Shown here: piece after piece, positions 1 through 64,000 of the stretch
How positions within the stretch are numbered: the stretch's first letter is position 1
How the letters are laid out: every line of letters starts with the position of its first letter
Assembly (NCBI GenBank): GCA_003330885.1
Contig: CP030277.1
Span: 2,463,501 to 2,527,500 of the forward strand
Direction of reading: 5' to 3'
DNA from: Rhodobiaceae bacterium
GTDB lineage: Bacteria > Pseudomonadota > Alphaproteobacteria > Parvibaculales > Parvibaculaceae
DNA length: 64,000 nucleotides
Translations under genes and position numbers: made by a program
Notes under the pieces: generated by a model
Databases searched by the model: none
What the model was told of the DNA's origin: nothing
The model's input: only the letters and a program-made list of their open reading frames with translations

Positions 1-596
1 CATCTTTTGACATGATCTCCATGCTCGCTCACAGCGATGTGACCAAAGACATGGTCAACAATCCAATGGAGCTTCTCGGAAACATTCTATTGCTGATCGT
101 TGGAGGCAACGACACCACGCGCAACTCCATTAGCGGCGGCGTGCTAGCCCTGAATGAGTTTCCAAAAGAATATCAGAAGCTGCGTGAAAATCTGGATGTC
201 ATTCCGAACATGGTCTCGGAAATCATCAGATGGCAAACCCCTTTTGCATATACCCGCAGGACGGCCTTAGAGGACGTTGAGCTCGGGGGAAAACTGATCA
301 AAAAAGGCGACAAGGTCGCGGCGTGGTACGCCTCGGGAAATCGTGACGAGACAGTATTCCCAGAGCCCGAAAAACTGATCGTCGACCGACCCAACGCTCG
401 AGATCAAATTTCATTTGGCTTTGGCGTTCATCACTGCATGGGAAGTCGCTTCGCTGAAATGCAACTACGCATCTTGTGGGAAGAAATCATGCAGCGCTTT
501 GAATTCATTGAGGTGGTTGGTGAGGCTCAACGAGTGCGGTCGAACATCGTACGAGGATACAGTCAGTTGCCCGTACGGTTGCATCCGCCCAAGTAA
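1..596 (+). CDS. Cytochrome P450, CYP153-type, 5'-truncated by window edge
   Basis: This is the C-terminal ~197 residues of a cytochrome P450; the frame is open to the left edge, so the gene starts outside the window. The I-helix oxygen-activation segment (GGNDTTRNS), the K-helix EXXR (EIIR) and the heme-ligand loop (FGFGVHHCMG, Cys ligand) are all present. The text is very close to the three complete P450s at 42.4-46.7 kb. CYP153 enzymes hydroxylate the terminal carbon of medium-chain alkanes and need a ferredoxin and a reductase. It is the last gene on the chromosome side before the mobile element; 235 bp separate its stop from the left repeat. The P450 call is certain; the subfamily is inferred from similarity. 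Confidence 0.93.
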   Translation, partial: SFDMISMLAHSDVTKDMVNNPMELLGNILLLIVGGNDTTRNSISGGVLALNEFPKEYQKLRENLDVIPNMVSEIIRWQTPFAYTRRTALEDVELGGKLIKKGDKVAAWYASGNRDETVFPEPEKLIVDRPNARDQISFGFGVHHCMGSRFAEMQLRILWEEIMQRFEFIEVVGEAQRVRSNIVRGYSQLPVRLHPPK

Positions 597-802
597 GACT
601 TAGAGCCAAAAAAGGTTGCAGGACGCACTCATGCTTCTTCAGATCAATGATTTGTAGGAAGTGTGTAGGTAGTCAGGACAAGAGATTCATGCCTTCTGAT
701 CCCGATAAGCCTTCTTATTCAACTACATAGACAGGTAGCAACGAACTACAGACACACATCCATCAGGTTTTTCACTCGAACACCGTAGGTCGCGTCAAAA
801 GC

Positions 803-840
803 AAAAAGCCCCTGATGCGTGAAGCACCAAGGGCTTTTCT
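803..840 (-). terminator. Original terminator of tRNA-fMet, stranded at the left junction
   Basis: On the minus strand the partial tRNA is followed by a stem pairing AGCCCTTGGTGC with GCATCAGGGGCT, then a run of T. This is a rho-independent terminator in the place expected for the original 3' trailer of the tRNA that the element split. Confidence 0.75.
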
Positions 841-888
841 TTGGTTGCGGGGATAGGATTTGAACCTATGACCTTCAGGTTATGAGCC
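832..888. repeat. Left attachment repeat (att), with 3' part of tRNA-fMet
   Basis: These 57 bp are identical to 35142-35198. They hold the CCA end, acceptor strand, T arm and 3' side of the anticodon arm of tRNA-fMet (minus strand, 842-888) plus 10 bp of trailer. Identity stops at the anticodon loop; after 888 the sequence no longer follows the tRNA. This is the classic scar of a tyrosine integrase acting at the anticodon region of a tRNA gene. Confidence 0.92.
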
Positions 889-945
889 GAATAGTGCAAC
901 CCCTAAGCATCTGATTTAACTCATATATTTCAGATGAGAAATATG

Positions 946-967
946 AGTGTGCTAGAAAATGTGCTAA
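946..967. promoter_or_regulatory. Candidate integrase arm-type repeats, left end
   Basis: AGTGTGCTAG (946-955) and ATGTGCTAA (959-967) repeat the core TGTGCTA 12 bp apart. Near the right end AGTGTGTTAG (35044-35053) and GTGTGTTATG (35056-35065) repeat TGTGTTA 11 bp apart. Such paired short repeats inside both ends suit integrase arm binding, but the motif is short. Confidence 0.35.
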
Positions 968-1182
968 TTTCGGCCAATTCCAGGTCTTTTGAGCGCCTCC
1001 TCATTCTTCACTATGAACGAATGTCGCTCGAACCCTTTTGCCACTGCCTTCCTACTTCCAATCCTGCATTAAATTTACATAAAAATACCGTTAAACATAT
1101 CAGATAGTCAACCACCCGCCCATATCGTTGAGCAAACGTTAGAGAATTGGACCAACGCACAGAATATTTCGAACCACAAAAA

Positions 1183-2892
1183 CTATTCGTCTACAGCTTT
1201 TTGCTGCGGAAACAGTAGCTGGCGCCAGTCAATCGGCTCAACAGGATCAAGATGGGCCTCGAGTTCTAAAAGTGCTCGATTGCCCGGCGAATTTTCAACT
1301 GCTGCTGCTACCTGCTTCTCAAGCGCGGTAGGTTGGTCAGCTATTCTAATTCGTTCCGCCAAGAACAGAATTGCAGCTGTTTCAAGAAGCTGAGGAACTC
1401 GAAGCTTGTTCTTTTTGTTTCTTTCCCGAAAGTAGGTGTCCAATACATCTTGATGCGAAGACAAGCTCCATGTTGGAACCAAACCAAACAATAGGTGCAC
1501 AAACATTGATACAACGGAGGGGTCTTCTAATTCCGCCAAGTATTTCCCTCTAATTTTCTCAAAAGAGTCCATTTTCTCATTGGATGAAAGGAAGTGGTTG
1601 AAGAGAAAATATAGAGCCAAAAATGGGCGACGTTCGACAGATGTTGACACATCGAACAGACTCTCAGCTTTTGCAAGCATCTCTCGCAAATCTGTTAGAG
1701 CCGCTCCCTCCTGCCCTTGTATGACGGGCAGCAATTGCTCCAAGAATCCCTCTAGTCTCCTCATCCCATGTTGGATCGTCAGCCCTTCTGAACGCCAAAT
1801 CCAATATTGCGCAGCCATCTGCATAGACATTATGCCCGATTTTTCCATGAGATAGTCATACGGCTCACAATCAGTCTTTGGTTGAGTTTCAACAAACCTG
1901 CGGATCACATGTCGGACGAGACGAGTTAAACCTTGAAACGAAAGCACACTGTTGCCGCTGATCTGCACCACTTCGCCGTACTGCCGATCCAGAGTAAGTT
2001 CTTTAGGTAGCTCCTTCAATTTGTGCACGTATTGGGAGCGGAGATTGTAGGCCTGCCTCAAGGCACCGGGAAGCTCTGCTCTGCTGATAGGCCCGGGCTG
2101 GCCCAATGCTTCTTCTCTGAAATAGGAAGAACTTACGGTGGAGAGCACATATTCTCTGAACCTTCTAGCGAGCGAAACATGTTCTTGCTCCAACAAAACT
2201 TCTCTCACTCGCGCACCTATTGCCGGTTCATATTTATTCAGGACACGATCTATTTTACGCCTCTTCGTTTCATCATAGTCGCTCCAGACAGTTTCATGGC
2301 CGTCAAATTCCTGCACCAGCGACTCGATCGAGGCCACAAGCATCGTGTATGCAAGTTCGAGATCATCTGACAGCCTATGAAGGCCTGTCACATATGTCCG
2401 GATCGCCCTCATGGCTGCGAGGTAGCTCTTTCGCTCTAGGGCAATAAGGTCTTGCGCAAGCGCAATCAAAAGCTCTTCGTCCTGCGGCTTACACCACACC
2501 TCATTGTCAAAGACTCGTCTCACGAGTTTATCTGGGGGCGTAGCTACAGAGAGGGTTCCTTTTCCACTTGTCATGCGAGATGCCAAGTCATAGTCCGGCG
2601 TACTTACTACATTGAGAGCGAAGGACAACACTGCAGAAAAGTCTTGGATGTACGGCTCCATCCCGTGCGAAACTAAGACACCAGGTCCTTTCTCCTCCGC
2701 TTCAATCCGCTCAGTGAGCTCATAAACTACCGCCTTTGCCTCCCGCAATGTACTAGTTGGCTGCAGCCGCCCCATCGCTGTTTCAATCGGTCCGTCACGA
2801 CCCAATCTCAGGTTTGTGTATATGATCCCGCGCAGTTCATTCTGACGCCCAACTTCGCGAGTGAAAAGTTTACCCGAATTTATCTGCAGCAT
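1183..2892 (-). CDS. Large HEPN-like hypothetical protein
   Basis: This 569-aa protein is not assigned to a named family. A mainly helical central region (residues ~165-300) ends in RSQYVH (R285, H290), which fits the Rx4-6H active motif of HEPN ribonucleases and resembles Apea-type HEPN domains. The N-terminal ~160 residues and the C-terminal half (from ~340, helical) have no motif I recognise. No signal peptide or membrane segment is visible. It follows hipA on the same strand with a 194-bp gap, inside a defence block. HEPN domains usually cut RNA in toxin, abortive-infection or anti-phage systems; that role here is inference from the motif and neighbours. Confidence 0.6.
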   Translation of the reverse strand: MLQINSGKLFTREVGRQNELRGIIYTNLRLGRDGPIETAMGRLQPTSTLREAKAVVYELTERIEAEEKGPGVLVSHGMEPYIQDFSAVLSFALNVVSTPDYDLASRMTSGKGTLSVATPPDKLVRRVFDNEVWCKPQDEELLIALAQDLIALERKSYLAAMRAIRTYVTGLHRLSDDLELAYTMLVASIESLVQEFDGHETVWSDYDETKRRKIDRVLNKYEPAIGARVREVLLEQEHVSLARRFREYVLSTVSSSYFREEALGQPGPISRAELPGALRQAYNLRSQYVHKLKELPKELTLDRQYGEVVQISGNSVLSFQGLTRLVRHVIRRFVETQPKTDCEPYDYLMEKSGIMSMQMAAQYWIWRSEGLTIQHGMRRLEGFLEQLLPVIQGQEGAALTDLREMLAKAESLFDVSTSVERRPFLALYFLFNHFLSSNEKMDSFEKIRGKYLAELEDPSVVSMFVHLLFGLVPTWSLSSHQDVLDTYFRERNKKNKLRVPQLLETAAILFLAERIRIADQPTALEKQVAAAVENSPGNRALLELEAHLDPVEPIDWRQLLFPQQKAVDE

Positions 2893-3086
2893 TTCTTTGA
2901 CCTAAAGCTAGCCATGCAGAGCTGATGTGCTCAAAAATGTTTGTCGGATCCATATAGTAATCACATTGCAACTTAGACTTCAGCGCATGCAAATTGCAGT
3001 TGAAGTGCGCAGGAGTATGCTGCTTCCCATTTCAACTCGGTTGGGAAGTGGCAGAGATCATTTCTTTGCCTATCACTTGCTCTTCA

Positions 3087-4406
3087 TCAATTCATGTTTC
3101 CAACGATAGCAGCAGCACGTTCTCTCATGCCTAAGCCAATAGCTTCCGCAAGCCTGACTGGGAACCCATCAGGCATTGACCTAATTGTCTCTTGCAATGC
3201 ACCATCTAACGAAAGTTGAATTTCCTCGTATATTTCGATGGCCAAGTTAGTAGACAACGCAGCAGCCTTGGCAGACTGCGCGAAGTGTCGAGGGTGAATA
3301 CGGGAAAGGGCATAGTAACGGCTGTCTCCTGCAGCCATCGCGAGCTTTAGGTCACGCCTCCTCAGCTCGCCTGCCACATAGTTTGGTTGTGCCGACAGTA
3401 CGTCATAGAGAGGTGTCATACGAAAACGCCCTCCTGGCCGCAGAAAGACGCTGAAATTTTTGGCATGCCCGTCGGTGGCCGCCATCATCCAGAAAACTAT
3501 TTGTGACTTTAGAAAAAGACGCTGGTCTTCGTCTGGCCGGTCACTTGTTTTGAGGAGTCTCAGGCATTCGACAATACCAGGGCCTCCCTCAGAGTTATAC
3601 TTTTGAGCGGGTGGAACGGAGAGTGCCTGACAAAAATCTTCTTGAGGCAGCCGAAGAAGCCGTCCATCTTTTGTCCATGAACGGTCAAATCTCTCCACAG
3701 ATAGAACTCGGATGTCTTCAAAGTCGAGAATTTCGGTTTGCGCAACAGGTAAGCCGAGAGCCGAACAGAGGCGCATGCAAAAGTGTTCATTCTCAACGCT
3801 TTCAGTCATGTCTAGACCGTTAGGGAGCTTTCCAATTCGTGGCTTTAGAATATGGGTGGTTGCTGTTGCGCCGATAGGCTCCTGCCACAGACCATCGGAA
3901 AATAGTAATGCGGTTTTTTCCTGTGCACCAGCAATTGATATTCGGAAATCGCGATCATCACCCATTGTTATACCAAGAGGATTGGTGCGAAGCTCGCGGA
4001 GCAATTGGGCAATTTCGGCATTGTTTAACTCGTTGCCGCGTATGTACCCAACCTCTTCGATCGGTTCGTCGATTGGCACAAACTGAAGAGCACCAACACA
4101 GTCTCGCCCAATTTTTGAAAGGAGACTGAATGCGTCTGTATTGATCGCACCAGTTCGTTCCGCCAATCGTTTACGAATAACATCATTATCTGGAAGCAAA
4201 TTCTCAAATACAGCAGCTACTGGCGCACCGATATATTTCTGACGCCGTAGCTTGAGTGACAAAGAAATTGGAAAAGCATTCCGCCAATCCAGCCAGTCTT
4301 CTGAGTACACAAAGGAAATCGCACCGCTACTCGCACGTTCGAGGATGCCCACATTGCGCCCATTGAGGACGACATGCAGTTTTCCACTTAGGCGCGGGGG
4401 AGCCAC
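3087..4406 (-). CDS. hipA: HipA-type serine/threonine kinase toxin
   Basis: The 439-aa length is normal for HipA. The N-terminal couple_hipA-like region (residues ~10-110) is followed by the kinase part with SIAGAQEKTAL (ATP-binding region), ATDGHAKNFSV (catalytic loop) and the YDVLSA metal-binding region. Known HipA kinases phosphorylate glutamyl-tRNA synthetase and cause growth arrest; the target here is unknown. The gene starts with GTG and shares one base with the hipB stop (TAGTG), so the two are translationally coupled, antitoxin first. Likely autorepressed by the HipB-HipA complex at the repeats at 4683-4745. Confidence 0.93.
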   Translation of the reverse strand: MAPPRLSGKLHVVLNGRNVGILERASSGAISFVYSEDWLDWRNAFPISLSLKLRRQKYIGAPVAAVFENLLPDNDVIRKRLAERTGAINTDAFSLLSKIGRDCVGALQFVPIDEPIEEVGYIRGNELNNAEIAQLLRELRTNPLGITMGDDRDFRISIAGAQEKTALLFSDGLWQEPIGATATTHILKPRIGKLPNGLDMTESVENEHFCMRLCSALGLPVAQTEILDFEDIRVLSVERFDRSWTKDGRLLRLPQEDFCQALSVPPAQKYNSEGGPGIVECLRLLKTSDRPDEDQRLFLKSQIVFWMMAATDGHAKNFSVFLRPGGRFRMTPLYDVLSAQPNYVAGELRRRDLKLAMAAGDSRYYALSRIHPRHFAQSAKAAALSTNLAIEIYEEIQLSLDGALQETIRSMPDGFPVRLAEAIGLGMRERAAAIVGNMN

Positions 4407-4675
4407 TAGAAGATATCCTCGATCCGCGCACTACTCTGACTACGCGTCTGGATGACTATTTCGATGTCGAGGGCGGCGATGACATCAAAAATTGTTTGGA
4501 GTTTCACCCCAGGTTGGCCAGCTTCAATCTTTGATATCGTTTTTTGATACGAACCGATCTTTTTCGCTAGATCGGTCTGAGTTAGCTCCAAATTCCGACG
4601 TCGGTTTCGAAGCACCTGTCCGAGCTGCTCTGGACTCCGGGCAATTGCTTCAGACATGGCCTTTTCATATGACAT
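4406..4675 (-). CDS. hipB: HipB-type antitoxin, XRE-family DNA-binding protein
   Basis: An 89-aa protein with an XRE helix-turn-helix (QLGQVLRNRRR through TQTDLAKKIGSYQKTISKIE) typical of HipB. The chosen start is the ATG at 4675. The frame can be extended to 4747, but the added residues (repeated GYI) are the operator repeats read as protein. A downstream ATG (4657) is also possible. It would neutralise HipA and repress its own promoter. Its regulatory region also faces the CBASS operon on the other strand. Confidence 0.9.
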   Translation of the reverse strand: MSYEKAMSEAIARSPEQLGQVLRNRRRNLELTQTDLAKKIGSYQKTISKIEAGQPGVKLQTIFDVIAALDIEIVIQTRSQSSARIEDIF

Positions 4676-4682
4676 ATCCGGA

Positions 4683-4745
4683 ATATACCCTAAACGACAT
4701 ATATTGTCAATATACCCCAAATAGGATAAAAATAAAATATACCCC
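4683..4745. promoter_or_regulatory. Three ATATACCC repeats at 27-bp spacing between hipBA and CBASS
   Basis: ATATACCC occurs at 4683, 4710 and 4737, each 27 bp apart; the last two continue as ATATACCCCAAA. Related sites follow as GGTATATTGGG (4823-4833, partly inverted) and GTATACCCC (4850-4858). Regular spacing near two and a half helical turns suggests cooperative binding by a dimeric repressor, most simply HipB. The region serves hipB leftward and the CBASS genes rightward. Confidence 0.65.
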
Positions 4746-4911
4746 AAAGAGTATATTTACAATGTCAACGAACAAGACCGTAGAGGACACCCACCCATTG
4801 ATCGAAACTTACATTGTAGTCAGGTATATTGGGTTGGAATCCACCAAAGTATACCCCATATAGATTTATGGACATTTGGACATCTTAAGACTCAGCTGGA
4901 CAACCAAACCA

Positions 4912-5934
4912 ATGACCCCCAACGCCCGGTTTACAGAATTTATTACCGACATCACGCCTAGCACAACAACAAATAACCGCTCGGCGGCGGCTCATACATC
5001 GGTGAGAAATGCACTAACGAACGACGCTGATTACAAGAATGAAGTTATCCGTACATTTCTTGGGGGATCATACAAACGCAAAACAGCTATACGACCCGTT
5101 ATGAAAGACGGGGAGACCGAACGGCCCGACGTTGACATCTATGTTGTTGTGAACGGATCAGAATGGTCGAAAAGCCCAGAAGACATCATCAACGACCTAT
5201 ATTCCGCACTCAATCGAAGCCGCACCGAGCTAAACATCACTCGCCTAAAACGCAATAGATGTTCCATCGCAGTATCAACTGACAAAGCAGATATGGATGT
5301 ATCTCCGTTGCTGGAAAGAAGTTGGTCCGGTTTCTACCGTATTGGAAACCGCAACACGGGTGAATGGTACAACACAGACCCCGAAGGCCACACGACATGG
5401 TCAGCCAGCGTAAACAAAGGCGCGGGAAATCGATTCAATCCAATGGTCAAAATGCTGAAATGGAATCGACGCGAGTTTCCAACGAAAAACAAACATCCGA
5501 AAAGCATCGCATTGGAGGCTCTGGTAGCAAAACACATGAGCCGAACCGAGACCCACTATGGAAAATTGCTCCACGACACATTCGATGACATTGTTTCTGC
5601 GTATTCCATGAGCAGATTTCTCGGCACCTGCCCAACCATTGAAGATCCTTGTGTTCCCGGCGGCGATCTGCTCGGTGGTGTATCAGGAGAAGCTTTTTCC
5701 GCCTACTACGACAAACTCGAATATTTCCGCGATGAGGCCCGCAAAGGTTTGGATAGCGCGACGCAGGAAACAGCGACCAAGCATTGGCGGCGCATATTGG
5801 GACAACGCTTTCCCGCACCAAAATCAACCGGAACAACAAACTCGTCAGCTCTAAAATCTTCCATAGGCGTATCTCCACTATCATTTCCAGCAAAAGCATC
5901 AACCCCCCCCAACAAGCCTGCTGATTTCGCGTGA
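4912..5934 (+). CDS. CD-NTase (CBASS cyclic oligonucleotide synthase)
   Basis: A 340-aa nucleotidyltransferase of the cGAS/DncV-like kind. GGSYKRKTAI (51-60) is the G-S nucleotide-binding motif, DVD (73-75) supplies two catalytic acids and the DMDVSPL segment (117-123) the third. On infection it would make a cyclic di- or trinucleotide; product and clade cannot be read from sequence. The start at 4912 (MTPNARFTEF) fits the family better than the TTG at 4876. The C-terminus is a low-complexity Pro/Ser tail ending in PADFA; in type II CBASS this tail is joined to targets by Cap2 and released by Cap3. It overlaps cap2 by 4 bp (GTGA). Confidence 0.93.
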   Translation: MTPNARFTEFITDITPSTTTNNRSAAAHTSVRNALTNDADYKNEVIRTFLGGSYKRKTAIRPVMKDGETERPDVDIYVVVNGSEWSKSPEDIINDLYSALNRSRTELNITRLKRNRCSIAVSTDKADMDVSPLLERSWSGFYRIGNRNTGEWYNTDPEGHTTWSASVNKGAGNRFNPMVKMLKWNRREFPTKNKHPKSIALEALVAKHMSRTETHYGKLLHDTFDDIVSAYSMSRFLGTCPTIEDPCVPGGDLLGGVSGEAFSAYYDKLEYFRDEARKGLDSATQETATKHWRRILGQRFPAPKSTGTTNSSALKSSIGVSPLSFPAKASTPPNKPADFA

Positions 5935-7661
5935 CTATATGGTGGATGGAAAACCACTTACGGCTCAGTGAGGAACGCACCTCAATAGACGACCTGCGGT
6001 CAAAAGCTGATTGGCTGGAGAACGTGGAATGGTCGCTGGATGACAACAGCTGCATACGCATCATATTCGACATAAGACTCGACCACGATACTTTCAACCT
6101 TCAACTCACCTACCCGAATACATTTCCCAGTTCCGTTCCAAATATCACTCCTACTTGCAAAATTCGACTCTCGGAACACCAATATGGGAATGGCGACCTG
6201 TGCCTGGAAATACGACCAGACAATTGGCGGACCGAGTTCACCGGCGCTGACATGATTCAAAGCGCATTTAACCTACTAGACACGGAAAGGCCAGGCGTTG
6301 ATGGAACCAGTACCACAGCACCATCAGCTCACGATGTGCCAGAAGCTATCAGCATTCGTCACGAGATAAGCCGCTTCTACATCAGCCCTGAACATTTAGC
6401 AGTCATCACCACTGAAGCACACCGAGGGCTTACAGCAACACTTTGGGCATTATGGACAAACGAGAGCTTCATAGTTACCCACATCAAATCGCTCGAAGCA
6501 AATGATTGGTCTTGGGTCAACACATCAGTTCCTACGGCACTAAAGGAAAATACGCTCCCCCGAAAAGCGGTTGTGATCAAGACCGAGAAAAAGAAGTCTG
6601 CCTTTGGCAAAGTATCAAAAACTGAAGATCTCGGTAATATCTTGGGCAACCATCAGGAGCTAACCAAGACAAGTTACCATTGCATAGTCATCACCGCAGA
6701 CAATGAGGTCCTTCTCTTTCACCAAATCGAAGAGGTTAAGGGCTTAATACGCTACCGCACAATTATTGCTCCAAACGAAAACCAGCGACGATCAGGGGAG
6801 GAATATGCGGAGGTTGATAAAGTCCGAATAGGAATTGTGGGACTAGGCTCACTTGGATCAAAAATCGCAGTGTCTTTAGCCCGCGTTGGCATTGGTCGTT
6901 TCGATCTAATAGACGGAGATATTCTACATCCCGGAAACTTAGAACGCCACGACGCAGATTGGCGCGACATCGGCGCACATAAAGTCGATGCAGCCAAACA
7001 ACGAATGACACTTGTATCGCCAAATATTGAGATATCTGCTCGCCGCGTTTCCATCGGCGCACAAGTATCTGCAACCGAAGCTAGCAATGTCAACGGCGCC
7101 CTCGATAATTGCGACCTGATAATTGATGCAACGGCCAACCCAAATGTTTTTAACCATTTAGCTGGCATTACTACTGCATCAAGAAAAACACTGGTGTGGG
7201 GGGCTATTTACGCCGGAGGAATCGGTGGGTATATCGCACGCTCCAGACCAGACAAAGATGCCGGCCCATTTTTGATTAGGCAAGCGCTAAACGAGTTTTA
7301 CGAAACTATTGACGAGTCTCCCCCTACTACCGACAGAGAAGGTTATGATGGGCGGCGCGGAGACGAAGTGTTCATCGCTACAGACTCGGAAGTGTCAGTT
7401 ATCGCAAACCATATGACCAACTTCGCGCTCGACGCTTTGTTAGCAAGGGAGCCATCCTATTACCAAGATGCTGTTTATTTCATTGGTCTAAAAAGAGAAT
7501 GGGCATTTGAAGGGCCATTCCATGTCCAACCGATCAGCGTCACAGCATCAAATCACGGAAAGCAGAAAACAGGAAAGTGGGATCCTGTCCAGGCAGAGTT
7601 TTTGGGCGAGTTACTGGACCTGAAGCGCAATGAAATTGAGAATAGAAGAAAAAACAGTTAG
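5931..7661 (+). CDS. cap2: Cap2-like E2-E1 fusion (CBASS ubiquitin-like transferase)
   Basis: A 576-aa fusion. Residues ~1-120 are E2/UBC-like with the expected active cysteine in GDLCLEI (C91). A middle region (~140-280) precedes a ThiF/E1-like domain with the nucleotide-binding GLGSLGS (304-310) and DGDILHPGNLERH, where the acidic and Arg residues of the adenylation site lie. In type II CBASS, Cap2 conjugates the C-terminus of the CD-NTase to targets and primes it. Oddity: no cysteine occurs after C394, so the C-terminal E1 thioester cysteine known in characterised Cap2 has no candidate here. The start is GTG within the stop of the CD-NTase gene (GTGA); the gene overlaps cap3 by 32 bp. Confidence 0.92.
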   Translation: MTIWWMENHLRLSEERTSIDDLRSKADWLENVEWSLDDNSCIRIIFDIRLDHDTFNLQLTYPNTFPSSVPNITPTCKIRLSEHQYGNGDLCLEIRPDNWRTEFTGADMIQSAFNLLDTERPGVDGTSTTAPSAHDVPEAISIRHEISRFYISPEHLAVITTEAHRGLTATLWALWTNESFIVTHIKSLEANDWSWVNTSVPTALKENTLPRKAVVIKTEKKKSAFGKVSKTEDLGNILGNHQELTKTSYHCIVITADNEVLLFHQIEEVKGLIRYRTIIAPNENQRRSGEEYAEVDKVRIGIVGLGSLGSKIAVSLARVGIGRFDLIDGDILHPGNLERHDADWRDIGAHKVDAAKQRMTLVSPNIEISARRVSIGAQVSATEASNVNGALDNCDLIIDATANPNVFNHLAGITTASRKTLVWGAIYAGGIGGYIARSRPDKDAGPFLIRQALNEFYETIDESPPTTDREGYDGRRGDEVFIATDSEVSVIANHMTNFALDALLAREPSYYQDAVYFIGLKREWAFEGPFHVQPISVTASNHGKQKTGKWDPVQAEFLGELLDLKRNEIENRRKNS

Positions 7662-8109
7662 AGATTGGCGCCGCTCTCTACTCAACGCGATGACGCGGGA
7701 AATAGGAGGCGTCCTTTATGGAGAGCACGTCGGAGAAGCAGATTTTCGGGTTGTGGCCTTCAGCACGCAAACCGTCGGAGGCGATCAAACGAGTTTTCGC
7801 CGTGATGCACTCATCGCAAAAAGAGAACTTAGCGAAATGGCAAACGTGTTCGGAAACGAGCACAGTCGCTTCAATTACCTTGGTGAATGGCACTCCCATC
7901 CAAACGCGGAAGCACTACCTAGTCCAAAAGATATTGCCACCATGCACAACCTTTTGACGGATCCAACAACCAATGTAAATTTCCTAATACTCATAATTGT
8001 TCGACTCTCTCGGCACAACACTGTTGAAGTATCAGCACACACCTTTTTGGCCTCGGGACATACATTGCAGTGCGAAATTATGATTGAGAAAGGCGAAAGA
8101 GAACAATGA
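7630..8109 (+). CDS. cap3: Cap3-like JAB/JAMM isopeptidase of CBASS
   Basis: A 159-aa JAB-domain metalloprotease. The JAMM zinc site is complete: E24 (TREIGGVLYG), H88 and H90 (EWHSHP), S98 and D101 (SPKD). Family members cleave the bond between the CD-NTase C-terminus and its target and so oppose Cap2. The start overlaps the end of cap2; an alternative ATG (MTREIGG) at 7690 would leave E24 too close to the N-terminus, so the earlier start is preferred. It overlaps the next gene by 4 bp (ATGA), so the four genes read as one coupled operon. Confidence 0.9.
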   Translation: MKLRIEEKTVRDWRRSLLNAMTREIGGVLYGEHVGEADFRVVAFSTQTVGGDQTSFRRDALIAKRELSEMANVFGNEHSRFNYLGEWHSHPNAEALPSPKDIATMHNLLTDPTTNVNFLILIIVRLSRHNTVEVSAHTFLASGHTLQCEIMIEKGEREQ

Positions 8110-8834
8110 CTGACTGGTCTCTACCCGTTTTGTTTAAGGGCCTCAGCGATACAATACAAAGAAAACTGGAGGTAACTCGCCAGACAATCGGGCACCCCGG
8201 TAGCAAGGGAGATGCAAGCGAGAAAGTTTGGCTGGACCTATTCAGACAATATCTACCTCAGAGATATCAAGCGGAAGCTGCTCACGTGGTCGACAGCGAA
8301 GGAAACTTCAGTGAACAGATAGATGTTCTGATTTTTGATCGACAGTATTCTCCCTTCATTTTTCAACACGAGGGTACCTATGTAGTGCCCGCAGAAAGCG
8401 TATACGCAGTTTTTGAGGCAAAGCAGACGATGAACGCCGGTCTAGTTGAATATGCACAGAAGAAGGTTGCTAGCGTCCGGCGCCTAAAACGCACAAGCCT
8501 CCCGATACCATACGCTGGAGGCATATATCGACCAAAAACTCCAATCAATATCCTAGGTGGTTTGCTTACGCTGGAGAGCGATTGGAAGCCTCCTCTTGGA
8601 GAGTCACTACAAAAGTCATTGTCAGGCGACCAAGAAGATGGGCGTCTTGATATGGTATGTGTTTCCTCACATGGATTCGCCATGTACGACGGAGGGCTCG
8701 GCAAATACTCGGTCACAGAAAATGGAAAGCCTGCAACCGGCTTTTTGTTTCGACTAATTTCCAAACTTCAATTTTGCGGAACGGTTCCTATGATAGACGT
8801 TGACGCCTACTCAAAGTGGCTCGATGTAGGTTAG
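8106..8834 (+). CDS. Predicted PD-(D/E)XK nuclease, DUF6602-like; putative CBASS effector
   Basis: A 242-aa soluble protein. E39 (GDASEK), D73 (QIDVLIFD) and E104-A-K106 (VFEAKQ) are spaced as in PD-(D/E)XK nucleases, and the overall text resembles DUF6602. It is the last gene of the CBASS operon (ATGA overlap with cap3) in a locus with no other effector such as a phospholipase, NucC or transmembrane protein, so it is the best effector candidate: a nuclease switched on by the cyclic nucleotide. No SAVED or other known ligand-sensing domain is seen, so signal recognition is unexplained. The nuclease fold is motif-based; the effector role is inferred from position. Confidence 0.75.
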   Translation: MTDWSLPVLFKGLSDTIQRKLEVTRQTIGHPGSKGDASEKVWLDLFRQYLPQRYQAEAAHVVDSEGNFSEQIDVLIFDRQYSPFIFQHEGTYVVPAESVYAVFEAKQTMNAGLVEYAQKKVASVRRLKRTSLPIPYAGGIYRPKTPINILGGLLTLESDWKPPLGESLQKSLSGDQEDGRLDMVCVSSHGFAMYDGGLGKYSVTENGKPATGFLFRLISKLQFCGTVPMIDVDAYSKWLDVG

Positions 8835-8895
8835 CCTTTAGTAAAGCCCCAAAAGTAGCACCAAATGCCGACTGACCCTTACTTAATGCGGAACG

Positions 8896-9507
8896 TTACA
8901 GTTCCAACGCATAGAGCTCCTGAATTTCCTCCGACTGGATACAGAGGTACTCCAGCGTCTGCTGCTGTGTAGCATGACCGAACGCTTCCATAAGGAGAGG
9001 AACTGCTGCGCGGTTTTGAACCCGCTGATGGTAGCCCCAGGTCTTGCGTAGTGAGTGAGAACCAAAGTTCCCCTTCATACCAGCGGTGTCACACCAGTCT
9101 TTGACCATATTGGTGATGGTGGAGACGGTGAGCGCTGAACCACGTTTACGCGAAACAAATAGCGGCGATTGTGGCCGGGGGTCAGGGTGCACTGCAATCC
9201 AGGACTGAATTGCATTCACGACCAATTGATTAAACGTGGTCGCCCGATATTTCTTTGTTTTTTGTTGTTTGAGCTCAAATCGATCTCCGACTCCCAGGTG
9301 AGCAACATCACCTACTCTTATGCTGAGCAGTTCACTTGCCCGATAGGCTGTGTTGATACCGATGGTAAAAAGACAGAGGTCACGCGGCATATCTACAAGC
9401 CGCTTTTTGATGCGTTTGATATCTCGAAGGTCGCGGATTGGTTCAACTTTTATGGTCGAACCCTTCTTTGGATGATTGGGGTTTTTCTGTCTTTTTGGCA
9501 TGCCCAT
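8896..9507 (-). CDS. Short tyrosine recombinase (catalytic domain only)
   Basis: A 203-aa protein with the tyrosine-recombinase core: first Arg in TAYRASELLSIRVGD, HSLRKT (His-Arg box), GHATQQQTLEYL with the C-terminal Tyr. The N-terminal core-binding (SAM-like) domain of normal Xer/phage integrases is missing; only ~35 residues precede the catalytic domain. Start chosen at the MGMPKRQ ATG after a purine-rich stretch; 9501 is also possible. It lies convergent to the CBASS operon and 25 kb from the element's main integrase. It may be a relic of an earlier insertion or a mobility gene of the defence module. Confidence 0.85.
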   Translation of the reverse strand: MGMPKRQKNPNHPKKGSTIKVEPIRDLRDIKRIKKRLVDMPRDLCLFTIGINTAYRASELLSIRVGDVAHLGVGDRFELKQQKTKKYRATTFNQLVVNAIQSWIAVHPDPRPQSPLFVSRKRGSALTVSTITNMVKDWCDTAGMKGNFGSHSLRKTWGYHQRVQNRAAVPLLMEAFGHATQQQTLEYLCIQSEEIQELYALEL

Positions 9508-9734
9508 CCATCTCTCTGATCTTTCAAATCTGAATCCCAACTATTATCTAAAAGTTGGGATAAGTATATGCCGACTGCTCTTCAGAGCAACTTCTTTCTG
9601 TGAGCCTTCAACTCGACATCAAGAAAAACCCTTGCCACAGGGCGTTAGCGGCTGAATGCCAAATTCTAGATAAATTCATTGATTTATTTTGGTTCAAAAA
9701 AGCCGCCAACTGCGCACAGATGGACGACCAACGA

Positions 9735-10007
9735 ATGCCCAAGCCAATCAAAGACACGGCAACTAAAGCCCTCAGAACCCATCTCATCGGCATGGCAATG
9801 ATAGTTCTGGGTCCGGTCAGCTGTGTAGGAGGAATAGCTCTGTTTCCGCCACAAGGAATGAACGACAAATCTTGGGTATCAGCCTTTCCCATTTTCATCT
9901 GCCTACTTTTGATCTTCGGCGGACTAATAATGGTGGTGACCAGCAACATCCGGGCGGCCCGCACTGCCGCACGAGCGGTCGACAATGTGGCAGATCAAGC
10001 CCAATGA
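9735..10007 (+). CDS. Small membrane protein, unknown function
   Basis: About 90 aa with two membrane segments (THLIGMAMIVLGPVSCVGG and the region AFPIFICLLLIFGGLIMVV), then an Ala/Arg-rich tail. No family recognised. The frame is open from a GTG at 9600, but the upstream 45 residues lack a ribosome site, so the ATG at 9735 after GGACGACC was preferred. It overlaps the next gene by 4 bp (ATGA), implying co-translation. Confidence 0.55.
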   Translation: MPKPIKDTATKALRTHLIGMAMIVLGPVSCVGGIALFPPQGMNDKSWVSAFPIFICLLLIFGGLIMVVTSNIRAARTAARAVDNVADQAQ

Positions 10008-10684
10008 AACCTTTTCATTTCATAATCAAAGCAATGCTCTCCGTAGTCCTTGTTGTTTCATCAGCTTACGCAGACGAAGGCACAAGTCCTCATGAACTCA
10101 CGTTGAGTTCAATTGAATGGGCATATTTTTTACACGCTCTGGACAAAGGTCTGCCCGCTCAAAATCTCGTCAATTGGCGATATGAAAGCTACCGCCAAGC
10201 CAAAGATGAGTTTGAGCGCCGTCGCATGCTGAACGAACTAAAGCCCGCAGTTGAAGAAACCTCAGCTCGTATCAGCGCAATAGATACGTTCACTACTCAG
10301 TTCACTGGGAAGTTCAAAGACTACCGCTTTGATGAACAATTACTTCCGCTAGAAAGCGACTTTCACAGCGAATATGGCTGGGGTATTGAAATTGAGAATG
10401 CTGAACACCTTGATATTCGCAGCGACTACGATTTTGAGGCATCACCACAACCCAGCAATCACTTTCGATTCTTGCCATTGGGGCCTGAGGACGCAGAATC
10501 GATTGTACGCGCAACACATGACACCGACCGGAAAGTGGTCGTGATCGTATCCTTCACACCCGCCAAACGGCGATATGTAACCGTGTACGTGGATATAACG
10601 AGGATTGACGTACTTCACCCTGAAACTATGCAGATCCTAGTATCCTGTGCACCAGGGGAAGAAATTCCAATCTGCGATCGTTAG
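10004..10684 (+). CDS. Secreted hypothetical protein
   Basis: A 226-aa protein with a signal peptide (positive MKPFHFIIK, hydrophobic MLSVVLVVSS, cleavage after AYA). The mature part is acidic, with a helical stretch rich in Tyr/Arg/Glu (NWRYESYRQAKDEFERRR) and then a beta-rich half. It ends in CAPGEEIPICDR, where two cysteines could form a disulfide. I do not recognise the family. It is coupled to the small membrane protein upstream, so the two may act together at the envelope. Confidence 0.6.
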   Translation: MKPFHFIIKAMLSVVLVVSSAYADEGTSPHELTLSSIEWAYFLHALDKGLPAQNLVNWRYESYRQAKDEFERRRMLNELKPAVEETSARISAIDTFTTQFTGKFKDYRFDEQLLPLESDFHSEYGWGIEIENAEHLDIRSDYDFEASPQPSNHFRFLPLGPEDAESIVRATHDTDRKVVVIVSFTPAKRRYVTVYVDITRIDVLHPETMQILVSCAPGEEIPICDR

Positions 10685-10775
10685 AGATACAACCCAAAGC
10701 GAACAATCAAGGCACTTGCAATTTTTTCCAACAAGTCCAATACTATCCGTATACGAACTATGAAAGACGGAGTAT

Positions 10776-11123
10776 TTGGGATTCAAAAAAGAGAAGAAGA
10801 TAGGTGGACATTCAGCTGACGAGCGCGCTCGTTGGCACAAAGCAACAAAGCAGGCTGCTCCAAACACGTGGCGTACGGTAGAGCAGATAAAGAAAGATGC
10901 TTTTCAGGGGGCATCAGACGCCTTTCTACGACGCTTTGAAGAGCACGAAGATCTCATTGATGAAGGCCGCGCACATCGGGCAGAGCAAGCTTCAAAGAGC
11001 GCGGAAACGGCTCTATACATCGGGCCGGGACAAATACGCATCCCGAAAGGTTGGCCATCACTCCTGGAGTGGACAAAGGGCACACCACTCCCACCTGATG
11101 ATGGTAAAGACTTAGAGTATTAG
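10776..11123 (+). CDS. Hypothetical protein (115 aa)
   Basis: A short, charged, soluble protein with no recognised family, starting at TTG behind GACGGAG. The reading frame contains no internal Met, which makes the start uncertain. Its 3' end overlaps the converging relaxase gene by 4 bp. The tail LYIGPGQIRIPKGWPSLLEW is the most structured-looking part. Confidence 0.45.
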   Translation: MGFKKEKKIGGHSADERARWHKATKQAAPNTWRTVEQIKKDAFQGASDAFLRRFEEHEDLIDEGRAHRAEQASKSAETALYIGPGQIRIPKGWPSLLEWTKGTPLPPDDGKDLEY

Positions 11124-12124
11124 AGATCATGTTCATCCAGATCGTCACGCACCCTGCTGGCGATCTTGTCTTTTCTGGGACGCTTTAAGCGTTCCATCAT
11201 GCTGAGTTGACGGCCAAACACCCAATCCCTCAAGGTGACCCCTGCACGGACGACACGGTCTTTCAGCCCCCGTGCTAAATCCCAATAGTTGGCAGGCTGC
11301 TGGCGCTCGTCATGTCGTTCCTCGGCATAGTCACTAAACGACTTTCCGAAACGTTCTTCCAACTCAGTCTTCCGAACCTTTTTGCCCATCTCCGAGAGTT
11401 TCGCGTATTTCTCTCCATTGGTAAGTATGAGACCAGGGCCTTTGGCGTAGAGCGTTACCCCTTCCTCCTGAAGCTTCTGCTCCAGAATTTCCCAGCTATC
11501 AGCTGCTTCGAAGGCAGGAGTGAGCCTATCCTTCAGCTCCGTCACATCTTCCTTGCTCCAATGGTCGAGGGTTGTCACATCCAATCGCTCGGCCATCCTC
11601 TGTTCGCCTTTGTGTGGGCGACGAGGCTCCTTCTCGAACCGCTCCTCACTAGACAGCCTCCCTGGCACTTCAGTCAGGCCCAGCTCCTTCTCCTGGGCCT
11701 TGAGCGACTTTTCCAGGCGCGTCTTGTATTTCCACTTCTCCCAGGCAACGCCTGTCTCCGGATGCACCCGATTGACCATCACATGGAGGTGGGGGTGATC
11801 CGTATCGTTATGGGCAACGATAATGGCCTGATGCTCTTCCAAGCTAAGATCGGCAAGGGTCCGGTCTGCGACCTTGAGCATATCTTCTTGGCAGAGCTGC
11901 TCATATTCAGGCCAACTAATGGAATAATGAAAAACGGGGTCTTCCACCCGTTTCGACAAGGACGCTGTCGCTCTCATCATGGAGGGAACCAGGTCAGGGT
12001 CCGCTGTCGGCAAATTGCGGGCCGCCGTCCATTCTACCCTTTCTGGACTATCGCCCTTTCGACCGAAATGGAGATATTTGGCCAGCCCGCTAAAGCCGGA
12101 TCCTGTACGGGCGTCTCCAATCAT
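11120..12124 (-). CDS. Relaxase (MobP/VirD2-like), mobilisation protein
   Basis: A 334-aa relaxase. The signature His motif is NDTDHPHLHVMVNRV (residues ~105-119), which coordinates the metal that activates the nicking tyrosine. The N-terminal GDARTGSGFSGLAKYL matches the start of MOBP relaxases. The ~140 C-terminal residues are charged and probably bind accessory proteins. It would nick oriT and pilot the strand. It is transcribed from mobC with a 14-bp gap and has a good ribosome site (GGGAGG). Confidence 0.88.
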   Translation of the reverse strand: MIGDARTGSGFSGLAKYLHFGRKGDSPERVEWTAARNLPTADPDLVPSMMRATASLSKRVEDPVFHYSISWPEYEQLCQEDMLKVADRTLADLSLEEHQAIIVAHNDTDHPHLHVMVNRVHPETGVAWEKWKYKTRLEKSLKAQEKELGLTEVPGRLSSEERFEKEPRRPHKGEQRMAERLDVTTLDHWSKEDVTELKDRLTPAFEAADSWEILEQKLQEEGVTLYAKGPGLILTNGEKYAKLSEMGKKVRKTELEERFGKSFSDYAEERHDERQQPANYWDLARGLKDRVVRAGVTLRDWVFGRQLSMMERLKRPRKDKIASRVRDDLDEHDL

Positions 12125-12138
12125 GTTTGGAGGCCTCC

Positions 12139-12468
12139 CTACCCGATCCGGCGCACAGCCGAAAGAACTTCCCCTAAGGCCGTTTCCAGTGCCTGAGCGA
12201 CTGGAAACTGGCCTGCATGGGCAAGCTTCGTCAGTTGGTTGAGGTTATTCCCGAGAGCCGTTAACTGACGGATAGTTTCGGCTGCAACGCGTGTCGGTTT
12301 TGCCTTAGGCTTCTCGCCCAAAGCTGACGCGCGCACAAATGCTGCATGGGTTAACCCGCTGGCCTCAGCTGCTTCTTGCAGCTGCGCGAACTCTCCCGCT
12401 GTGAAGTAGGCCTTCACGCAGCGGGTCCGTCGTTCGCTCTCTGGCTTGCGGTAATCCCTGGTTGGCAT
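12139..12468 (-). CDS. mobC: MobC-like relaxosome accessory protein
   Basis: A 109-aa ribbon-helix-helix-type protein with the MobC layout: basic N-terminus (RDYRKPESERRTRCVKAYF), helical middle (GLTHAAFVRASALG) and the conserved GNNLNQLTKLAHAG near the end. It would bind or open oriT for the relaxase. It is the first gene of the minus-strand mobC-relaxase pair and faces away from the coupling-protein gene, so oriT is likely just upstream. Confidence 0.85.
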   Translation of the reverse strand: MPTRDYRKPESERRTRCVKAYFTAGEFAQLQEAAEASGLTHAAFVRASALGEKPKAKPTRVAAETIRQLTALGNNLNQLTKLAHAGQFPVAQALETALGEVLSAVRRIG

Positions 12469-12698
12469 TTGTCATAAGCTCCCGGCGCTTGAGGGCAAGC
12501 AGGGCGTCGAGCCAACACCTCCAGGTGGCGATGAGATTGCCCAGGTTTGGAGACCATTTTTGGGCCCAAACCTCCTGCTTGCTCCTAAAACCAACACTAC
12601 CCTTTACATAAAACGCTACAGGCCGACTAGGAACACTTCAAGCTTTAACATAAACTATATGTTTTACTCATCGACACGTCAGCACACAGGAAGCCCAA
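12469..12698. other. Divergent intergenic region, candidate oriT
   Basis: This 230-bp space lies between mobC (leftward) and the coupling-protein gene (rightward), the usual place for oriT in MOBP mobilisable elements. It holds a perfect 8-bp inverted repeat, AGGTTTGG (12543-12550) and CCAAACCT (12566-12573), in a TGGGCC-rich setting, then an A+T-rich stretch. The nick site cannot be assigned. Confidence 0.5.
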
Positions 12699-14984
12699 AT
12701 GTCAAAAGGTGCAAAATCTCTACTAGCGGCTCTCGGCATATTCATCTTTGCCTTTCTGTTCTCCAATATCATCCCGAGTTTCACAAAACCGCTGATCCAA
12801 TTGTCTTTTGTCAGCTGTCTCGGGTACGGCCTTTACAGGGTCAGCAAAGATAAATACACCGCTTCCATGGCAGCCAGGACCGATGAGCCGAAAGTTACAA
12901 ATCCAACCCTTCTCGAAGCCGCTCGTGCCGAAGGCGAAAAGATAAAGGCCGCACAGCAACACTCAGTCACGCCAGAAAATGACGATAGGGCCAAACGCTG
13001 TTCAGAGATCCTCTCTCTGATGGATGATGAGGCAGCGATTGCCGTGTTTAATGCGGGGGCCGTCATGACGGATGAAGAGCATAAGAACTTCAAAAAGACC
13101 GTCGATCGAGAGACCAGCGAACCGCACAAGTTTCAGGGAATAGATGCCCAGGCGCTGGGCAACGCCGCTGGTCACATTATCGGAAGGGAGATCGGTAATT
13201 TCGCCCGGAACCTCTCAACCGGACGCTATCCAAACGATGTGTCCTTTAGCTCCGCAGTTGGCAGCATCTCTGAGTCCAACCGCCAATTTCTGAGGATTGG
13301 AAGCATCTTGATGAAACACGAGATTCTTGAACAGGAATGGTTAGAAAGCGCCCTTGCTAGCGTGATCTTCACGAGCGGGAACCAGTCGGTACATGAAATC
13401 AAAAACAATGCGGAACGTTGGACAATTGCGTTCAAGGTGTTGTTAGAAACACTGGGAAACTGCCTAGTGAATGAGGACCATCTCCAGCAAGAGATGGTTA
13501 GCATCACTGCTCAAATTCAAAGAGAGCAGCCACACTCCAAAGTTGGGCAGGAATTGGCGAAGCTGGCGGATGGGGGCGCCGCCTGGCTCAACGGTGCCGA
13601 CATTCCAAACAGCATCTACAATCCGATCTTGGGAAATGGCCTCTTCTTGGGTGAACTGGAAGACGGAACCCGGCTGAACTACGATGGTGAAGGGTCCCTC
13701 TTCACCATTGCTCCTCCCGGTGCAGGCAAAAGCCGTTGTCAGGTCATCCCAAACTTACTGGTCTACGATGGTCCCGCGATCGTGCTCGATATCAAGGGCG
13801 AGTGCTACGAAGATACAGCCGGACATCGCTCGCAACGATATGGCAAAGTCATTCGCTTTGCCCCTCACGATAAAGAAACGTCGGCCCGGTATAACCCGCT
13901 TGAGTTCGTAAGAAGTGACCCGGAGCACATCGCATCGGATGCCCGCAAAATGGCAGACATGCTGATCGTCTCAGATGGAAGAACAAAAGACCCTTACTGG
14001 CAAAATAAAGGCCGAGATTTTCTAACAGCCTATATTGCCTTTATCGCACTCCTTCCCGAAAGTGATCCAGAGCGTACGATGCAGTCGGTCATGGATATGA
14101 TGTCACCAACTGAGGACATGCTCACAAACGCTGTCGATGAGCTACGAAAAACCGGGATCAAATATCTTGGTCGGATCGCAAACCAGATTACGACCATGCC
14201 GGAGAAACAGCGGGAATCTGCGATGGACGTCGCAAGAGAACAGCTTAGTGCGTGGGATTTGGGCGACCTGGACAGTGTAACAACCCATTGTGATTGGAAG
14301 CCGGAGGACTTTAGAAGCTCAAGCAGCCCAACAACACTTTACCTCTGTGTTCTACCTGAAGACATTGACCGCTTTGCATCTGTGCTGCGGGTAATCATTG
14401 GTCAGCACCTTGAGTACTTCATGAAGGAGATACCTGAAAAAGCAGAACGACCCATTGTCTTCTTCCTCGATGAAGTGCCACAGCTTGGTAACTTCGAACC
14501 ACTTCCCAAAGCTGCGTCTCTTGGACGGCAGTATGGACTACAACTCTGGCTGTTCGCACAAAACCGCGACCAGATAGAGAAAGCATACAAAAGCGCCGAC
14601 ACAATACTTGGCAACGCCGTCGTGCAATGCTGGATGAATTGCGATGAAGATTCAGCAGCTAAGCTTGAAAGAAACCTTGGCACCTCACGAGGCCTTCTGG
14701 ATGGCAAGACAAAACCCCTTGTCCAATCACACGAGCTGCGGGGGCCAGAATATGATGACAAGATAATTGTCGTTGGCCGGGGTCAAAAGCCCGCCAAGCT
14801 CACTAAGCGCATGGTGTTTGATGATCCTGAGCTTAGCGGGCTTGTCGGACTTGATTTCAACTCAGGTAGTGGTAGTGCTGTCGTCGAGGAAGCGATCCCT
14901 TCCCCTTCTGCCGTCGACGAGATACCGGAGACAGCGGTTGAGCCTGACATTGGACAGCCAGTTGAAACCAGTCAGCCCAGGTGA
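12699..14984 (+). CDS. VirD4/TraG-type coupling protein (T4CP)
   Basis: A 761-aa inner-membrane ATPase that links a relaxosome to a type IV secretion channel. Two N-terminal membrane segments (residues ~8-28 and ~33-50) precede a ~280-residue region and the motor domain. Walker A is PPGAGKSR (~338-345), Walker B IVLDIKGE (~360) and a second motif FFLDEVPQLG (~588). The C-terminal ~40 residues are an acidic, Pro-rich tail. No VirB-type genes accompany it, so it presumably docks to a helper system. A related tail-coding sequence is repeated just downstream (see repeat). Confidence 0.92.
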   Translation: MSKGAKSLLAALGIFIFAFLFSNIIPSFTKPLIQLSFVSCLGYGLYRVSKDKYTASMAARTDEPKVTNPTLLEAARAEGEKIKAAQQHSVTPENDDRAKRCSEILSLMDDEAAIAVFNAGAVMTDEEHKNFKKTVDRETSEPHKFQGIDAQALGNAAGHIIGREIGNFARNLSTGRYPNDVSFSSAVGSISESNRQFLRIGSILMKHEILEQEWLESALASVIFTSGNQSVHEIKNNAERWTIAFKVLLETLGNCLVNEDHLQQEMVSITAQIQREQPHSKVGQELAKLADGGAAWLNGADIPNSIYNPILGNGLFLGELEDGTRLNYDGEGSLFTIAPPGAGKSRCQVIPNLLVYDGPAIVLDIKGECYEDTAGHRSQRYGKVIRFAPHDKETSARYNPLEFVRSDPEHIASDARKMADMLIVSDGRTKDPYWQNKGRDFLTAYIAFIALLPESDPERTMQSVMDMMSPTEDMLTNAVDELRKTGIKYLGRIANQITTMPEKQRESAMDVAREQLSAWDLGDLDSVTTHCDWKPEDFRSSSSPTTLYLCVLPEDIDRFASVLRVIIGQHLEYFMKEIPEKAERPIVFFLDEVPQLGNFEPLPKAASLGRQYGLQLWLFAQNRDQIEKAYKSADTILGNAVVQCWMNCDEDSAAKLERNLGTSRGLLDGKTKPLVQSHELRGPEYDDKIIVVGRGQKPAKLTKRMVFDDPELSGLVGLDFNSGSGSAVVEEAIPSPSAVDEIPETAVEPDIGQPVETSQPR

Positions 14985-15226
14985 TCGCAGAGAAGTTCTA
15001 GAAGGTACTTTTTCTGAGGGCGGAAAGCGGAAAGCTTCGAAGTCCCAATTGGCCCTCAACCCATTGCTCGCCGAAACAATATCCCTCACCAATACGTCTA
15101 AGGATTGCGCCGCCGAGGGTAGCCACGCTGCCGTCGATAAGGGTGAAGCTGGGTGGGTCGAAGTTTGCGACCACATTGCGCCAACCGACACCAATCGACC
15201 CAAGTGATCGTGGAGAAAGCTAGAAA
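14967..15226 (+). repeat. Imperfect duplication of the coupling-protein 3' end
   Basis: The end of the T4CP gene (14967-15003) and 15190-15226 are near-copies: both read ACCAxTC, then CCCAxGTGATCG, then GAGAA, with few changes and one gap. The codons before each stop also correspond: AVDE...TSQPR stop versus AVDK...TNRPK stop, but in different frames. This looks like an old 3' end left after duplication or recombination of the gene's tail. Confidence 0.5.
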
Positions 15227-15493
15227 TTTGTTCGTCTGGGCGACGAAGGCTGGGAGTTCTGTCTCCTCAAACTTCCACGCCTCGGTCACAATTTCATAGG
15301 CACGCCGACCCGTTTCAACATCCTGTAGATCACAAATGAACTGCCAATCACGACCATTGTCATCGGGCTGAGCCGGTTCAATCCAATAGTGGACGCTGTG
15401 ATTGCCGCCATATCCGGAGCTCCGGTTCACATATATGCGCCGAACAACATCTTCCCGTGTCCTGGGGACCGGCCATGGATTAAGTGTGATCAT
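15098..15493 (-). CDS. Hypothetical protein (131 aa), possibly 3'-altered
   Basis: The N-terminal ~90 residues look like real coding sequence (VHYWIEPAQPDDNGRDWQFI, then a helical DVETGRRAYEIVTEAWKFEE), while the last ~35 are Arg/Pro-rich and run through the duplicated T4CP tail region. The original C-terminus may therefore have been replaced by the duplication. No family recognised. Confidence 0.4.
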   Translation of the reverse strand: MITLNPWPVPRTREDVVRRIYVNRSSGYGGNHSVHYWIEPAQPDDNGRDWQFICDLQDVETGRRAYEIVTEAWKFEETELPAFVAQTNKFLAFSTITWVDWCRLAQCGRKLRPTQLHPYRRQRGYPRRRNP

Positions 15494-15586
15494 TCTTTAA
15501 GCAAATCCCAGCCTGTTTGGATGAACAACCAAATCTGACCGAAGCAGTCCATATCGATGAATTTCGTGCGCTTGGTCAGACAAAGG

Positions 15587-15829
15587 ATGACATATGTCAG
15601 ATCAACCGCAGACGCCCGGTCCACGTCCTGCTTCTCAAACGTAAGGAAACTGCGGTTAGTTTTAGGTCATCCCATTGGAGAGGATTTCTTTCCGGTAGAC
15701 GATGCGGCTTCTCGTCTGTTGTCATTATTTCAAACGGGACAGGAAAAATCAGACGACGCAACAAACCAGATACAAAAAGGGTGCTTCACAAAACAGATTT
15801 GTCTTTTGAGCAGAACCGACATGTCATGA
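15587..15829 (+). CDS. Small hypothetical gene, possibly frameshifted near its start
   Basis: The frame from ATG 15587 reads 80 aa; its latter part (LVLGHPIGEDFFPVDDAASR) looks like real protein and its stop overlaps the next ATG (ATGA at 15826). The first ~20 residues do not look natural. A second ATG at 15594, behind AAAGGATGACAT, reads MSDQPQTPGPRPASQT and then stops, a far more natural N-terminus. A one-base indel near 15640 would join the two. Either an inactivated gene or a start I have misjudged. Confidence 0.4.
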   Translation: MTYVRSTADARSTSCFSNVRKLRLVLGHPIGEDFFPVDDAASRLLSLFQTGQEKSDDATNQIQKGCFTKQICLLSRTDMS

Positions 15830-16281
15830 ACGAGACATACGCTGAACTAGCAACACTTCGGCACGTCAGAGTCGATGGCCGAGCAGCTCTAGACTATCTC
15901 GCCAGCCAAATCGACAGCCTCGTCTACGAGCTGCAACTCAAGAACCAAAACCTGGAGAAGCTAAACACGACCTACGCAGCCCTCAATCAAGTTCGGTTGT
16001 ATTTCCAGCTGCACTACCGTGAACAGCCCTTAGATCATTTTCGGCGCAAACTGAACAAGGTCATTTCCGAAGCCGCCGAAAAAGCAGATATGAGAACGGC
16101 CGCAAAAGTGAGAATCTTGCTTGATGACGCGGTAACCCATTGCATTGAGTCAGGTCAGCTGTACGAAACTACCGCTGAAGACGCAGCTCGGTGGCTTCAA
16201 GTAGCTACGATGGCGAGAGAGACTGCCAGGCAACACCACAAACACACTCAGGACCATTCCTCCGACACAAAGACAGTGTAA
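15826..16281 (+). CDS. Hypothetical helical protein (151 aa)
   Basis: An almost all-helical soluble protein, with a likely coiled coil in IDSLVYELQLKNQNLEKLN and a hydrophilic His/Gln-rich end. The start at 15826 overlaps the preceding stop (ATGA); the longer frame from 15517 reads unnatural Arg-rich sequence and was not used. No family recognised. It is the last gene of the mobilisation block before the catabolic cargo. Confidence 0.6.
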   Translation: MNETYAELATLRHVRVDGRAALDYLASQIDSLVYELQLKNQNLEKLNTTYAALNQVRLYFQLHYREQPLDHFRRKLNKVISEAAEKADMRTAAKVRILLDDAVTHCIESGQLYETTAEDAARWLQVATMARETARQHHKHTQDHSSDTKTV

Positions 16282-16472
16282 TTCACTATCTGGCACCCCA
16301 ATTTCTGGAGGAAGGCGGACGCCCCACCCAAACAAGTTATTCAAATAAATTCAATATCTTACGGTCACAGTGGACAGTGAATGTGTACCACGATTGTGTA
16401 CCATCTGCCAAAGCATCGATCTTTGAGAATCCAGGTCGGATCTCTGTTTCCCAGAACTCACGCTACCAGCGT

Positions 16473-17024
16473 TCAAGAAATTAGAATGTCCAACACACTT
16501 TTCTGAAGCTTTTCATATGAGAGCCCCGGGAAGGTTCTATCTACATCGGTAACGCCCAACGCATGAACCATGAACGCCCTCACTTTGGCATCTTGCGGTG
16601 CGAACCCCATATCCTTGAAAATTCGCACAAGGTTTTTGCGCGAGACGTCATCCAGCTTCTGGATTGATTGTGCAGCAACTTCATTGCTTTTCGCCCAGGC
16701 CCGCATCGCGGACATCAGCCGATACCCATCGTCAGCTTCAATGATTCTTCTTATGGCTTCAAGCTCAACAATCGGGTCACCTTTGGCTTCTTCCCGGGCG
16801 TGATCAAAGATCAGACTAAGATGGTCGCCGGAAAAGTAATTCGCCAGATCGGTCAGGAAGTCATCAAGGCCCCTGAAATGGTGATAAAAGCTCCCCTTGG
16901 TAACGCCCAGCCGGTCGGTCAGTGACTTTACGCTGACACCATCGACCCCTTCGACCCGCAGGATGTCCTGACCGGCATGAAGCCAGTCTTCCTGTAATAG
17001 TCCCGTACCCAATCTGCTCATCAA
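16473..17024 (-). CDS. TetR-family transcriptional regulator
   Basis: A 183-aa TetR protein. The N-terminal HTH reads VKSLTDRLGVTKGSFYHHFRG (about residues 32-52) and the rest is the helical ligand-binding domain. It faces away from the hydrolase-led catabolic operon across a 129-bp intergenic space holding two inverted repeats, so it probably represses that operon and itself until a pathway compound binds. Confidence 0.92.
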   Translation of the reverse strand: MMSRLGTGLLQEDWLHAGQDILRVEGVDGVSVKSLTDRLGVTKGSFYHHFRGLDDFLTDLANYFSGDHLSLIFDHAREEAKGDPIVELEAIRRIIEADDGYRLMSAMRAWAKSNEVAAQSIQKLDDVSRKNLVRIFKDMGFAPQDAKVRAFMVHALGVTDVDRTFPGLSYEKLQKSVLDILIS

Positions 17025-17037
17025 ACCCTCGTCTGCG

Positions 17038-17056
17038 CTACGTCAAACTGATGTAG
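17038..17056. promoter_or_regulatory. Candidate TetR operator
   Basis: CTACGTCA (17038-17045) and TGATGTAG (17049-17056) are inverted arms with one mismatch, 13 bp upstream of the tetR start. A second inverted repeat, ATACC/GGTAT (17105-17118), lies closer to the divergent operon. Confidence 0.5.
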
Positions 17057-17153
17057 AACATTTTGCTTGCCATTCCAAACCATACTTGAGAGCATGTTTA
17101 AAAGATACCCGAAGGTATTTTTTGTACTCGTTAACTGAGGCATGGGGAGTGTG

Positions 17154-17990
17154 ATGAGGACAGAAACACACATACTGAATGAACTACACGCGATCCGGTA
17201 TGTGCCGGATAGCGCGGAATACGCCCTCGTCATTTCCCACGGCCTCGGCGGCTATGGCGGTATCTACGATGTCTTCTGTGAACACCACGCTGCCAAAGGC
17301 GTCGACATATGGTCTTACGACGCGCCGGGCCATGGCCGTTCCACCATGAACCGCGCCAGAGGCACCTGGACGATGGAAGAATGGGCACAAGCCAGCCGGG
17401 ACTGGGCAGCTCATGTGAAACAGAAAACAGGTCTCCCCGTCTTTCTTCTTGGATCGAGCCTGGGGGCCGCGGCAGCAATTTCGGCGATCGACGAGGACGC
17501 CGTAGACGGTGTCATCATCATGGGCTCCGCCGCCGTCCCTGGCAGCGCACTGGTTAGAGCGGCAACAGAAGATTGGCGTAACCCTGCGGTCAACAAAATC
17601 ATCGAAAGCCTCGGACGCGCGGTCAGGCTGGACATCGACATCATGTTCAATTTTGACGAGGACTATGGATATAAAGGCGCCTCTGAACAAAAGAAGTCAG
17701 ACCCGCTCAACACCTGGTCATATGACCTCGCCTCCTGGGCGTCTTTTCTTCAATACGACCCCCCTCAACCCCTCAGCGACAACACCAAGCCGGTCCTGTT
17801 CACGGCAGGTACTGATGATCCCAATTTCCCGCCCGGCACCGTCGAAGCGATTGCAAGCGAAGTCGGCGGCCCGGTGAGCGTTGAAATATTCGACGGCGCG
17901 CATCATCAGCTAATGCTGTTTGAAACCGATAAATTCTCAACATGCACCGACCAATTTTGTCGTGCCAACATCCAATCCGCGGAGTCCTGA
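17154..17990 (+). CDS. Alpha/beta hydrolase
   Basis: A 278-aa alpha/beta-fold hydrolase. The nucleophile elbow is GSSLG, the acid is in AGTDDPNFP and the His in GAHHQLML; an oxyanion region SHGLGGYGG is near the N-terminus. No signal peptide is seen. The start at ATG 17154 is preferred because it follows GGGGAG at good spacing. It opens the plus-strand catabolic operon (gap of 1 bp to the VOC gene). It could cleave a ring-opened product or an ester, as hydrolases do beside VOC dioxygenases in aromatic-ring and steroid clusters; substrate unknown. Confidence 0.85.
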   Translation: MRTETHILNELHAIRYVPDSAEYALVISHGLGGYGGIYDVFCEHHAAKGVDIWSYDAPGHGRSTMNRARGTWTMEEWAQASRDWAAHVKQKTGLPVFLLGSSLGAAAAISAIDEDAVDGVIIMGSAAVPGSALVRAATEDWRNPAVNKIIESLGRAVRLDIDIMFNFDEDYGYKGASEQKKSDPLNTWSYDLASWASFLQYDPPQPLSDNTKPVLFTAGTDDPNFPPGTVEAIASEVGGPVSVEIFDGAHHQLMLFETDKFSTCTDQFCRANIQSAES

Positions 17991-17991
17991 A

Positions 17992-18699
17992 ATGTCCAAA
18001 CTCAATTCGGTTCATCACATTGCGATTTCCACAGGCGATATGAAAAAGCAAATCGCTTTCTTCAGCGATGTCTTGGGCATGGAACTCATGGCCCTCTACT
18101 GGATGCATGGTGCCGAGAATGCATGGCACGGATTTATGAAGTTGGGCGAGGAGTCCTTTGCCTTCGTTTATGTTCCAAAAAACGAAGAGATAGAATCGAC
18201 CACTGGCGTCACCCATGCAGGCAATGGCGCAGGAGGTTCTGCCCCCGGCACGATGCAGCACATCGCGTTCAATGTGGCGACACGAGACGACCTCCTCCAC
18301 ATGCGCGACCGGATACGCTCCCGCGGCGTCAACGTTCTCGGCCCTGTGCTTCACGGCCTTTGCCAGTCCATCTATTTCGCCGGCCCCGAGGGGCTGGTCC
18401 TGGAAGTAAGCACATCCGAAGGTGCAACAGCTCCGCTTGATACAAATGGTACATGGATTGACATGGAAGTCGTCGAGCTTGCGGGCATCTCTTCTGACGA
18501 ACTCAAGCAATATATGAACCCTGCGCCATACGAAGGCGAAGACGGCGGGGTTGCCCAGCCGGCCTATGACGAGACAAAGCCTCATATGGACTACCCAAGA
18601 GAGGTCTATGACTTGATACTTGCGACACCCGATGAGGCCATCATCGCGCAGTCTGCGGAGTTCACAGATCCACCGGCAGACAGTTTCAAGTCCCGCTGA
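17992..18699 (+). CDS. VOC-family (glyoxalase/extradiol dioxygenase-like) protein
   Basis: A 235-aa protein with two halves of the vicinal-oxygen-chelate fold: HHIAIS near residue 8, HIAFNV near 88 and VLEVS near 140 carry the probable metal ligands (His, His, Glu). The C-terminal ~90 residues are an acidic extension. Relatives include extradiol dioxygenases, glyoxalases and epimerases. Its place between a hydrolase and an acyl-CoA synthetase favours a ring-cleavage or related catabolic step. Confidence 0.82.
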   Translation: MSKLNSVHHIAISTGDMKKQIAFFSDVLGMELMALYWMHGAENAWHGFMKLGEESFAFVYVPKNEEIESTTGVTHAGNGAGGSAPGTMQHIAFNVATRDDLLHMRDRIRSRGVNVLGPVLHGLCQSIYFAGPEGLVLEVSTSEGATAPLDTNGTWIDMEVVELAGISSDELKQYMNPAPYEGEDGGVAQPAYDETKPHMDYPREVYDLILATPDEAIIAQSAEFTDPPADSFKSR

Positions 18700-18737
18700 A
18701 CCTTTCCGCGACAAACCTTCCAACGGAGGATGGCACG

Positions 18738-20342
18738 ATGAAACGTCTTCTCATGGAAGATTACGTGACAACAAAAGAGGCGTTTGAATGGCGCCTTCCC
18801 GACACGTTCAATTTCGGGGGCGAGGTTGTGGATTACTGGGCCGAGGACAAGGACCGCCTCGCCCTGATCTGGCTGAACGACAAGGGAGAAGAAAAACGCT
18901 TCACCTTTGACGACATCAAGAAGCGAAGCAATCAGCTCGCCAACCTTCTAACAGAGCGGGGCATCGGCAAAGGAGACCGCGTCATTGTCATGCTTCCGCG
19001 GCTCCCAGAGTGGCAAATCGCGACTGTTGCTTGCCACAAGGTTGGCGCCGTTCCCATCCCTTGTGTGACCATGCTGACCGAGAAGGATTTGTCCTATAGA
19101 GCGGACCACTCTGGCGCACGAGCGGTCATCACGACAGCGGATAATACCCATAAGTTCGGCGACACATTTGCCGCTCAGATTAGTGTCGGAGAAGCACCTG
19201 GTTGGATCGACTTTGCGCAGGGGTGTGACAGCTTTAGCGAAGAATTCGTCCCGGTGAAAATGGCAGCCTGCGACCCCGCCGTGCTCTACTACACGTCCGG
19301 GTCTACAGGAATGCCGAAGGGCGTGCTGCACGCGGCCCGTGGCCTCTTCGTCTGGCGGGTCTCCGCCTGGTACTGGCTGACGCTTACCCAAAATGACCTG
19401 ATGTGGTGTACCGCCGACACCGGCTGGAGCAAAGCAGGTACGAGCATTCTCTATGGGCCCTGGAGTTGCGGCAGCGCGGTTCTTTTCTACGATGGCGCCT
19501 TTGACCCTCGGATGCGGATCAACCTTCTGGAGAAGTATCGCGTCAGTGTCTTTTGCGGTGCAGCCACCGAGCTCCGGCAACTTGCAGAACTCGACTTTGA
19601 AGAACTGGACCTTTCATCTCTCCGCCTGACCGTCTCCGCAGGCGAAGCCGTCAACCCTGAGATCGTCCGGTCCTGGAAGGAAAAAACCGGTTCCGACCTG
19701 CTCGATGGCTATGGGCAGACCGAGACCCTGATGACTATCGTCAATTATCCCTGCATGCCGGTAAAACCGGGGTCCATGGGGAAGCCCCTTCCCGGCACCG
19801 AGGCCGCCATTCTGGATGAAGACGGCAACCTCCTGGGGCCGGAGGAAGTGGGCCGCCTGGTCATTGACGCAGACAATCCGCAAATCATGCTGGAATATAG
19901 CGGTGATCCTGAAAAGACCGCCGCTAACTATCTGATGGCAGATGGCAAGCGTTGGTACGTCACCGGCGACACCGCGCGCATGGATGCGGACGGATACATT
20001 TTTTACGAAGGTCGCGATGACGACGTCATCAACTCTTCCGGTTATCGCATCGGACCGGTTGAAGTTGAAAGCGTTGTCATGGAACACGATGCGGTTCTTG
20101 AATGCGCCGCAGTCGCAAGCCCCGACCCCACCCGTGGTGAAACCGTCAAGGCCTTCATCGTGCTGAAGGAAGGTGTCACCGGCGACGAGAAGTTGGCGAA
20201 GGAGTTGCAAGACTTCACCAAGAGCCAGACCGCGCCTTACAAATATCCGCGCAAGATCGAGTTTGTGACATCCCTTCCCAAAACGGTGACCGGGAAGATT
20301 CAAAGACGCATTCTGAAGGCCCGGGAGTTTGGAAACGAATGA
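18738..20342 (+). CDS. AMP-forming acyl-CoA synthetase
   Basis: A 534-aa member of the acetyl/medium-chain acyl-CoA synthetase group. The phosphate-binding motif is YYTSGSTGMPKG, the adenylate motif DGYGQTET, the hinge region near YVTGDTARMD, and the catalytic Lys is in TVTGKIQRR near the C-terminus. It makes an acyl-CoA from a carboxylic acid with ATP. A strong ribosome site (GGAGGA) precedes the ATG, and the next gene overlaps by 4 bp. It probably activates an acid formed by the cluster's hydrolase or dehydrogenase. Confidence 0.92.
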   Translation: MKRLLMEDYVTTKEAFEWRLPDTFNFGGEVVDYWAEDKDRLALIWLNDKGEEKRFTFDDIKKRSNQLANLLTERGIGKGDRVIVMLPRLPEWQIATVACHKVGAVPIPCVTMLTEKDLSYRADHSGARAVITTADNTHKFGDTFAAQISVGEAPGWIDFAQGCDSFSEEFVPVKMAACDPAVLYYTSGSTGMPKGVLHAARGLFVWRVSAWYWLTLTQNDLMWCTADTGWSKAGTSILYGPWSCGSAVLFYDGAFDPRMRINLLEKYRVSVFCGAATELRQLAELDFEELDLSSLRLTVSAGEAVNPEIVRSWKEKTGSDLLDGYGQTETLMTIVNYPCMPVKPGSMGKPLPGTEAAILDEDGNLLGPEEVGRLVIDADNPQIMLEYSGDPEKTAANYLMADGKRWYVTGDTARMDADGYIFYEGRDDDVINSSGYRIGPVEVESVVMEHDAVLECAAVASPDPTRGETVKAFIVLKEGVTGDEKLAKELQDFTKSQTAPYKYPRKIEFVTSLPKTVTGKIQRRILKAREFGNE

Positions 20343-21523
20343 GCCCTATGCAGGTTGGAACCTATGACTTCCTGAATCAGTCCCGCGTTGTCTTTGGCAA
20401 ACCCGCAGACGTTGCTATCGGCGAAGAACTCACCCGGTCAAACATCAAACGCGCCCTCCTCGTCTCATCGAGAACGCTGAGCAGGAAGGAAGAAGCGGCA
20501 AAGAAGATCGGTGCGGCCATGAAAGGTACGCTCATCGACATCTATGATGACATTGAGCCCCATGCGCCGCTGCCCAGTGTGTTGAAGCTTGCAGGCGTGA
20601 TGCGGGAAGAGCGCCCTGATATTGTCGTGACCCTGGGAGGTGGTAGCGTCATCGACACGGTGAAAGTTGCAAGCCTTGCCAAGGAAGCAAATGCCACGAC
20701 ACCGGAAGAACTCATTACCCTACGGGCTGTGGTAAACGAGGCGGGAGAACAGGTTTCCCCCTTCCAACCGGATAGCCTTATCCGTCAAATCGACGTACCG
20801 ACCACTCTCTCCGGCGCCGAGTTCGGCATTATCGGCGGCGGCGTCGATACCGAGCGAAACGTCAAAGATATTTACAAGCATCCAAAGCTCTGCGCAGAAA
20901 CCATCATCTACGATCCGGAGCTGGCACGCCTCACACCGAATGACCTCTGGATATCGACAGGCATGCGCGCCGTTGACCACGCGGTTGAAACCATTCAGTC
21001 CCGCGGCGCCTTTGCCTTTACCGATGGCCCCGCGCTCAATGCTCTGCGGCTCTTCGGTGCCAACCTGAAAGCTGGCGATCAAAAATCCATGGATCTGGGT
21101 GCGCTCCAGTCCTGTCAGCTGGCCGTCTGGTCTTCAACCATAGGTCTCGGTCGCATCCCCTATGGTGGTAGCCACGGCATGGGCCATCAGCTTGGGGCGA
21201 TATCCGGCGTGCCGCATGGCTTATGTTCATGCGTGCTGCTCCCAGCTGTCCTCAAATACAATGAAGGTATGGCGCCTGAAAAGGACGCGCTTATCAGTGC
21301 TGCGCTTGGCACGCCCGATCTCACGGCTTCAGAAGCTGTCAGAACACTTATTCGGCACCTCGATCTTCCTGATGATCTTCAGTCGGTTGGCGTGAAGCGC
21401 GAAGATCTCGAAAAAATCGCCGCGGCAAGCCTCGGAACCTATTTCGTCGAAAACAACCTTCGCCCCATTCGGTCTGTTGATGACGCCATGGCCATTCTGG
21501 ACGTCGCCTGGACGTCCGACTGA
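20339..21523 (+). CDS. Iron-containing alcohol dehydrogenase family protein
   Basis: A 394-aa protein. VTLGGGSVIDTVK is the NAD(P)-binding GGGS motif; metal ligands are expected in AVDHAVE and GGSHGMGHQLGAISGVPHG. The family includes maleylacetate reductases and hydroxyacid-oxoacid transhydrogenases as well as alcohol dehydrogenases; among ring-degradation genes a maleylacetate-reductase-like role is possible. Start overlaps the preceding stop (ATGA) with GGAAAC upstream. Confidence 0.88.
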   Translation: MSPMQVGTYDFLNQSRVVFGKPADVAIGEELTRSNIKRALLVSSRTLSRKEEAAKKIGAAMKGTLIDIYDDIEPHAPLPSVLKLAGVMREERPDIVVTLGGGSVIDTVKVASLAKEANATTPEELITLRAVVNEAGEQVSPFQPDSLIRQIDVPTTLSGAEFGIIGGGVDTERNVKDIYKHPKLCAETIIYDPELARLTPNDLWISTGMRAVDHAVETIQSRGAFAFTDGPALNALRLFGANLKAGDQKSMDLGALQSCQLAVWSSTIGLGRIPYGGSHGMGHQLGAISGVPHGLCSCVLLPAVLKYNEGMAPEKDALISAALGTPDLTASEAVRTLIRHLDLPDDLQSVGVKREDLEKIAAASLGTYFVENNLRPIRSVDDAMAILDVAWTSD

Positions 21524-21621
21524 TCCAAACACCCAAGAACCGAACCGGAGAGGTCCCACCCACTCTCCCCAAGACACAAGAGAAAGCCGACCATTTCCAG
21601 CGATCCGGAGGAAATCAGAAC

Positions 21622-22803
21622 ATGCAACAAACAGCATCACAGACCGCCGAGGGTCTCACCCCCGAGGACTTCATCGAGCAAGCTCACAGCCTGGTGCCAC
21701 TGCTGCGGGAAAAAGCACGCGAAGCCGAAGCAGCCCGCCGCCCTCTTGACGAGGTCATTGATGCTGTTCGCGCAACCGATCTGTTCTCCATGATGGTGCC
21801 GAAACGCTATGGCGGGCACGAAGCCGATATGGACACCTTTTTTGAGGTCTCATTGATCCTTTCGCGCGCCGACGCGTCGATGGGATGGCTGATCGGTTTC
21901 TATATCGAGCACGCCTTCTGGTTCTGCCACTTCCCGCAATCCGTTCAGGATGAAATTTTCGGTGATGCCGACCATATCCTTGCGCCCGCTGCGCTGAACC
22001 CGGCAGGTGGCATGGCCCGCGAAGTTGAGGGCGGCTACCAGCTCTCTGGCCAATGGGCCTGGGGCACAGGCATCATACATGCGACATGGGTGATGGCGGG
22101 CTGTCTCATGACGAAGGAAGACGGGTCTATCAACCCCATGTTCTTCATTCTGCCGCGCGAAGATGTGGAAGCCGTAGACACGTGGCACATAGCTGGAATG
22201 TGCGGAACCGGCTCCTGGGATTTCAAGATCGATGACAAGTTCGTTCCCGAAGGCCGCGCCCGGCCCTTCCTGGACCTTGTCTCCCTGAGCACGGGCATCA
22301 TGGATCGATACGACGCCCCAATCTACAAAACACCCATGATGGTGCTTCTCACCTTCGCAGCCGCGGCGCCGTGCCTTGGCGCGGCCCAGGCGGCGCTGAC
22401 CGCCTATCAGGACCAGATCAAAGCGAAGATGGAAACGGCCGGGCCCGAGCTCGACCACGCGAAACTTGCCCTGATCGCCGACGCCGCGCTGACGCTGGAG
22501 GCCGCAGAATTGATGATGCGGGATGTGCTGCGCGACGTTATGGAACAGCGCAACACTGCAACCATCGAAACGCGGAGCAAGTGGGCGGCGCGCATCTCGC
22601 ATGGTGTTTTCCTGTGCCGGGACGCCGTTGCAAAGATCGGCACCTCTGCCGGGGCGAGCGGCAACTTTCTCGACAACCCGATCCAGAGATCAGTGCGCGA
22701 CATCAACGCGGCCTCCTGCCATGTCGTTTTTAACCGGGAGGCACGTTACTGCGATTTCGGACAGCTTCTCTTCGACCAGCCCATCAAGAATTTTCTTGTA
22801 TGA
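21622..22803 (+). CDS. Acyl-CoA dehydrogenase-fold flavin monooxygenase-like protein (HsaA-like)
   Basis: A 393-aa protein of the acyl-CoA dehydrogenase fold, closest in feel to group D flavin monooxygenases (HsaA, HpaB): MVPKRYGG and the ASMGWLIGFYIEH region, then LSGQWAWGTGI and the C-terminal NREARYCDFGQLLFDQP, with no catalytic Glu segment of true acyl-CoA dehydrogenases. Such enzymes hydroxylate phenols with FMNH2 or FADH2 from a separate reductase; the next gene is a flavodoxin-fold reductase. Good ribosome site GGAGGAAAT. Confidence 0.82.
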   Translation: MQQTASQTAEGLTPEDFIEQAHSLVPLLREKAREAEAARRPLDEVIDAVRATDLFSMMVPKRYGGHEADMDTFFEVSLILSRADASMGWLIGFYIEHAFWFCHFPQSVQDEIFGDADHILAPAALNPAGGMAREVEGGYQLSGQWAWGTGIIHATWVMAGCLMTKEDGSINPMFFILPREDVEAVDTWHIAGMCGTGSWDFKIDDKFVPEGRARPFLDLVSLSTGIMDRYDAPIYKTPMMVLLTFAAAAPCLGAAQAALTAYQDQIKAKMETAGPELDHAKLALIADAALTLEAAELMMRDVLRDVMEQRNTATIETRSKWAARISHGVFLCRDAVAKIGTSAGASGNFLDNPIQRSVRDINAASCHVVFNREARYCDFGQLLFDQPIKNFLV

Positions 22804-22838
22804 CACGCTGATCGCTACCCCCCATTGAGAAAAGCAAC

Positions 22839-23489
22839 ATGACCAAACTCCTCTATATCGAAGCCAGTCCGCGAAAAGACCAGTCATACTCGTCGCAGGT
22901 CGCAAACGAGTTTCTCGACGTTTACACAGCGGAGAACCCGGATCACGAGATCGAACACCTGCCGCTCTTCGAAGTTGACCTGCCCGACTTTGCCGCAGAA
23001 GGGGCAACCCAGAAGATGGACAACCTTATGGACGTCATCGCCGGTGGGTCGGGCATCGGCAATGTCGGCGAATGGGCTGGCGTATTGAGCGAGATTGAGC
23101 GCCTCAAATCCGCTGACAAAGTTTTGCTGTCTGCCCCGATGTGGAACTACTCCATCCCTTACCGGCTTAAGCACTGGATTGACCTTGTCGTACATGTGGG
23201 TGCGACGGTTCTGGTGAATGACAAGTTTGAGTATATCGGACAGATCACGGACCGTCCGCTGCAGATGGTTCTGGCCAGCGGCAGCCCCTATGAGATGCGC
23301 TTCCCGCTCGAGACGGACGGTCTGAAAACCGACTTCCAGCGCGTCTATCTGGATCACATTTTCCGGTTTGTGGGGTTCACCGATATCCGGCTCATCAAGG
23401 TACAGCCGATGGGATTGCCCGGTCCCGATCTGGATGAAGCTTTAGCCACAAGCAAGGCAGCAGCCCGCGACGCAGCAAAAATCTTCTAG
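22839..23489 (+). CDS. azoR: FMN-dependent NADH reductase, AzoR-like
   Basis: A 216-aa flavodoxin-like protein of the AzoR/NQO family: IEASPRKDQSYSS (FMN phosphate site), APMWNYSIPYRLKHWIDLV (flavin-binding MWNF-type motif) and LASGSPYE. These enzymes reduce quinones or azo compounds with NAD(P)H. Placed 35 bp after a group D monooxygenase-like gene, it might supply reduced flavin or recycle a quinone formed in the pathway. Confidence 0.88.
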   Translation: MTKLLYIEASPRKDQSYSSQVANEFLDVYTAENPDHEIEHLPLFEVDLPDFAAEGATQKMDNLMDVIAGGSGIGNVGEWAGVLSEIERLKSADKVLLSAPMWNYSIPYRLKHWIDLVVHVGATVLVNDKFEYIGQITDRPLQMVLASGSPYEMRFPLETDGLKTDFQRVYLDHIFRFVGFTDIRLIKVQPMGLPGPDLDEALATSKAAARDAAKIF

Positions 23490-23535
23490 AAAACGCGCCT
23501 GCGTGAGCAATAGTGATGCAAGTGAGGAAGTCGTT

Positions 23536-25263
23536 ATGAACAAAATCCTGAAAGTACTTGGCGTTGTCGGTCTTCTGGCGGTTTGGCTGGCGCCCGCTCA
23601 CGCCGAAACCAGTCAGAAACCAAACTTTTTGGTCATCGTCGCAGACGATCTTGGGTGGTCAGACCTGGGATTTCTCGGCAGCTCAATCCGGACACCGAAC
23701 CTGGATGCACTGGCGCAGCAGGGTGTTTTCATGTCTCATTTTTACGTCGCGCCGACATGCTCTCCGACACGGTCAATGCTCATGACAGGCGTAAGCAACC
23801 AGGCCGCCGGTCTGGGAACGATGCATGGGATGCAATCACCCAATCAGGTAGGCCAGCAAGAGTATGCCGCCCAATTGCATGATCAAGTTTTGACCGTCGC
23901 GGAAATGTTGCAGGCGCACGACTATGTAACATCCATGACAGGCAAGTGGCATCTGGCGCTCGACTCAGATCAGTATCCGAACCGGAGAGGTTTTGATCAT
24001 TCGTTTGGTTTGATCCAGGGTGGCGCCAGTCATTTTGCGGACCAGATGCAACTCCATGTCGCTGAGGATGTGACGTATCATGAAAACGGAGAAGCCATCG
24101 ATCTGCCCGACGATTTCTACTCGACGACTGCGTACACCGACAAAATGATCGAATTTATAGACAAGTCGGGTTCCTCTCCGTTCTTTGCCTATGTCGCCTA
24201 CACAGCGCCACACGACCCACTCCAAGTGCCCGACGCGTGGTTAGACGAATATGCAGGTGTTTTTGATGCTGGCCCCGCGGACTTCAAGGAAAGGCGTCGG
24301 CAACGGTTGGTAGAACTCGGGATAGTTCCAGCCAAAGCGGAGATGGCCGAGACGTTGAATTTTCCATCATGGCTTCCGTCTTACAAACGTCCCTGGGCAG
24401 AACGACCAGCTGATGAGCAACAGGCCGATACGCGCCGCATGGAAATCTACGCATCAATGGTCGAGTTGATGGATCAGGAAATCGGCAGATTGCTGGCTCA
24501 CCTTGAAGCAAACGGCAAACTCGAGAACACCTACGTGATGTTTCTTTCCGACAATGGCGCTTCAACGACAACACCACTGGTCTACCTACACAATACGCGA
24601 GAATGGGTACACGAGAACTTTGACCTCAGCGTCGATCAGATGGGACACCAAGCAAGCTTCACAACCATGGGACGCGATTGGGCAAACGTCAGCAATACCC
24701 CATTCAGAATGTTCAAAGGAAGCGTTGCCGAAGGGGGTGTCCGGTCACCGCTCATCGTTTCAGGTCCTACTCTTGAGAGTAACCTGATTAACCCTGCCCC
24801 AGGCCACGTCATCGACATCGTACCGACAATTTTCGACTTGGCCGACATCGAGACCGATCGGCACCCTCTTTACGAAGGAAAATTGCTTCCGCGCGGCGAG
24901 ACCCTGGTTCCGTTGTTGCGGGATGGGACGACAGGCAGCGAGCGCATTTTGGTCACAGAGCTCTTCGGCAGCCGAATGGTTCGCCAGAGCAAATGGAAAG
25001 CGGTCTACTTTGGTCCGCCTTTGGGAGATGAGACATGGCAGCTGTATGACATCGTTGCCGACCCAAGCGCCACAACGGACCTCGCCGCCGACCATCCAGA
25101 GATTTTGAACCGCTTAGAGACTGCGTATGATGACTTCGCTGCGGAAAACAATGTCATTCCGCCGAACCCACCCCTCACAATGCGAGTCGACTCTTTTTAC
25201 GAAGGTGAATGCAACTGGTGGTGCAACATCCGGTTTCAGCTCACCAATTTGATCATCAATTAG
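23536..25263 (+). CDS. Arylsulfatase-type sulfatase, exported
   Basis: A 575-aa type I sulfatase. The signal peptide (MNKILKVLGVVGLLAVWL...AHA) sends it to the periplasm. NFLVIVADDLGWSDLG supplies the metal-binding Asp pair, C75 in CSPTR is the residue converted to formylglycine, and GKWHL and DNGAS are further signatures. It hydrolyses sulfate esters (aryl, alkyl or steroid). The start at 23536 has GAGGAAG upstream. No sulfatase-maturing enzyme is in this window. It sits at the end of the catabolic operon and converges on a permease gene. Confidence 0.92.
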   Translation: MNKILKVLGVVGLLAVWLAPAHAETSQKPNFLVIVADDLGWSDLGFLGSSIRTPNLDALAQQGVFMSHFYVAPTCSPTRSMLMTGVSNQAAGLGTMHGMQSPNQVGQQEYAAQLHDQVLTVAEMLQAHDYVTSMTGKWHLALDSDQYPNRRGFDHSFGLIQGGASHFADQMQLHVAEDVTYHENGEAIDLPDDFYSTTAYTDKMIEFIDKSGSSPFFAYVAYTAPHDPLQVPDAWLDEYAGVFDAGPADFKERRRQRLVELGIVPAKAEMAETLNFPSWLPSYKRPWAERPADEQQADTRRMEIYASMVELMDQEIGRLLAHLEANGKLENTYVMFLSDNGASTTTPLVYLHNTREWVHENFDLSVDQMGHQASFTTMGRDWANVSNTPFRMFKGSVAEGGVRSPLIVSGPTLESNLINPAPGHVIDIVPTIFDLADIETDRHPLYEGKLLPRGETLVPLLRDGTTGSERILVTELFGSRMVRQSKWKAVYFGPPLGDETWQLYDIVADPSATTDLAADHPEILNRLETAYDDFAAENNVIPPNPPLTMRVDSFYEGECNWWCNIRFQLTNLIIN

Positions 25264-25377
25264 ACGCCGATTGATAACGGCCCCAATGATACGCTCAGAA
25301 ACCCTGGGGACAAAACGGTCTTCTATCATCCTTGTGTCGAAGAGCGATTGCCCGATCAATTAGGTGACCAACGAATT

Positions 25378-26775
25378 TCAATCAACTCGATCTTGATGGG
25401 ACGCGAGATCTGCAGCTCCTTGTGTTTGCGGTTCAGCTTCAGCTGGCTCTTCGTTGGAACCCGCCCTCCACTCTAGAAGGAAATACAAAACCAATCCGGC
25501 GACCAGTCCCCATGCGGCTCCGTATGTCGCAAGGACGACGCCCATTGTACCTGCGACACCCATTTGCGTATTGTTTTTCATTTCATCGGCGGCAACGCTG
25601 ATGCAAAGGTAACCGGTCACCAGCAGGGTAACCGACAATGCGATTGGTAAGACTGGCTTGAATAAGGTCACGAGAGGCAAAGCGAACAGGGCCAATAACA
25701 GGACAAAATAGAATGTTCCCGCGCCACTATAAATGGAGTCCATTGCTCGGCGTCCGTACCGATAACGCTCGGCCATCGTGACCATAACACCCGTGAACAA
25801 CGGCCCTGCGAGCCCAGGGAAAGGCGCGAAGAAGCTATGGATCAAGTTGCGAATACCGGTCACCAAGTGAATACGGTCAACATTTACATCAATGTCTTCA
25901 TCAGGGCGTAAATGGTCGACGCGCGCCAGAACACTCTTTCCAACAATGATATCTCCAAACGCAATGATGTAAGCGATCACGGCCGTCGGCACAGCGAGCA
26001 AGAACATATTGGCGTTTGGCATACCTATGCTGAATGGCAGATAATGCCACATCTCAGCAAAGGCGGGTTGTGTGAAACCATACTCGATCTCAGGCAATGG
26101 ATACTCGCCGAGCGACCAACCGATCGCCATTGCTGCGATCGCACCCGGCACCATGCCATAGCTGGACAAGGCTCTGGCCCATCGGTTTGTTTCGGTCATG
26201 CGAAGGAAGGACTGTGAAAACAACATATAGGCCGTGATGACAAAGCCGATCACGAGCGATATTGGCGTGGCAGCAAGCCGGCCGCCTTCGGCGATTTCGC
26301 CGGTGAACGCGGCGATGCCAGCGCCCATCAAAATACCGGCTTTCATCGACTGTGGGATGATTTCCACCAGCTTTGATCCCAGGCGCGTAACGCCTAAGAT
26401 GAAAAAGATGAGAGTCACGATCAGTTGCAAGGCAATCATTGCTTTTATTGCGTCAGGGCCCGGTTCAAAATTGCTTAGAAACAGAAGCACGACCGGGATA
26501 GCGGGCGTGATCCACCCTGGCACCATGGGAACGCCCAGAAGACTTGGCAGCAAGAAACCAAGCGCGCTCACGAATACGTAAGCCAAAGCAACATCATAAG
26601 GCAGCCCGAGATAGCGTTCGAGAAGCGGTATCATTCCGAGCGCCACCACAAAAATGATTAAAGCCTGGATCGCCTCGACCAGTTCCAAACGATAATGGAC
26701 AAGCGGTAACCGCACCTTGAACGGACCCAAAGGCCAATAAGGCTGTTCTTCTCCGTGTTTTCTCTTTTTTATCAC
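25378..26775 (-). CDS. Multi-pass permease (NCS2/SulP-like solute carrier)
   Basis: A 465-aa integral membrane protein with about 12-14 hydrophobic segments, including LVHYRLELVEAIQALIIF, GWITPAIPVVLLFL and PQSMKAGILMGAGIAAF, in the arrangement of the xanthine/uracil permease and SulP transporter superfamily. A hydrophilic Glu/Gln-rich tail follows. Substrate is not readable; the neighbouring sulfatase makes sulfate or the freed alcohol or acid worth considering. Start is GTG after GGGGGG. Confidence 0.72.
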   Translation of the reverse strand: MIKKRKHGEEQPYWPLGPFKVRLPLVHYRLELVEAIQALIIFVVALGMIPLLERYLGLPYDVALAYVFVSALGFLLPSLLGVPMVPGWITPAIPVVLLFLSNFEPGPDAIKAMIALQLIVTLIFFILGVTRLGSKLVEIIPQSMKAGILMGAGIAAFTGEIAEGGRLAATPISLVIGFVITAYMLFSQSFLRMTETNRWARALSSYGMVPGAIAAMAIGWSLGEYPLPEIEYGFTQPAFAEMWHYLPFSIGMPNANMFLLAVPTAVIAYIIAFGDIIVGKSVLARVDHLRPDEDIDVNVDRIHLVTGIRNLIHSFFAPFPGLAGPLFTGVMVTMAERYRYGRRAMDSIYSGAGTFYFVLLLALFALPLVTLFKPVLPIALSVTLLVTGYLCISVAADEMKNNTQMGVAGTMGVVLATYGAAWGLVAGLVLYFLLEWRAGSNEEPAEAEPQTQGAADLASHQDRVD

Positions 26776-27044
26776 TCGCTCGACCCCCCGTGTAAATACC
26801 CCCCGTGATTGTTGTCTGGCTTTGTCACAAACTCAAACTTAAAACGCAGGGCCACATTCTCAGCCCGAATTGACCCTCGAGACCTAAGAAGCAGTCGTGA
26901 CCGTTCCACAAATTTTGAAAACCAAACGGATCATCGTGGCAGATCAGGCCACAATTCTCATATCACCAAACCCGGACGAGGTTTTTGGCAGGGACAGCTA
27001 GCTGAGTGATCGAAGGGATAGACAGGTTTAGAACTGCGTGAGAG

Positions 27045-27968
27045 CTAGGACATGCCGCCGCGCGCGCCGCCATTGACACTCAGAACCTGACCAGTGACGT
27101 AGTTGGACAATGGGGAAGCGAGAAAGAAGATCCCATCTGCAGCCTCATTGATCGAACCGCTGCGGCCCAGAACCGTTCCTGGAATTGGTTTTGGCGCATA
27201 GATTTCTTCATTTGTCGGCACATGATCCGGGTCGACTTTCACGCCAAGACGTTCTGCCTGTTTGTGGGGCATGCCAACGTGAATTTTCCGTCCGCCGGTC
27301 TCAATGACTTCACTTTCCGACTGAGGCAACCCAAACCGGGTCTGGATCACGCCAAACGTGACCGCATTGCAGTTCACCCGCGAGCGCCCCCATTCCTGAG
27401 CAAGTGTTCGCATCAGCCCCAACATGCCTGCTTTTGCCGACGCGTAGTTGCCGGCTCCCGCCAACCCCCACTGGCCCGCCAGCGAAGACACCATTATGAA
27501 CTTTCTATAAGACTGGCTGCCGCTTTCATCTTCTGCTTTTGCTGCGGCACGGAAGACAGGTGCGCAAGCACGGGCCAATCGAAAAGGAACAATGAGGTGA
27601 ATATCCAGCATGGCCTGAAACTGCTCGTCAGACATGCTGTGAATGCCCCCATCCCAGGCATACCCGGCATTGTTCACGACAATGTCCAACCGTCCCCGCT
27701 GCTCAATCGTTGTTGAGACGAGCTGATCACATACCCCTTCAGAAACCAGGTCTCCAACGAAAGCACTGGCGCGCTCCTCACCAAACGATTCATTGATCGA
27801 AGTGCAAGCTTCATGTGCAGCCTTCTGATCTACGTCCGCGATAACCACGTGAGCTCCGTTCGACGCAAGCATCTCAGACGTAGCACCACCGATCCCGCGG
27901 CTACCGCCCGTAACAATCGCAACCTGTCCAGCGAGAAGCTCGCTCTTCAATGTAGGTTTGGTAAGCAC
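27045..27968 (-). CDS. Short-chain dehydrogenase/reductase (SDR)
   Basis: A 307-aa SDR: TGGSRGIGG (cofactor), NNAG, and the catalytic Ser/Tyr/Lys in MVSSLAG and YASAK. An insertion of ~35 residues (IHVGMPHKQAERL region) before the C-terminal GQVLSVNGG makes it longer than usual SDRs. Start taken as the GTG at 27968, one base after the enoyl-CoA hydratase stop and behind AAAGGGAAA. Last gene of the minus-strand acyl-CoA operon; it would oxidise a hydroxyacyl or ring alcohol. Confidence 0.9.
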   Translation of the reverse strand: MLTKPTLKSELLAGQVAIVTGGSRGIGGATSEMLASNGAHVVIADVDQKAAHEACTSINESFGEERASAFVGDLVSEGVCDQLVSTTIEQRGRLDIVVNNAGYAWDGGIHSMSDEQFQAMLDIHLIVPFRLARACAPVFRAAAKAEDESGSQSYRKFIMVSSLAGQWGLAGAGNYASAKAGMLGLMRTLAQEWGRSRVNCNAVTFGVIQTRFGLPQSESEVIETGGRKIHVGMPHKQAERLGVKVDPDHVPTNEEIYAPKPIPGTVLGRSGSINEAADGIFFLASPLSNYVTGQVLSVNGGARGGMS

Positions 27969-27969
27969 G

Positions 27970-28794
27970 TTATTTCCCTTTCCAGACAGGTGGTCGTTTC
28001 TCGGCAAACGCCTTCAGGCCTTCACGCATGTCTTCAGATTTCATAACAGGCCGTGCAAATGTCATCTGTTCAGCCCATGCGTCCTCATCGTCCCATTCAT
28101 ATGCTTTGCGAACGATTTGCTTGCTCGCCTTCACGGCAAGCGGTCCGGCTGACAGCACTTGCTCAGCAAGTGAGATGGCATCCTTCAGTGCTTCTCCTGG
28201 CTCTGAAAGCACATTCACCAAGCCAAGCTCTGCCATTTTGGTTGCTGGCCAAGCCTTACCGGTGAGAGCAAGCTCCATCGCCAAGTGATAGGGAATTCGT
28301 TTCGGCAGGCGAAACAAGCCACCGCCCACGGCCACCAGAGAACGAGCCGCTTCGGGAATCCCCATCGTCGCAGTCTTGGATGACACGATGAGATCGCATG
28401 AGAGACAAAGCTCCAATCCACCCGCAAGCGCATGCCCCTCAACTGCTGCAATAATGGGCTTCTCAGGCGGCTTGGCCATTATACCGAAGCCCCCTCTTTT
28501 CTTCGAAACGCCCATGTCGCCATGCGCCGCCGCAATCAAGTCCTGACCAGAACTGAATGCTTCATCGGAGCCCGCAATGATTGCGCACCTCAACTCATCA
28601 TTCGCTTCATAAACATCGATCGCATCTTCCATTGCCCGTGCAGTCGCACCATCAAAGGCATTCCGGCGGTGAGGTCGGTCTATCCGAATAATGAGAAGAT
28701 GGTCCCCATGTCTTTCGGTCTTAATTGCGTCTGTCCCCGTCGGCGCCGCGCCCGGAACATCTGAGTGATTACTGGTTGACACTGAAGCCTCCAT
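27970..28794 (-). CDS. Enoyl-CoA hydratase/isomerase family protein
   Basis: A 274-aa crotonase-fold protein. IIRIDRPHRRNAFD opens the fold, AFSSGQDLIA and IIAAVEGHALAGGLELCLSCD form the oxyanion hole, and GIPEAARSLVAVGGG holds the region of the second catalytic Glu. It hydrates or isomerises an enoyl-CoA made by the upstream ligase pathway. Start ATG 28794 overlaps the upstream SDR by 26 bp; longer readings are the SDR's other frame. Confidence 0.9.
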   Translation of the reverse strand: MEASVSTSNHSDVPGAAPTGTDAIKTERHGDHLLIIRIDRPHRRNAFDGATARAMEDAIDVYEANDELRCAIIAGSDEAFSSGQDLIAAAHGDMGVSKKRGGFGIMAKPPEKPIIAAVEGHALAGGLELCLSCDLIVSSKTATMGIPEAARSLVAVGGGLFRLPKRIPYHLAMELALTGKAWPATKMAELGLVNVLSEPGEALKDAISLAEQVLSAGPLAVKASKQIVRKAYEWDDEDAWAEQMTFARPVMKSEDMREGLKAFAEKRPPVWKGK

Positions 28795-29569
28795 TGACCG
28801 GATATGTTTGACCCGTCGTCCAACTGGCCGAGTTCGATGCGAGAAATGTAACCATGGCAGCAACATCACTAGGCTCACCCACCCGACGAATGATGTAGTT
28901 GCGAAGCACCTTTTTCATCAAGTCTTCGTTCTGCGTCATGGCCCTTACTGCGGGCGTATTCGTGGTCGCGATTGCCACACAATTTGATGTGATGTCGAAA
29001 CGGCCAAGACTGCGGGCAAGACCACGCATAAAGCCAGCAGCACCTGCTTTCGCGCCGGAGTAGGTTTCCAGGCCACCTTCGCCAACACGTCCGGCGTCAC
29101 TGATAATCGAGATTAGGCGCCCGCCTTTTCCCGCTTCAATCATTCCGGGAATAGCCGCACGACAACAGTTCATCACGCCATAGAGGTTCACCTTCAAGAA
29201 TGCATCCCATTCCTTGGGATCACTTTCCCAGAATGGGCGGCCGGAGAGTGCACGCGGATCAGCACCTGCATTCCCGGCATTGTTCACCAGGACATCGACA
29301 GCCCCAAATTCACTTGAGGCCGTGTCGATCATCGTCTGGACGGATGCGAAATCGGTGACATCGGCCTGCAGTCCCAACGCCACCCCACCATTTCCATTGA
29401 TTTCATCCGCAATGGCCTCTGCACGCTCGCCAACGAAATCATTGACAACAACCTTTGCACCTTGCGCCGCGAGGTATCGCGCCGTCTCCGCCCCGACGCC
29501 TTGTCCTGCGCCGGTTACCAGCGCAACACGGCCCGTCAAATCTAGAATGTTCTTCTGTGCCTCAGACAT
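28769..29569 (-). CDS. Short-chain dehydrogenase/reductase (SDR)
   Basis: A 266-aa classical SDR with TGAGQGVGA (NAD(P) site), NNAG, catalytic IISDAG and YSGAK, and the C-terminal GQTYPVNGG. It lies between acyl-CoA ligase (8-bp overlap) and enoyl-CoA hydratase (26-bp overlap), so the four genes are one tightly packed operon. Expected role: hydroxyacyl-CoA or ring alcohol oxidation. Confidence 0.91.
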   Translation of the reverse strand: MSEAQKNILDLTGRVALVTGAGQGVGAETARYLAAQGAKVVVNDFVGERAEAIADEINGNGGVALGLQADVTDFASVQTMIDTASSEFGAVDVLVNNAGNAGADPRALSGRPFWESDPKEWDAFLKVNLYGVMNCCRAAIPGMIEAGKGGRLISIISDAGRVGEGGLETYSGAKAGAAGFMRGLARSLGRFDITSNCVAIATTNTPAVRAMTQNEDLMKKVLRNYIIRRVGEPSDVAAMVTFLASNSASWTTGQTYPVNGGFSVNQ

Positions 29570-31100
29570 TGCGCTCTCTTCCTTCCCAATACGGTTTTCG
29601 TAGTTCGTTCTTCAGAACTTTCCCCATCGGACTCATCGGCAAGGAGGAAACAATTTCGTATTCGCGCGGCTTCTTGAAAGAAGCGAGACGTCCGTCGAGG
29701 AATGCCGAGATATCCTCCACGTCGATCGCCGCGCCTTTTCGAGCAACGAGGAAAGCAAGTGGTTTTTCGCCGAATTCCTCATGCGGAATACCAATGACAG
29801 CGCAATCTTCAATGTCAGGGTGTTCGACCATCGCTTTCTCGATTTCAGCGGGGTAAATATTCACACCACCAGCGACAATCATGTCTTTGATGCGATCGGT
29901 GATGAATAGATATCCATCCTCGTCCAAATGGCCGACATCACCGGTCCGATAGAAACCGTCCTTGACGGTTTCCTCACCCAGCGCCTCTCTCCCCAGGTAG
30001 TTCTTCAAAACAACCGGTGTGTTTACAATGATCTCACCAGTCTCGTTCGTCCCGAGCCGAGACCAGTCGTCATTCGCAATTTCTATCTCGACACCCTCAT
30101 AGGCCCTGCCACTGCTGCCCGGTTTTCGCAGTTGGTCTTCAGGCGCCATAAACGAGATCATTCCCGCTTCGCTGCAGCCATATGCTTCCCAGAGAACCGG
30201 GCCGATCTTATCGATGATCCATGTCTTTAGTGAAAATGGCACCGCCGCCGCACCAACGTTGAGTGCGTGGATGGATGAGAGATCGTGCCGCGCCACGACT
30301 TCTTCCGGCAGGGATTGGATCCGCAACAACATAGTTGGAACACTGGTCCAGACCTGTACGTTATGTTTCTCGATCAGCTGAAGAGCTTCCTCAGGATCAT
30401 ATGGGTCTAGCAGGATTGCCGTTCCTCCGCGCGCGCACGCTGCCGTAGCGGAGGCCGGACCAGCACCGTGGTGTACAGGCAAAGTCATCAACACCACACC
30501 CTCGCTCGGCACTGGCGGAACTTCGCCAACAGCCGCGCCATATTTCAAGAGTCTATCGAAATCAACGGAGGCCAGGTCAACTGGAGGAACGCCCTTAGGA
30601 GCGCCTGTTGTACCGGATGTGTAGAGCACCATGCTCGGACGAAGCGGCCCGAACCTCGGTGTGAACTTCTCTGTTTCGAGAAGCTCTTCCAGCCGATGTC
30701 CATCCGTTCCCTTCTTTTGTCCGACGGTTATCAGAAGTCCGCAATCAAGATCACCCAACAACGCAGCATCAGCGTCGTCACATGCGAGCCCCTTAGCACC
30801 GCTGTCTTTGAGGATATGGAGAACTTCATCAGGCGTGAGTTTCCAGTTCACAGCCACTTGAGCAACATCCAGCTTCTGGAGCGCACGCTGAACTACAAAC
30901 CAAGGAAAATCGATCCGGAATCGCATCCCCAACCGGTCTCCCGGCCGAAGCCCGAGATCAAACAGGCGCTCTGCAACCTTGTTCGACATCTCATCCCACT
31001 GGGCATATGTCAGCTGGCGATCACCTTTGATAACCGCGACCGCGTCGGGTGTTCTATCTGCCCAGAATTCTGGGCTACCCATTTCAGGCTCAGTTCTCAC
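29562..31100 (-). CDS. AMP-forming acyl-CoA ligase
   Basis: A 512-aa ANL-superfamily ligase: LYTSGTTGAPKGVPP (phosphate-binding), EAYGCSEAG (adenylate), YRTGDVGHLDEDGYL (hinge) and the catalytic Lys in MSPMGKVLKNEL. It joins an organic acid to CoA at the head of the four-gene operon. It differs from the synthetase at 18.7 kb and belongs to the long-chain/steroid-type ligases rather than the acetyl type. Controlled probably by the TetR gene 23 bp upstream on the same strand. Confidence 0.92.
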   Translation of the reverse strand: MRTEPEMGSPEFWADRTPDAVAVIKGDRQLTYAQWDEMSNKVAERLFDLGLRPGDRLGMRFRIDFPWFVVQRALQKLDVAQVAVNWKLTPDEVLHILKDSGAKGLACDDADAALLGDLDCGLLITVGQKKGTDGHRLEELLETEKFTPRFGPLRPSMVLYTSGTTGAPKGVPPVDLASVDFDRLLKYGAAVGEVPPVPSEGVVLMTLPVHHGAGPASATAACARGGTAILLDPYDPEEALQLIEKHNVQVWTSVPTMLLRIQSLPEEVVARHDLSSIHALNVGAAAVPFSLKTWIIDKIGPVLWEAYGCSEAGMISFMAPEDQLRKPGSSGRAYEGVEIEIANDDWSRLGTNETGEIIVNTPVVLKNYLGREALGEETVKDGFYRTGDVGHLDEDGYLFITDRIKDMIVAGGVNIYPAEIEKAMVEHPDIEDCAVIGIPHEEFGEKPLAFLVARKGAAIDVEDISAFLDGRLASFKKPREYEIVSSLPMSPMGKVLKNELRKPYWEGRERNV

Positions 31101-31123
31101 AACGACGTCCTTTCAGCAAGAAA

Positions 31124-31750
31124 TCAAGATTGTGAAGAAAGCGCGGCTTCAATGAAGTAGTGACATTGCTCGCGCATTCGCTTCACATCGAATTCCGAAG
31201 GCGAAACCAGCGAAGTCCCAGCGATGCCGCGCAACATCCCGAGCAACGCCGCCGCGAAAGCATCAATATCAACACCGGGTTGAACTGATCCGTCGGCGAT
31301 GCCACGCTTCACGCAATCCGCGATACCGGATTTTGCTCGAGCATCTGCCTCAGCAAATTCCCCCTCGACAGCCATGCCCGGAAACGCTTCGCCCCACATC
31401 ACAAGAAAAGCGCGAGAGTATATCTCGGGCGACATATAGACACCGAGATAGGCGTCAGCGAGACGAAGCACATGCTCAACCCCGGTCTCCTCGGAGGGCA
31501 GTTTCACGCTTCCGATAAAACTCTGTTGGCAAAGCGCCGCAAGTTCGGAGATCAGCGCGTCCTTCGTTCCGAAGTGTCGGTTGACTAATCCCCGGCTGTA
31601 TCCAGCCCTTTCGCCAATGTCAGCAAGTGAACTCCGTTGCACGCCTTGTTCGGCCACCAGCTCAGCGGCAGCCTGCAATAGTGCCTCCTTGGCACTCTGC
31701 CGACGCTCCGCCTGGGTACGACGACCCTGAATTTTGTTCTGGACAACCAT
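31124..31750 (-). CDS. TetR-family transcriptional regulator
   Basis: A 208-aa TetR regulator with HTH SLADIGERAGYSRGLVNRHFG near residues 42-62 and a helical ligand domain. It leads the acyl-CoA ligase operon (23-bp gap) and is divergent from the DUF35/thiolase pair, with a 58-bp shared promoter region. Likely represses both sides until an acyl-CoA binds, as for KstR- and PaaR-like regulators. Confidence 0.92.
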   Translation of the reverse strand: MVVQNKIQGRRTQAERRQSAKEALLQAAAELVAEQGVQRSSLADIGERAGYSRGLVNRHFGTKDALISELAALCQQSFIGSVKLPSEETGVEHVLRLADAYLGVYMSPEIYSRAFLVMWGEAFPGMAVEGEFAEADARAKSGIADCVKRGIADGSVQPGVDIDAFAAALLGMLRGIAGTSLVSPSEFDVKRMREQCHYFIEAALSSQS

Positions 31751-31767
31751 TCCTGAACGCTACAAAC

Positions 31768-31789
31768 TTAGTTGCTCATCGTCAACCAA
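31768..31789. promoter_or_regulatory. Candidate TetR operator between divergent operons
   Basis: TTAGTTG (31768-31774) and CAACCAA (31783-31789) form an inverted repeat with one mismatch and an 8-bp centre, in the middle of the 58-bp space between tetR and the DUF35 gene. Confidence 0.45.
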
Positions 31790-31808
31790 CTTTTTGAAAG
31801 ACTTCGAA

Positions 31809-32219
31809 ATGGATCGAATTGCCGCAAAACCCGGGCTCTACGACCCGGCCTCGTTGGTGCCCCAGCTCAACGGCACTCGCTGCTCTGACTGCGGCGCAAC
31901 CTTCTTCCCCCCCTTACAAACAGGTTGTGAGAAATGCGGGAGCACTGGTCTTACACCCCTGAAGATGGAAGCGTCCGGCACTCTACATTCGGTGGCAACG
32001 GTTCACATGCATATGGGCAAAGACATCGAGGCCCCTTTCACGGTCGCCGAAGTCGCGCTGGATAGCGGCCCGATCATTCGAGCCATGCTGGCGGAACCTG
32101 CTGATCTGAATGCAATTGGCAAACGGGTTTCTGCTCAATGGGAAACGACAAAGACTGATGAAGACGGCAACGAAGTCGTCGAACCCTATTTCACACTCAG
32201 CACAAAAGGAGGCGTCTGA
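31809..32219 (+). CDS. DUF35 OB-fold/zinc-ribbon protein, thiolase partner
   Basis: A 136-aa protein with a rubredoxin-like zinc ribbon (CSDCGATFFPP and CEKCGS; four Cys) followed by an acyl-CoA-binding OB fold (FTVAEVALDSGPIIRAML). Such proteins form complexes with thiolase-fold enzymes; the ChsH2 DUF35 domain binds the Ltp2 aldolase in steroid side-chain degradation. It shares TGATG with the thiolase-like gene behind it, so the two are surely co-translated. The frame can extend upstream to 31734, but the TetR gene lies there. Confidence 0.92.
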   Translation: MDRIAAKPGLYDPASLVPQLNGTRCSDCGATFFPPLQTGCEKCGSTGLTPLKMEASGTLHSVATVHMHMGKDIEAPFTVAEVALDSGPIIRAMLAEPADLNAIGKRVSAQWETTKTDEDGNEVVEPYFTLSTKGGV

Positions 32220-33364
32220 TGCCCCGCCATCTCAGCGACTTCCGTACCGTCTCCGTCATCGGTGTCGGGCTGCATCCCTATCAACGTCCAAGTGAGACGC
32301 CCTACACACAGCTAGGCGTCACAGCGATCAGACAGGCTCTTCAGGATGCGGGAATTGAATGGTCCGAAGTTCAATCGGCCTACACGGGCACAGCAACCAC
32401 ATCCATGGGGCTCTCTCGACTTATGTATCGCCATCTCGGCGCCACAGGCATACCAATGACACAAGTCGAAAACGCGTCGGCTTCCGGCTCTTCGGCATTC
32501 CGCCAAGCGTGTTTTGACGTCGCGTCGGGCCTCGTGGACGTGTCGATAGCGGTCGGCGTCGACAAACCTTTGAATTTCTCAATGCCGCAGAGCGCGGCGG
32601 GCGTCAGAGATTTAATGGGTGGGCGCGTTGTTCCATTTACGCACTTCGCTCTCCTAGCCAACCGCTACATGCATGAAACCGGCGCGACTGCGGAGCAATT
32701 TGCACAAGTCGCCGTCAAAAACAGCATGAACGGTGCGCTCAACCCCAATGCGCAACGACAAAAAGTCCGATCGCTGGAAGAAGTTCTAGCTCCACCGGAA
32801 ATCAGTGGTCCCCTTACGCGACTACAATGCTGCCCTATTGGCGAAGGGGCAGCTGCTGTCATCATTGCATCTGATGATGCGATCCAACGGCTCGAACTGA
32901 ACCAATCAAGGTCCGTTCAGGTTCTTTCTTCAGCACTTCGATCCGAAACAACTTACGAGAACGAAAACTTCGATGCAGCACTAACACGCGACACGACAGC
33001 TGAAGCGCTCAGTGCTGCAAATCTGTCAGCGTCCGACCTCGACATCGTCGAGTTGCATGACGCATTCACTGTCGAAGAACTTCTCTATATCGAAGCTATG
33101 GGAATATCGACACCAGGACAGGCGGCAGCCGAACTCTCAGAGGGCCAGTTCACTATCGGTGGCCGCGTAAGCGTCAGTCCTTCGGGCGGACTCCTGAGCA
33201 TGGGGCACCCAATTGGTCCCACTGGAGTTGGGCAGATTTGTGAAATTACAACGCAGTTGCGCGGTGAAGCCGGGGCCCGACAACACAAAGGTGCACGGAC
33301 TGGCTTAGCACACATGGTCGGCGTTGGAGCCGTCTGCGCCGTCCATGTATTACGCGCGGCCTAA
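32219..33364 (+). CDS. Thiolase-fold protein lacking the nucleophilic Cys (Ltp2-like aldolase?)
   Basis: A 381-aa SCPx-type thiolase-fold protein. LHDAFTVEE and GGLLSMGHPIGPTG (the conserved His loops) are present, but the usual nucleophile segment (Cys-Ala-Ser-Gly) reads NASASGSS: S87 stands where the Cys should be. The C-terminal Cys-x-Gly of true thiolases is also absent (VGVGAVCAVHVL). Together with the adjacent DUF35 partner this suggests a retro-aldolase of the Ltp2 kind, or another non-thiolytic C-C lyase, rather than a beta-ketothiolase. Last gene of its two-gene operon. Confidence 0.88.
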   Translation: MPRHLSDFRTVSVIGVGLHPYQRPSETPYTQLGVTAIRQALQDAGIEWSEVQSAYTGTATTSMGLSRLMYRHLGATGIPMTQVENASASGSSAFRQACFDVASGLVDVSIAVGVDKPLNFSMPQSAAGVRDLMGGRVVPFTHFALLANRYMHETGATAEQFAQVAVKNSMNGALNPNAQRQKVRSLEEVLAPPEISGPLTRLQCCPIGEGAAAVIIASDDAIQRLELNQSRSVQVLSSALRSETTYENENFDAALTRDTTAEALSAANLSASDLDIVELHDAFTVEELLYIEAMGISTPGQAAAELSEGQFTIGGRVSVSPSGGLLSMGHPIGPTGVGQICEITTQLRGEAGARQHKGARTGLAHMVGVGAVCAVHVLRAA

Positions 33365-33527
33365 CCAAGCAGACCAATTTCGCGGGCGGACCGTCCAAGA
33401 TGGTTCGCCCGTCCTACGTATACACCCATCTGCATCAAAGGTGGTTCGCCGGGCGAAAGCTCCAGGAAAACTTCAGTCGATAACACGTGAGATATGTCGC
33501 AGATTCCTTACTGAAATACAGGAGCAT
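33365..33527. other. Intergenic space after the thiolase-like gene
   Basis: No gene is seen. GGGCGGAC/GTTCGCCC (about 33385-33410) and TTCGCC/GGGCGAA (about 33445-33460) are short inverted repeats that could end transcription of the operon. No clear T-run terminator follows the tRNA that reads into this space from the right. Confidence 0.4.
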
Positions 33528-33604
33528 TGGTTGCGGGGAGCGGATTTGAACCACTGACCTCAAGGTTATGAGCCTTGCGAGCTACCAAACTGCTCCACCC
33601 CGCG
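33528..33604 (-). tRNA. Second initiator tRNA (fMet, anticodon CAT), carried by the element
   Basis: A complete 77-nt cloverleaf with encoded CCA, anticodon CAT in the loop CTCATAA and the initiator hallmark C1xA72 mismatch. It differs from the tRNA at 35152-35228 at 9 positions; 8 of these form four paired replacements (27-43 and 28-42 in the anticodon stem, 50-64 and 51-63 in the T stem, the last a G-U), so folding is kept. It lies inside the element, between the thiolase-like gene and the integrase, with no adjacent repeat or obvious terminator. Confidence 0.9.
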
Positions 33605-33816
33605 ACAAACAATCCAGCCAGATTACCAAAGAGACAGCACGAAGTCCATATTTTATTCCGTATACTGATTATTAGGCACCAAGAATTCCGCCAAACACAC
33701 CAGAGCCAAAGGATTTCTCATATTGCTTCAAGCCTCGAGTCGCCCAGGGCTAGGCTTGACGGTGCGTTGAACGTTCGTTCTGCACCTAAGCTCATTTTCC
33801 GATCTCAGGATTGCAC
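33605..33816. other. Intergenic space between element tRNA and integrase 3' end
   Basis: No gene or clear hairpin is visible. It holds the leader of the inner tRNA and the end of the integrase transcript. Any promoter for the tRNA on the minus strand would lie here or come from the integrase gene. Confidence 0.4.
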
Positions 33817-35013
33817 CTACTTGGCTGCAGCACCCAAGTGCCCCCGCTGCAATTCTCCTTCGATGTCAGATTTCTCATCAGCGGACTGCCGGACATTCAC
33901 CGCTGCCGCATTGATGACGTTTTTGATATGAGCAGCATAGTGCTTCTCAATAATCTCAACACTCGTGCGGCAGTTTTTCGCCACCTGATAGATATCAGCC
34001 CCTTCCATCAACCGTAAACTGATGTAGGTATGGCGCAACGAATATGTCGTTCGCCTTTTTCCATCGCGTGTGTATTTCAGGCCTTCTTGTTTGAGAATGG
34101 TATTAAACATACGAAGATGGTTTGTCGGAAACACCTTGTCCATCGGGCTTGGCTTGTTTCGCTTGACAATACGCTGATAGGGCCGGACGGCATTGGGCAT
34201 GCTTTTGCAATAGCCAACACCTCTCTTACCCCTCGCCTCAATCACCAAGATCGTTTCATTGGTCGCTTTATCCAGTTCGATCTCAACATCCCGATGCTCA
34301 ATGCTGTACGCCTCATCTGGACGCAGCCCCGTGTTAGCCATGAACAAGACAAAATCATGCAGGTCTTTCGCATGCCTTTTGTACTTGGGATACGTCTCAG
34401 TCCGCGCTCGTTTTCGTGTTGCTTCATAGAGCTGCTTGTATTCCTTCGGGCTAAACCAGGGACGATGCTCAACCTTGCCTTGAGTCTTATAGGGGGGTGA
34501 TAAGTCTGGTAAATGATCCAACCACTCATGGCGTACCGCCGTTTTGAGCACTTGGCTCAAAGTAACGACCTCATTGCGGATCGTATTGCGTGCTGGAGGT
34601 TTGCCCGTTCTCGATGTCTCAATTCTGTGGAGGCGGTACTCCTGCACCTTCCCGGCAGTCACCTCCGACAAAACAAGGTCTCCAAAGAATGGAAGTATAT
34701 GGAGTTTCAAACGATCTCTATGACCACGAACCCAAGCCGGACTCCTTTGCCCCTCTGTAATCGTTTCATACTCGGCTGTGAATTGCTCGGCAGCTTTGCG
34801 AACCGTTTTGCCAACCTTTAGTTCGCCGGATCTGCGCATCCCAACGAGACCAAGGTACCAATCCTCAGCGACATCTTTCGCAGCACTCAGGCTTTCTTCC
34901 TTTGTGCTATTCCGATGTTGCTTTCCACTCACGCTCGCTGCGCATTGCCAATAGCGACTGTTCGAACGCCGATAGACCTGAACCTTTCCGCCCAGAATGT
35001 TGTGTGTCGTCAT
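33817..35013 (-). CDS. int: Tyrosine integrase of the element
   Basis: A 398-aa phage-type integrase: N-terminal arm-binding part (~1-65), core-binding SAM-like domain (~70-170, AEQFTAEYETITEGQRSPAW...), then the catalytic domain with TGLRPDEA (Arg), SLRHTYISLR (His/Arg box) and EKHYAAH (nucleophile Tyr). Start ATG 35013 is preceded by AGAGGAGGAAAG, a strong ribosome site. It lies 129 bp inside the right repeat and reads away from the tRNA, the usual layout of tRNA-targeting elements. It should integrate at, and with a helper excise from, the 57-bp repeat. Confidence 0.95.
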   Translation of the reverse strand: MTTHNILGGKVQVYRRSNSRYWQCAASVSGKQHRNSTKEESLSAAKDVAEDWYLGLVGMRRSGELKVGKTVRKAAEQFTAEYETITEGQRSPAWVRGHRDRLKLHILPFFGDLVLSEVTAGKVQEYRLHRIETSRTGKPPARNTIRNEVVTLSQVLKTAVRHEWLDHLPDLSPPYKTQGKVEHRPWFSPKEYKQLYEATRKRARTETYPKYKRHAKDLHDFVLFMANTGLRPDEAYSIEHRDVEIELDKATNETILVIEARGKRGVGYCKSMPNAVRPYQRIVKRNKPSPMDKVFPTNHLRMFNTILKQEGLKYTRDGKRRTTYSLRHTYISLRLMEGADIYQVAKNCRTSVEIIEKHYAAHIKNVINAAAVNVRQSADEKSDIEGELQRGHLGAAAK

Positions 35014-35043
35014 GCTTTCCTCCTCTTTTAGCAAATGCGCGAA

Positions 35044-35072
35044 AGTGTGTTAGAGGTGTGTTATGGTAACAC
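35044..35072. promoter_or_regulatory. Candidate integrase control/arm sites, right end
   Basis: AGTGTGTTAG and GTGTGTTATG are tandem 11 bp apart, and GTGTTA TGG TAACAC (35058-35072) is a perfect 6-bp inverted repeat just upstream of the integrase start. They may bind the integrase itself or an excision/regulatory protein. Confidence 0.4.
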
Positions 35073-35111
35073 GACCGTTTTTCACGCCAAATGTTCATTG
35101 GAGGTAGAAAG

Positions 35112-35141
35112 AAAAAAGCCTTCCAAGTCAGAGACTTAGAA

Positions 35142-35150
<9 letters not shown>
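35112..35150 (-). terminator. Replacement tRNA terminator brought by the element
   Basis: On the minus strand the tRNA-fMet is followed by AAGCCTTCTAAGTC pairing with GACTTGGAAGGCTT and a T-run. Only the first bases match the original terminator at 803-840; the element supplies a different but working stem. Confidence 0.8.
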
Positions 35151-35228
<78 letters not shown>

Positions 35229-35459
35229 TCAGGTATCTCCACCGCTGGTGGAGAGCGCGCTTTATATCAGCTTTGTCAGATTTGTGAACCTCCAAAGCGG
35301 TCTTTTCTCAGAAAAGAATCGGCAGAATTCTGGGATTTTCACAAAGCATGGGGTGTCGGTCCCCGGACCCTCAAATAAACGGCAGCCTGGCGCGATTGTT
35401 CAAGCAGTGCTGTGGCAAAGCCCCAAATCTTCCTTCAGGCAAACGAAGGGAAAGACAAG

Positions 35460-35951
35460 ATGGATATCACCGTTAATGGCCGTTCCTGGCAGGTAGACGA
35501 CACCGTTGCAGACAGCCCCCTGCTCTGGGTCCTGCGCGACGAACTTGGTCTTGTGGGAACAAAGTTCGGATGTGGCGTTGGCACTTGCGGCGCCTGCACC
35601 GTTCATGTGGATGGAGAAGCAGTGCGGAGCTGCCAGACCACTCCAACAGATGTTGCTGGACAGGACGTCACCACCATCGAAGGCCTCGCTGGCACAGCAC
35701 CGAACGCCAACCTCCACCCTGTACAGCAAGCCTGGATAGACCACTCTGTTCCACAATGCGGATATTGTCAGGCCGGACAAATCATGTCTGCCGCCGCTCT
35801 CCTGGCTGAAAACCCGGCGCCTAGTGACCGCGACATCGATCGAGATATGTCCGGCAACCTCTGCCGATGCGGCACCTATGCCCGCATTAGAAGCGCCATC
35901 AAACAAGCCGCGCGGAACATTTCCCCAAGCGCCAATCAGGACGCGAGCTAA
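35460..35951 (+). CDS. 2Fe-2S subunit of molybdenum hydroxylase (IorA-like)
   Basis: A 163-aa protein of the xanthine dehydrogenase small-subunit type. Plant-type cluster cysteines lie in [12 protein letters not shown] and SCQT; the second cluster uses CGYCQAG and NLCRCGTY. It passes electrons from the Mo site to an external acceptor. Start ATG 35460 follows GAAGGGAAAG. It is 3 bp upstream of the large subunit. The pair lacks a FAD subunit, as in isoquinoline 1-oxidoreductase and aldehyde oxidases of that type. Confidence 0.93.
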
Positions 35952-35954
35952 GCC

Positions 35955-38108
35955 ATGACCCACTCCCTATCACGCAGAACCTTTCTCGCCCGCAGCGGCT
36001 GGACCGCCACAGGCCTCACAATTGCCGCGACGGTCTCCGGTTGCAGTCTTGTTCCAGCGCTCCCTTCCAGGAATGAATTGGCCGAGACAGATGCCTTCAC
36101 CTGGCTTCAACTCAAACCTGATGGCGTGTTTCTTTTTTGCTCCCCGAGACAAGAAATCGGGCAGGGCATTTCCAGCACCCTCAAACTTGTCATAGCTCGA
36201 GAACTCGGTGTTGAGTTGAAACAAGTAGAGGTCATTGCCCCTGACACCTCCATCATCGCACAAGCAAAATCCACCGTGGGGAGTGAGTCCATCAAAGACT
36301 TCCTAGAGCCCGTCACCGAAATCAGCCAAATCATGTCCGGGACCCTCCGTGCCCGTGCTGCACTGCATTTCGGCACCCAGCCTGCGGACGTGGCCTTCAC
36401 TGGCAAGGAGTTTGTCTCAGGTAACGGGTCAAGACTGTCATTGTCTGAACTTGCGGCTGGCGCGCCCATTCTATTGGACCCAAGCGAGGCACCAACCGCG
36501 ACGAAACCGTTGCAGCCAAAGCCGACGAACCACCTTCCCTCTAGCCTACCTACAGATCGGATTGCCGACATTGTGACGGGAGCGCCACTCTTTGCCGGAG
36601 ATATCCAACTACCAGGCCTCGTCCACGGGGCCTTCATCAGGCCCTCGCAACTCGGTGCCACGCTGTCAAAGGCCAGCTTCGATGCAATTCCCCAAGACCA
36701 GATTTTGGCGCGTTATTTTGATGGTGAGCGCGCGGGTCTGGTTGCTCTCACACAGACAACTCTCGTTGAAGCCTTGGACTTAGTGGAAGCAACGTGGGAG
36801 ATAAAAGAACCTGCAAGCCAGGACGCCATTAACACCTCTCTGGCACTTGTCGAACCTGTCGGTGAACTTGAACACATTGTGCTCGAAACTGCGGGCAAAC
36901 CGAGTGGACAAGCTGACATTGACCTCTCAATCTCAATACCCTTCGCTGCCCACGCAGCCATTGAACCGAGAGCTGCCGTTGCGCGATGGAGTGAAAGCTC
37001 AGGCCCAACACTCGAAATATGGACTGGGACACAGGATGCCTTCTACGTCCGGTCCCACATTGCAAAATATTTTGGACTGAGTGAAGAAGAAGTCGTGGTG
37101 TACAGCCAGCGAGTGGGCGGCGGCTTCGGTGGCCGTACCTTGTGCACCGTTGAGCTTGAGGCAGCCTTACTGGCTAAAGAAGCGGGGCGCCCGGTCAAAG
37201 TCCAATGGTCCCGACCAGACGAGTTTCAGGAAGGCTTTCACCGCCCCCCATCCAGGCACCGCATAAAGGCGAGTGCGAACGAGGAAGGTGCGCTTACTGA
37301 CTGGAGTCATGGCTTCAAGTCTGGTCATGTGATTTTCACCTCAGCCGCCATGCCCCCATGGATGCAGGCGGTGACAAGTTTCGCCAGCGACCCGGGAACG
37401 GCGCGCGGGGCCAAAATGCCCTATGCCGCCAACAAAGCTGAAGTTGCGTTCTCCGATGTCCGCATGCCGGTAAAGACCGGACCATGGCGTGGGCTTGGAG
37501 CCGCGCCCAACAACTTCGCCATCGAAACGGCTATAGATCAGATGGCATCAAATAAAAGTCTGGATCCTCTCGGCTTCCGTCTTGCCAACCTGTCACCAGA
37601 ACACAAACGCCTATCTACCTGCCTTGAACAGGTCGCGAAAAACGCGGATTGGCAAGGCCGCTCGACAACGGATAGGTCTGCACGAGGCATTGCCTGTGGA
37701 ATTTACAAAGGCGTGACCTATGTCGCAGTCATCGCAGATGTCGACATCGACCGGGAGACCGGGACCTTTCAGGTAACCCGCTTGACCTGCACCCATGATT
37801 GCGGTCGCGTGATCAATCCGGACCAGGTGCGCGCGCAAATCGAGGGTAATCTCATTTGGGGTCTCGGCATGGTCAAAAGCGAAGAGCTCTCAGTCGAGCA
37901 AGGGCGCCTAAGCGCCGACTATTTGGGAGATTATCAGATCCCAACAATCGCTGATACGCCCGCCATCTCAATTGAACTGATTGAGCCGGAAAATGCAGCA
38001 CCAGTAGGCGCCGGGGAAGCCGCTATCGTGGCATCAGGCGCCGCAATCGCAAACGCCGTGGCGGCATTCACAGGGCAACCGACTACTGAGCTTCCCATTC
38101 GTCTGTAG
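35955..38108 (+). CDS. Molybdopterin subunit of molybdenum hydroxylase (IorB-like), Tat-exported
   Basis: A 717-aa subunit with a twin-arginine signal (SRRTFLARS) and a hydrophobic stretch ending VSGCS, possibly a lipoprotein site. GGGFGGRT and GPWRGLGAAPNNF form the Mo-cofactor pocket and VGAGEAAIV near the C-terminus carries the catalytic Glu. Members hydroxylate N-heterocycles or oxidise aldehydes in the periplasm with the 2Fe-2S partner. First operon right of the mobile element. Substrate not assignable. Confidence 0.92.
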   Translation: MTHSLSRRTFLARSGWTATGLTIAATVSGCSLVPALPSRNELAETDAFTWLQLKPDGVFLFCSPRQEIGQGISSTLKLVIARELGVELKQVEVIAPDTSIIAQAKSTVGSESIKDFLEPVTEISQIMSGTLRARAALHFGTQPADVAFTGKEFVSGNGSRLSLSELAAGAPILLDPSEAPTATKPLQPKPTNHLPSSLPTDRIADIVTGAPLFAGDIQLPGLVHGAFIRPSQLGATLSKASFDAIPQDQILARYFDGERAGLVALTQTTLVEALDLVEATWEIKEPASQDAINTSLALVEPVGELEHIVLETAGKPSGQADIDLSISIPFAAHAAIEPRAAVARWSESSGPTLEIWTGTQDAFYVRSHIAKYFGLSEEEVVVYSQRVGGGFGGRTLCTVELEAALLAKEAGRPVKVQWSRPDEFQEGFHRPPSRHRIKASANEEGALTDWSHGFKSGHVIFTSAAMPPWMQAVTSFASDPGTARGAKMPYAANKAEVAFSDVRMPVKTGPWRGLGAAPNNFAIETAIDQMASNKSLDPLGFRLANLSPEHKRLSTCLEQVAKNADWQGRSTTDRSARGIACGIYKGVTYVAVIADVDIDRETGTFQVTRLTCTHDCGRVINPDQVRAQIEGNLIWGLGMVKSEELSVEQGRLSADYLGDYQIPTIADTPAISIELIEPENAAPVGAGEAAIVASGAAIANAVAAFTGQPTTELPIRL

Positions 38109-38122
38109 CGGAAACGAGCGGC

Positions 38123-39073
38123 TTATTGATCAGGAGGCACCACTGACTGGATCCAGTCAGCCGTTTGTTGCCAAACACCGGGCGCGAAGGCATAGCGCCC
38201 GGAGATCACATAGGCGAGCACCGTCCAACTGGGCCACTGTGATATGAGCTGGTAGTTATAAAATGGTGCCCGCAAAAGTCCGTGGGTCGCCGCCTCCACA
38301 ACAATCACCTTATTCTCTGAGCGGAGGGGCTCCGCAAGCTCACGATAAATGGCGGCGTCCGCAACCGGATCCACATTCAGATCTTCTGATCCAAAAATGC
38401 CGAGAAACGGAACACTGATTTTCGCCAGTGCTCCACGCGCGTCGGAATTCCTATTTAGCTCCACAAACACCAAACGCTCTGCCGTCATTGGTGCACGTGG
38501 GATTTCCCGCGCAAGCCTTTGGCGACCATAATAAGCGCCCTGTTCTTCCCAATTGACCGCGCCCCCAACCAGAATGGCAAAGGCAGCGGTCGTGCCAGGC
38601 CCCACGGCCTCTGGCACCACCCAACCCGCTTGCGAAAAGCCGAGGAACCCCACCTTGGAGGGATTCACATAATCGATCTGCTGGACCGCGCGGAGTGCCG
38701 CATCGGCCTCCCGAGCGCGGTCACTCATAGTTTGATGAAGCCAGTTGCCTTCGCTTTCCCCAACACCCGGCTTATCCCAGGAATAGATACCGACCCCCGC
38801 TTCAAGCAGAAGCCGCATCTGCACCAGATAGCCGTCACTGGAGAAACGGTCTTGTGGGCCATCGCCATGAACGAAGATCGCAACAGGCGGGTCATCCGCC
38901 TCGCCCGGAAGAATAAGCGTGCCCGCTATCAAACCTTGATCGGTGGAAAACTGAACTTCCGTGTGAGGGTACTCAGACAGGTCAAAGTCAGAAAGCCCCC
39001 GCAGAAACAGGAGGCCAAAGAGAAAGACGACCCCGATGAAGGTGAGGACACTATAGAGGACTGTTTTTTTCAA
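38123..39073 (-). CDS. Alpha/beta hydrolase with N-terminal membrane anchor
   Basis: A 316-aa hydrolase with a hydrophobic N-terminus (VLTFIGVVFLFGLLFL) acting as anchor or signal. FVHGDGPQD is the oxyanion region, GFSQAGW the nucleophile elbow, then FGSEDLNVDP (Asp) and EAATHGLLR (His). Similar to dienelactone-hydrolase/esterase-like proteins of the envelope. Monocistronic, converging on the Mo-hydroxylase operon. Confidence 0.82.
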   Translation of the reverse strand: MKKTVLYSVLTFIGVVFLFGLLFLRGLSDFDLSEYPHTEVQFSTDQGLIAGTLILPGEADDPPVAIFVHGDGPQDRFSSDGYLVQMRLLLEAGVGIYSWDKPGVGESEGNWLHQTMSDRAREADAALRAVQQIDYVNPSKVGFLGFSQAGWVVPEAVGPGTTAAFAILVGGAVNWEEQGAYYGRQRLAREIPRAPMTAERLVFVELNRNSDARGALAKISVPFLGIFGSEDLNVDPVADAAIYRELAEPLRSENKVIVVEAATHGLLRAPFYNYQLISQWPSWTVLAYVISGRYAFAPGVWQQTADWIQSVVPPDQ

Positions 39074-39122
39074 ACTCTGAAACCCGGTCTACAAATGACA
39101 ATGTCAAATGGTGAGACTAGCG

Positions 39123-39884
39123 TCAGGACGGCAGCGCGGCCACATGCCGTTTGATAATTGTGTTGAGTGGTTCTTTCTGCAGCCCCTCCGGCGAGGCTTC
39201 AGCACCTGCCAGCCATTCCTCATAGGCAGGTTCGAGAGAAAACCACTCCCGATCGAGAATGGAGAACCAGGCTGTATCTCTATCGCGTCCCCGATAGACA
39301 AGCGCTTGTCGAAATACACCCTCAAAGCGAAACCCCAAACGCATCGCCGCGTTCCGCGAAGCTTCATTGAGCACATCGCATTTCCATTCATAGCGACGAT
39401 AGCCCAATTCGACAAAAGCCCGGCGCATCATCAGATACATCGCCTCTGTTGCCGCCGGACGCCTCTGCAGCAGAGGTGAAAAAACCAGATGACCCACCTC
39501 AATCGACCCAGCTTTGGGATTGATCCTCAGATAACTTGCAATACCCACAGCTTTATCTGTACGACGATCAACAATTGCATAGAACTGCATGTCGTCCTGT
39601 CGACAGATCGCCGCCATGAACCTCTCAAAGGCTGGGCGTTCCGGAAAAGGTCCGTGAGGAAGGTAAGTCCAGTTGCGCCCCTCGCGATCCAATACAAACG
39701 CATCAAACAAATCGCCCGTGTGTGCCTCCTCATCCAATGGGTCAAGTCGACAAAAACGCCCTTCCATTGTGATGTGCGGTGGGAAAGAAGCAGTGGACCA
39801 GTCAGGAACTGCCCGCCCGATAGGCTGCCCTAGCTCATTCAACTCATGCGCGCCGCTGTAAATCGCACTAACACCTTCTCCCAT
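39123..39884 (-). CDS. GNAT-family N-acetyltransferase (RimJ/RimL-like)
   Basis: A 253-aa protein. The GNAT fold runs from about residue 40 to 215: AVGIASYLRINPKAGSIEVG, the acetyl-CoA loop around LQRRPAATEAMYLM, and NEASRNAAMRLGFRFEG. Such proteins acetylate amino groups of proteins or small molecules. Start ATG 39884 follows AAAGGAAG; upstream in-frame Met lacks a site. Confidence 0.85.
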   Translation of the reverse strand: MGEGVSAIYSGAHELNELGQPIGRAVPDWSTASFPPHITMEGRFCRLDPLDEEAHTGDLFDAFVLDREGRNWTYLPHGPFPERPAFERFMAAICRQDDMQFYAIVDRRTDKAVGIASYLRINPKAGSIEVGHLVFSPLLQRRPAATEAMYLMMRRAFVELGYRRYEWKCDVLNEASRNAAMRLGFRFEGVFRQALVYRGRDRDTAWFSILDREWFSLEPAYEEWLAGAEASPEGLQKEPLNTIIKRHVAALPS

Positions 39885-39982
39885 TTGGCTCTTCCTTTGG
39901 TCATCCGTCCCCAGTTCATCATGCACAAAACTGGCTCTGTCAAAATGACCATTGAGAAGAAGAGAAAGGGACCAATTCCAGC

Positions 39983-40882
39983 CTACTTATTGGCCGAGGC
40001 CCGCATCTGAGCCTGCAGGTCGCGCGTCAGCTCCCCTTTGCCATCAGGTGCCCAGCCGGGAGGTTGGAACAAATGTCCAAACGCATTCTTCAACGACCCC
40101 GATGATTTGATATCTTTGCCCAAAGCAATCCACTCATGGAACGTTGCCTTAATCGGATTGTGGGTCTCAAGCTGATGGCGAATGCCGTACACCACTTCCT
40201 CGTCTTCAACTTCGTAGGTCCCGAAGAGACGGTCCCAGACAATGAAGGTGCCGCCATAGTTGCGATCACAATATTGCAGGTTGGATCCGTGATGCACCCG
40301 GTGGTTAGACGGCGTATTCATGACCCACTCGAGCGGCCCAAGTTTCCCAATGTGGCGCGTGTGAAGCCAGTATTGGTAGAGATGATTGAGTGACAGAAGC
40401 GCAATCACCATGATCGGGTTGATACCGATCAGAAGCGCAGGGATCATGAAAACAGGTTCAATCCACGCTTCCGCGAATGAAGCCCTGAGTGCAGTCCCTA
40501 CATTATACTGCTGACTGGAGTGATGGTTCACATGCGCTGCCCATCCAAGGCGCACCTCGTGGATCGCGCGGTGATACCAATAGAACAGGAAGTCAACAAA
40601 GACATAGGCCGCAGCGATCAACAGCACGCTGCTCGTCCAGTCAATGTCGAAGAAGGCAAACTGATGCACCCAGTAAAATGTCAGCAACACCGTCCCGGCG
40701 GCCAACGCGATGCTGGCTGCATAAAAGAGCCCCATCGCCACGGAGCAGAGCGTATCTGACATCTCGTAAAACTTGCGCCGCAGCACCCAGGTCAGTGCCA
40801 CCTCCCCCAGCAACAACACCAGAAGAATTCCGATTTGGTCCACATCCCGGATCGCCAAGAGCCCCTGAAGAAAGTCCAACAT
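39983..40882 (-). CDS. Sterol desaturase / fatty acid hydroxylase family membrane protein
   Basis: A 299-aa di-iron membrane enzyme with four or five hydrophobic segments. The His boxes are HRAIHEVR, HVNHHSSQQ and HRVHHGSN, the usual pattern. These enzymes hydroxylate or desaturate sterols, fatty acids or ether lipids. Start ATG 40882 follows AAAGGAAAC; the longer frame overlaps the palindromic operators and is rejected. Divergent from the TetR gene at 40973. Confidence 0.9.
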   Translation of the reverse strand: MLDFLQGLLAIRDVDQIGILLVLLLGEVALTWVLRRKFYEMSDTLCSVAMGLFYAASIALAAGTVLLTFYWVHQFAFFDIDWTSSVLLIAAAYVFVDFLFYWYHRAIHEVRLGWAAHVNHHSSQQYNVGTALRASFAEAWIEPVFMIPALLIGINPIMVIALLSLNHLYQYWLHTRHIGKLGPLEWVMNTPSNHRVHHGSNLQYCDRNYGGTFIVWDRLFGTYEVEDEEVVYGIRHQLETHNPIKATFHEWIALGKDIKSSGSLKNAFGHLFQPPGWAPDGKGELTRDLQAQMRASANK

Positions 40883-40892
40883 GCCTGTTTCC

Positions 40893-40945
40893 TTTGCAAA
40901 ACATATGTTCTGCAAAAAACTTATTACAAAACATATGTTGTGTAA
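40893..40945. promoter_or_regulatory. Two palindromic TetR operators
   Basis: The near-perfect 24-bp palindrome 40893-40916 (TTTGCA arms around ACATATGT) and the 22-bp palindrome 40924-40945 (TTACA arms around ACATATGT) are centred exactly 30 bp apart, filling the space between the divergent desaturase and tetR genes. Most likely both genes are repressed by the TetR product. Confidence 0.75.
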
Positions 40946-40972
40946 AGGGCGAAAAACGGCTAAAATCTGCGA

Positions 40973-41548
40973 ATGCCAAAAATAGTTGATCACGATGCAC
41001 GCCGACAGGAGCTGATTGAAGCCAGCTGGCGCGTCATTGCCGCCGAGGGCCTTGAGGGCGTCACCATGCGCAAAATCGCGGCTGAAGCCGGGTGCACGAC
41101 GGGAAGGCTCACCCACTATTTTGCAGACCGGGAGGCGCTGATCCTGGCCTCCCTCCGTACGTCCTATGACGTCACTGGTGACCGCGCCCGCCAGGCGATT
41201 GCAAACAACTCCAGCGATCAGGAAATGCTCCTGCAGTTTGCAGAAGAGATGCTACCCGCAGATGAAGAGCGCTTGCGCGAGTGGAAGGTCTGGATCGCCT
41301 TCTGGAGCGCTGCGACTGTCGACAAAACACTCGCCGTTGAAAACGATGCACGCCATCAAGCATGGGCCGATGAACTTGCCGAGCTCATCAAGGATGCCGC
41401 GCCCGCAGCCGATGCGAGGCAGGAGGCTGATCTTCTTATCGGACTGATCAATGGCGTAGGGCTACACGCGGCGGTTAACCCCACAAAAGAAAATCTGGAT
41501 CGCGCCCGAGGGCTTCTTCGCCGCCACATCAGGCAGCTGACTGGCTGA
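40973..41548 (+). CDS. TetR-family regulator (BetI-like)
   Basis: A 191-aa TetR protein: HTH VTMRKIAAEAGCTTGRLTHYF (about residues 30-50), then a helical ligand domain close to BetI in layout. Divergent from the sterol-desaturase gene, with both palindromes at 40893-40945 between them. Confidence 0.92.
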   Translation: MPKIVDHDARRQELIEASWRVIAAEGLEGVTMRKIAAEAGCTTGRLTHYFADREALILASLRTSYDVTGDRARQAIANNSSDQEMLLQFAEEMLPADEERLREWKVWIAFWSAATVDKTLAVENDARHQAWADELAELIKDAAPAADARQEADLLIGLINGVGLHAAVNPTKENLDRARGLLRRHIRQLTG

Positions 41549-41571
41549 TCATTCAGCAATCAAAACGTGAA

Positions 41572-41599
41572 AGGGGTCGTTCCCAAAGGAACGACCCCT
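41572..41599. terminator. Perfect 12-bp hairpin, probable terminator
   Basis: AGGGGTCGTTCC pairs with GGAACGACCCCT around CAAA. It is 23 bp after the tetR stop. On the minus strand it is followed by TTTCACGTTTT, so it may also serve as back-up terminator of the small gene. Confidence 0.65.
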
Positions 41600-41627
41600 A
41601 AGCGTGAGCGCGCTAACTCGCTCGAGT

Positions 41628-41654
41628 GGCCTTCCTAAGAAGGCCTAGCGTTTT
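41628..41654. terminator. Bidirectional terminator hairpin
   Basis: GGCCTTC pairs with GAAGGCC around CTAA, extended by CGCT/AGCG and followed by TTTT on the plus strand. On the minus strand it begins 8 bp after the stop of the 26-codon gene. Confidence 0.6.
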
Positions 41655-41733
41655 AGGAGGTAAACGAAGGTTGCTCCATCATCCCCTGGACACGCCTACT
41701 CTCCCGAGTTAGCGACAAAATCTCACTGGACAT
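41653..41733 (-). CDS. 26-aa small protein with near-perfect Shine-Dalgarno
   Basis: The short frame starts MSSEILSLTRESRRVQG and ends QPSFTS. Upstream is AAAGGAGGTGACC, complementary to almost the whole 16S rRNA tail, at ideal spacing to the ATG (41733). A GGCCTTC/GAAGGCC hairpin follows the stop. The peptide is charged and amphipathic, without membrane segment or signal. No function known to me; it could be a small protein or a translated leader. The in-frame extension to 42081 overlaps the SnoaL-like gene and is not used. Confidence 0.6.
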   Translation of the reverse strand: MSSEILSLTRESRRVQGMMEQPSFTS

Positions 41734-41902
41734 CGGGTCACCTCCTTTCAATGGTTGAAAACACCATGAGCATGAACTGATTTGCCAGAATCGGTAAACC
41801 CCCAATTTGAAAAAAATGTGGTTTGCTTCCCACTTGCCAAGCTGGCTCCTCCATTCCCTACCGCCATCCATCACTCTCCCTCCTCCATAGGAGGACCGAC
41901 AT

Positions 41903-42328
41903 ATGAACAGTTCAGCACCGAGCCAGCACCCGTTCATCGAGACATTTCGACAAGTCTGGGCAAACCCAACACTCGATGATCTAATGGCCCCATTACGCGA
42001 AGACGTCACGCTGATCCAACCGCTCTCAGCGCCGTTGTACGGAAAAGACGCAGCGCACAAAGCCTTCCGAAAAATTCTCAAGCAGTTCCCAGGTCTTCAG
42101 GGAGATGTGCATGGCGGGCTTGGAACCGGTGATCTCATCTTCATCGACTGGACGATGATTGTTCCCATCGGACGCAGCGAACAAAGACTGCCCGTCATCG
42201 ACAAGGTTATTCTGGAGGACGGGTTAGTAAAAGAACGGACAGCCTATTTCGACCCCTCCCCCCTCTTCGGCCCCATTGCACGAAGCCCAAAAACGCTGGG
42301 TCGCCACCTGCTGGCGGCATTCCTCTAG
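41903..42328 (+). CDS. SnoaL-like / NTF2-fold protein
   Basis: A 141-aa cone-fold protein of the SnoaL-like group: FIETFRQVWANPTLDDLMAP opens the fold and LPVIDKVILEDGLVKER is the sheet near the end. Such proteins are ketosteroid-isomerase-like enzymes or ligand-binding proteins. Good ribosome site (GGAGGACC). Monogenic, closed by a strong terminator. Confidence 0.8.
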   Translation: MNSSAPSQHPFIETFRQVWANPTLDDLMAPLREDVTLIQPLSAPLYGKDAAHKAFRKILKQFPGLQGDVHGGLGTGDLIFIDWTMIVPIGRSEQRLPVIDKVILEDGLVKERTAYFDPSPLFGPIARSPKTLGRHLLAAFL

Positions 42329-42347
42329 CGGCAAGCGACGCGCACAA

Positions 42348-42381
42348 GAAGAAGGCCCGACATTTCTGCCGGGCCTTCTTC
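42348..42381 (+). terminator. Rho-independent terminator after the SnoaL-like gene
   Basis: GAAGAAGGCCCG pairs with CGGGCCTTCTTC around a 10-base loop; 19 bp after the stop. The stem is symmetrical in composition and could act in both directions. Confidence 0.8.
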
Positions 42382-42471
42382 GTCTCAGGTACAAGTGCCT
42401 GAAAGCGTTTCCAGGAAAAGTGTGCAGCGGGTTTACGCCAAAACCTACGGCGGAAACGCGAAAACAAAAAG

Positions 42472-43722
42472 TTACTTAGGGTGCACCCGAACTGGCAGGT
42501 CTGTAATGCCATGCACGAAAATCGAGTTCGCACGCGTTTCCTTGCCAACCACTTCGACCTTATCGAAGCGCTTCAGAATCTCTTCCCACAAGATACGGAT
42601 CTGCATTTCTGCAAGACGATTACCCATGCAGCGGTGAATACCAAACCCAAAGGACAGGTGTTTCCGCGCATTCGGGCGATCGATCAGGAATTCATTTGGA
42701 CGGTCAATGGCGTCCTCATCCCGGTTGCCCGAGATGTACCACATGGCAAGCTTATCGCCCTTCTTGATCTGTTTGCCACCAAGCTCTGTGTCCACCAACG
42801 CTGTGCGGCGCATGTAAGCGAGCGGCGTCTGCCACCGGATGATCTCTGACACCATATTTGGGATCAAAGAAGGGTCAGCTTTGAGCTTCGCATATTCCGC
42901 TGGGTTTTCATTGAGCGCCAAGACACCGCCGGACATGGAGTTCCGCGTTGTGTCATTGCCACCAACGATCAGCAGCATCAAATTGCCGAGCAGCTCGAAT
43001 GGCTGTTGCTTCGACATCTGTGGATCATGAGCCATCATCGAAATGAAATCTGATTTCGGTGGTTGCTGTGCGCGCTCAGCAAGCAGCTTGGAAAAAGTTT
43101 CAAGACAGACAAGCAGCTCAGCTCGGCGCTCATCTTCGTCCAAACCAGTGTCGCCACCATCAGGACCAGCAGTCGTAACGTCAGACCAGAAGGTCAGCTT
43201 CCGGCGCTCTTCAAATGGAAAGTCGAAGAGTGTCGCGAGCATCTGTGTCGTGATCTCAATGGAGACTTTATCCACCCAGTTGAAAGTCTCGCCCACCGGC
43301 AGACTATCGAGAACCTTGCCGACACGCTCACGGATCAGGTCTTCAAGTTCAGCCAAAGCTGGTGGTGCGACCGCTGGAGAAACCACCTTGCGCTGAACGT
43401 CATGCTTTGGCTGATCCATCGCGATGAACATTTCAGGTGCAAAATCTTCTTCCAGGTCTGGCAACACAATGGTCGGCTCAGAGGAAAAGATCTGGTGGTT
43501 TGTGTCGACATGCATGATGTCCTGGTACCGCGTCACTGACCAGTAATCACCAAGCTCTTCAGAGTGCGCCTTATGAACCGGGTCTTCTTTGCGAAGGCGC
43601 TCGAACAGAGCCCAATGCTGCTGGTTGGCGAAGAACTCAGGCTGAGCAATATCGAGTTGCTCAATAGGAATCGAATAGGGGTCGAATGCCTGTTGATCGT
43701 CTTTTACGGCAGCCTGGGACAT
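42472..43722 (-). CDS. Cytochrome P450, CYP153-type (alkane hydroxylase)
   Basis: A 416-aa complete P450. GGNDTTRNS (I helix), [16 protein letters not shown] (EXXR) and [10 protein letters not shown] (heme Cys) are all intact; no membrane anchor, so soluble as for bacterial class I P450s. CYP153 family members hydroxylate alkanes or fatty acids at the terminal carbon. Start ATG 43722 lies behind TTGGAGGAACC, the same leader as the next P450. Own promoter with the palindrome at 43772. Confidence 0.94.
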   Translation of the reverse strand: MSQAAVKDDQQAFDPYSIPIEQLDIAQPEFFANQQHWALFERLRKEDPVHKAHSEELGDYWSVTRYQDIMHVDTNHQIFSSEPTIVLPDLEEDFAPEMFIAMDQPKHDVQRKVVSPAVAPPALAELEDLIRERVGKVLDSLPVGETFNWVDKVSIEITTQMLATLFDFPFEERRKLTFWSDVTTAGPDGGDTGLDEDERRAELLVCLETFSKLLAERAQQPPKSDFISMMAHDPQMSKQQPFELLGNLMLLIVGGNDTTRNSMSGGVLALNENPAEYAKLKADPSLIPNMVSEIIRWQTPLAYMRRTALVDTELGGKQIKKGDKLAMWYISGNRDEDAIDRPNEFLIDRPNARKHLSFGFGIHRCMGNRLAEMQIRILWEEILKRFDKVEVVGKETRANSIFVHGITDLPVRVHPK

Positions 43723-43771
43723 GGTTCCTCCAAAAAGAAAGCGCTTATTTTCACCCACATTAGGTCAATAA

Positions 43772-43785
43772 TGACGCATGCGTCA
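43772..43785. promoter_or_regulatory. Palindromic operator upstream of first P450
   Basis: TGACGCATGCGTCA is a perfect 14-bp palindrome. The block continues AACTTTxCATATxGGG and is shared with the second P450 promoter (45246). Its TTGACG on the minus strand could double as a -35 box. Confidence 0.65.
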
Positions 43786-43870
43786 ACTTTACATATGGGG
43801 ACTCTTGGCACGAGGGTCAAGAGAACGTAAATGCTACCAAACCGGCCTTAACAGCGTCTGACAATGCAAA

Positions 43871-43892
43871 AAGGCCCGGAAATCCGGGCCCT
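43871..43892 (-). terminator. Terminator of the second P450 gene
   Basis: GGCCCGGA/TCCGGGCC stem with a 2-base loop, followed on the minus strand by TTTTTG, 34 bp after the P450 stop at 43926. Confidence 0.75.
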
Positions 43893-43925
43893 TTCAACAA
43901 AAATCAGTGCGATCAAGACCAACGC

Positions 43926-45203
43926 TTAGAGCGGGTGCACAACCACTGGAAGGTCGGTGATCCCCATCACGAAGCTGGAGTGAAGCCGTGTTGGCTCGCC
44001 CACCACTTCGACACGGTCGAAACGCTTCAGAATTTCTTCCCAGAGAATCCGAACCTGCATCTCACCAACACGGTTGCCCATGCAACGATGAATGCCAAAC
44101 CCGAAGGAAAGGTGCTGACGCGCTTTAGGACGGTCGATCAGGAATTCATTCGGACGATCAATCGCACTGTCATCGCGGTTTCCAGAGACATACCACATGG
44201 CAACCTTGTCGCCCTTCTTGATGGTTTTGCCACGGAACTCGACATCTTCCAGCGCTGTACGGCGCATATATGCCAGCGGTGTCTGCCAACGAATGATCTC
44301 GGAGACCATATTTGGAATAACAGATGGGTCTGCTTTCAGCTTCGCAAACTCTTCCGGATGATTGTGGAGTGCGAGCACGCCACCAGACATAGAATTCCGA
44401 GTTGTGTCATTACCACCAACGATGAGCAGAATGAGATTCCCGAGAAGGTTCATCGGGTCCATGTCTTTCATGGCGGGATTATGCGCCATGAGCGAAATGA
44501 AATCATTGGTTGGTGGCAGCTCTGCCCGCTCTGCATAGAGCTGACCAAATGTTTTCAAGCACTCTAGAAGGTGTTCCCGACGCTCATCTTCCGTCAGGCC
44601 ATATTCCTCAAGGGTGACCGGGTCAGCAGTTGTAATGTCAGACCAATAGGTCAGCTTCCGGCGATCCTCGAATGGGAAATCGAACAGTGTGGCCAACATC
44701 TGCGTGGTGATTTCAATAGAAACTTTTTCCACCCAGTTGAACGTCTCACCCACAGGCAGACTGTCGAGAACCTTGCCAACACGCTCACGGATGAGCGGCT
44801 CAAGTTCAGCAAGAGCTGGTGGTGCAACAGCAGGCGTTACCGCTTTACGTTGCACATCATGCTTTGGCTGATCCATCGCGATAAAGGTTTCAGGGTTGAA
44901 GTTATTTTCCTCAGCCCGTAGCTCATTCTCCAACGTGGTCAGAAAGATCGATGGCTCAGAGGAGAACTGCTTGTGGTTCGTATCCACAGCCACAATGTCT
45001 TCGTAGCGTGTGATGGACCAGTATCGGCCGATAATGTCGCTGTCGCAGAAGTGGACAGGGTCCTCTTTGCGCAGGCGGTCAAACAGCGCCCAATGTTGTT
45101 GGTTTTGATAATAGTCCCCGTTCGCCATATCCAGCTTCTCGAGCGGAATGGAATTGGGATCAAAATCTGTGGCTTCACGATCAAGCACGGCCGATTGCGA
45201 CAT
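43926..45203 (-). CDS. Cytochrome P450, CYP153-type
   Basis: A 425-aa P450, near-duplicate of the one at 42472: [35 protein letters not shown]. It carries a small insertion near residue 90 (NELRAEENNFNPE), the main difference. Start ATG 45203 has the same GGAGGAACC leader, so promoter and leader were duplicated with the gene. Confidence 0.94.
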   Translation of the reverse strand: MSQSAVLDREATDFDPNSIPLEKLDMANGDYYQNQQHWALFDRLRKEDPVHFCDSDIIGRYWSITRYEDIVAVDTNHKQFSSEPSIFLTTLENELRAEENNFNPETFIAMDQPKHDVQRKAVTPAVAPPALAELEPLIRERVGKVLDSLPVGETFNWVEKVSIEITTQMLATLFDFPFEDRRKLTYWSDITTADPVTLEEYGLTEDERREHLLECLKTFGQLYAERAELPPTNDFISLMAHNPAMKDMDPMNLLGNLILLIVGGNDTTRNSMSGGVLALHNHPEEFAKLKADPSVIPNMVSEIIRWQTPLAYMRRTALEDVEFRGKTIKKGDKVAMWYVSGNRDDSAIDRPNEFLIDRPKARQHLSFGFGIHRCMGNRVGEMQVRILWEEILKRFDRVEVVGEPTRLHSSFVMGITDLPVVVHPL

Positions 45204-45245
45204 GGTTCCTCCAAAGACCAGGCCCCACATGGGGTGGGACCAAAA

Positions 45246-45259
45246 TGACGTTAGCGTCA
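45246..45259. promoter_or_regulatory. Palindromic operator upstream of second P450
   Basis: TGACGTTAGCGTCA: same TGACG/CGTCA arms as at 43772, different centre, followed by the same AACTTTxCATATxGGG. Points to a common regulator. Confidence 0.65.
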
Positions 45260-45306
45260 ACTTTCCATATTGGGGCTTTTTCCGCAAGGTCAATCGGTTG
45301 GGCATA

Positions 45307-45339
45307 GAAAAACCGCCGCTCACGGGGGATGAGCGACGG
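45307..45339 (-). terminator. Terminator of the ferredoxin-P450 operon
   Basis: On the minus strand CCGTCGCTCA pairs with TGAGCGGCGG (one mismatch) and a T-run follows. Two further stems (CCGGAC/GTCCGG and GCGCC/GGCGC) lie between it and the P450 stop. Confidence 0.7.
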
Positions 45340-45403
45340 CAGCGCCCTTCTGGGAAGGCGCGAAACCGGACCGATACGCTGTCCGGCTGGGGATTCTGAG
45401 GAG

Positions 45404-46654
45404 CTATTTCGCGTGCAACTTAACCGGCAGATGCGAATAGCCCATGACAAAGTTTGACGTCACACGGACCGGCTCGCCCACCAACTCAACATTGCTGAAG
45501 CGTTTCAGGATTTCCTCCCAGAGAATCTTGATCTGCATTTCCGCAAGACGGTTGCCCATGCAACGGTGAATGCCAAACCCGAAGGAAACATGGTGACGTG
45601 CTTTTGGACGATCGATGATGAAGTCATCGGGCCGGTCAATCACCTCATCATCCCGGTTGCCCGAAATGTACCACATGACAACCTTGTCGCCTTTCTTGAT
45701 GGTCTTCCCACCAAGCTCAACATCCTCAAGTGCATTGCGACGCATGTGGGCAAGCGGCGTCTGCCAGCGGATGATCTCTGACACCATGTTGGGGATCAGC
45801 GAGGGGTCCGCCCGAAGCTTGTCATACTCCGCTGGATTCTGGTTGAGCGCAACGACGCCGCCGGACATGGAATTCCGGGTCGTGTCATTGCCTCCCACAA
45901 TAAGCAACATCAGGTTTCCGAGATATTCCATCGGATCCATATCCTGCATGTCAGGGTGATGCGCCATCAAAGAGATAAAGTCGTTCTTGCGAGGCTGCGC
46001 TTTCCGCTCCTGCCAAAGCGCATTAAATTCCTCAAGGCACTTTGTGAGTTCCTGAAGGCGGAACTCCTCCGTCATGGAATCATCACCCACCTGAGGGCCC
46101 GATGCAGAAATGTCCGACCAATAGGTGAGTTTACGCCGCTCTTCGAACGGGAAATCAAACAGGGTCGCAAGCATCTGTGTGGTGAGCTCAATGGAGACAC
46201 GGTCCACCCAGTCAAACGTCTCGCCAACAGGCAAGCCGTCCAACAGATCACCAACCCGCTTGCGGATCATCGGCTCGACTTCCGAGAGTTGAACCGGTGA
46301 CACTGCCGGCGTCACAACCTTGCGCTGCACATCATGCTTTGGCTGGTCCATCGCGATGAACATGGGCGGTTGAAAATCAACCGCATCACCAATAACGATC
46401 TGCGGCTCCGAAGAGAACTGCTTGTGATGTGTATCTACATGGACAATGTCGTTGAACTTCGTGATCGACCAATAGGGCCCGAATTCCTTTGACTCACAGA
46501 AATGAACCGGATCTTCCTTCCGAAGACGTTCAAAATAGGCCCAATGCGCTTGCGCTGGATAGAGCGCAGCTTTCCCCATATCGATTTCGTCAAGCGAAAG
46601 GGAATAGGGATCGGGGATAACACTCTCTTCTGGTTTTACGGCAGCTTGGCTCAT
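45404..46654 (-). CDS. Cytochrome P450, CYP153-type, in operon with ferredoxin
   Basis: A 416-aa P450 with [25 protein letters not shown] and [10 protein letters not shown]. It follows the ferredoxin gene at 23 bp on the same strand and has ribosome site GGAGGAGACC. Of the tandem P450s it is the one directly paired with an electron donor. No ferredoxin reductase gene is near, so the reductase must be encoded elsewhere. Confidence 0.94.
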
Positions 46655-46677
46655 AACGGTCTCCTCCAGAGCAAACT

Positions 46678-46998
46678 TCAGTGCTGTGATTCAGGCAGGC
46701 GGACGACAATGCCGTCAAGCTCGGCGGTCGCTTTAATCTGGCAGGCAAGGCGACTATTCGCTTCAATACCCTCTGCAAACTCGAGCATGCTGGTTTCCAT
46801 ATCGTCTTTCTCACCGGTCTTGGCGAGCCAGGCTTCGTCGACAAAAACATGACACGTCGCGCAGGCGCAGGCCCCACCGCAATCCCCGTCAATTCCAGGG
46901 ATCATCTTTTCAATCGCGACCTCCATCAGGGAATGCCCCTCAGCCGCATCCACTTCATGGGTCGTCCCATCATGCTCGATATAAGTAACCTGGACCAA
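46678..46998 (-). CDS. Putidaredoxin-type 2Fe-2S ferredoxin
   Basis: A 106-aa ferredoxin of the adrenodoxin/putidaredoxin type: cluster ligands C40, C46, C49 and C86 (C-x5-C-x2-C ... C in [11 protein letters not shown] and RLACQI). It hands electrons to P450s; its operon partner is the P450 at 45404, and it probably serves the tandem copies as well. Confidence 0.95.
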
Positions 46999-47057
46999 TG
47001 TCCCCTCCCAAAACCATCAGCGTCAATGACCGCCCCTAACGAACCGGTCTCAATTTT

Positions 47058-47076
47058 TGCGTACTATTGATACGCA
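47058..47076. promoter_or_regulatory. Inverted repeat upstream of ferredoxin-P450 operon
   Basis: TGCGTA (47058-47063) and TACGCA (47071-47076) around 7 bp lie 60 bp upstream of the ferredoxin start. The TGACGnnnnCGTCA operator of the other P450s is not repeated here; only a half site (GCGTCAA) at about 47021 is seen. Confidence 0.4.
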
Positions 47077-47244
47077 TAATGAATTCTAGGACGAATCAGA
47101 CACAGCCGTCAACAAGGCCGGACCCTGACCTGCGGCAGTTAGGCAAAACGCAGATTTAAAGCTGACGGGCTCTCAATCCTCACCCATACTTCAGGACAGG
47201 GGCGCGGTTGCAGCAAATCCACGCCCGGTTTCGGGAGGGAATGA

Positions 47245-48795
47245 ATGAAACGACTGAGTGTCCAGGATGCGGCCTTTTTGCAGGCAGAGAGCATCGAGTG
47301 TCCCATGCACATTGCCAGTGTGCAGATATTTGACCTTCCGAAAAAATACGCCAGAAGGCGAGACTTCGTCCCCAACCTGATGAAACGGTTTGGCGACATG
47401 AGCGCCTCCCCCCCCTTCAATCAGAAACTGCATTCAGACTGGAGCAAGCTTGATGTCTGGCCGAGCTGGGTTGAGGACGACAAGATTGATCTCGACTACC
47501 ACATTCGCTTTGTTGCCTTGCCTGCACCGGGAGACAAAGATCAGCTCATGCGGCTTGTTGAACGGCTCCACGAGCCAGTTCTTGATCGCAACCGCCCGCT
47601 CTGGGAGCTTTATTTCATAGATGGGTTGGAAGACAACCGGGTCGCCATCTATTTCAAAACCCATCACGCCCTGATTGACGGCGTTGCTGGAATGGCACTT
47701 GTTCAGACTGCCCTGTCGAAGGAAAAGAGCGCATCAGGTCCCCTGCACCCGATCTGGCAGATCCCCAAAAAGAAACGCCCTGCCCCCGACAAGGAATCCT
47801 TCGTTGCCGCTCTGCGTCACACCATGGAAGATGCCTTCGAACAGGTGAGTTCGCTTCGACAGATCACCGGCAACTTCTTGCGCGGTGAACTGGACAAACT
47901 CAGCCACGGAAGCATGCCATCTCTCGGCCGATCCCAGGCACCCAAAACACCCTTCAATGTGGCCATCACCCGACATCGGCATCTCGATGTGTTTTCACTG
48001 CCTTTGTCTCGCACCAAAGAAATCGCAAAAGACTTCGGAGCGACGGTCAATGATGTGGTGATCGCCATAAGCGGCGCTGGCATACGCCGCTATCTGGAAG
48101 AAATCGGAGAGTTGCCTGACAAGCCTGTATTGGCGGGTGTCCCCGTGTCGGTCCGCCCGGCAGGCGCCGAGCAGGAAGGCAATAATGTCTCCATTTTTGC
48201 GGCGACAACCGGGTCTAATATCGAAGATCCTGTCCAGCGCTTGAAGGCCGTCTCCATCTGGGCAGCAACGCAAAAGAAAAAGATCAGCGGCCTCACCTCA
48301 ACCGCCGCACAAAACTACGCCACCATCTTTGGTCTCTCTGCCCTGATCCCACAATTGGTTGGCGCCGGCGACTTCTCCATGCCACCGACCAATGTGGTGA
48401 TCTCAAACGTGCCCGGTTGGCGACACCCGCTCTATTTGGGCGATGCAAAACTATCAGCCATTTTCCCGGTCTCGGTCTTGATCGATTATCAGGCGTTCAA
48501 CATCACGGTTCTATCGCGGGAGGACAGTCTCGATTTCGGGCTCATTGCCGCGCATGAGTCCATTGACGATCTCGGCAAAATCTCCACCTACATGCAGGAA
48601 GCCTTTGCTGAGCTGGATGCGGCATCAACCGCCCTTCTCAACGAAGAAGTTGCGCGGGTCAGCGCGAAGGTAAAAGCGCGAAAGAAGAAAAAGGCGACCA
48701 AAACCACAGCCACCACGACCCGCAAGAAACCGGCGCCACCTACGAAGAAAACCAAAAAGGCGCCAGCGAAGGCTAAACGCAAGAAGACAACCTAG
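47245..48795 (+). CDS. Wax ester synthase/diacylglycerol acyltransferase (WS/DGAT)
   Basis: A 516-aa bifunctional acyltransferase. The catalytic HHxxxDG is H140-H141-ALIDG; NDVVIAISGAGIRRYL and PPTNVVISNVPGW are the other family signatures. It joins acyl-CoA to fatty alcohols or diacylglycerol to make storage wax or fat at the membrane. Unusual: the last ~45 residues are almost only Lys, Ala, Thr, Pro and Arg, like a histone-H1-type tail, absent from typical members. This suits a genome with alkane hydroxylases, which yield fatty alcohols. Confidence 0.94.
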   Translation: MKRLSVQDAAFLQAESIECPMHIASVQIFDLPKKYARRRDFVPNLMKRFGDMSASPPFNQKLHSDWSKLDVWPSWVEDDKIDLDYHIRFVALPAPGDKDQLMRLVERLHEPVLDRNRPLWELYFIDGLEDNRVAIYFKTHHALIDGVAGMALVQTALSKEKSASGPLHPIWQIPKKKRPAPDKESFVAALRHTMEDAFEQVSSLRQITGNFLRGELDKLSHGSMPSLGRSQAPKTPFNVAITRHRHLDVFSLPLSRTKEIAKDFGATVNDVVIAISGAGIRRYLEEIGELPDKPVLAGVPVSVRPAGAEQEGNNVSIFAATTGSNIEDPVQRLKAVSIWAATQKKKISGLTSTAAQNYATIFGLSALIPQLVGAGDFSMPPTNVVISNVPGWRHPLYLGDAKLSAIFPVSVLIDYQAFNITVLSREDSLDFGLIAAHESIDDLGKISTYMQEAFAELDAASTALLNEEVARVSAKVKARKKKKATKTTATTTRKKPAPPTKKTKKAPAKAKRKKTT

Positions 48796-49217
48796 CGCTT
48801 TCTGCTATCACTCGATGGCAATACGCGGAATGTCGCATTCGCCCGGGCACACACTGTGCCGTCCGCGGTCACAAAGGCTTGCGCAAAATCGAGCGTGCGG
48901 CCGGTCTTGGTGAAGGGTGAATTGACTTCAATCCACTGTCCGAGCTGGGCCGTCCCCAGGAAATCAACACTGAGATTGACGGTCACCAAGCCTCCGACAG
49001 CATCATGCTGAACCGCGCAGGACAGTCCCATCGCATTGTCAGCGAGCGCGCTCAGCAAACCGCCATGAACAAAACCCCGGGAATTTGTGTGCTGTTCAGC
49101 GGCGAAAAACCCCAACGCCACGGATTTGTCGTCTGCCTTGGAATAAAGCGGTTCCCACGGGTCTGTAAGGGGGCTTTTTCGAAAATGTGGCGTAAAGCCC
49201 TGAGGTATCTCGGTCAT
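48792..49217 (-). CDS. PaaI/hotdog-fold acyl-CoA thioesterase
   Basis: A 141-aa hotdog-fold protein: GFFAAEQHTNSRGFVHGGLLSALADNAMG is interrupted only by the standard helix (the HGG motif marks the active site). It hydrolyses acyl- or aryl-CoA. Start ATG 49217 preferred; the longer frame lacks a ribosome site. Its 3' end overlaps the WS/DGAT stop by 4 bp; divergent from marR. Confidence 0.87.
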   Translation of the reverse strand: MTEIPQGFTPHFRKSPLTDPWEPLYSKADDKSVALGFFAAEQHTNSRGFVHGGLLSALADNAMGLSCAVQHDAVGGLVTVNLSVDFLGTAQLGQWIEVNSPFTKTGRTLDFAQAFVTADGTVCARANATFRVLPSSDSRKR

Positions 49218-49323
49218 TATGCTCTCACGCTGAAACTTGAAATGGGCAGACACTGCACAATTCAGAAAGCACCGACAAACGCGCACCCCTCACCTCGCAT
49301 GAGGTCATTTCACGTATATTGTG

Positions 49324-49336
49324 TATATACATAACT
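49324..49336. promoter_or_regulatory. MarR-site candidate, copy 1 (also at 49808-49819)
   Basis: TATATACATAACT occurs 17 bp before the marR ATG, and ATATACATAACT again (49808-49819), 9 bp before the FabF-like ATG. The same motif next to both starts suggests autoregulation plus control of the synthase gene. Confidence 0.55.
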
Positions 49337-49353
49337 TATGCTAGAGAGCTCGG

Positions 49354-49788
49354 ATGAAAAGCCCATTCCCGCCCGACATGACAGATCACTGCATGGTCCT
49401 GAAGACCCGTCGGGCCGCCCGTGCCATCACCCGTCGATATAATACTCTGTTGAAACCCTTAGGCCTCAAAAGCACCCAGGCCTATCTCCTGTCCGCTATT
49501 TACGGCAATGACTTCAAGTCCGTTTCAGATCTCGCCGAACATCTTGTAATTGAGCGCAGTGCGCTGACCAGAAACCTCAAGGTACTGCGGGATGCAGGTT
49601 TAATAACCTCCGACAATGAGGGACGCGGACGCGCACAAAAAGTCGTCCTTACAAAAGCAGGAAAGAAAATCGTCGAAAAGGTCGTCCCTTTATGGACGAA
49701 AGCTCAGAACGACCTCCGAGACGAGCTGGGTGAGCGCGAGTGGACCCGTGTTCAGGCAGCCCTCACCGCCGTTGGCAATCTGACCTAA
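49354..49788 (+). CDS. MarR-family transcriptional regulator
   Basis: A 144-aa winged-helix protein: SVSDLAEHLVIERSALTRNL is the recognition helix region and GLITSDNEGRGRAQKVVLT the wing. Lies between a thioesterase (divergent) and a beta-ketoacyl synthase (40 bp downstream). Probably senses a lipid or aromatic ligand. Confidence 0.92.
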   Translation: MKSPFPPDMTDHCMVLKTRRAARAITRRYNTLLKPLGLKSTQAYLLSAIYGNDFKSVSDLAEHLVIERSALTRNLKVLRDAGLITSDNEGRGRAQKVVLTKAGKKIVEKVVPLWTKAQNDLRDELGEREWTRVQAALTAVGNLT

Positions 49789-49828
49789 AAATTTCATCAA
49801 GTAGTGCATATACATAACTGGAGAAACC

Positions 49829-51091
49829 ATGAGCAAGCGGATTGTGATCACAGGAATGGGGTTGGTGACCCCGCTAGGTGTCGGCGTGGACAATGTATGG
49901 AAGCGCCTTGTCGCAGGGAAGTCCGGCATACGAACCAACACCCGCTTTGACGCAAGTGCATTACCGGCACACATTGCCGGCCTTGTACCGGACATTGCAG
50001 AAGATCCAGCTGGCCTTGATATGGGCGCGGTGGTTTCGTCAAAGGAGCGACGTAAGGTTGACCTCTTCACCATCTACGCAATGGCAGCCGCAGAAGAAGC
50101 GCTCACCCAGGCAAATTGGAAACCTGAAGAAGAAGCAACCCGAGCACGCACGGCGACCATAGTCGGCACCGGGATCGGCGGCCTGCCGATCATCACAGCC
50201 GCCAAAGAAACAATGGATGCTCGAGGCTACCGCAAATTATCACCTTTCGTTGTGCCAGCCTTCCTCGCTAACCTTGCCGCCGGAAACCTGTCGATCCGGT
50301 ATGGCTTTATGGGACCGTTGGGCACACCGGTCACCGCCTGCGCCGCGGGCCTCCAGGCAATTGGAGATGCCATGCGCCTGATCGCAAGCGGCGAAGCTGA
50401 TATAGCGCTTGCTGGTGGGACCGAGGCTTGCGTCGATCCACTGGGCCTTGGTGGATTTGCCGCTGCTCGCGCTCTTTCAACCCGCAACGACGCTCCCGAA
50501 GAAGCGTCTCGTCCGTTTGATAGAGACAGAGATGGCTTTGTGATGGGCGAAGGCGCCGGACTTGTCGTGCTGGAATCCCTGGAACATGCGCGAGCCCGCT
50601 GCGCAAAGCCACTCGTTGAACTCACAGGATACGGAACCAGTGCAGATGCTTACCACCTGACGGCGGGGCCAGAGGACGGCTCAGGCGCCGCGAGGTCTAT
50701 GCGGGCCTGCCTCCAGATGGCGGGCAGCGACGGATCCGACGTCGACTATGTTAACGCCCACGCGACCTCAACGCCTGTTGGCGACCGCGGCGAGGTCGCG
50801 GCCCTCAGACAGATCTTTGGTACTCGCATTCCAGAAGTTGCTATCTCGTCCACGAAATCTGCCATCGGCCACCTGTTGGGCGCTGCAGGAGGCGTCGAGG
50901 CTGTTTTTACTGCCATGTCTCTCCTCACCGGATTGCTGCCGCCCACTCTCAATCTGCACACTCCGGACAAAGGCATGGAGGACCTCGACCTCACCCCTTT
51001 GAAGGCAGCAAAAAGGGATATCAATCACGCATTGTGCAACGGCTTCGGGTTCGGCGGCGTCAACGCGACCCTCTCAATGAAACGCCTTTGA
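49829..51091 (+). CDS. fabF: Beta-ketoacyl-ACP synthase II (FabF-like)
   Basis: A 420-aa condensing enzyme: nucleophile C171 in VTACAAGLQAI, the two His in NAHATSTPVGD (~311) and IGHLLGAAGG (~348), and the C-terminal NGFGFGGVNA. It extends acyl chains in fatty-acid synthesis. No acyl-carrier protein or other fab gene is adjacent, and it is under a MarR gene, so it may be a specialised paralogue rather than the housekeeping enzyme. Confidence 0.9.
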   Translation: MSKRIVITGMGLVTPLGVGVDNVWKRLVAGKSGIRTNTRFDASALPAHIAGLVPDIAEDPAGLDMGAVVSSKERRKVDLFTIYAMAAAEEALTQANWKPEEEATRARTATIVGTGIGGLPIITAAKETMDARGYRKLSPFVVPAFLANLAAGNLSIRYGFMGPLGTPVTACAAGLQAIGDAMRLIASGEADIALAGGTEACVDPLGLGGFAAARALSTRNDAPEEASRPFDRDRDGFVMGEGAGLVVLESLEHARARCAKPLVELTGYGTSADAYHLTAGPEDGSGAARSMRACLQMAGSDGSDVDYVNAHATSTPVGDRGEVAALRQIFGTRIPEVAISSTKSAIGHLLGAAGGVEAVFTAMSLLTGLLPPTLNLHTPDKGMEDLDLTPLKAAKRDINHALCNGFGFGGVNATLSMKRL

Positions 51092-51180
51092 TGCGCAATA
51101 GATTGTTACAAATCGCAATGAGCGAGAAAAACGCCGACCAGTGGTTCGAGGCATACTCAAACTCTACCGGAGAGCAAACC

Positions 51181-51618
51181 ATGCAAAAACTTCTGCCCCC
51201 TGCCCTCGTCGCGATCTGCATCCTCTTGATGGTTGCGCTACATATATTATTCCCGATCGGCAATATCATCGATCAGCCTTTGCTGGCCCTTGTCATCGCA
51301 ACCATCGGCGTGGGCTTCACTCTCTCCGGCGCGCGGCTTTTTTCCCGCGTTGGCACCAACATCAAAACCTTCAACAAGCCTGACCACCTTGTGACCAGCG
51401 GCCTTTTTCGCTTCACCCGAAACCCGATGTATCTGGGTTTCGCCCTCCTCCTCGTCGGTATTGCCATTGGCCTGGGGACCGCAACACCCTTTGTTGTGGT
51501 TGTGGCCTTCTTTGTGATTACCAACCTTTGGTACATCCCCTTTGAAGAGCGAAAGATGGAAGAGATATTCGGCGCCGACTATTTGGCATACAAGGCCCGC
51601 ACCCGTTGCTGGATCTAA
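51181..51618 (+). CDS. Isoprenylcysteine methyltransferase-family membrane protein
   Basis: A 145-aa membrane protein with four hydrophobic segments and the C-terminal signature FRFTRNPMYLGF, then FEERKMEEIFGADYLAYKARTRCWI, typical of ICMT/PEMT-like methyltransferases (SAM-binding near the membrane). Start ATG 51181 follows GGAGAGC. Substrate unknown. It sits 89 bp after the FabF-like gene. Confidence 0.85.
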   Translation: MQKLLPPALVAICILLMVALHILFPIGNIIDQPLLALVIATIGVGFTLSGARLFSRVGTNIKTFNKPDHLVTSGLFRFTRNPMYLGFALLLVGIAIGLGTATPFVVVVAFFVITNLWYIPFEERKMEEIFGADYLAYKARTRCWI

Positions 51619-51688
51619 ATCCGGTCGCACCCGTTGCGCTGACAGCCGATCCCACTCACTATGATGCCAACTGTTTTGGGAGGGTATC

Positions 51689-53143
51689 ATGGGTGAATGG
51701 ATCAGCAGTCTCGCTGCAAAAGCGGCACTGACATTCTGTGGACTTATCGCCATCACCTCGCCCGCATGGGCTGATCTGATGATCCAGAATGTGACCATCA
51801 TCGACCCTGTCGCTGGTGAAACAGCAAACCAGGACATTCTGATAGGCAATGGCACCATCGCAGCCATTGGAGACCATGGCAGCATCGCGACTTTCGCACC
51901 CGTTGACACGCTCGACGGCAGCGGAAAATTTGTCATCCCGGCTCTGTGGGACGCCCATGTGCACCTTACTTTCGATAAGGGCATCGGAAACACCGCCCTT
52001 CCCCTCTTTGTCGCCAACGGCATCACCCGCGTGCGCGACACAGGTGGGCTTCTCTCTGAAATACTCTTGATGCAGGACATCGCAAAAGAGAAAGGTCCAG
52101 AAGCCCCTGAGATCTATTTCGCGGGCCCACTCATAGACGGCATGCCGCGTGTCTATGACGGCACCCCCGCCCGCTTCCCGAATATTTCCGATGGCGCCTC
52201 AACGCCTGAGGATGCGGAACGCATTGTCGATGAGCTCGCCGCAGCCGGCGCAAGCCTCATCAAGTCTTACGAAATGCTGCAACCAGATGTGTTCCGGGCG
52301 CTTGTCGCCCGTGCTACCGAACGCGAATTGCCGGTCACCTCCCACATTCCGCTCAGCATGGACGCTGAATCTGTGATCGCGGCGGGCGTCAAAGGCATGG
52401 AACATCTACGCAATATTGGCCTTGCGTGTTCGAACAAATCCCAAGTGCTGCTCGCAGAAAGACAGGCCATGTTGCGTGACGGTGTAAAGGAGGAAGGCAG
52501 CACACTCCGATCCTCAATCCACGCTGCCCAACGACCAATTGCCTTTGGGTCTCAGGATGCCGAACGGTGCGGCGCTGTCATTAAGGCGCTCGCCGGCGCG
52601 CAGGTCTTTCAGACACCGACCCTCGCCCTGAATACCCGCGGCGCCTTCAGGCAGTTCCTTGAGCCTCGACAGCGCGATCCGTTCCAGTATCTCCCCGCTG
52701 CCGTTCGAGACAATTGGAATGCTTTTGCGGACGGCGCCGCAGACACGCCAATTGATCCGGCTTACGTGACCTTTGCCAATTGGTCCCTGGGAATGGTCGG
52801 CCAGCTTCATAAAGCAGGTGTACCAATCATGGCCGGAACAGACGCGCCCATCGGCCTGCTCACGCCTGGTTTCAGCCTTCATCTGGAGATGGAGATGCTG
52901 GTCAAGGCAGGCCTGTCACCACAAGAGGCCCTGGCAAGCGCCACACTTCGCCCAGCAGAGTTTTTTGGCCTAGAAGAAACAATGGGCACCATCGAAGCAG
53001 GGAAAAGCAGCGAGCTGGTCCTCCTCACCGCCAACCCGCTTGAAGAGATCGCCAACACGCGCACCATCGATACCGTCATCACCCGTGGGACAGTTCTTGA
53101 CCGCGCAGCTCTCGACGCGATGCTGAACAATGCAGCCCCTTGA
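51689..53143 (+). CDS. Exported amidohydrolase family protein
   Basis: A 484-aa metal-dependent hydrolase with signal peptide (cleavage after SPAWA). H90 and H92 in WDAHVHL, a conserved K in LIKSYE, H in TSHIP and EHLRN, and the Asp in GTDAPIG make up the metal site of the amidohydrolase (imidazolonepropionase-like) superfamily. Members cleave cyclic amides, peptides or related bonds in the periplasm. Good ribosome site GGGAGGG. Confidence 0.88.
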   Translation: MGEWISSLAAKAALTFCGLIAITSPAWADLMIQNVTIIDPVAGETANQDILIGNGTIAAIGDHGSIATFAPVDTLDGSGKFVIPALWDAHVHLTFDKGIGNTALPLFVANGITRVRDTGGLLSEILLMQDIAKEKGPEAPEIYFAGPLIDGMPRVYDGTPARFPNISDGASTPEDAERIVDELAAAGASLIKSYEMLQPDVFRALVARATERELPVTSHIPLSMDAESVIAAGVKGMEHLRNIGLACSNKSQVLLAERQAMLRDGVKEEGSTLRSSIHAAQRPIAFGSQDAERCGAVIKALAGAQVFQTPTLALNTRGAFRQFLEPRQRDPFQYLPAAVRDNWNAFADGAADTPIDPAYVTFANWSLGMVGQLHKAGVPIMAGTDAPIGLLTPGFSLHLEMEMLVKAGLSPQEALASATLRPAEFFGLEETMGTIEAGKSSELVLLTANPLEEIANTRTIDTVITRGTVLDRAALDAMLNNAAP

Positions 53144-53151
53144 ACCGCCGA

Positions 53152-54039
53152 TCAGGCAGCAACAAATGTTTGGGGAGATTTCCCGACTTCCCTAATTGGT
53201 GCGCCACGTTCAACCATGATAGGACGAATCTCACTGAACACTTTCTTGTACTCATAGAAGGGAACCCGCGGAAACAGGTGATGAATGGCGTGATAGTTCT
53301 GAAACAGCCATAGCCATGTGATCACACCGTCCAGCCACTTTGGAAAGACATAAACAGCCGTATCAACATACCGCCCCGTCTCGGAGTGCGGGTGATGAAC
53401 CAGCCAGGCAAAAAAGACCACTGTGATGTAATTGCCAACAATGTTTGCAAGAACAGTCAAGACCAGCACTTCAAGCGGAAATCCAAACGCAGCCAATAGA
53501 ACCCGACCACCAAGCATCATCGCGACGTCTGCCAAAACAGATACACGCTCACCTGTTGATGCTTTAGGCCACACATTCCTGTAATAGAAGGAATATTGGA
53601 TCGCCACAGTCTTCAAAGATTTAGAAAACACATCGACTGGACTACGCCCAGCAAAAACATGATCCGGGTCCACATCGACATCATTGGTCGACCGGTGATG
53701 AGCGAAATGCTCCGCCTTATGAACCTTGAAAGGGATCAAAAGGATCCAACCGGAGACATGACCAGCCAGAGAATTCAGCCATTGAAACCCGTTGCCGTTC
53801 CCAGCGACATTCCCATGTACGGCCTCATGTAAGACAGTATAGACAGCGTAGACCACGACCGATTGCAAAGCGAAGGCAGCTATAAGACCCATCTGGCCGG
53901 TAGCTGCAGCGACTAAAATCGCTCCATAGGCAAAAAATAGAACCGATGCCAACAGAACAGTCTTCCAGGCAAACATTCCCATAAACCGCATCGCGACCTG
54001 CGCCGCCTCACGATCAAGCTTTTTCGTATCCATTTCCAT
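53152..54039 (-). CDS. Fatty acid desaturase family protein
   Basis: A 295-aa membrane di-iron enzyme. Histidine boxes HEAVH (71-75), HKAEHFAHH (107-115) and HAIHH (~255), with four membrane segments. It would desaturate an acyl chain (or carotenoid-like lipid). Leader GGGAGGAGAGGGCC. Divergent from a LysR gene with an inverted repeat in the shared promoter. Confidence 0.9.
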   Translation of the reverse strand: MEMDTKKLDREAAQVAMRFMGMFAWKTVLLASVLFFAYGAILVAAATGQMGLIAAFALQSVVVYAVYTVLHEAVHGNVAGNGNGFQWLNSLAGHVSGWILLIPFKVHKAEHFAHHRSTNDVDVDPDHVFAGRSPVDVFSKSLKTVAIQYSFYYRNVWPKASTGERVSVLADVAMMLGGRVLLAAFGFPLEVLVLTVLANIVGNYITVVFFAWLVHHPHSETGRYVDTAVYVFPKWLDGVITWLWLFQNYHAIHHLFPRVPFYEYKKVFSEIRPIMVERGAPIREVGKSPQTFVAA

Positions 54040-54104
54040 GGCCCTCTCCTCCCAATGCCGTTTGCGGGGCTAAAGCTAGGGAAAGTCGATTGGAAAGAAA
54101 AATT

Positions 54105-54131
54105 AATACTTGATCTATTTTGATAAGTATT
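54105..54131. promoter_or_regulatory. LysR-type operator candidate
   Basis: AATACTT (54105-54111) and AAGTATT (54125-54131) are perfect inverted arms 13 bp apart in the 104-bp space between desaturase and lysR. The left arm fits the T-N11-A pattern of LysR sites. Confidence 0.55.
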
Positions 54132-54143
54132 TCTAATGATCAA

Positions 54144-55061
54144 ATGCATCACATCAGACAACTGCAATGTGTAGAGGCCCTGGAAGCGACGGGGCATTTC
54201 GGGCGAGCGGCAGACCGGCTTGGCATTACACAATCTGCACTCACACAGAGCATCCAGAAGCTTGAGGAGTATTACGAGGTTAGCCTTTTTGTCCGTGACC
54301 GCCGACAAATCACGCCGACACCATTTGGCGAGATCATCGTTGAACGAGCGCGAGAGGCACTTCAATCCATCGCAACCGCAGATCGCGAAATTGAACTTAT
54401 GCGCAATTTGGAGACAGGGCACTTAATGGTCGGCGTCGACCCGTTTGTCTCAGGTTCGCTCTTGGCGCCAGCACTGAGCAAGATGCTAACCGTTCATCCC
54501 CACCTACGCTTTTCGGTTCGGACAGGCGATTGGCACACCTTCAAAGCCTCACTCCTTGAGAGAAAAATCGACCTCTATGTTGGATTCACCCAGTTAAGTT
54601 CCGACGACCCCCGGGTAAACCTAAAGCGCCTTTCCATGCCACCACCCATCCCCGTGTGTGGTCCGACACACAAGCTTGCGGGGAAAAGGAACATTCCACT
54701 TGATGTGCTCCTTCAGCATCCAATCGTCAGCCCATCGCCGCCTGACTGGTTTCTGGATTGGGCAGCATCTGAAGGTTCCGGACGCACAGTTGAGGATATT
54801 CGAGCGCCCTTCTTCCTTGTAGCCGATGACCTACATCTGGTGAAAGAGATTGTAAAACACGGGCATGCGCTTACGGCGGCGCTGCCAGGGGACCTTGAGA
54901 TCGAAATCAAAAACAAACTTCTCTTACCAATTGAAGTGAAGAACTGGCCCAAAGAAACACCAATCTCGCTAGCGACACTTTCAGGGCGCCCGCTGCCACC
55001 TGCGGCGTCTCTTCTCGCTGAGGAAATCACTAAGACCGCCAAAGCGATGCCCCCAGCGTGA
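54144..55061 (+). CDS. LysR-family transcriptional regulator
   Basis: A 305-aa LysR regulator: HTH GHFGRAADRLGITQSALTQS (residues ~17-36) and a PBP2-like effector domain from ~90. It probably controls the divergent desaturase and itself. The start ATG 54144 is preferred over the TTG at 54120, which lies inside the operator region. Confidence 0.9.
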   Translation: MHHIRQLQCVEALEATGHFGRAADRLGITQSALTQSIQKLEEYYEVSLFVRDRRQITPTPFGEIIVERAREALQSIATADREIELMRNLETGHLMVGVDPFVSGSLLAPALSKMLTVHPHLRFSVRTGDWHTFKASLLERKIDLYVGFTQLSSDDPRVNLKRLSMPPPIPVCGPTHKLAGKRNIPLDVLLQHPIVSPSPPDWFLDWAASEGSGRTVEDIRAPFFLVADDLHLVKEIVKHGHALTAALPGDLEIEIKNKLLLPIEVKNWPKETPISLATLSGRPLPPAASLLAEEITKTAKAMPPA

Positions 55062-55093
55062 CGGCTCCCACATGCACTCGTGGGTCACCACCT

Positions 55094-55582
55094 TCAATAA
55101 GGAGTGCCATCCTTGCGAGCCGCATACCAGGTGCCATCCTCGGCGACAGCCCATTTGAAGTCATCATGCGGGTAGTGCACTTCGTCGCCCGGCACACGTG
55201 ATCCGACAACAAGAAAACGGGCATCTGTGTTCGACTTGTTGATGAGGTGGTGGGCATTCTCCTCCCCGGCCTTAAACCCGACAACCATGTCAGCCCGCAC
55301 CAGGGTCTCCCCCTCATTGGTGACCAGAGTCAATTCACCCTCCAGCACCATCACAAACTCATCTGATTTTGTATGCCAGTGACGGATGGAAGAACGGGAA
55401 CCGGGAGGGAGCGTTTCCATCATCACCCCAAACTGTGTCAGTGCGAACAGGTCGCCCAGATTCCGGCTTTCATAGGGTCCACCAAGCTCATGGGGGCCTA
55501 GAGCGGCACGATCACTTTCCGCAGGCAGAGATTTGCCCCCCTTAGCGGCATCAACCTTCATTGCATCAATGGCTGGTTTCAT
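55094..55582 (-). CDS. Cupin-domain protein
   Basis: A 162-aa protein with one cupin barrel: SSIRHWHTKSDEFVMVLEGE (metal-binding His, His, Glu) and GEENAHHLIN (last His). Members bind metals or small ligands, or are enzymes such as dioxygenases and isomerases. Start ATG 55582 follows GGGAG. Confidence 0.83.
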   Translation of the reverse strand: MKPAIDAMKVDAAKGGKSLPAESDRAALGPHELGGPYESRNLGDLFALTQFGVMMETLPPGSRSSIRHWHTKSDEFVMVLEGELTLVTNEGETLVRADMVVGFKAGEENAHHLINKSNTDARFLVVGSRVPGDEVHYPHDDFKWAVAEDGTWYAARKDGTPY

Positions 55583-55678
55583 TGCCGATCTCCCAATTGT
55601 CGACCAAGCTCCCTTCACAACAATCATGGTTCAGCGCAGACTGGCAGTCAAAGACCGACGTCACAGGTGGGGGAAACC

Positions 55679-57043
55679 ATGACCAAAACCATTGCCGAGC
55701 CAGCACGCGAGACACCTGTCGTTCATGAGACCGATGTCTTGGTTGTAGGGTCCGGGCCCGGCGGCCTGGCAGCAGCTATCGCAGCAGCACGCTCCGGCGT
55801 GCGCGTCGCCCTGCTGGAGCGGTTTGGCTGTTTCGGTGGCAATATCACGGTGGTCGGCGTGGAAGGCTTTGCCTGGTATCGCCACGAAGAAACCGTCGAA
55901 GCTGGCGGCATCGGGCAGGAGTTTGAGGACCGCGCCAAGGAGATGGGTGCGGCCGTACCCGAAAGCCAGTCACTCAGCTACGAACTGGATTCTGAAGGCT
56001 TTAAGCTGGTTGCCGACAGGTTAGTCGAAGAAGCAGGCATCCATCCCATGCTGCACCGCCAATTTGTCGCTCCCATCATGAACGGCAGCAGCATCGAAGG
56101 TGTAATCGTGGAATCCAAGGCCGGCCGCGAAGCCATCCTCGCCAAACGTATAATTGATGCAACGGGGGACGCCGATGTCGCACACCGCGCAGGCGCTCCC
56201 ACAATCAAAACTCCCCTGGAGGACATGCAGGCGGCATCGGTCATGTTTCATCTCGCAGGTGTCGACAAGCAGGCATTTCTTCAGGGTGTGAGAGACAACC
56301 CACAAACCTATAAGGACTGGGAAAACAGCACCTGGCACATGGAAACCGATGGCAAGGAAGATGAGATGTTCTCCCCCTTCCTCGGCAAGCCCTTCGATCA
56401 AGCCATCAAAGACGGGGTGATACCTGCAGAGCTTAAAACCATCGGCGGCACCTGGGGCGCTGTCCACGATAGCGGTGAACTGACCTATATGAACCTCATC
56501 CATCTGAATGAGTGCGACGGCACAGACCCGGAAAGCCTCACGAAATTTGAGATGGAAGGGCGACGCCAAACGCTCGCCGCCATTGACGTGCTCCGAAAAT
56601 ACACGCCGGGCTGTAAAGAAGCGCGGCTGCGCAATTTCGGCATGAGCATCGGCATCAGAGACACGCGTAAAATCGACGCGGTCTACAACATGACGGAGGA
56701 GGATGTACGGTACGAAGGGCGTTTTGAGGACTCGATCGGGATCTATCCGGAGTTCATCGATGGCTATGGCATTCTGATCCTGCCGACCACAGGCCGTTAT
56801 ATGCACATCCCCTATCGCTCACTACTGCCTAAGAAAGTTGAGAACCTGCTTGTCGCTGGCCGGGCAATCGGCGGGGACAAAATCTCTCACGCCGCCACCC
56901 GCAACATGTCTTGCTGTGCGGTAACCGGCCAGGGCGCAGGTGTCGCCGCGGCACTCTCCGTCAAACAGAACACGTCCCTTGCTGATGTGAATGTGAGCGC
57001 GGTGCAGCAAGAACTGAGCCGTCAGGGTGTGCGCGTCCATTAA
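55679..57043 (+). CDS. FAD-dependent oxidoreductase
   Basis: A 454-aa flavoprotein of the FAD-binding family with N-terminal VVGSGPGGLAAAIAAA (dinucleotide fold, ~22-37), LLERFGCFGGNITV, an IDATGDADVAHRAGAP segment closing the FAD site, and C-terminal LLVAGRAIGGDKISHA. Similar proteins are annotated only as FAD-dependent oxidoreductases. Start ATG 55679 behind GTGGGGGAAACC. Divergent from the cupin gene. Confidence 0.88.
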   Translation: MTKTIAEPARETPVVHETDVLVVGSGPGGLAAAIAAARSGVRVALLERFGCFGGNITVVGVEGFAWYRHEETVEAGGIGQEFEDRAKEMGAAVPESQSLSYELDSEGFKLVADRLVEEAGIHPMLHRQFVAPIMNGSSIEGVIVESKAGREAILAKRIIDATGDADVAHRAGAPTIKTPLEDMQAASVMFHLAGVDKQAFLQGVRDNPQTYKDWENSTWHMETDGKEDEMFSPFLGKPFDQAIKDGVIPAELKTIGGTWGAVHDSGELTYMNLIHLNECDGTDPESLTKFEMEGRRQTLAAIDVLRKYTPGCKEARLRNFGMSIGIRDTRKIDAVYNMTEEDVRYEGRFEDSIGIYPEFIDGYGILILPTTGRYMHIPYRSLLPKKVENLLVAGRAIGGDKISHAATRNMSCCAVTGQGAGVAAALSVKQNTSLADVNVSAVQQELSRQGVRVH

Positions 57044-57103
57044 CGGGCAAACACCAGCTGACGGACATCGCTTCAAGACCTAGGGGTCGAATCTGTCACG
57101 CCC

Positions 57104-57604
57104 CTACGCATAGCCCTGCAGCGATTGCAGAAAAGCATGCACACGGGCAACCGCTTCATCGATCTCTTGCTCCGCAGGCATCTTGATGACGAGCGCATCA
57201 ACCAATTTGACAAGGGCGACACGGGCGGCGTCATCTCCCAACGAAAGCGGGAGCGTCCCTGCCGTTTCCAAGAGCATCAGCAACTCGTGAAGGCGACGCA
57301 CCTGCCGGAAACTGCGGGACATAGGTTGAAGCAGCGTGGAGTCTTGCTGCCAGGACCGTCCCCCAAAGAGCTCTTGTGTCACCCGTTGCCCGGCGCCATG
57401 GCATTCATAGACAGCACAGCCCCGAAAACCCCGCTCCGTGAGTTCGTCATGCACTTTGCACTGACCACATTCATCAAGATTGGGACAGGCCGTTTCAGCC
57501 GGCTTACTGATGGCAAAATCATCCGACACTTCAAACTCAAACGTCACACAGCAGAGCGCTGCACAGTTAGAACAGTCAGACTGAAGCGAGAGAGACGATC
57601 CCAT
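57104..57604 (-). CDS. Cysteine-rich metal-binding protein (YkgJ-like N-terminus)
   Basis: A 166-aa protein: the first ~80 residues hold Cys clusters (CSNCAALCC, CPNLDECGQC, GCAVYECHGAGQ) likely to bind zinc or iron, as in N-terminal domains of some proteins filed as pentapeptide-repeat or YkgJ-like. The rest is helical with no repeats. Start at MGSSLSLQSDC (57604); the preceding DUF2164 gene stops at 57612. Confidence 0.7.
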   Translation of the reverse strand: MGSSLSLQSDCSNCAALCCVTFEFEVSDDFAISKPAETACPNLDECGQCKVHDELTERGFRGCAVYECHGAGQRVTQELFGGRSWQQDSTLLQPMSRSFRQVRRLHELLMLLETAGTLPLSLGDDAARVALVKLVDALVIKMPAEQEIDEAVARVHAFLQSLQGYA

Positions 57605-57611
57605 AGGACAA

Positions 57612-57866
57612 TCAGCGCCTCGTCTCGACGGGTTTTTCAAGCGCATAAATCACATCGGCAAACGCATCTATGTGCTTGGCCAGCGCGGCGTGGGCATCTT
57701 CCAGACCGCGATTGTAGAGAACAGCCCCTGCTTCCTTGGCCAGAAAGTCGAGCAGAAACTCAACATCAAACTGCCCTGCATCCACATCCAGCTCATCCCT
57801 GAGATAAGTCATTAACTTAGGGACAAGAACCGCCTTCTCATCAGATGTCAGCTTAAGATCTTCCAT
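57612..57866 (-). CDS. DUF2164 family protein
   Basis: An 84-aa protein with the DUF2164 pattern: a short N-terminus, YLRDELDVDAGQFDVEFLLDF, then YNRGLEDAHAALAKHIDA. Function unknown. It follows the Hsp70-like gene at 20 bp and precedes the Cys-rich gene by 7 bp, so the three form an operon. Confidence 0.85.
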   Translation of the reverse strand: MEDLKLTSDEKAVLVPKLMTYLRDELDVDAGQFDVEFLLDFLAKEAGAVLYNRGLEDAHAALAKHIDAFADVIYALEKPVETRR

Positions 57867-57886
57867 AAAACCACCTCACAGATAGG

Positions 57887-59143
57887 CTAGGGCGCGGACC
57901 GTTCGTCATCAAGGGTCGCTATTGCCAGTCCATCAACAATGGACGTGAAGACATCACCCTGTTTCACGGTGACGCTGGGCAGGCATCCCTGGATCGCGTC
58001 CGTGACGATCTTCATGGAACTGGATCCTCCGACACTGACAACCGCTTCAACGTTCTGCGCCTCAATCTCCCCTGCGTCCAGGGTCTCCTGGATCGCCGCC
58101 GCGATCTCTTCACCAAAACGCAGGAGACTGTTTTCAAGCCCCTCCACGGTGAGCTCGGTCTGCAGCCCGGCTTCAATCAGACTTAAGTCGACCAATGACT
58201 GATTGCTGCCTTTATTGTGCGCAATTTTTGTTCGCTCCGCTTCAAAGGCGAGGTCGTGACCAAGCCGTCTCTCCAGAACCTTCACCAGACGAGCGAAGGC
58301 GGGACGGTTGACGGCATCGCGTTCCATGCCCCGGGCCAGTTGCAGCGTCTTATCGTCATAGAGAAAGGGGATCTTCTCCCAGGTCGCAAGCTCTGAAAAA
58401 ATATGCGCCGGCGCCTGTATGGTGCCATCGGCAAAGCGCCGGGTCAGTTGAGCCCCACGCCCAAGCAGTGGCATAAAATGATCGTAAGAGATCTGGCGGT
58501 CGAAGTCGGTTCCGCCAACCCGCACACCGTTTGACGCAATGATCCGGACACCCTGGTCTTGCGCCTCAAACAGGGTGAAGTCAGACGTCCCCCCGCCAAT
58601 ATCGACCACGAGCCCGACACTGCCCTTCTTATAGTCGCGGGCACTTTCAAGCGCCGCTGCTTCCGGCTCATACATAAACCGGACGTGTTTGAAGCCAGCC
58701 TTGTAGTAGCAGGCCTTCAAGTCCTGCTCGGCGCGGGCATTGCGATCCGCGTCCACCCGGTGGAAGAACACTGGCCGTCCAGCGACAACATGGTCGAACG
58801 TGACCCCTGCAAACTCTTCTGCCCGCCCTTTAAGCTGTGTGAGAAACGCAGAAACAACCTCAAAGAAATCAGTGCGCCGCCCAAGCAGCAAACGCTGCTC
58901 CTTCATCAAAGGCGTCCCGAGCACGCTTTTGAGCGACCGCATATAGCGGCCCTCCGCCCCGTCCAACAGCGCCTGGTTTGCCGGACGACCTGTCAGTACC
59001 TGCTTTTCATAGAGATCGAAGAAGAGCGCCGTCGGGATCGTCTCCCGGCCTTCCTCAAGTTCCGCATGCACAACTTCTCCCGCTGACATATAGGCAGCAG
59101 CAGAATTTGAGGTGCCGAAATCCACGCCCAACCAATTGGTCAC
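57887..59143 (-). CDS. yegD: Hsp70-family protein (YegD-like)
   Basis: A 418-aa actin-fold ATPase: VDFGTSNSAAA (phosphate 1), VVDIGGGTSDFT (phosphate 2) and VVSVGGSSSM near the C-terminus (adenosine site). Only the nucleotide-binding part of Hsp70 is present; the substrate-binding domain is absent, as in YegD. Heads a three-gene minus-strand operon. Client unknown. Confidence 0.92.
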   Translation of the reverse strand: MTNWLGVDFGTSNSAAAYMSAGEVVHAELEEGRETIPTALFFDLYEKQVLTGRPANQALLDGAEGRYMRSLKSVLGTPLMKEQRLLLGRRTDFFEVVSAFLTQLKGRAEEFAGVTFDHVVAGRPVFFHRVDADRNARAEQDLKACYYKAGFKHVRFMYEPEAAALESARDYKKGSVGLVVDIGGGTSDFTLFEAQDQGVRIIASNGVRVGGTDFDRQISYDHFMPLLGRGAQLTRRFADGTIQAPAHIFSELATWEKIPFLYDDKTLQLARGMERDAVNRPAFARLVKVLERRLGHDLAFEAERTKIAHNKGSNQSLVDLSLIEAGLQTELTVEGLENSLLRFGEEIAAAIQETLDAGEIEAQNVEAVVSVGGSSSMKIVTDAIQGCLPSVTVKQGDVFTSIVDGLAIATLDDERSAP

Positions 59144-59293
59144 AGCTCACCGTCCGGTTTTCTTTTGATGTAATGCTAATCAGGGCGCGGAGATATATAG
59201 GCAGAGCGTGGCGACCACAAGGAATTTCTGGCTCAGCACGAACTGCTGCGTGCTTCGATGCCGGGGTCCAGCAACCGCCGTTACGAAGTGTCC

Positions 59294-59725
59294 TTAGTCC
59301 GAACGCATACCTGCAATCACCCTGCGCATAAATTCCATAAACAAGGCCTGGTCTTTTTCACTCAGAACGGACAAGGATTCCATATTTATCTGCGCCGCTG
59401 ATTGGTAGGCCTCGTTCTTAATCTTCGAAGCTTTGTCAGTCAGCCAGATCAATTGAGCGCGGGCATCTGTCGGATGCTTCGTTCTCTTGATAAGGCCATC
59501 ACGCTGCATGCGGGTCAGGGTATTTGCCAGCGTTGCCTGCTCTATATCGAGTTTTTCCAGCAGTTCCCGTTGCGTAAGACCGTCTCCCTCCCACAATTCG
59601 AGCAGGATGGGGAACTGCCCGGTCACGATTCCCAAGGGCTGAATGCGGTGTTGCAGTTCCTTTGCGAACAGCCGGGCTATGTGATTTATGAGGAATCCCG
59701 CCGATTTTTCTTTATCAAATGCCAT
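59294..59725 (-). CDS. MarR-family transcriptional regulator
   Basis: A 143-aa MarR protein with HTH LTQRELLEKLDIEQATLANTL and wing GLIKRTKHPTDARAQLIWLT. Divergent from the monooxygenase gene; two palindromes lie between. Confidence 0.92.
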   Translation of the reverse strand: MAFDKEKSAGFLINHIARLFAKELQHRIQPLGIVTGQFPILLELWEGDGLTQRELLEKLDIEQATLANTLTRMQRDGLIKRTKHPTDARAQLIWLTDKASKIKNEAYQSAAQINMESLSVLSEKDQALFMEFMRRVIAGMRSD

Positions 59726-59740
59726 AGTTGAATTTTACAC

Positions 59741-59778
59741 TTGCATAGCAAGCTATGCAATTATATATAGCTTGCTAT
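59741..59778. promoter_or_regulatory. MarR operators
   Basis: TTGCATAGC AA GCTATGCAA (59741-59760) is a 20-bp palindrome with an asymmetric 2-base centre; ATAGCTTGCTAT (59767-59778) repeats the inner arms. Both lie 16-53 bp from the divergent starts. Confidence 0.75.
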
Positions 59779-59804
59779 GCTTTGAACTGTTGAAAGGAAA
59801 CAAG

Positions 59805-60173
59805 ATGCCTGGATTTGAAGAACTCGACCCAAAAGTCACTTTGGCAGACCAGTTTAAGACCGAAGAGGGGCCTGTCGTTCTAGTCAATCTTTTCACCGTG
59901 GATGCCAACGAAGAAGATGCGCTTGTAAAGGCATGGAGCCATGACGCTGCCTTCATGAAAACACAGCCAGGCTACATCTCGACACAACTTCACAAGGGAA
60001 TCGCAGGCAGCTCAACCTTTGTGAACTACGCGGTCTGGAAGGACGTTGAGAGCTTCAGAAACGCTTTCACTCATCCCGAATTCCAGCACCGCATTGCCCA
60101 ATACCCCAGGACAGCGATCGCAAAACCCCACCTCTTCAAAAAACTCGCCGTCGACGATCACTGCGTCGCTTAA
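59805..60173 (+). CDS. Antibiotic biosynthesis monooxygenase (ABM)-fold protein
   Basis: A 122-aa ferredoxin-like barrel protein: VVLVNLFTVDANEEDALVKAW and MKTQPGYISTQLHKG are ABM-family signatures. Cofactor-free monooxygenases or isomerases of this fold act on quinols and polyketides. Behind AAAGGAAAC, in an operon with the membrane protein 21 bp downstream, controlled by the MarR sites. Confidence 0.85.
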   Translation: MPGFEELDPKVTLADQFKTEEGPVVLVNLFTVDANEEDALVKAWSHDAAFMKTQPGYISTQLHKGIAGSSTFVNYAVWKDVESFRNAFTHPEFQHRIAQYPRTAIAKPHLFKKLAVDDHCVA

Positions 60174-60194
60174 GCAGAAAGGGAGTTGAATGTC

Positions 60195-60641
60195 ATGAAA
60201 ACCAAAATCCATGCAACCGCAGGTGTTATCGGGTTCCTGACCATCCTGACCTTTTGGTCTTCGACGGTTATTAGCGAGTTGTTCGCCGCTCACGAAACGA
60301 TTGCCGTCGTCAAAACCCTGATCCTCCAGGGCATGTTCATCCTGATCCCCGCGATGATCATCGCGGGCGCATCGGGCATGAACCTCGGGCAAAAACGCCG
60401 GGACCCACTCACCGCCGCGAAGAAAAAGCGAATGCCCTTCATTGCGGCAAACGGCCTCCTCATTCTGGTGCCTGCTGCAATCTATCTGCAATCCAAAGCA
60501 GCCAGTGGGAGCTTCGACACCATGTTTTACGCCGTCCAGGCGATTGAACTCATTGCCGGTGCAACCAACCTCACGCTGATGGGCTTAAACATCCGCGATG
60601 GCCGCGAGATGACAAAATACAAACGGGATCAGAGGGCGTAA
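60195..60641 (+). CDS. Four-TM hypothetical membrane protein
   Basis: A 148-aa protein with four membrane segments (about residues 6-24, 40-60, 84-101, 112-132) and a basic loop (KKKRM). Family not recognised. ATG 60195 with GGGAG upstream; co-transcribed with the ABM gene. May be an electron or small-molecule partner of the monooxygenase. Confidence 0.7.
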   Translation: MKTKIHATAGVIGFLTILTFWSSTVISELFAAHETIAVVKTLILQGMFILIPAMIIAGASGMNLGQKRRDPLTAAKKKRMPFIAANGLLILVPAAIYLQSKAASGSFDTMFYAVQAIELIAGATNLTLMGLNIRDGREMTKYKRDQRA

Positions 60642-60670
60642 TCGCCCTCTTTCCCAGAGCGTCGAAACAC

Positions 60671-60710
60671 AAAAACGCCGCCTGAGCGGTGAGGCTCAAG
60701 CGGCGTTTCA
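60671..60710. terminator. Terminator between MarR operon and 5S rRNA
   Basis: AACGCCGC-TGAGC pairs with GCTCA-GCGGCGTT around a short loop, with TTTC on the plus strand and a T-run (TTTTTG) on the minus strand, so it can end both the plus-strand operon and the rRNA transcript. Confidence 0.75.
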
Positions 60711-60770
60711 GAAGTCTAGTAAAGAAGGGACCTAAGACAAGTTGATCGTCGTTTGTTTTTGCATTTAGCA

Positions 60771-60888
60771 GACCTGGCAGCGACCTACTCTCCCACACCT
60801 TAAGATGCAGTACCATCGGCGCTGAGGGTTTTCACGGCCGAGTTCGAGATGGGATCGGGTGCAGGCCCCTCGCAATAACCACCAGGTC
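60771..60888 (-). rRNA. rrf: 5S ribosomal RNA
   Basis: Minus strand starts near GACCTGGTGGTTATTGCGAG and ends GGTCGCTGCCAGGTC; the terminal stem pairs. Internal CCCGATCCCATCTCGAACTC is the universal 5S motif. About 112 bp downstream of 23S. Confidence 0.95.
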
Positions 60889-60980
60889 GGCAAAAGGCAA
60901 AAACGCTCAGAAATTCTGAGTTAAACGACAATCTATTTCTGATCTGAACCACATTCACTGTCACCCAATCCATCTGGATG

Positions 60981-61000
60981 GGCATTGGTAAATGAGAGTA

Positions 61001-61007
<7 letters not shown>
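60981..61007 (-). other. 3' half of the 23S processing stem
   Basis: 60981-61007 pairs with 63738-63763 (17 uninterrupted bp, then a one-base bulge and about 9 more), the long stem closing pre-23S that RNase III cuts. Confidence 0.8.
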
Positions 61008-63742
<2,735 letters not shown>

Positions 63743-63754
63743 ATTACTCTCATT

Positions 63755-64000
63755 ACCAATGCCCACCCCAGGGTCGTGCAGATCCTGGGACGTAACATCA
63801 GTCAAATGCGGTTAGATCAGAATTGATTGTCTTAGGATATGCCCTGACCATGAACCTTTCTTCCACATGCGCCTTAGCATGTTTCCAATCGGATCGGCTT
63901 GGCCTCGACCATCCACCTTTTGACACGCCGTATAACCAACGTCCGAAGACGACGGTCATAACTGTTGGCATGTCATCGAGCAGCGGCTCGGACATATCCC
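63755..64000 (-). other. Start of 16S-23S spacer (cut by window edge)
   Basis: The transcribed spacer upstream of 23S. I see no tRNA-Ala or tRNA-Ile in these 246 bp; they would lie beyond the window if present. The segment has only short inverted repeats. Confidence 0.65.

Follow-up and report, generated by a model that had tools for sequence, protein, structure and literature searches.

A second initiator tRNA conserved behind the integrase of an island in tRNA-fMet, a possible spare for the host's single initiator gene

Introduction

In tRNA-dependent lysogeny, a phage destroys a host tRNA gene upon integration and brings its own, the common core being 8-17 bp long (Guerrero-Bustamante and Hatfull 2024, PMC10865867). 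In Table 2 of that paper, 19 of 19 rebuilding entries lack a cognate tRNA and 11 of 11 non-rebuilding entries carry one (1 not determined); a state that both rebuilds and carries is absent from this table. In the parts of the paper drawn on here, its authors leave open whether the loss of rebuilding or the gain of the carried tRNA came first. Complete tRNA genes, nine of them tRNA-fMet, have also been described in prophages and islands of Sinorhizobium meliloti, and in the tables drawn on here the integration sites for these nine are Lys, Ser, Pro, Val, Met or none (PMC11476347, PMC12429752). A literature search confined largely to papers outside subscription found no published case in which an element integrated in tRNA-fMet itself carries an initiator tRNA.

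The window analysed here is a stretch of 64,000 nucleotides from the genome of a Rhodobiaceae bacterium (CP030277.1, positions 2,463,501 to 2,527,500). It holds a complete second initiator tRNA gene, called tRNA2 below, within an island in the host tRNA-fMet gene, as had been proposed in an earlier note made from the sequence alone.

Results

The island and its integration site

The island measures about 34.3 kb (34,310 bp from repeat start to repeat start; Table 1) and contains a tyrosine integrase whose attB overlaps a tRNA gene. On the minus strand, the gene order is host tRNA, integrase, tRNA2. The att block takes in positions 30-77 of the tRNA plus the ten bases that follow it. In G003, a congener free of the element, the empty site carries the tRNA without this integrase, the 3' DNA resembles the far end of the island (window 760-888, 91% identity), and the tRNA-fMet is identical to the host tRNA of the window at 77/77 positions. 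As the block spans positions 30-77 and the integrated tRNA equals that of G003, the host gene is whole both before and after recombination. The short core and unrebuilt tRNA of tRNA-dependent lysogeny are thus not found in the window, which has a 57-bp block and a full tRNA, and the idea in the earlier note that the host tRNA is split during excision does not apply to this island.

Integrase, att repeats and relaxase are all present, and no mating-pair genes were found among the 30 ORFs of the Pfam scan; the island is best called an integrative mobilizable element, its mobility being predicted. PADLOC was run on 16 window ORFs. At the far end of the island lies an ORF of 569 aa (1183-2892, minus strand) with no Pfam or PADLOC match.

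Table 1 Coordinates of features in the window and in the tRNA-Leu island of the draft genome G153.
Feature	Position	Strand	Remarks
tRNA2, complete second initiator tRNA-fMet(CAT)	33528..33604	-	CCA encoded; anticodon stem CAAGG/CCTTG
Host tRNA-fMet	35152..35228	-	rebuilt at the integrase end of the island; anticodon stem TCAGG/CCTGA
att repeat, integrase end	35142..35198		57 bp, exact
att repeat, far end	832..888		57 bp, exact; host-type tRNA fragment, positions 30-77
Terminator-like hairpin with T-run	35112..35150	-	placed by the island behind the host tRNA; read by eye
Tyrosine integrase gene	33817..35013	-	398 aa
Conserved hairpin sequence after the integrase gene	33729..33758	-	one copy in the window, two in G002
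18-nt block upstream of tRNA2	33641..33658	-	identical in G002; candidate promoter part
Small second tyrosine recombinase	8896..9540	-	also in G002
Relaxase (MobA/VirD2-like)	11120..12124	-	also in G002
NikA/MobC mobilization protein	12139..12468	-	also in G002
T4SS coupling protein	12699..14984	+	
Cargo: HipA-like protein with HTH partner	3087-4747	-	
Cargo: type II CBASS	4876-8834	+	CD-NTase, E1-E2, JAB, NucC effector
Catabolic cargo	17142..33364		hydrolase, glyoxalase, acyl-CoA ligases, Fe-ADH, acyl-CoA dehydrogenase, sulfatase, SDRs, enoyl-CoA hydratase, thiolase
G153: carried tRNA-Leu(TAG), full	C20:1763-1847 (L447 1763-1847)	same as integrase	~150 bp behind the integrase
G153: host tRNA-Leu(TAG), 5' half	C11:30915-30961 (L445 1416-1462)		
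G153: host tRNA-Leu(TAG), 3' half	C20:3301-3357 (L447)		just before the trigger factor gene

A BLAST search of the one-contig genome with tRNA2 (E up to 0.001, a threshold at which a much more diverged initiator could be missed) gave three matches, namely tRNA2, the host tRNA and the att fragment. G003, G005 and G006 have one initiator match each. G001 contains a further full match (83%), located on a contig of 6.4 kb in an assembly with 6% contamination, and a single initiator gene may therefore not hold throughout the genus. The same genome contains a 3.4-kb segment that runs from tRNA-fMet to an att fragment (L035 3874-7400), with a TetR-type regulator and an FAD oxidoreductase, in which no integrase was found; an island remnant or passenger is suggested. 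Elsewhere in the window, the 23S and 5S rRNA genes (60772-63745, minus strand) have no tRNA-fMet after the 5S gene, while in the family member G007 a tRNA-fMet follows closely (L042, L043).

The second initiator tRNA

Bacterial initiator tRNAs are marked by C1xA72, A11-U24, a CAT anticodon, a cloverleaf, CCA and three G-C pairs at 29-41, 30-40 and 31-39. ARAGORN and Rfam called tRNA2 and the host tRNA as full tRNAs, with 60.1 and 66.1 bits respectively against a gathering score of 29, so the covariance-model scan that the earlier note had proposed as a check bears out both genes. tRNA2 lies inside the island, between the two 57-bp att repeats. C1xA72, A11-U24, the CAT anticodon and the encoded CCA are common to the two, and each forms standard pairs at all 20 cloverleaf pairs tested. 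The three G-C pairs are incomplete in tRNA2, where 29-41 is A-U; the host initiator has the same A-U pair, and this mark therefore cannot tell them apart. Minimum-energy folding alone gave no cloverleaf for tRNA2, the cloverleaf lying within 0.2 kcal/mol of the minimum.

The two tRNAs differ at 9 of 77 positions (17, 27, 28, 42, 43, 50, 51, 63 and 64), and 8 of these 9 differences make up four pairs that are kept (27-43, 28-42, 50-64 and 51-63). The earlier count of four compensated pairs is thus exact, except that 51-63 is a U-G wobble in the window and U-A only in a second island, that of the congener G002. The anticodon loop reads CTCATAA in both tRNAs. An ordinary att fragment is ruled out as an identity for tRNA2, since the gene is complete and 6 of the 47 positions that it shares with the att copy are different. 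It is likewise not a chromosomal second initiator of the genus: the G003 site is empty, and the tRNA2 anticodon arm occurs in 2 of 385 class genomes.

Conservation in a second island

G002, of the same genus, has the same cassette of host tRNA, integrase and tRNA2 with other cargo. Between the window and G002, the host tRNA is identical at 77/77 positions and tRNA2 at 74/77, with differences at 16, 17a and 63 (the last turning U-G into U-A). The integrase coding sequences agree at 812/1175 bases (69%), leaving 363/1175 different, and 79 of 119 fourfold sites have changed. The flanks of tRNA2 are conserved still less, at 125/212 (59%) on the 5' side and 84/181 (46%) on the 3' side. At the codon-aligned nucleotide rate of the integrase (370/1173), the probability of three or fewer differences in 77 is 1.7e-9. 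In the DNA alignment of the two islands, the stretches with the small recombinase and the relaxase and Mob genes align, whereas the CBASS and catabolic genes do not. With 3/77 differences against 31% in the integrase, and a cassette kept while the cargo is exchanged, tRNA2 is a selected part of the island backbone rather than cargo.

The earlier note had taken the paired changes themselves to imply selection for function. They do speak for selection on the tRNA lineage at some time, but not necessarily inside the element; selection within the element is shown by the comparison of the window genome (G000) with G002. That comparison also supplies the variant in a related element that had been asked for, and the refuting case, the same variant as a chromosomal tRNA of an element-free relative, was not found in G003.

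Beyond tRNA2, G002 repeats the 3' end of the integrase gene together with the hairpin (133-bp repeat, 74% identity). This suggests, from the layout of the repeat, that tRNA2 arrived when two integrase modules fused. In the window, the region behind tRNA2 yielded no such remnant. Two more tRNA-fMet att fragments lie beyond the G002 island (L033 16042-16088 and 1199-1245) and mark elements stacked in tandem, the second of which holds genes of nitrate-assimilation type (molybdopterin oxidoreductase, nitrite reductase, NMT1-like binding protein).

Sequences around the two tRNA genes

The 18-nt block upstream of tRNA2 that is identical in G002 (a length reached in 0 of 1000 shuffles) may be a piece of a promoter; it is unlike the conserved region upstream of the host tRNA gene. 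A sigma-70 scan gave no promoter near tRNA2 in either the window or the G002 island. No terminator was called behind tRNA2 in either island by a scan that, in the window, did not pick up the hairpin following the host tRNA, yet listed its G002 counterpart. The hairpin sequence after the integrase gene is not a plain terminator, as it has no T-run; its two G002 copies (L034 16941-17061 and 17398-17530) differ from each other while the stem still pairs. Upstream of the host tRNA, a conserved GC-rich stretch follows a -10-like box, and tRNA2 is without such a stretch. Since this stretch precedes the host gene only, the two initiators may be regulated differently.

The integrase family

Relatives of the integrase were mapped at 28 distinct loci (L047 and L334, identical in sequence, were treated as one). 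A full tRNA-fMet directly precedes the integrase at 12 of the 28, and one more is ended by a contig border; four have a tRNA-fMet fragment alone before the integrase, and at the remaining 11 the mapped stretch shows no tRNA-fMet. All 13 tRNA-fMet sites, i.e. the 12 full ones and the one at the contig border, share the site stem TCAGG/CCTGA. Within the mapped stretches, which for the relatives span 5.5 to 19.5 kb so that a distant second copy could be missed, a second initiator is absent from 26 of 28 loci and present only in the window and G002. Other tRNAs were seen at three of the eleven loci without tRNA-fMet: G139, with a tRNA-Arg ahead of the integrase and on its strand; G419, with a divergent tRNA-Asn; and G153, where a tRNA-Leu follows the integrase gene.

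Tandem pairs of family integrases stand behind tRNA-fMet in G016 (L068 917-3733) and G176 (L332 1707-4242). Integrase matches were also obtained in 24 plasmid records, of which 7 were inspected. Plasmids of Asticcacaulis and Bradyrhizobium have a full or partial integrase preceded by only a tRNA-fMet piece that starts at position 27 (L052 4794-4829, L054 4796-4831, L056 4823-4868), possibly an attP on the plasmid. On another plasmid (L053), a 3' tRNA half, tRNA-Lys(TTT)-like by eye, lies about 112 bp before the integrase at 5010, and this integrase may use another tRNA site. No integrase relatives were confirmed in viral contigs.

A relative that splits its target

The integrase of G153 (C20:1998-3191) is 50% identical to that of the window. 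G153 is a draft genome in which the island was seen at its ends only, and the two halves of its host tRNA-Leu(TAG) lie on two contigs. These halves have exactly 18 bp in common as the core. ARAGORN found tRNA-Leu(tag) in the joined flanks and no tRNA at either junction, and a genome search with the carried tRNA-Leu gave no other full-length match. With no tRNA at the junctions, an 18-bp core and one full-length copy behind the integrase, this island appears to split the host gene and to bring a replacement; the short core, the unrebuilt tRNA and the carried tRNA of the same isotype, all present here (with the halves on two draft contigs), make up the sequence pattern of tRNA-dependent lysogeny. 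The carried tRNA-Leu shares its anticodon loop with the split gene, and four of the five pairs in its anticodon stem have both partners replaced with pairing preserved; in tRNA2 the loop is likewise kept and 2 of 5 anticodon-stem pairs are changed.

An AbiE-type pair and an MZB-domain helicase are encoded at the ends of the G153 island, along with a second recombinase, and a PHROGs search of the nine ORFs there gave integrase matches only; judged by these genes, the element is apparently a non-phage island. The integrase family thus spans three states, namely rebuilding, rebuilding and carrying (window and G002), and splitting and carrying (G153).

Origin of the anticodon arm

Searched as a 45-base pattern with up to 2 mismatches allowed, the CAAGG/CCTTG arm turned up in 2 of 385 class genomes (G000 and G002); among 398 phylum genomes, with no more than 1 mismatch, G000 was the sole match. 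Viral contigs gave at least 120 stretches with the arm. In a viral sample drawn without regard to positions 27-29 and 41-43, C27-G43 is present in 32 of the 80 contigs listed from at least 120 found (41/109 with unlisted ones added), and 11 of the 80 listed have CAAGG/CCTTG exactly. C27-G43 occurs in 3 of 289 class genomes (G000, G002 and G138), 156 of which have a U27-A43 arm, the rest matching neither pattern exactly. Among eight named phage tRNA loci, six have initiator-like arms with C27-G43, two of them exactly CAAGG/CCTTG, and two have the host-type arm. So the tRNA2 type is usual in viruses and unusual in its hosts. It is not exclusive to viruses, as plastid initiators have the same CAAGG stem.

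The G138 initiator (L441 9004-9080; CTAGG/CCTAG) comes from an alphaproteobacterial genome with 10% contamination; to judge from its ORF list it is likely chromosomal and a natural exception to the host-type arm. Descent of tRNA2 from a particular phage is unsupported, with a best named phage match of 89% over 72 bases, and the best viral contig agrees at 70/77 positions, hardly above the 68/77 of the host tRNA. Plasmid records matching tRNA2 number 437, the best at 85.7%. In viral contigs with CAAGG-type initiators, GOLLD and ROOL RNAs were seen near tRNA genes (L087 5348-5741, L089 8371-9064).

Discussion

A possible spare for a single initiator gene

Given its place behind the integrase and its conservation in two islands, tRNA2 could serve as a functional backup of the host's one initiator gene, which is also the site of the island; this is our leading reading, held with nearly balanced confidence. 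Under this reading, tRNA2 would be transcribed from its own or the integrase promoter, charged, formylated and used in initiation, and the cell would then tolerate recombination, island stacking or damage at its one tRNA-fMet gene. The role of spare is strengthened by G153, in which the island of a related integrase splits tRNA-Leu and carries a replacement in the same place, and the state of the window would be a step before, or beside, such full dependence. Of the spare initiator as the earlier note had it, the complete, diverged, selected and element-borne gene stands and has gained the G153 parallel, while one of the reasons given for it, a host tRNA split at excision, falls away. The host tRNA is in fact rebuilt, so that a spare is not strictly needed, and a benefit from gene dosage would yield equal conservation. 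The lack of a second initiator at 26 of the 28 mapped loci and the sigma-70 scan, negative around tRNA2, also count against this reading.

The changes in the stem may explain how the carried tRNA gene coexists with an integrase whose targets are tRNA genes. Such integrases use the dyad of the anticodon loop, according to work on tRNA sublocations. With an inferred crossover point in the tRNA, the anticodon stem and loop would be the dyad used by this integrase, and the stem pairs changed in tRNA2 would fall inside it. An unchanged carried copy would be a second att site and would split the island. The changed pairs could keep the integrase from using the carried tRNA as an att site, while their pairing would preserve the tRNA. 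Possibly, then, one integrase family displays three stages in the takeover of an essential tRNA, and the paired rewriting of the anticodon stem hides the carried tRNA from its own integrase, a reading advanced more tentatively than the role of spare.

Alternatively, tRNA2 could be a relic made useful: two islands or integrase modules fused, one integrase was mostly lost and its tRNA stayed, kept because an extra initiator is mildly beneficial and not for the sake of integration. The position of tRNA2 in G002, between the intact integrase and the 3' end of a second one with its hairpin (133 bp, 74%), would fit such a history, as would the tandem pairs of integrases behind tRNA-fMet in G016 and G176 and the several initiator genes of many hosts. 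We nevertheless consider it rather unlikely, as the window has no such remnant behind tRNA2, simple tandem integration leaves 3' fragments and not a full gene with its 5' flank, the conservation of tRNA2 exceeds passive survival, and the carried tRNA of G153 has the same place and a clear need. Increased dosage, by which the island would provide more initiator tRNA, either to its own genes or during stress, with no link to the att site, suits a host with one initiator gene and the GC-rich stretch found upstream of that gene only, through which regulation may differ. It would leave unexplained why, in the tRNA-fMet and tRNA-Leu islands alike, the carried tRNA has the isotype of the integration site and why tRNA2 lies behind the integrase, and we give it little probability.

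Escape from a nuclease is improbable as well, if less so than dosage. Here tRNA2 would be a cleavage-resistant initiator for occasions when a phage, toxin or defence system cuts that of the host, an insurance which the earlier note had also considered. VapC-LT2 cuts tRNA-fMet, and in the parts of the source used here phage tRNAs are proposed to evade VapC-type nucleases (PMC10264068). Among viral initiators, C27-G43 arms are frequent (32 of the 80 listed), and a scan that covered the three tRNA-carrying islands, not islands without a carried tRNA, found defence-type genes in each: CBASS and a HipA-like protein in the window, PDC-M54A and weak PDC-M03A matches in G002, and AbiE and the MZB-domain helicase in G153. 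These genes differ from island to island, however, the anticodon loop, seat of the proposed escape changes, is identical to that of the host, and a search for the PIN family PF01850, the only one sought, gave no match in the genome.

Comparison with known systems

The presence of rebuilding, rebuilding and carrying, and splitting and carrying within one integrase family makes the order of events testable; it also offers a simple and testable rule for the coexistence of a tRNA gene with a tRNA-targeting integrase. The setting lies outside actinobacteriophages and apparently outside phages, and the target is the initiator tRNA, present once in this host.

Compared to ordinary integrative mobilizable elements, the island shows the same integrase, att repeats, relaxase, coupling protein and rebuilt tRNA; such elements leave a tRNA fragment, whereas this one carries a second complete and conserved cognate tRNA. 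Like tRNA2, the nuclease-evading phage tRNAs are mobile extra tRNAs that differ from the host copy, but the changes proposed for them in the parts of the source used here lie in the anticodon loop, which is unchanged in tRNA2 (PMC10264068). In Table 4 of the S. meliloti work, none of the nine tRNA-fMet genes belongs to an element integrated in tRNA-fMet, unlike in the window, while two prophages there split tRNA-Leu(UAG) and carry another, as in G153, although these are prophages (PMC11476347, PMC12429752). Closest is tRNA-dependent lysogeny as set out in the portions of PMC10865867 drawn on here. G153 shows its whole sequence pattern, and in phage Gaia the carried tRNA lies downstream of int, like tRNA2. 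The host tRNA is lost in that system, whereas the 57-bp block of the window rebuilds it, and its elements are phages, whereas those of the window and G153 look like non-phage islands. An island that rebuilds its target and also carries a tRNA, as in the window, is what a history in which the tRNA was gained first would predict.
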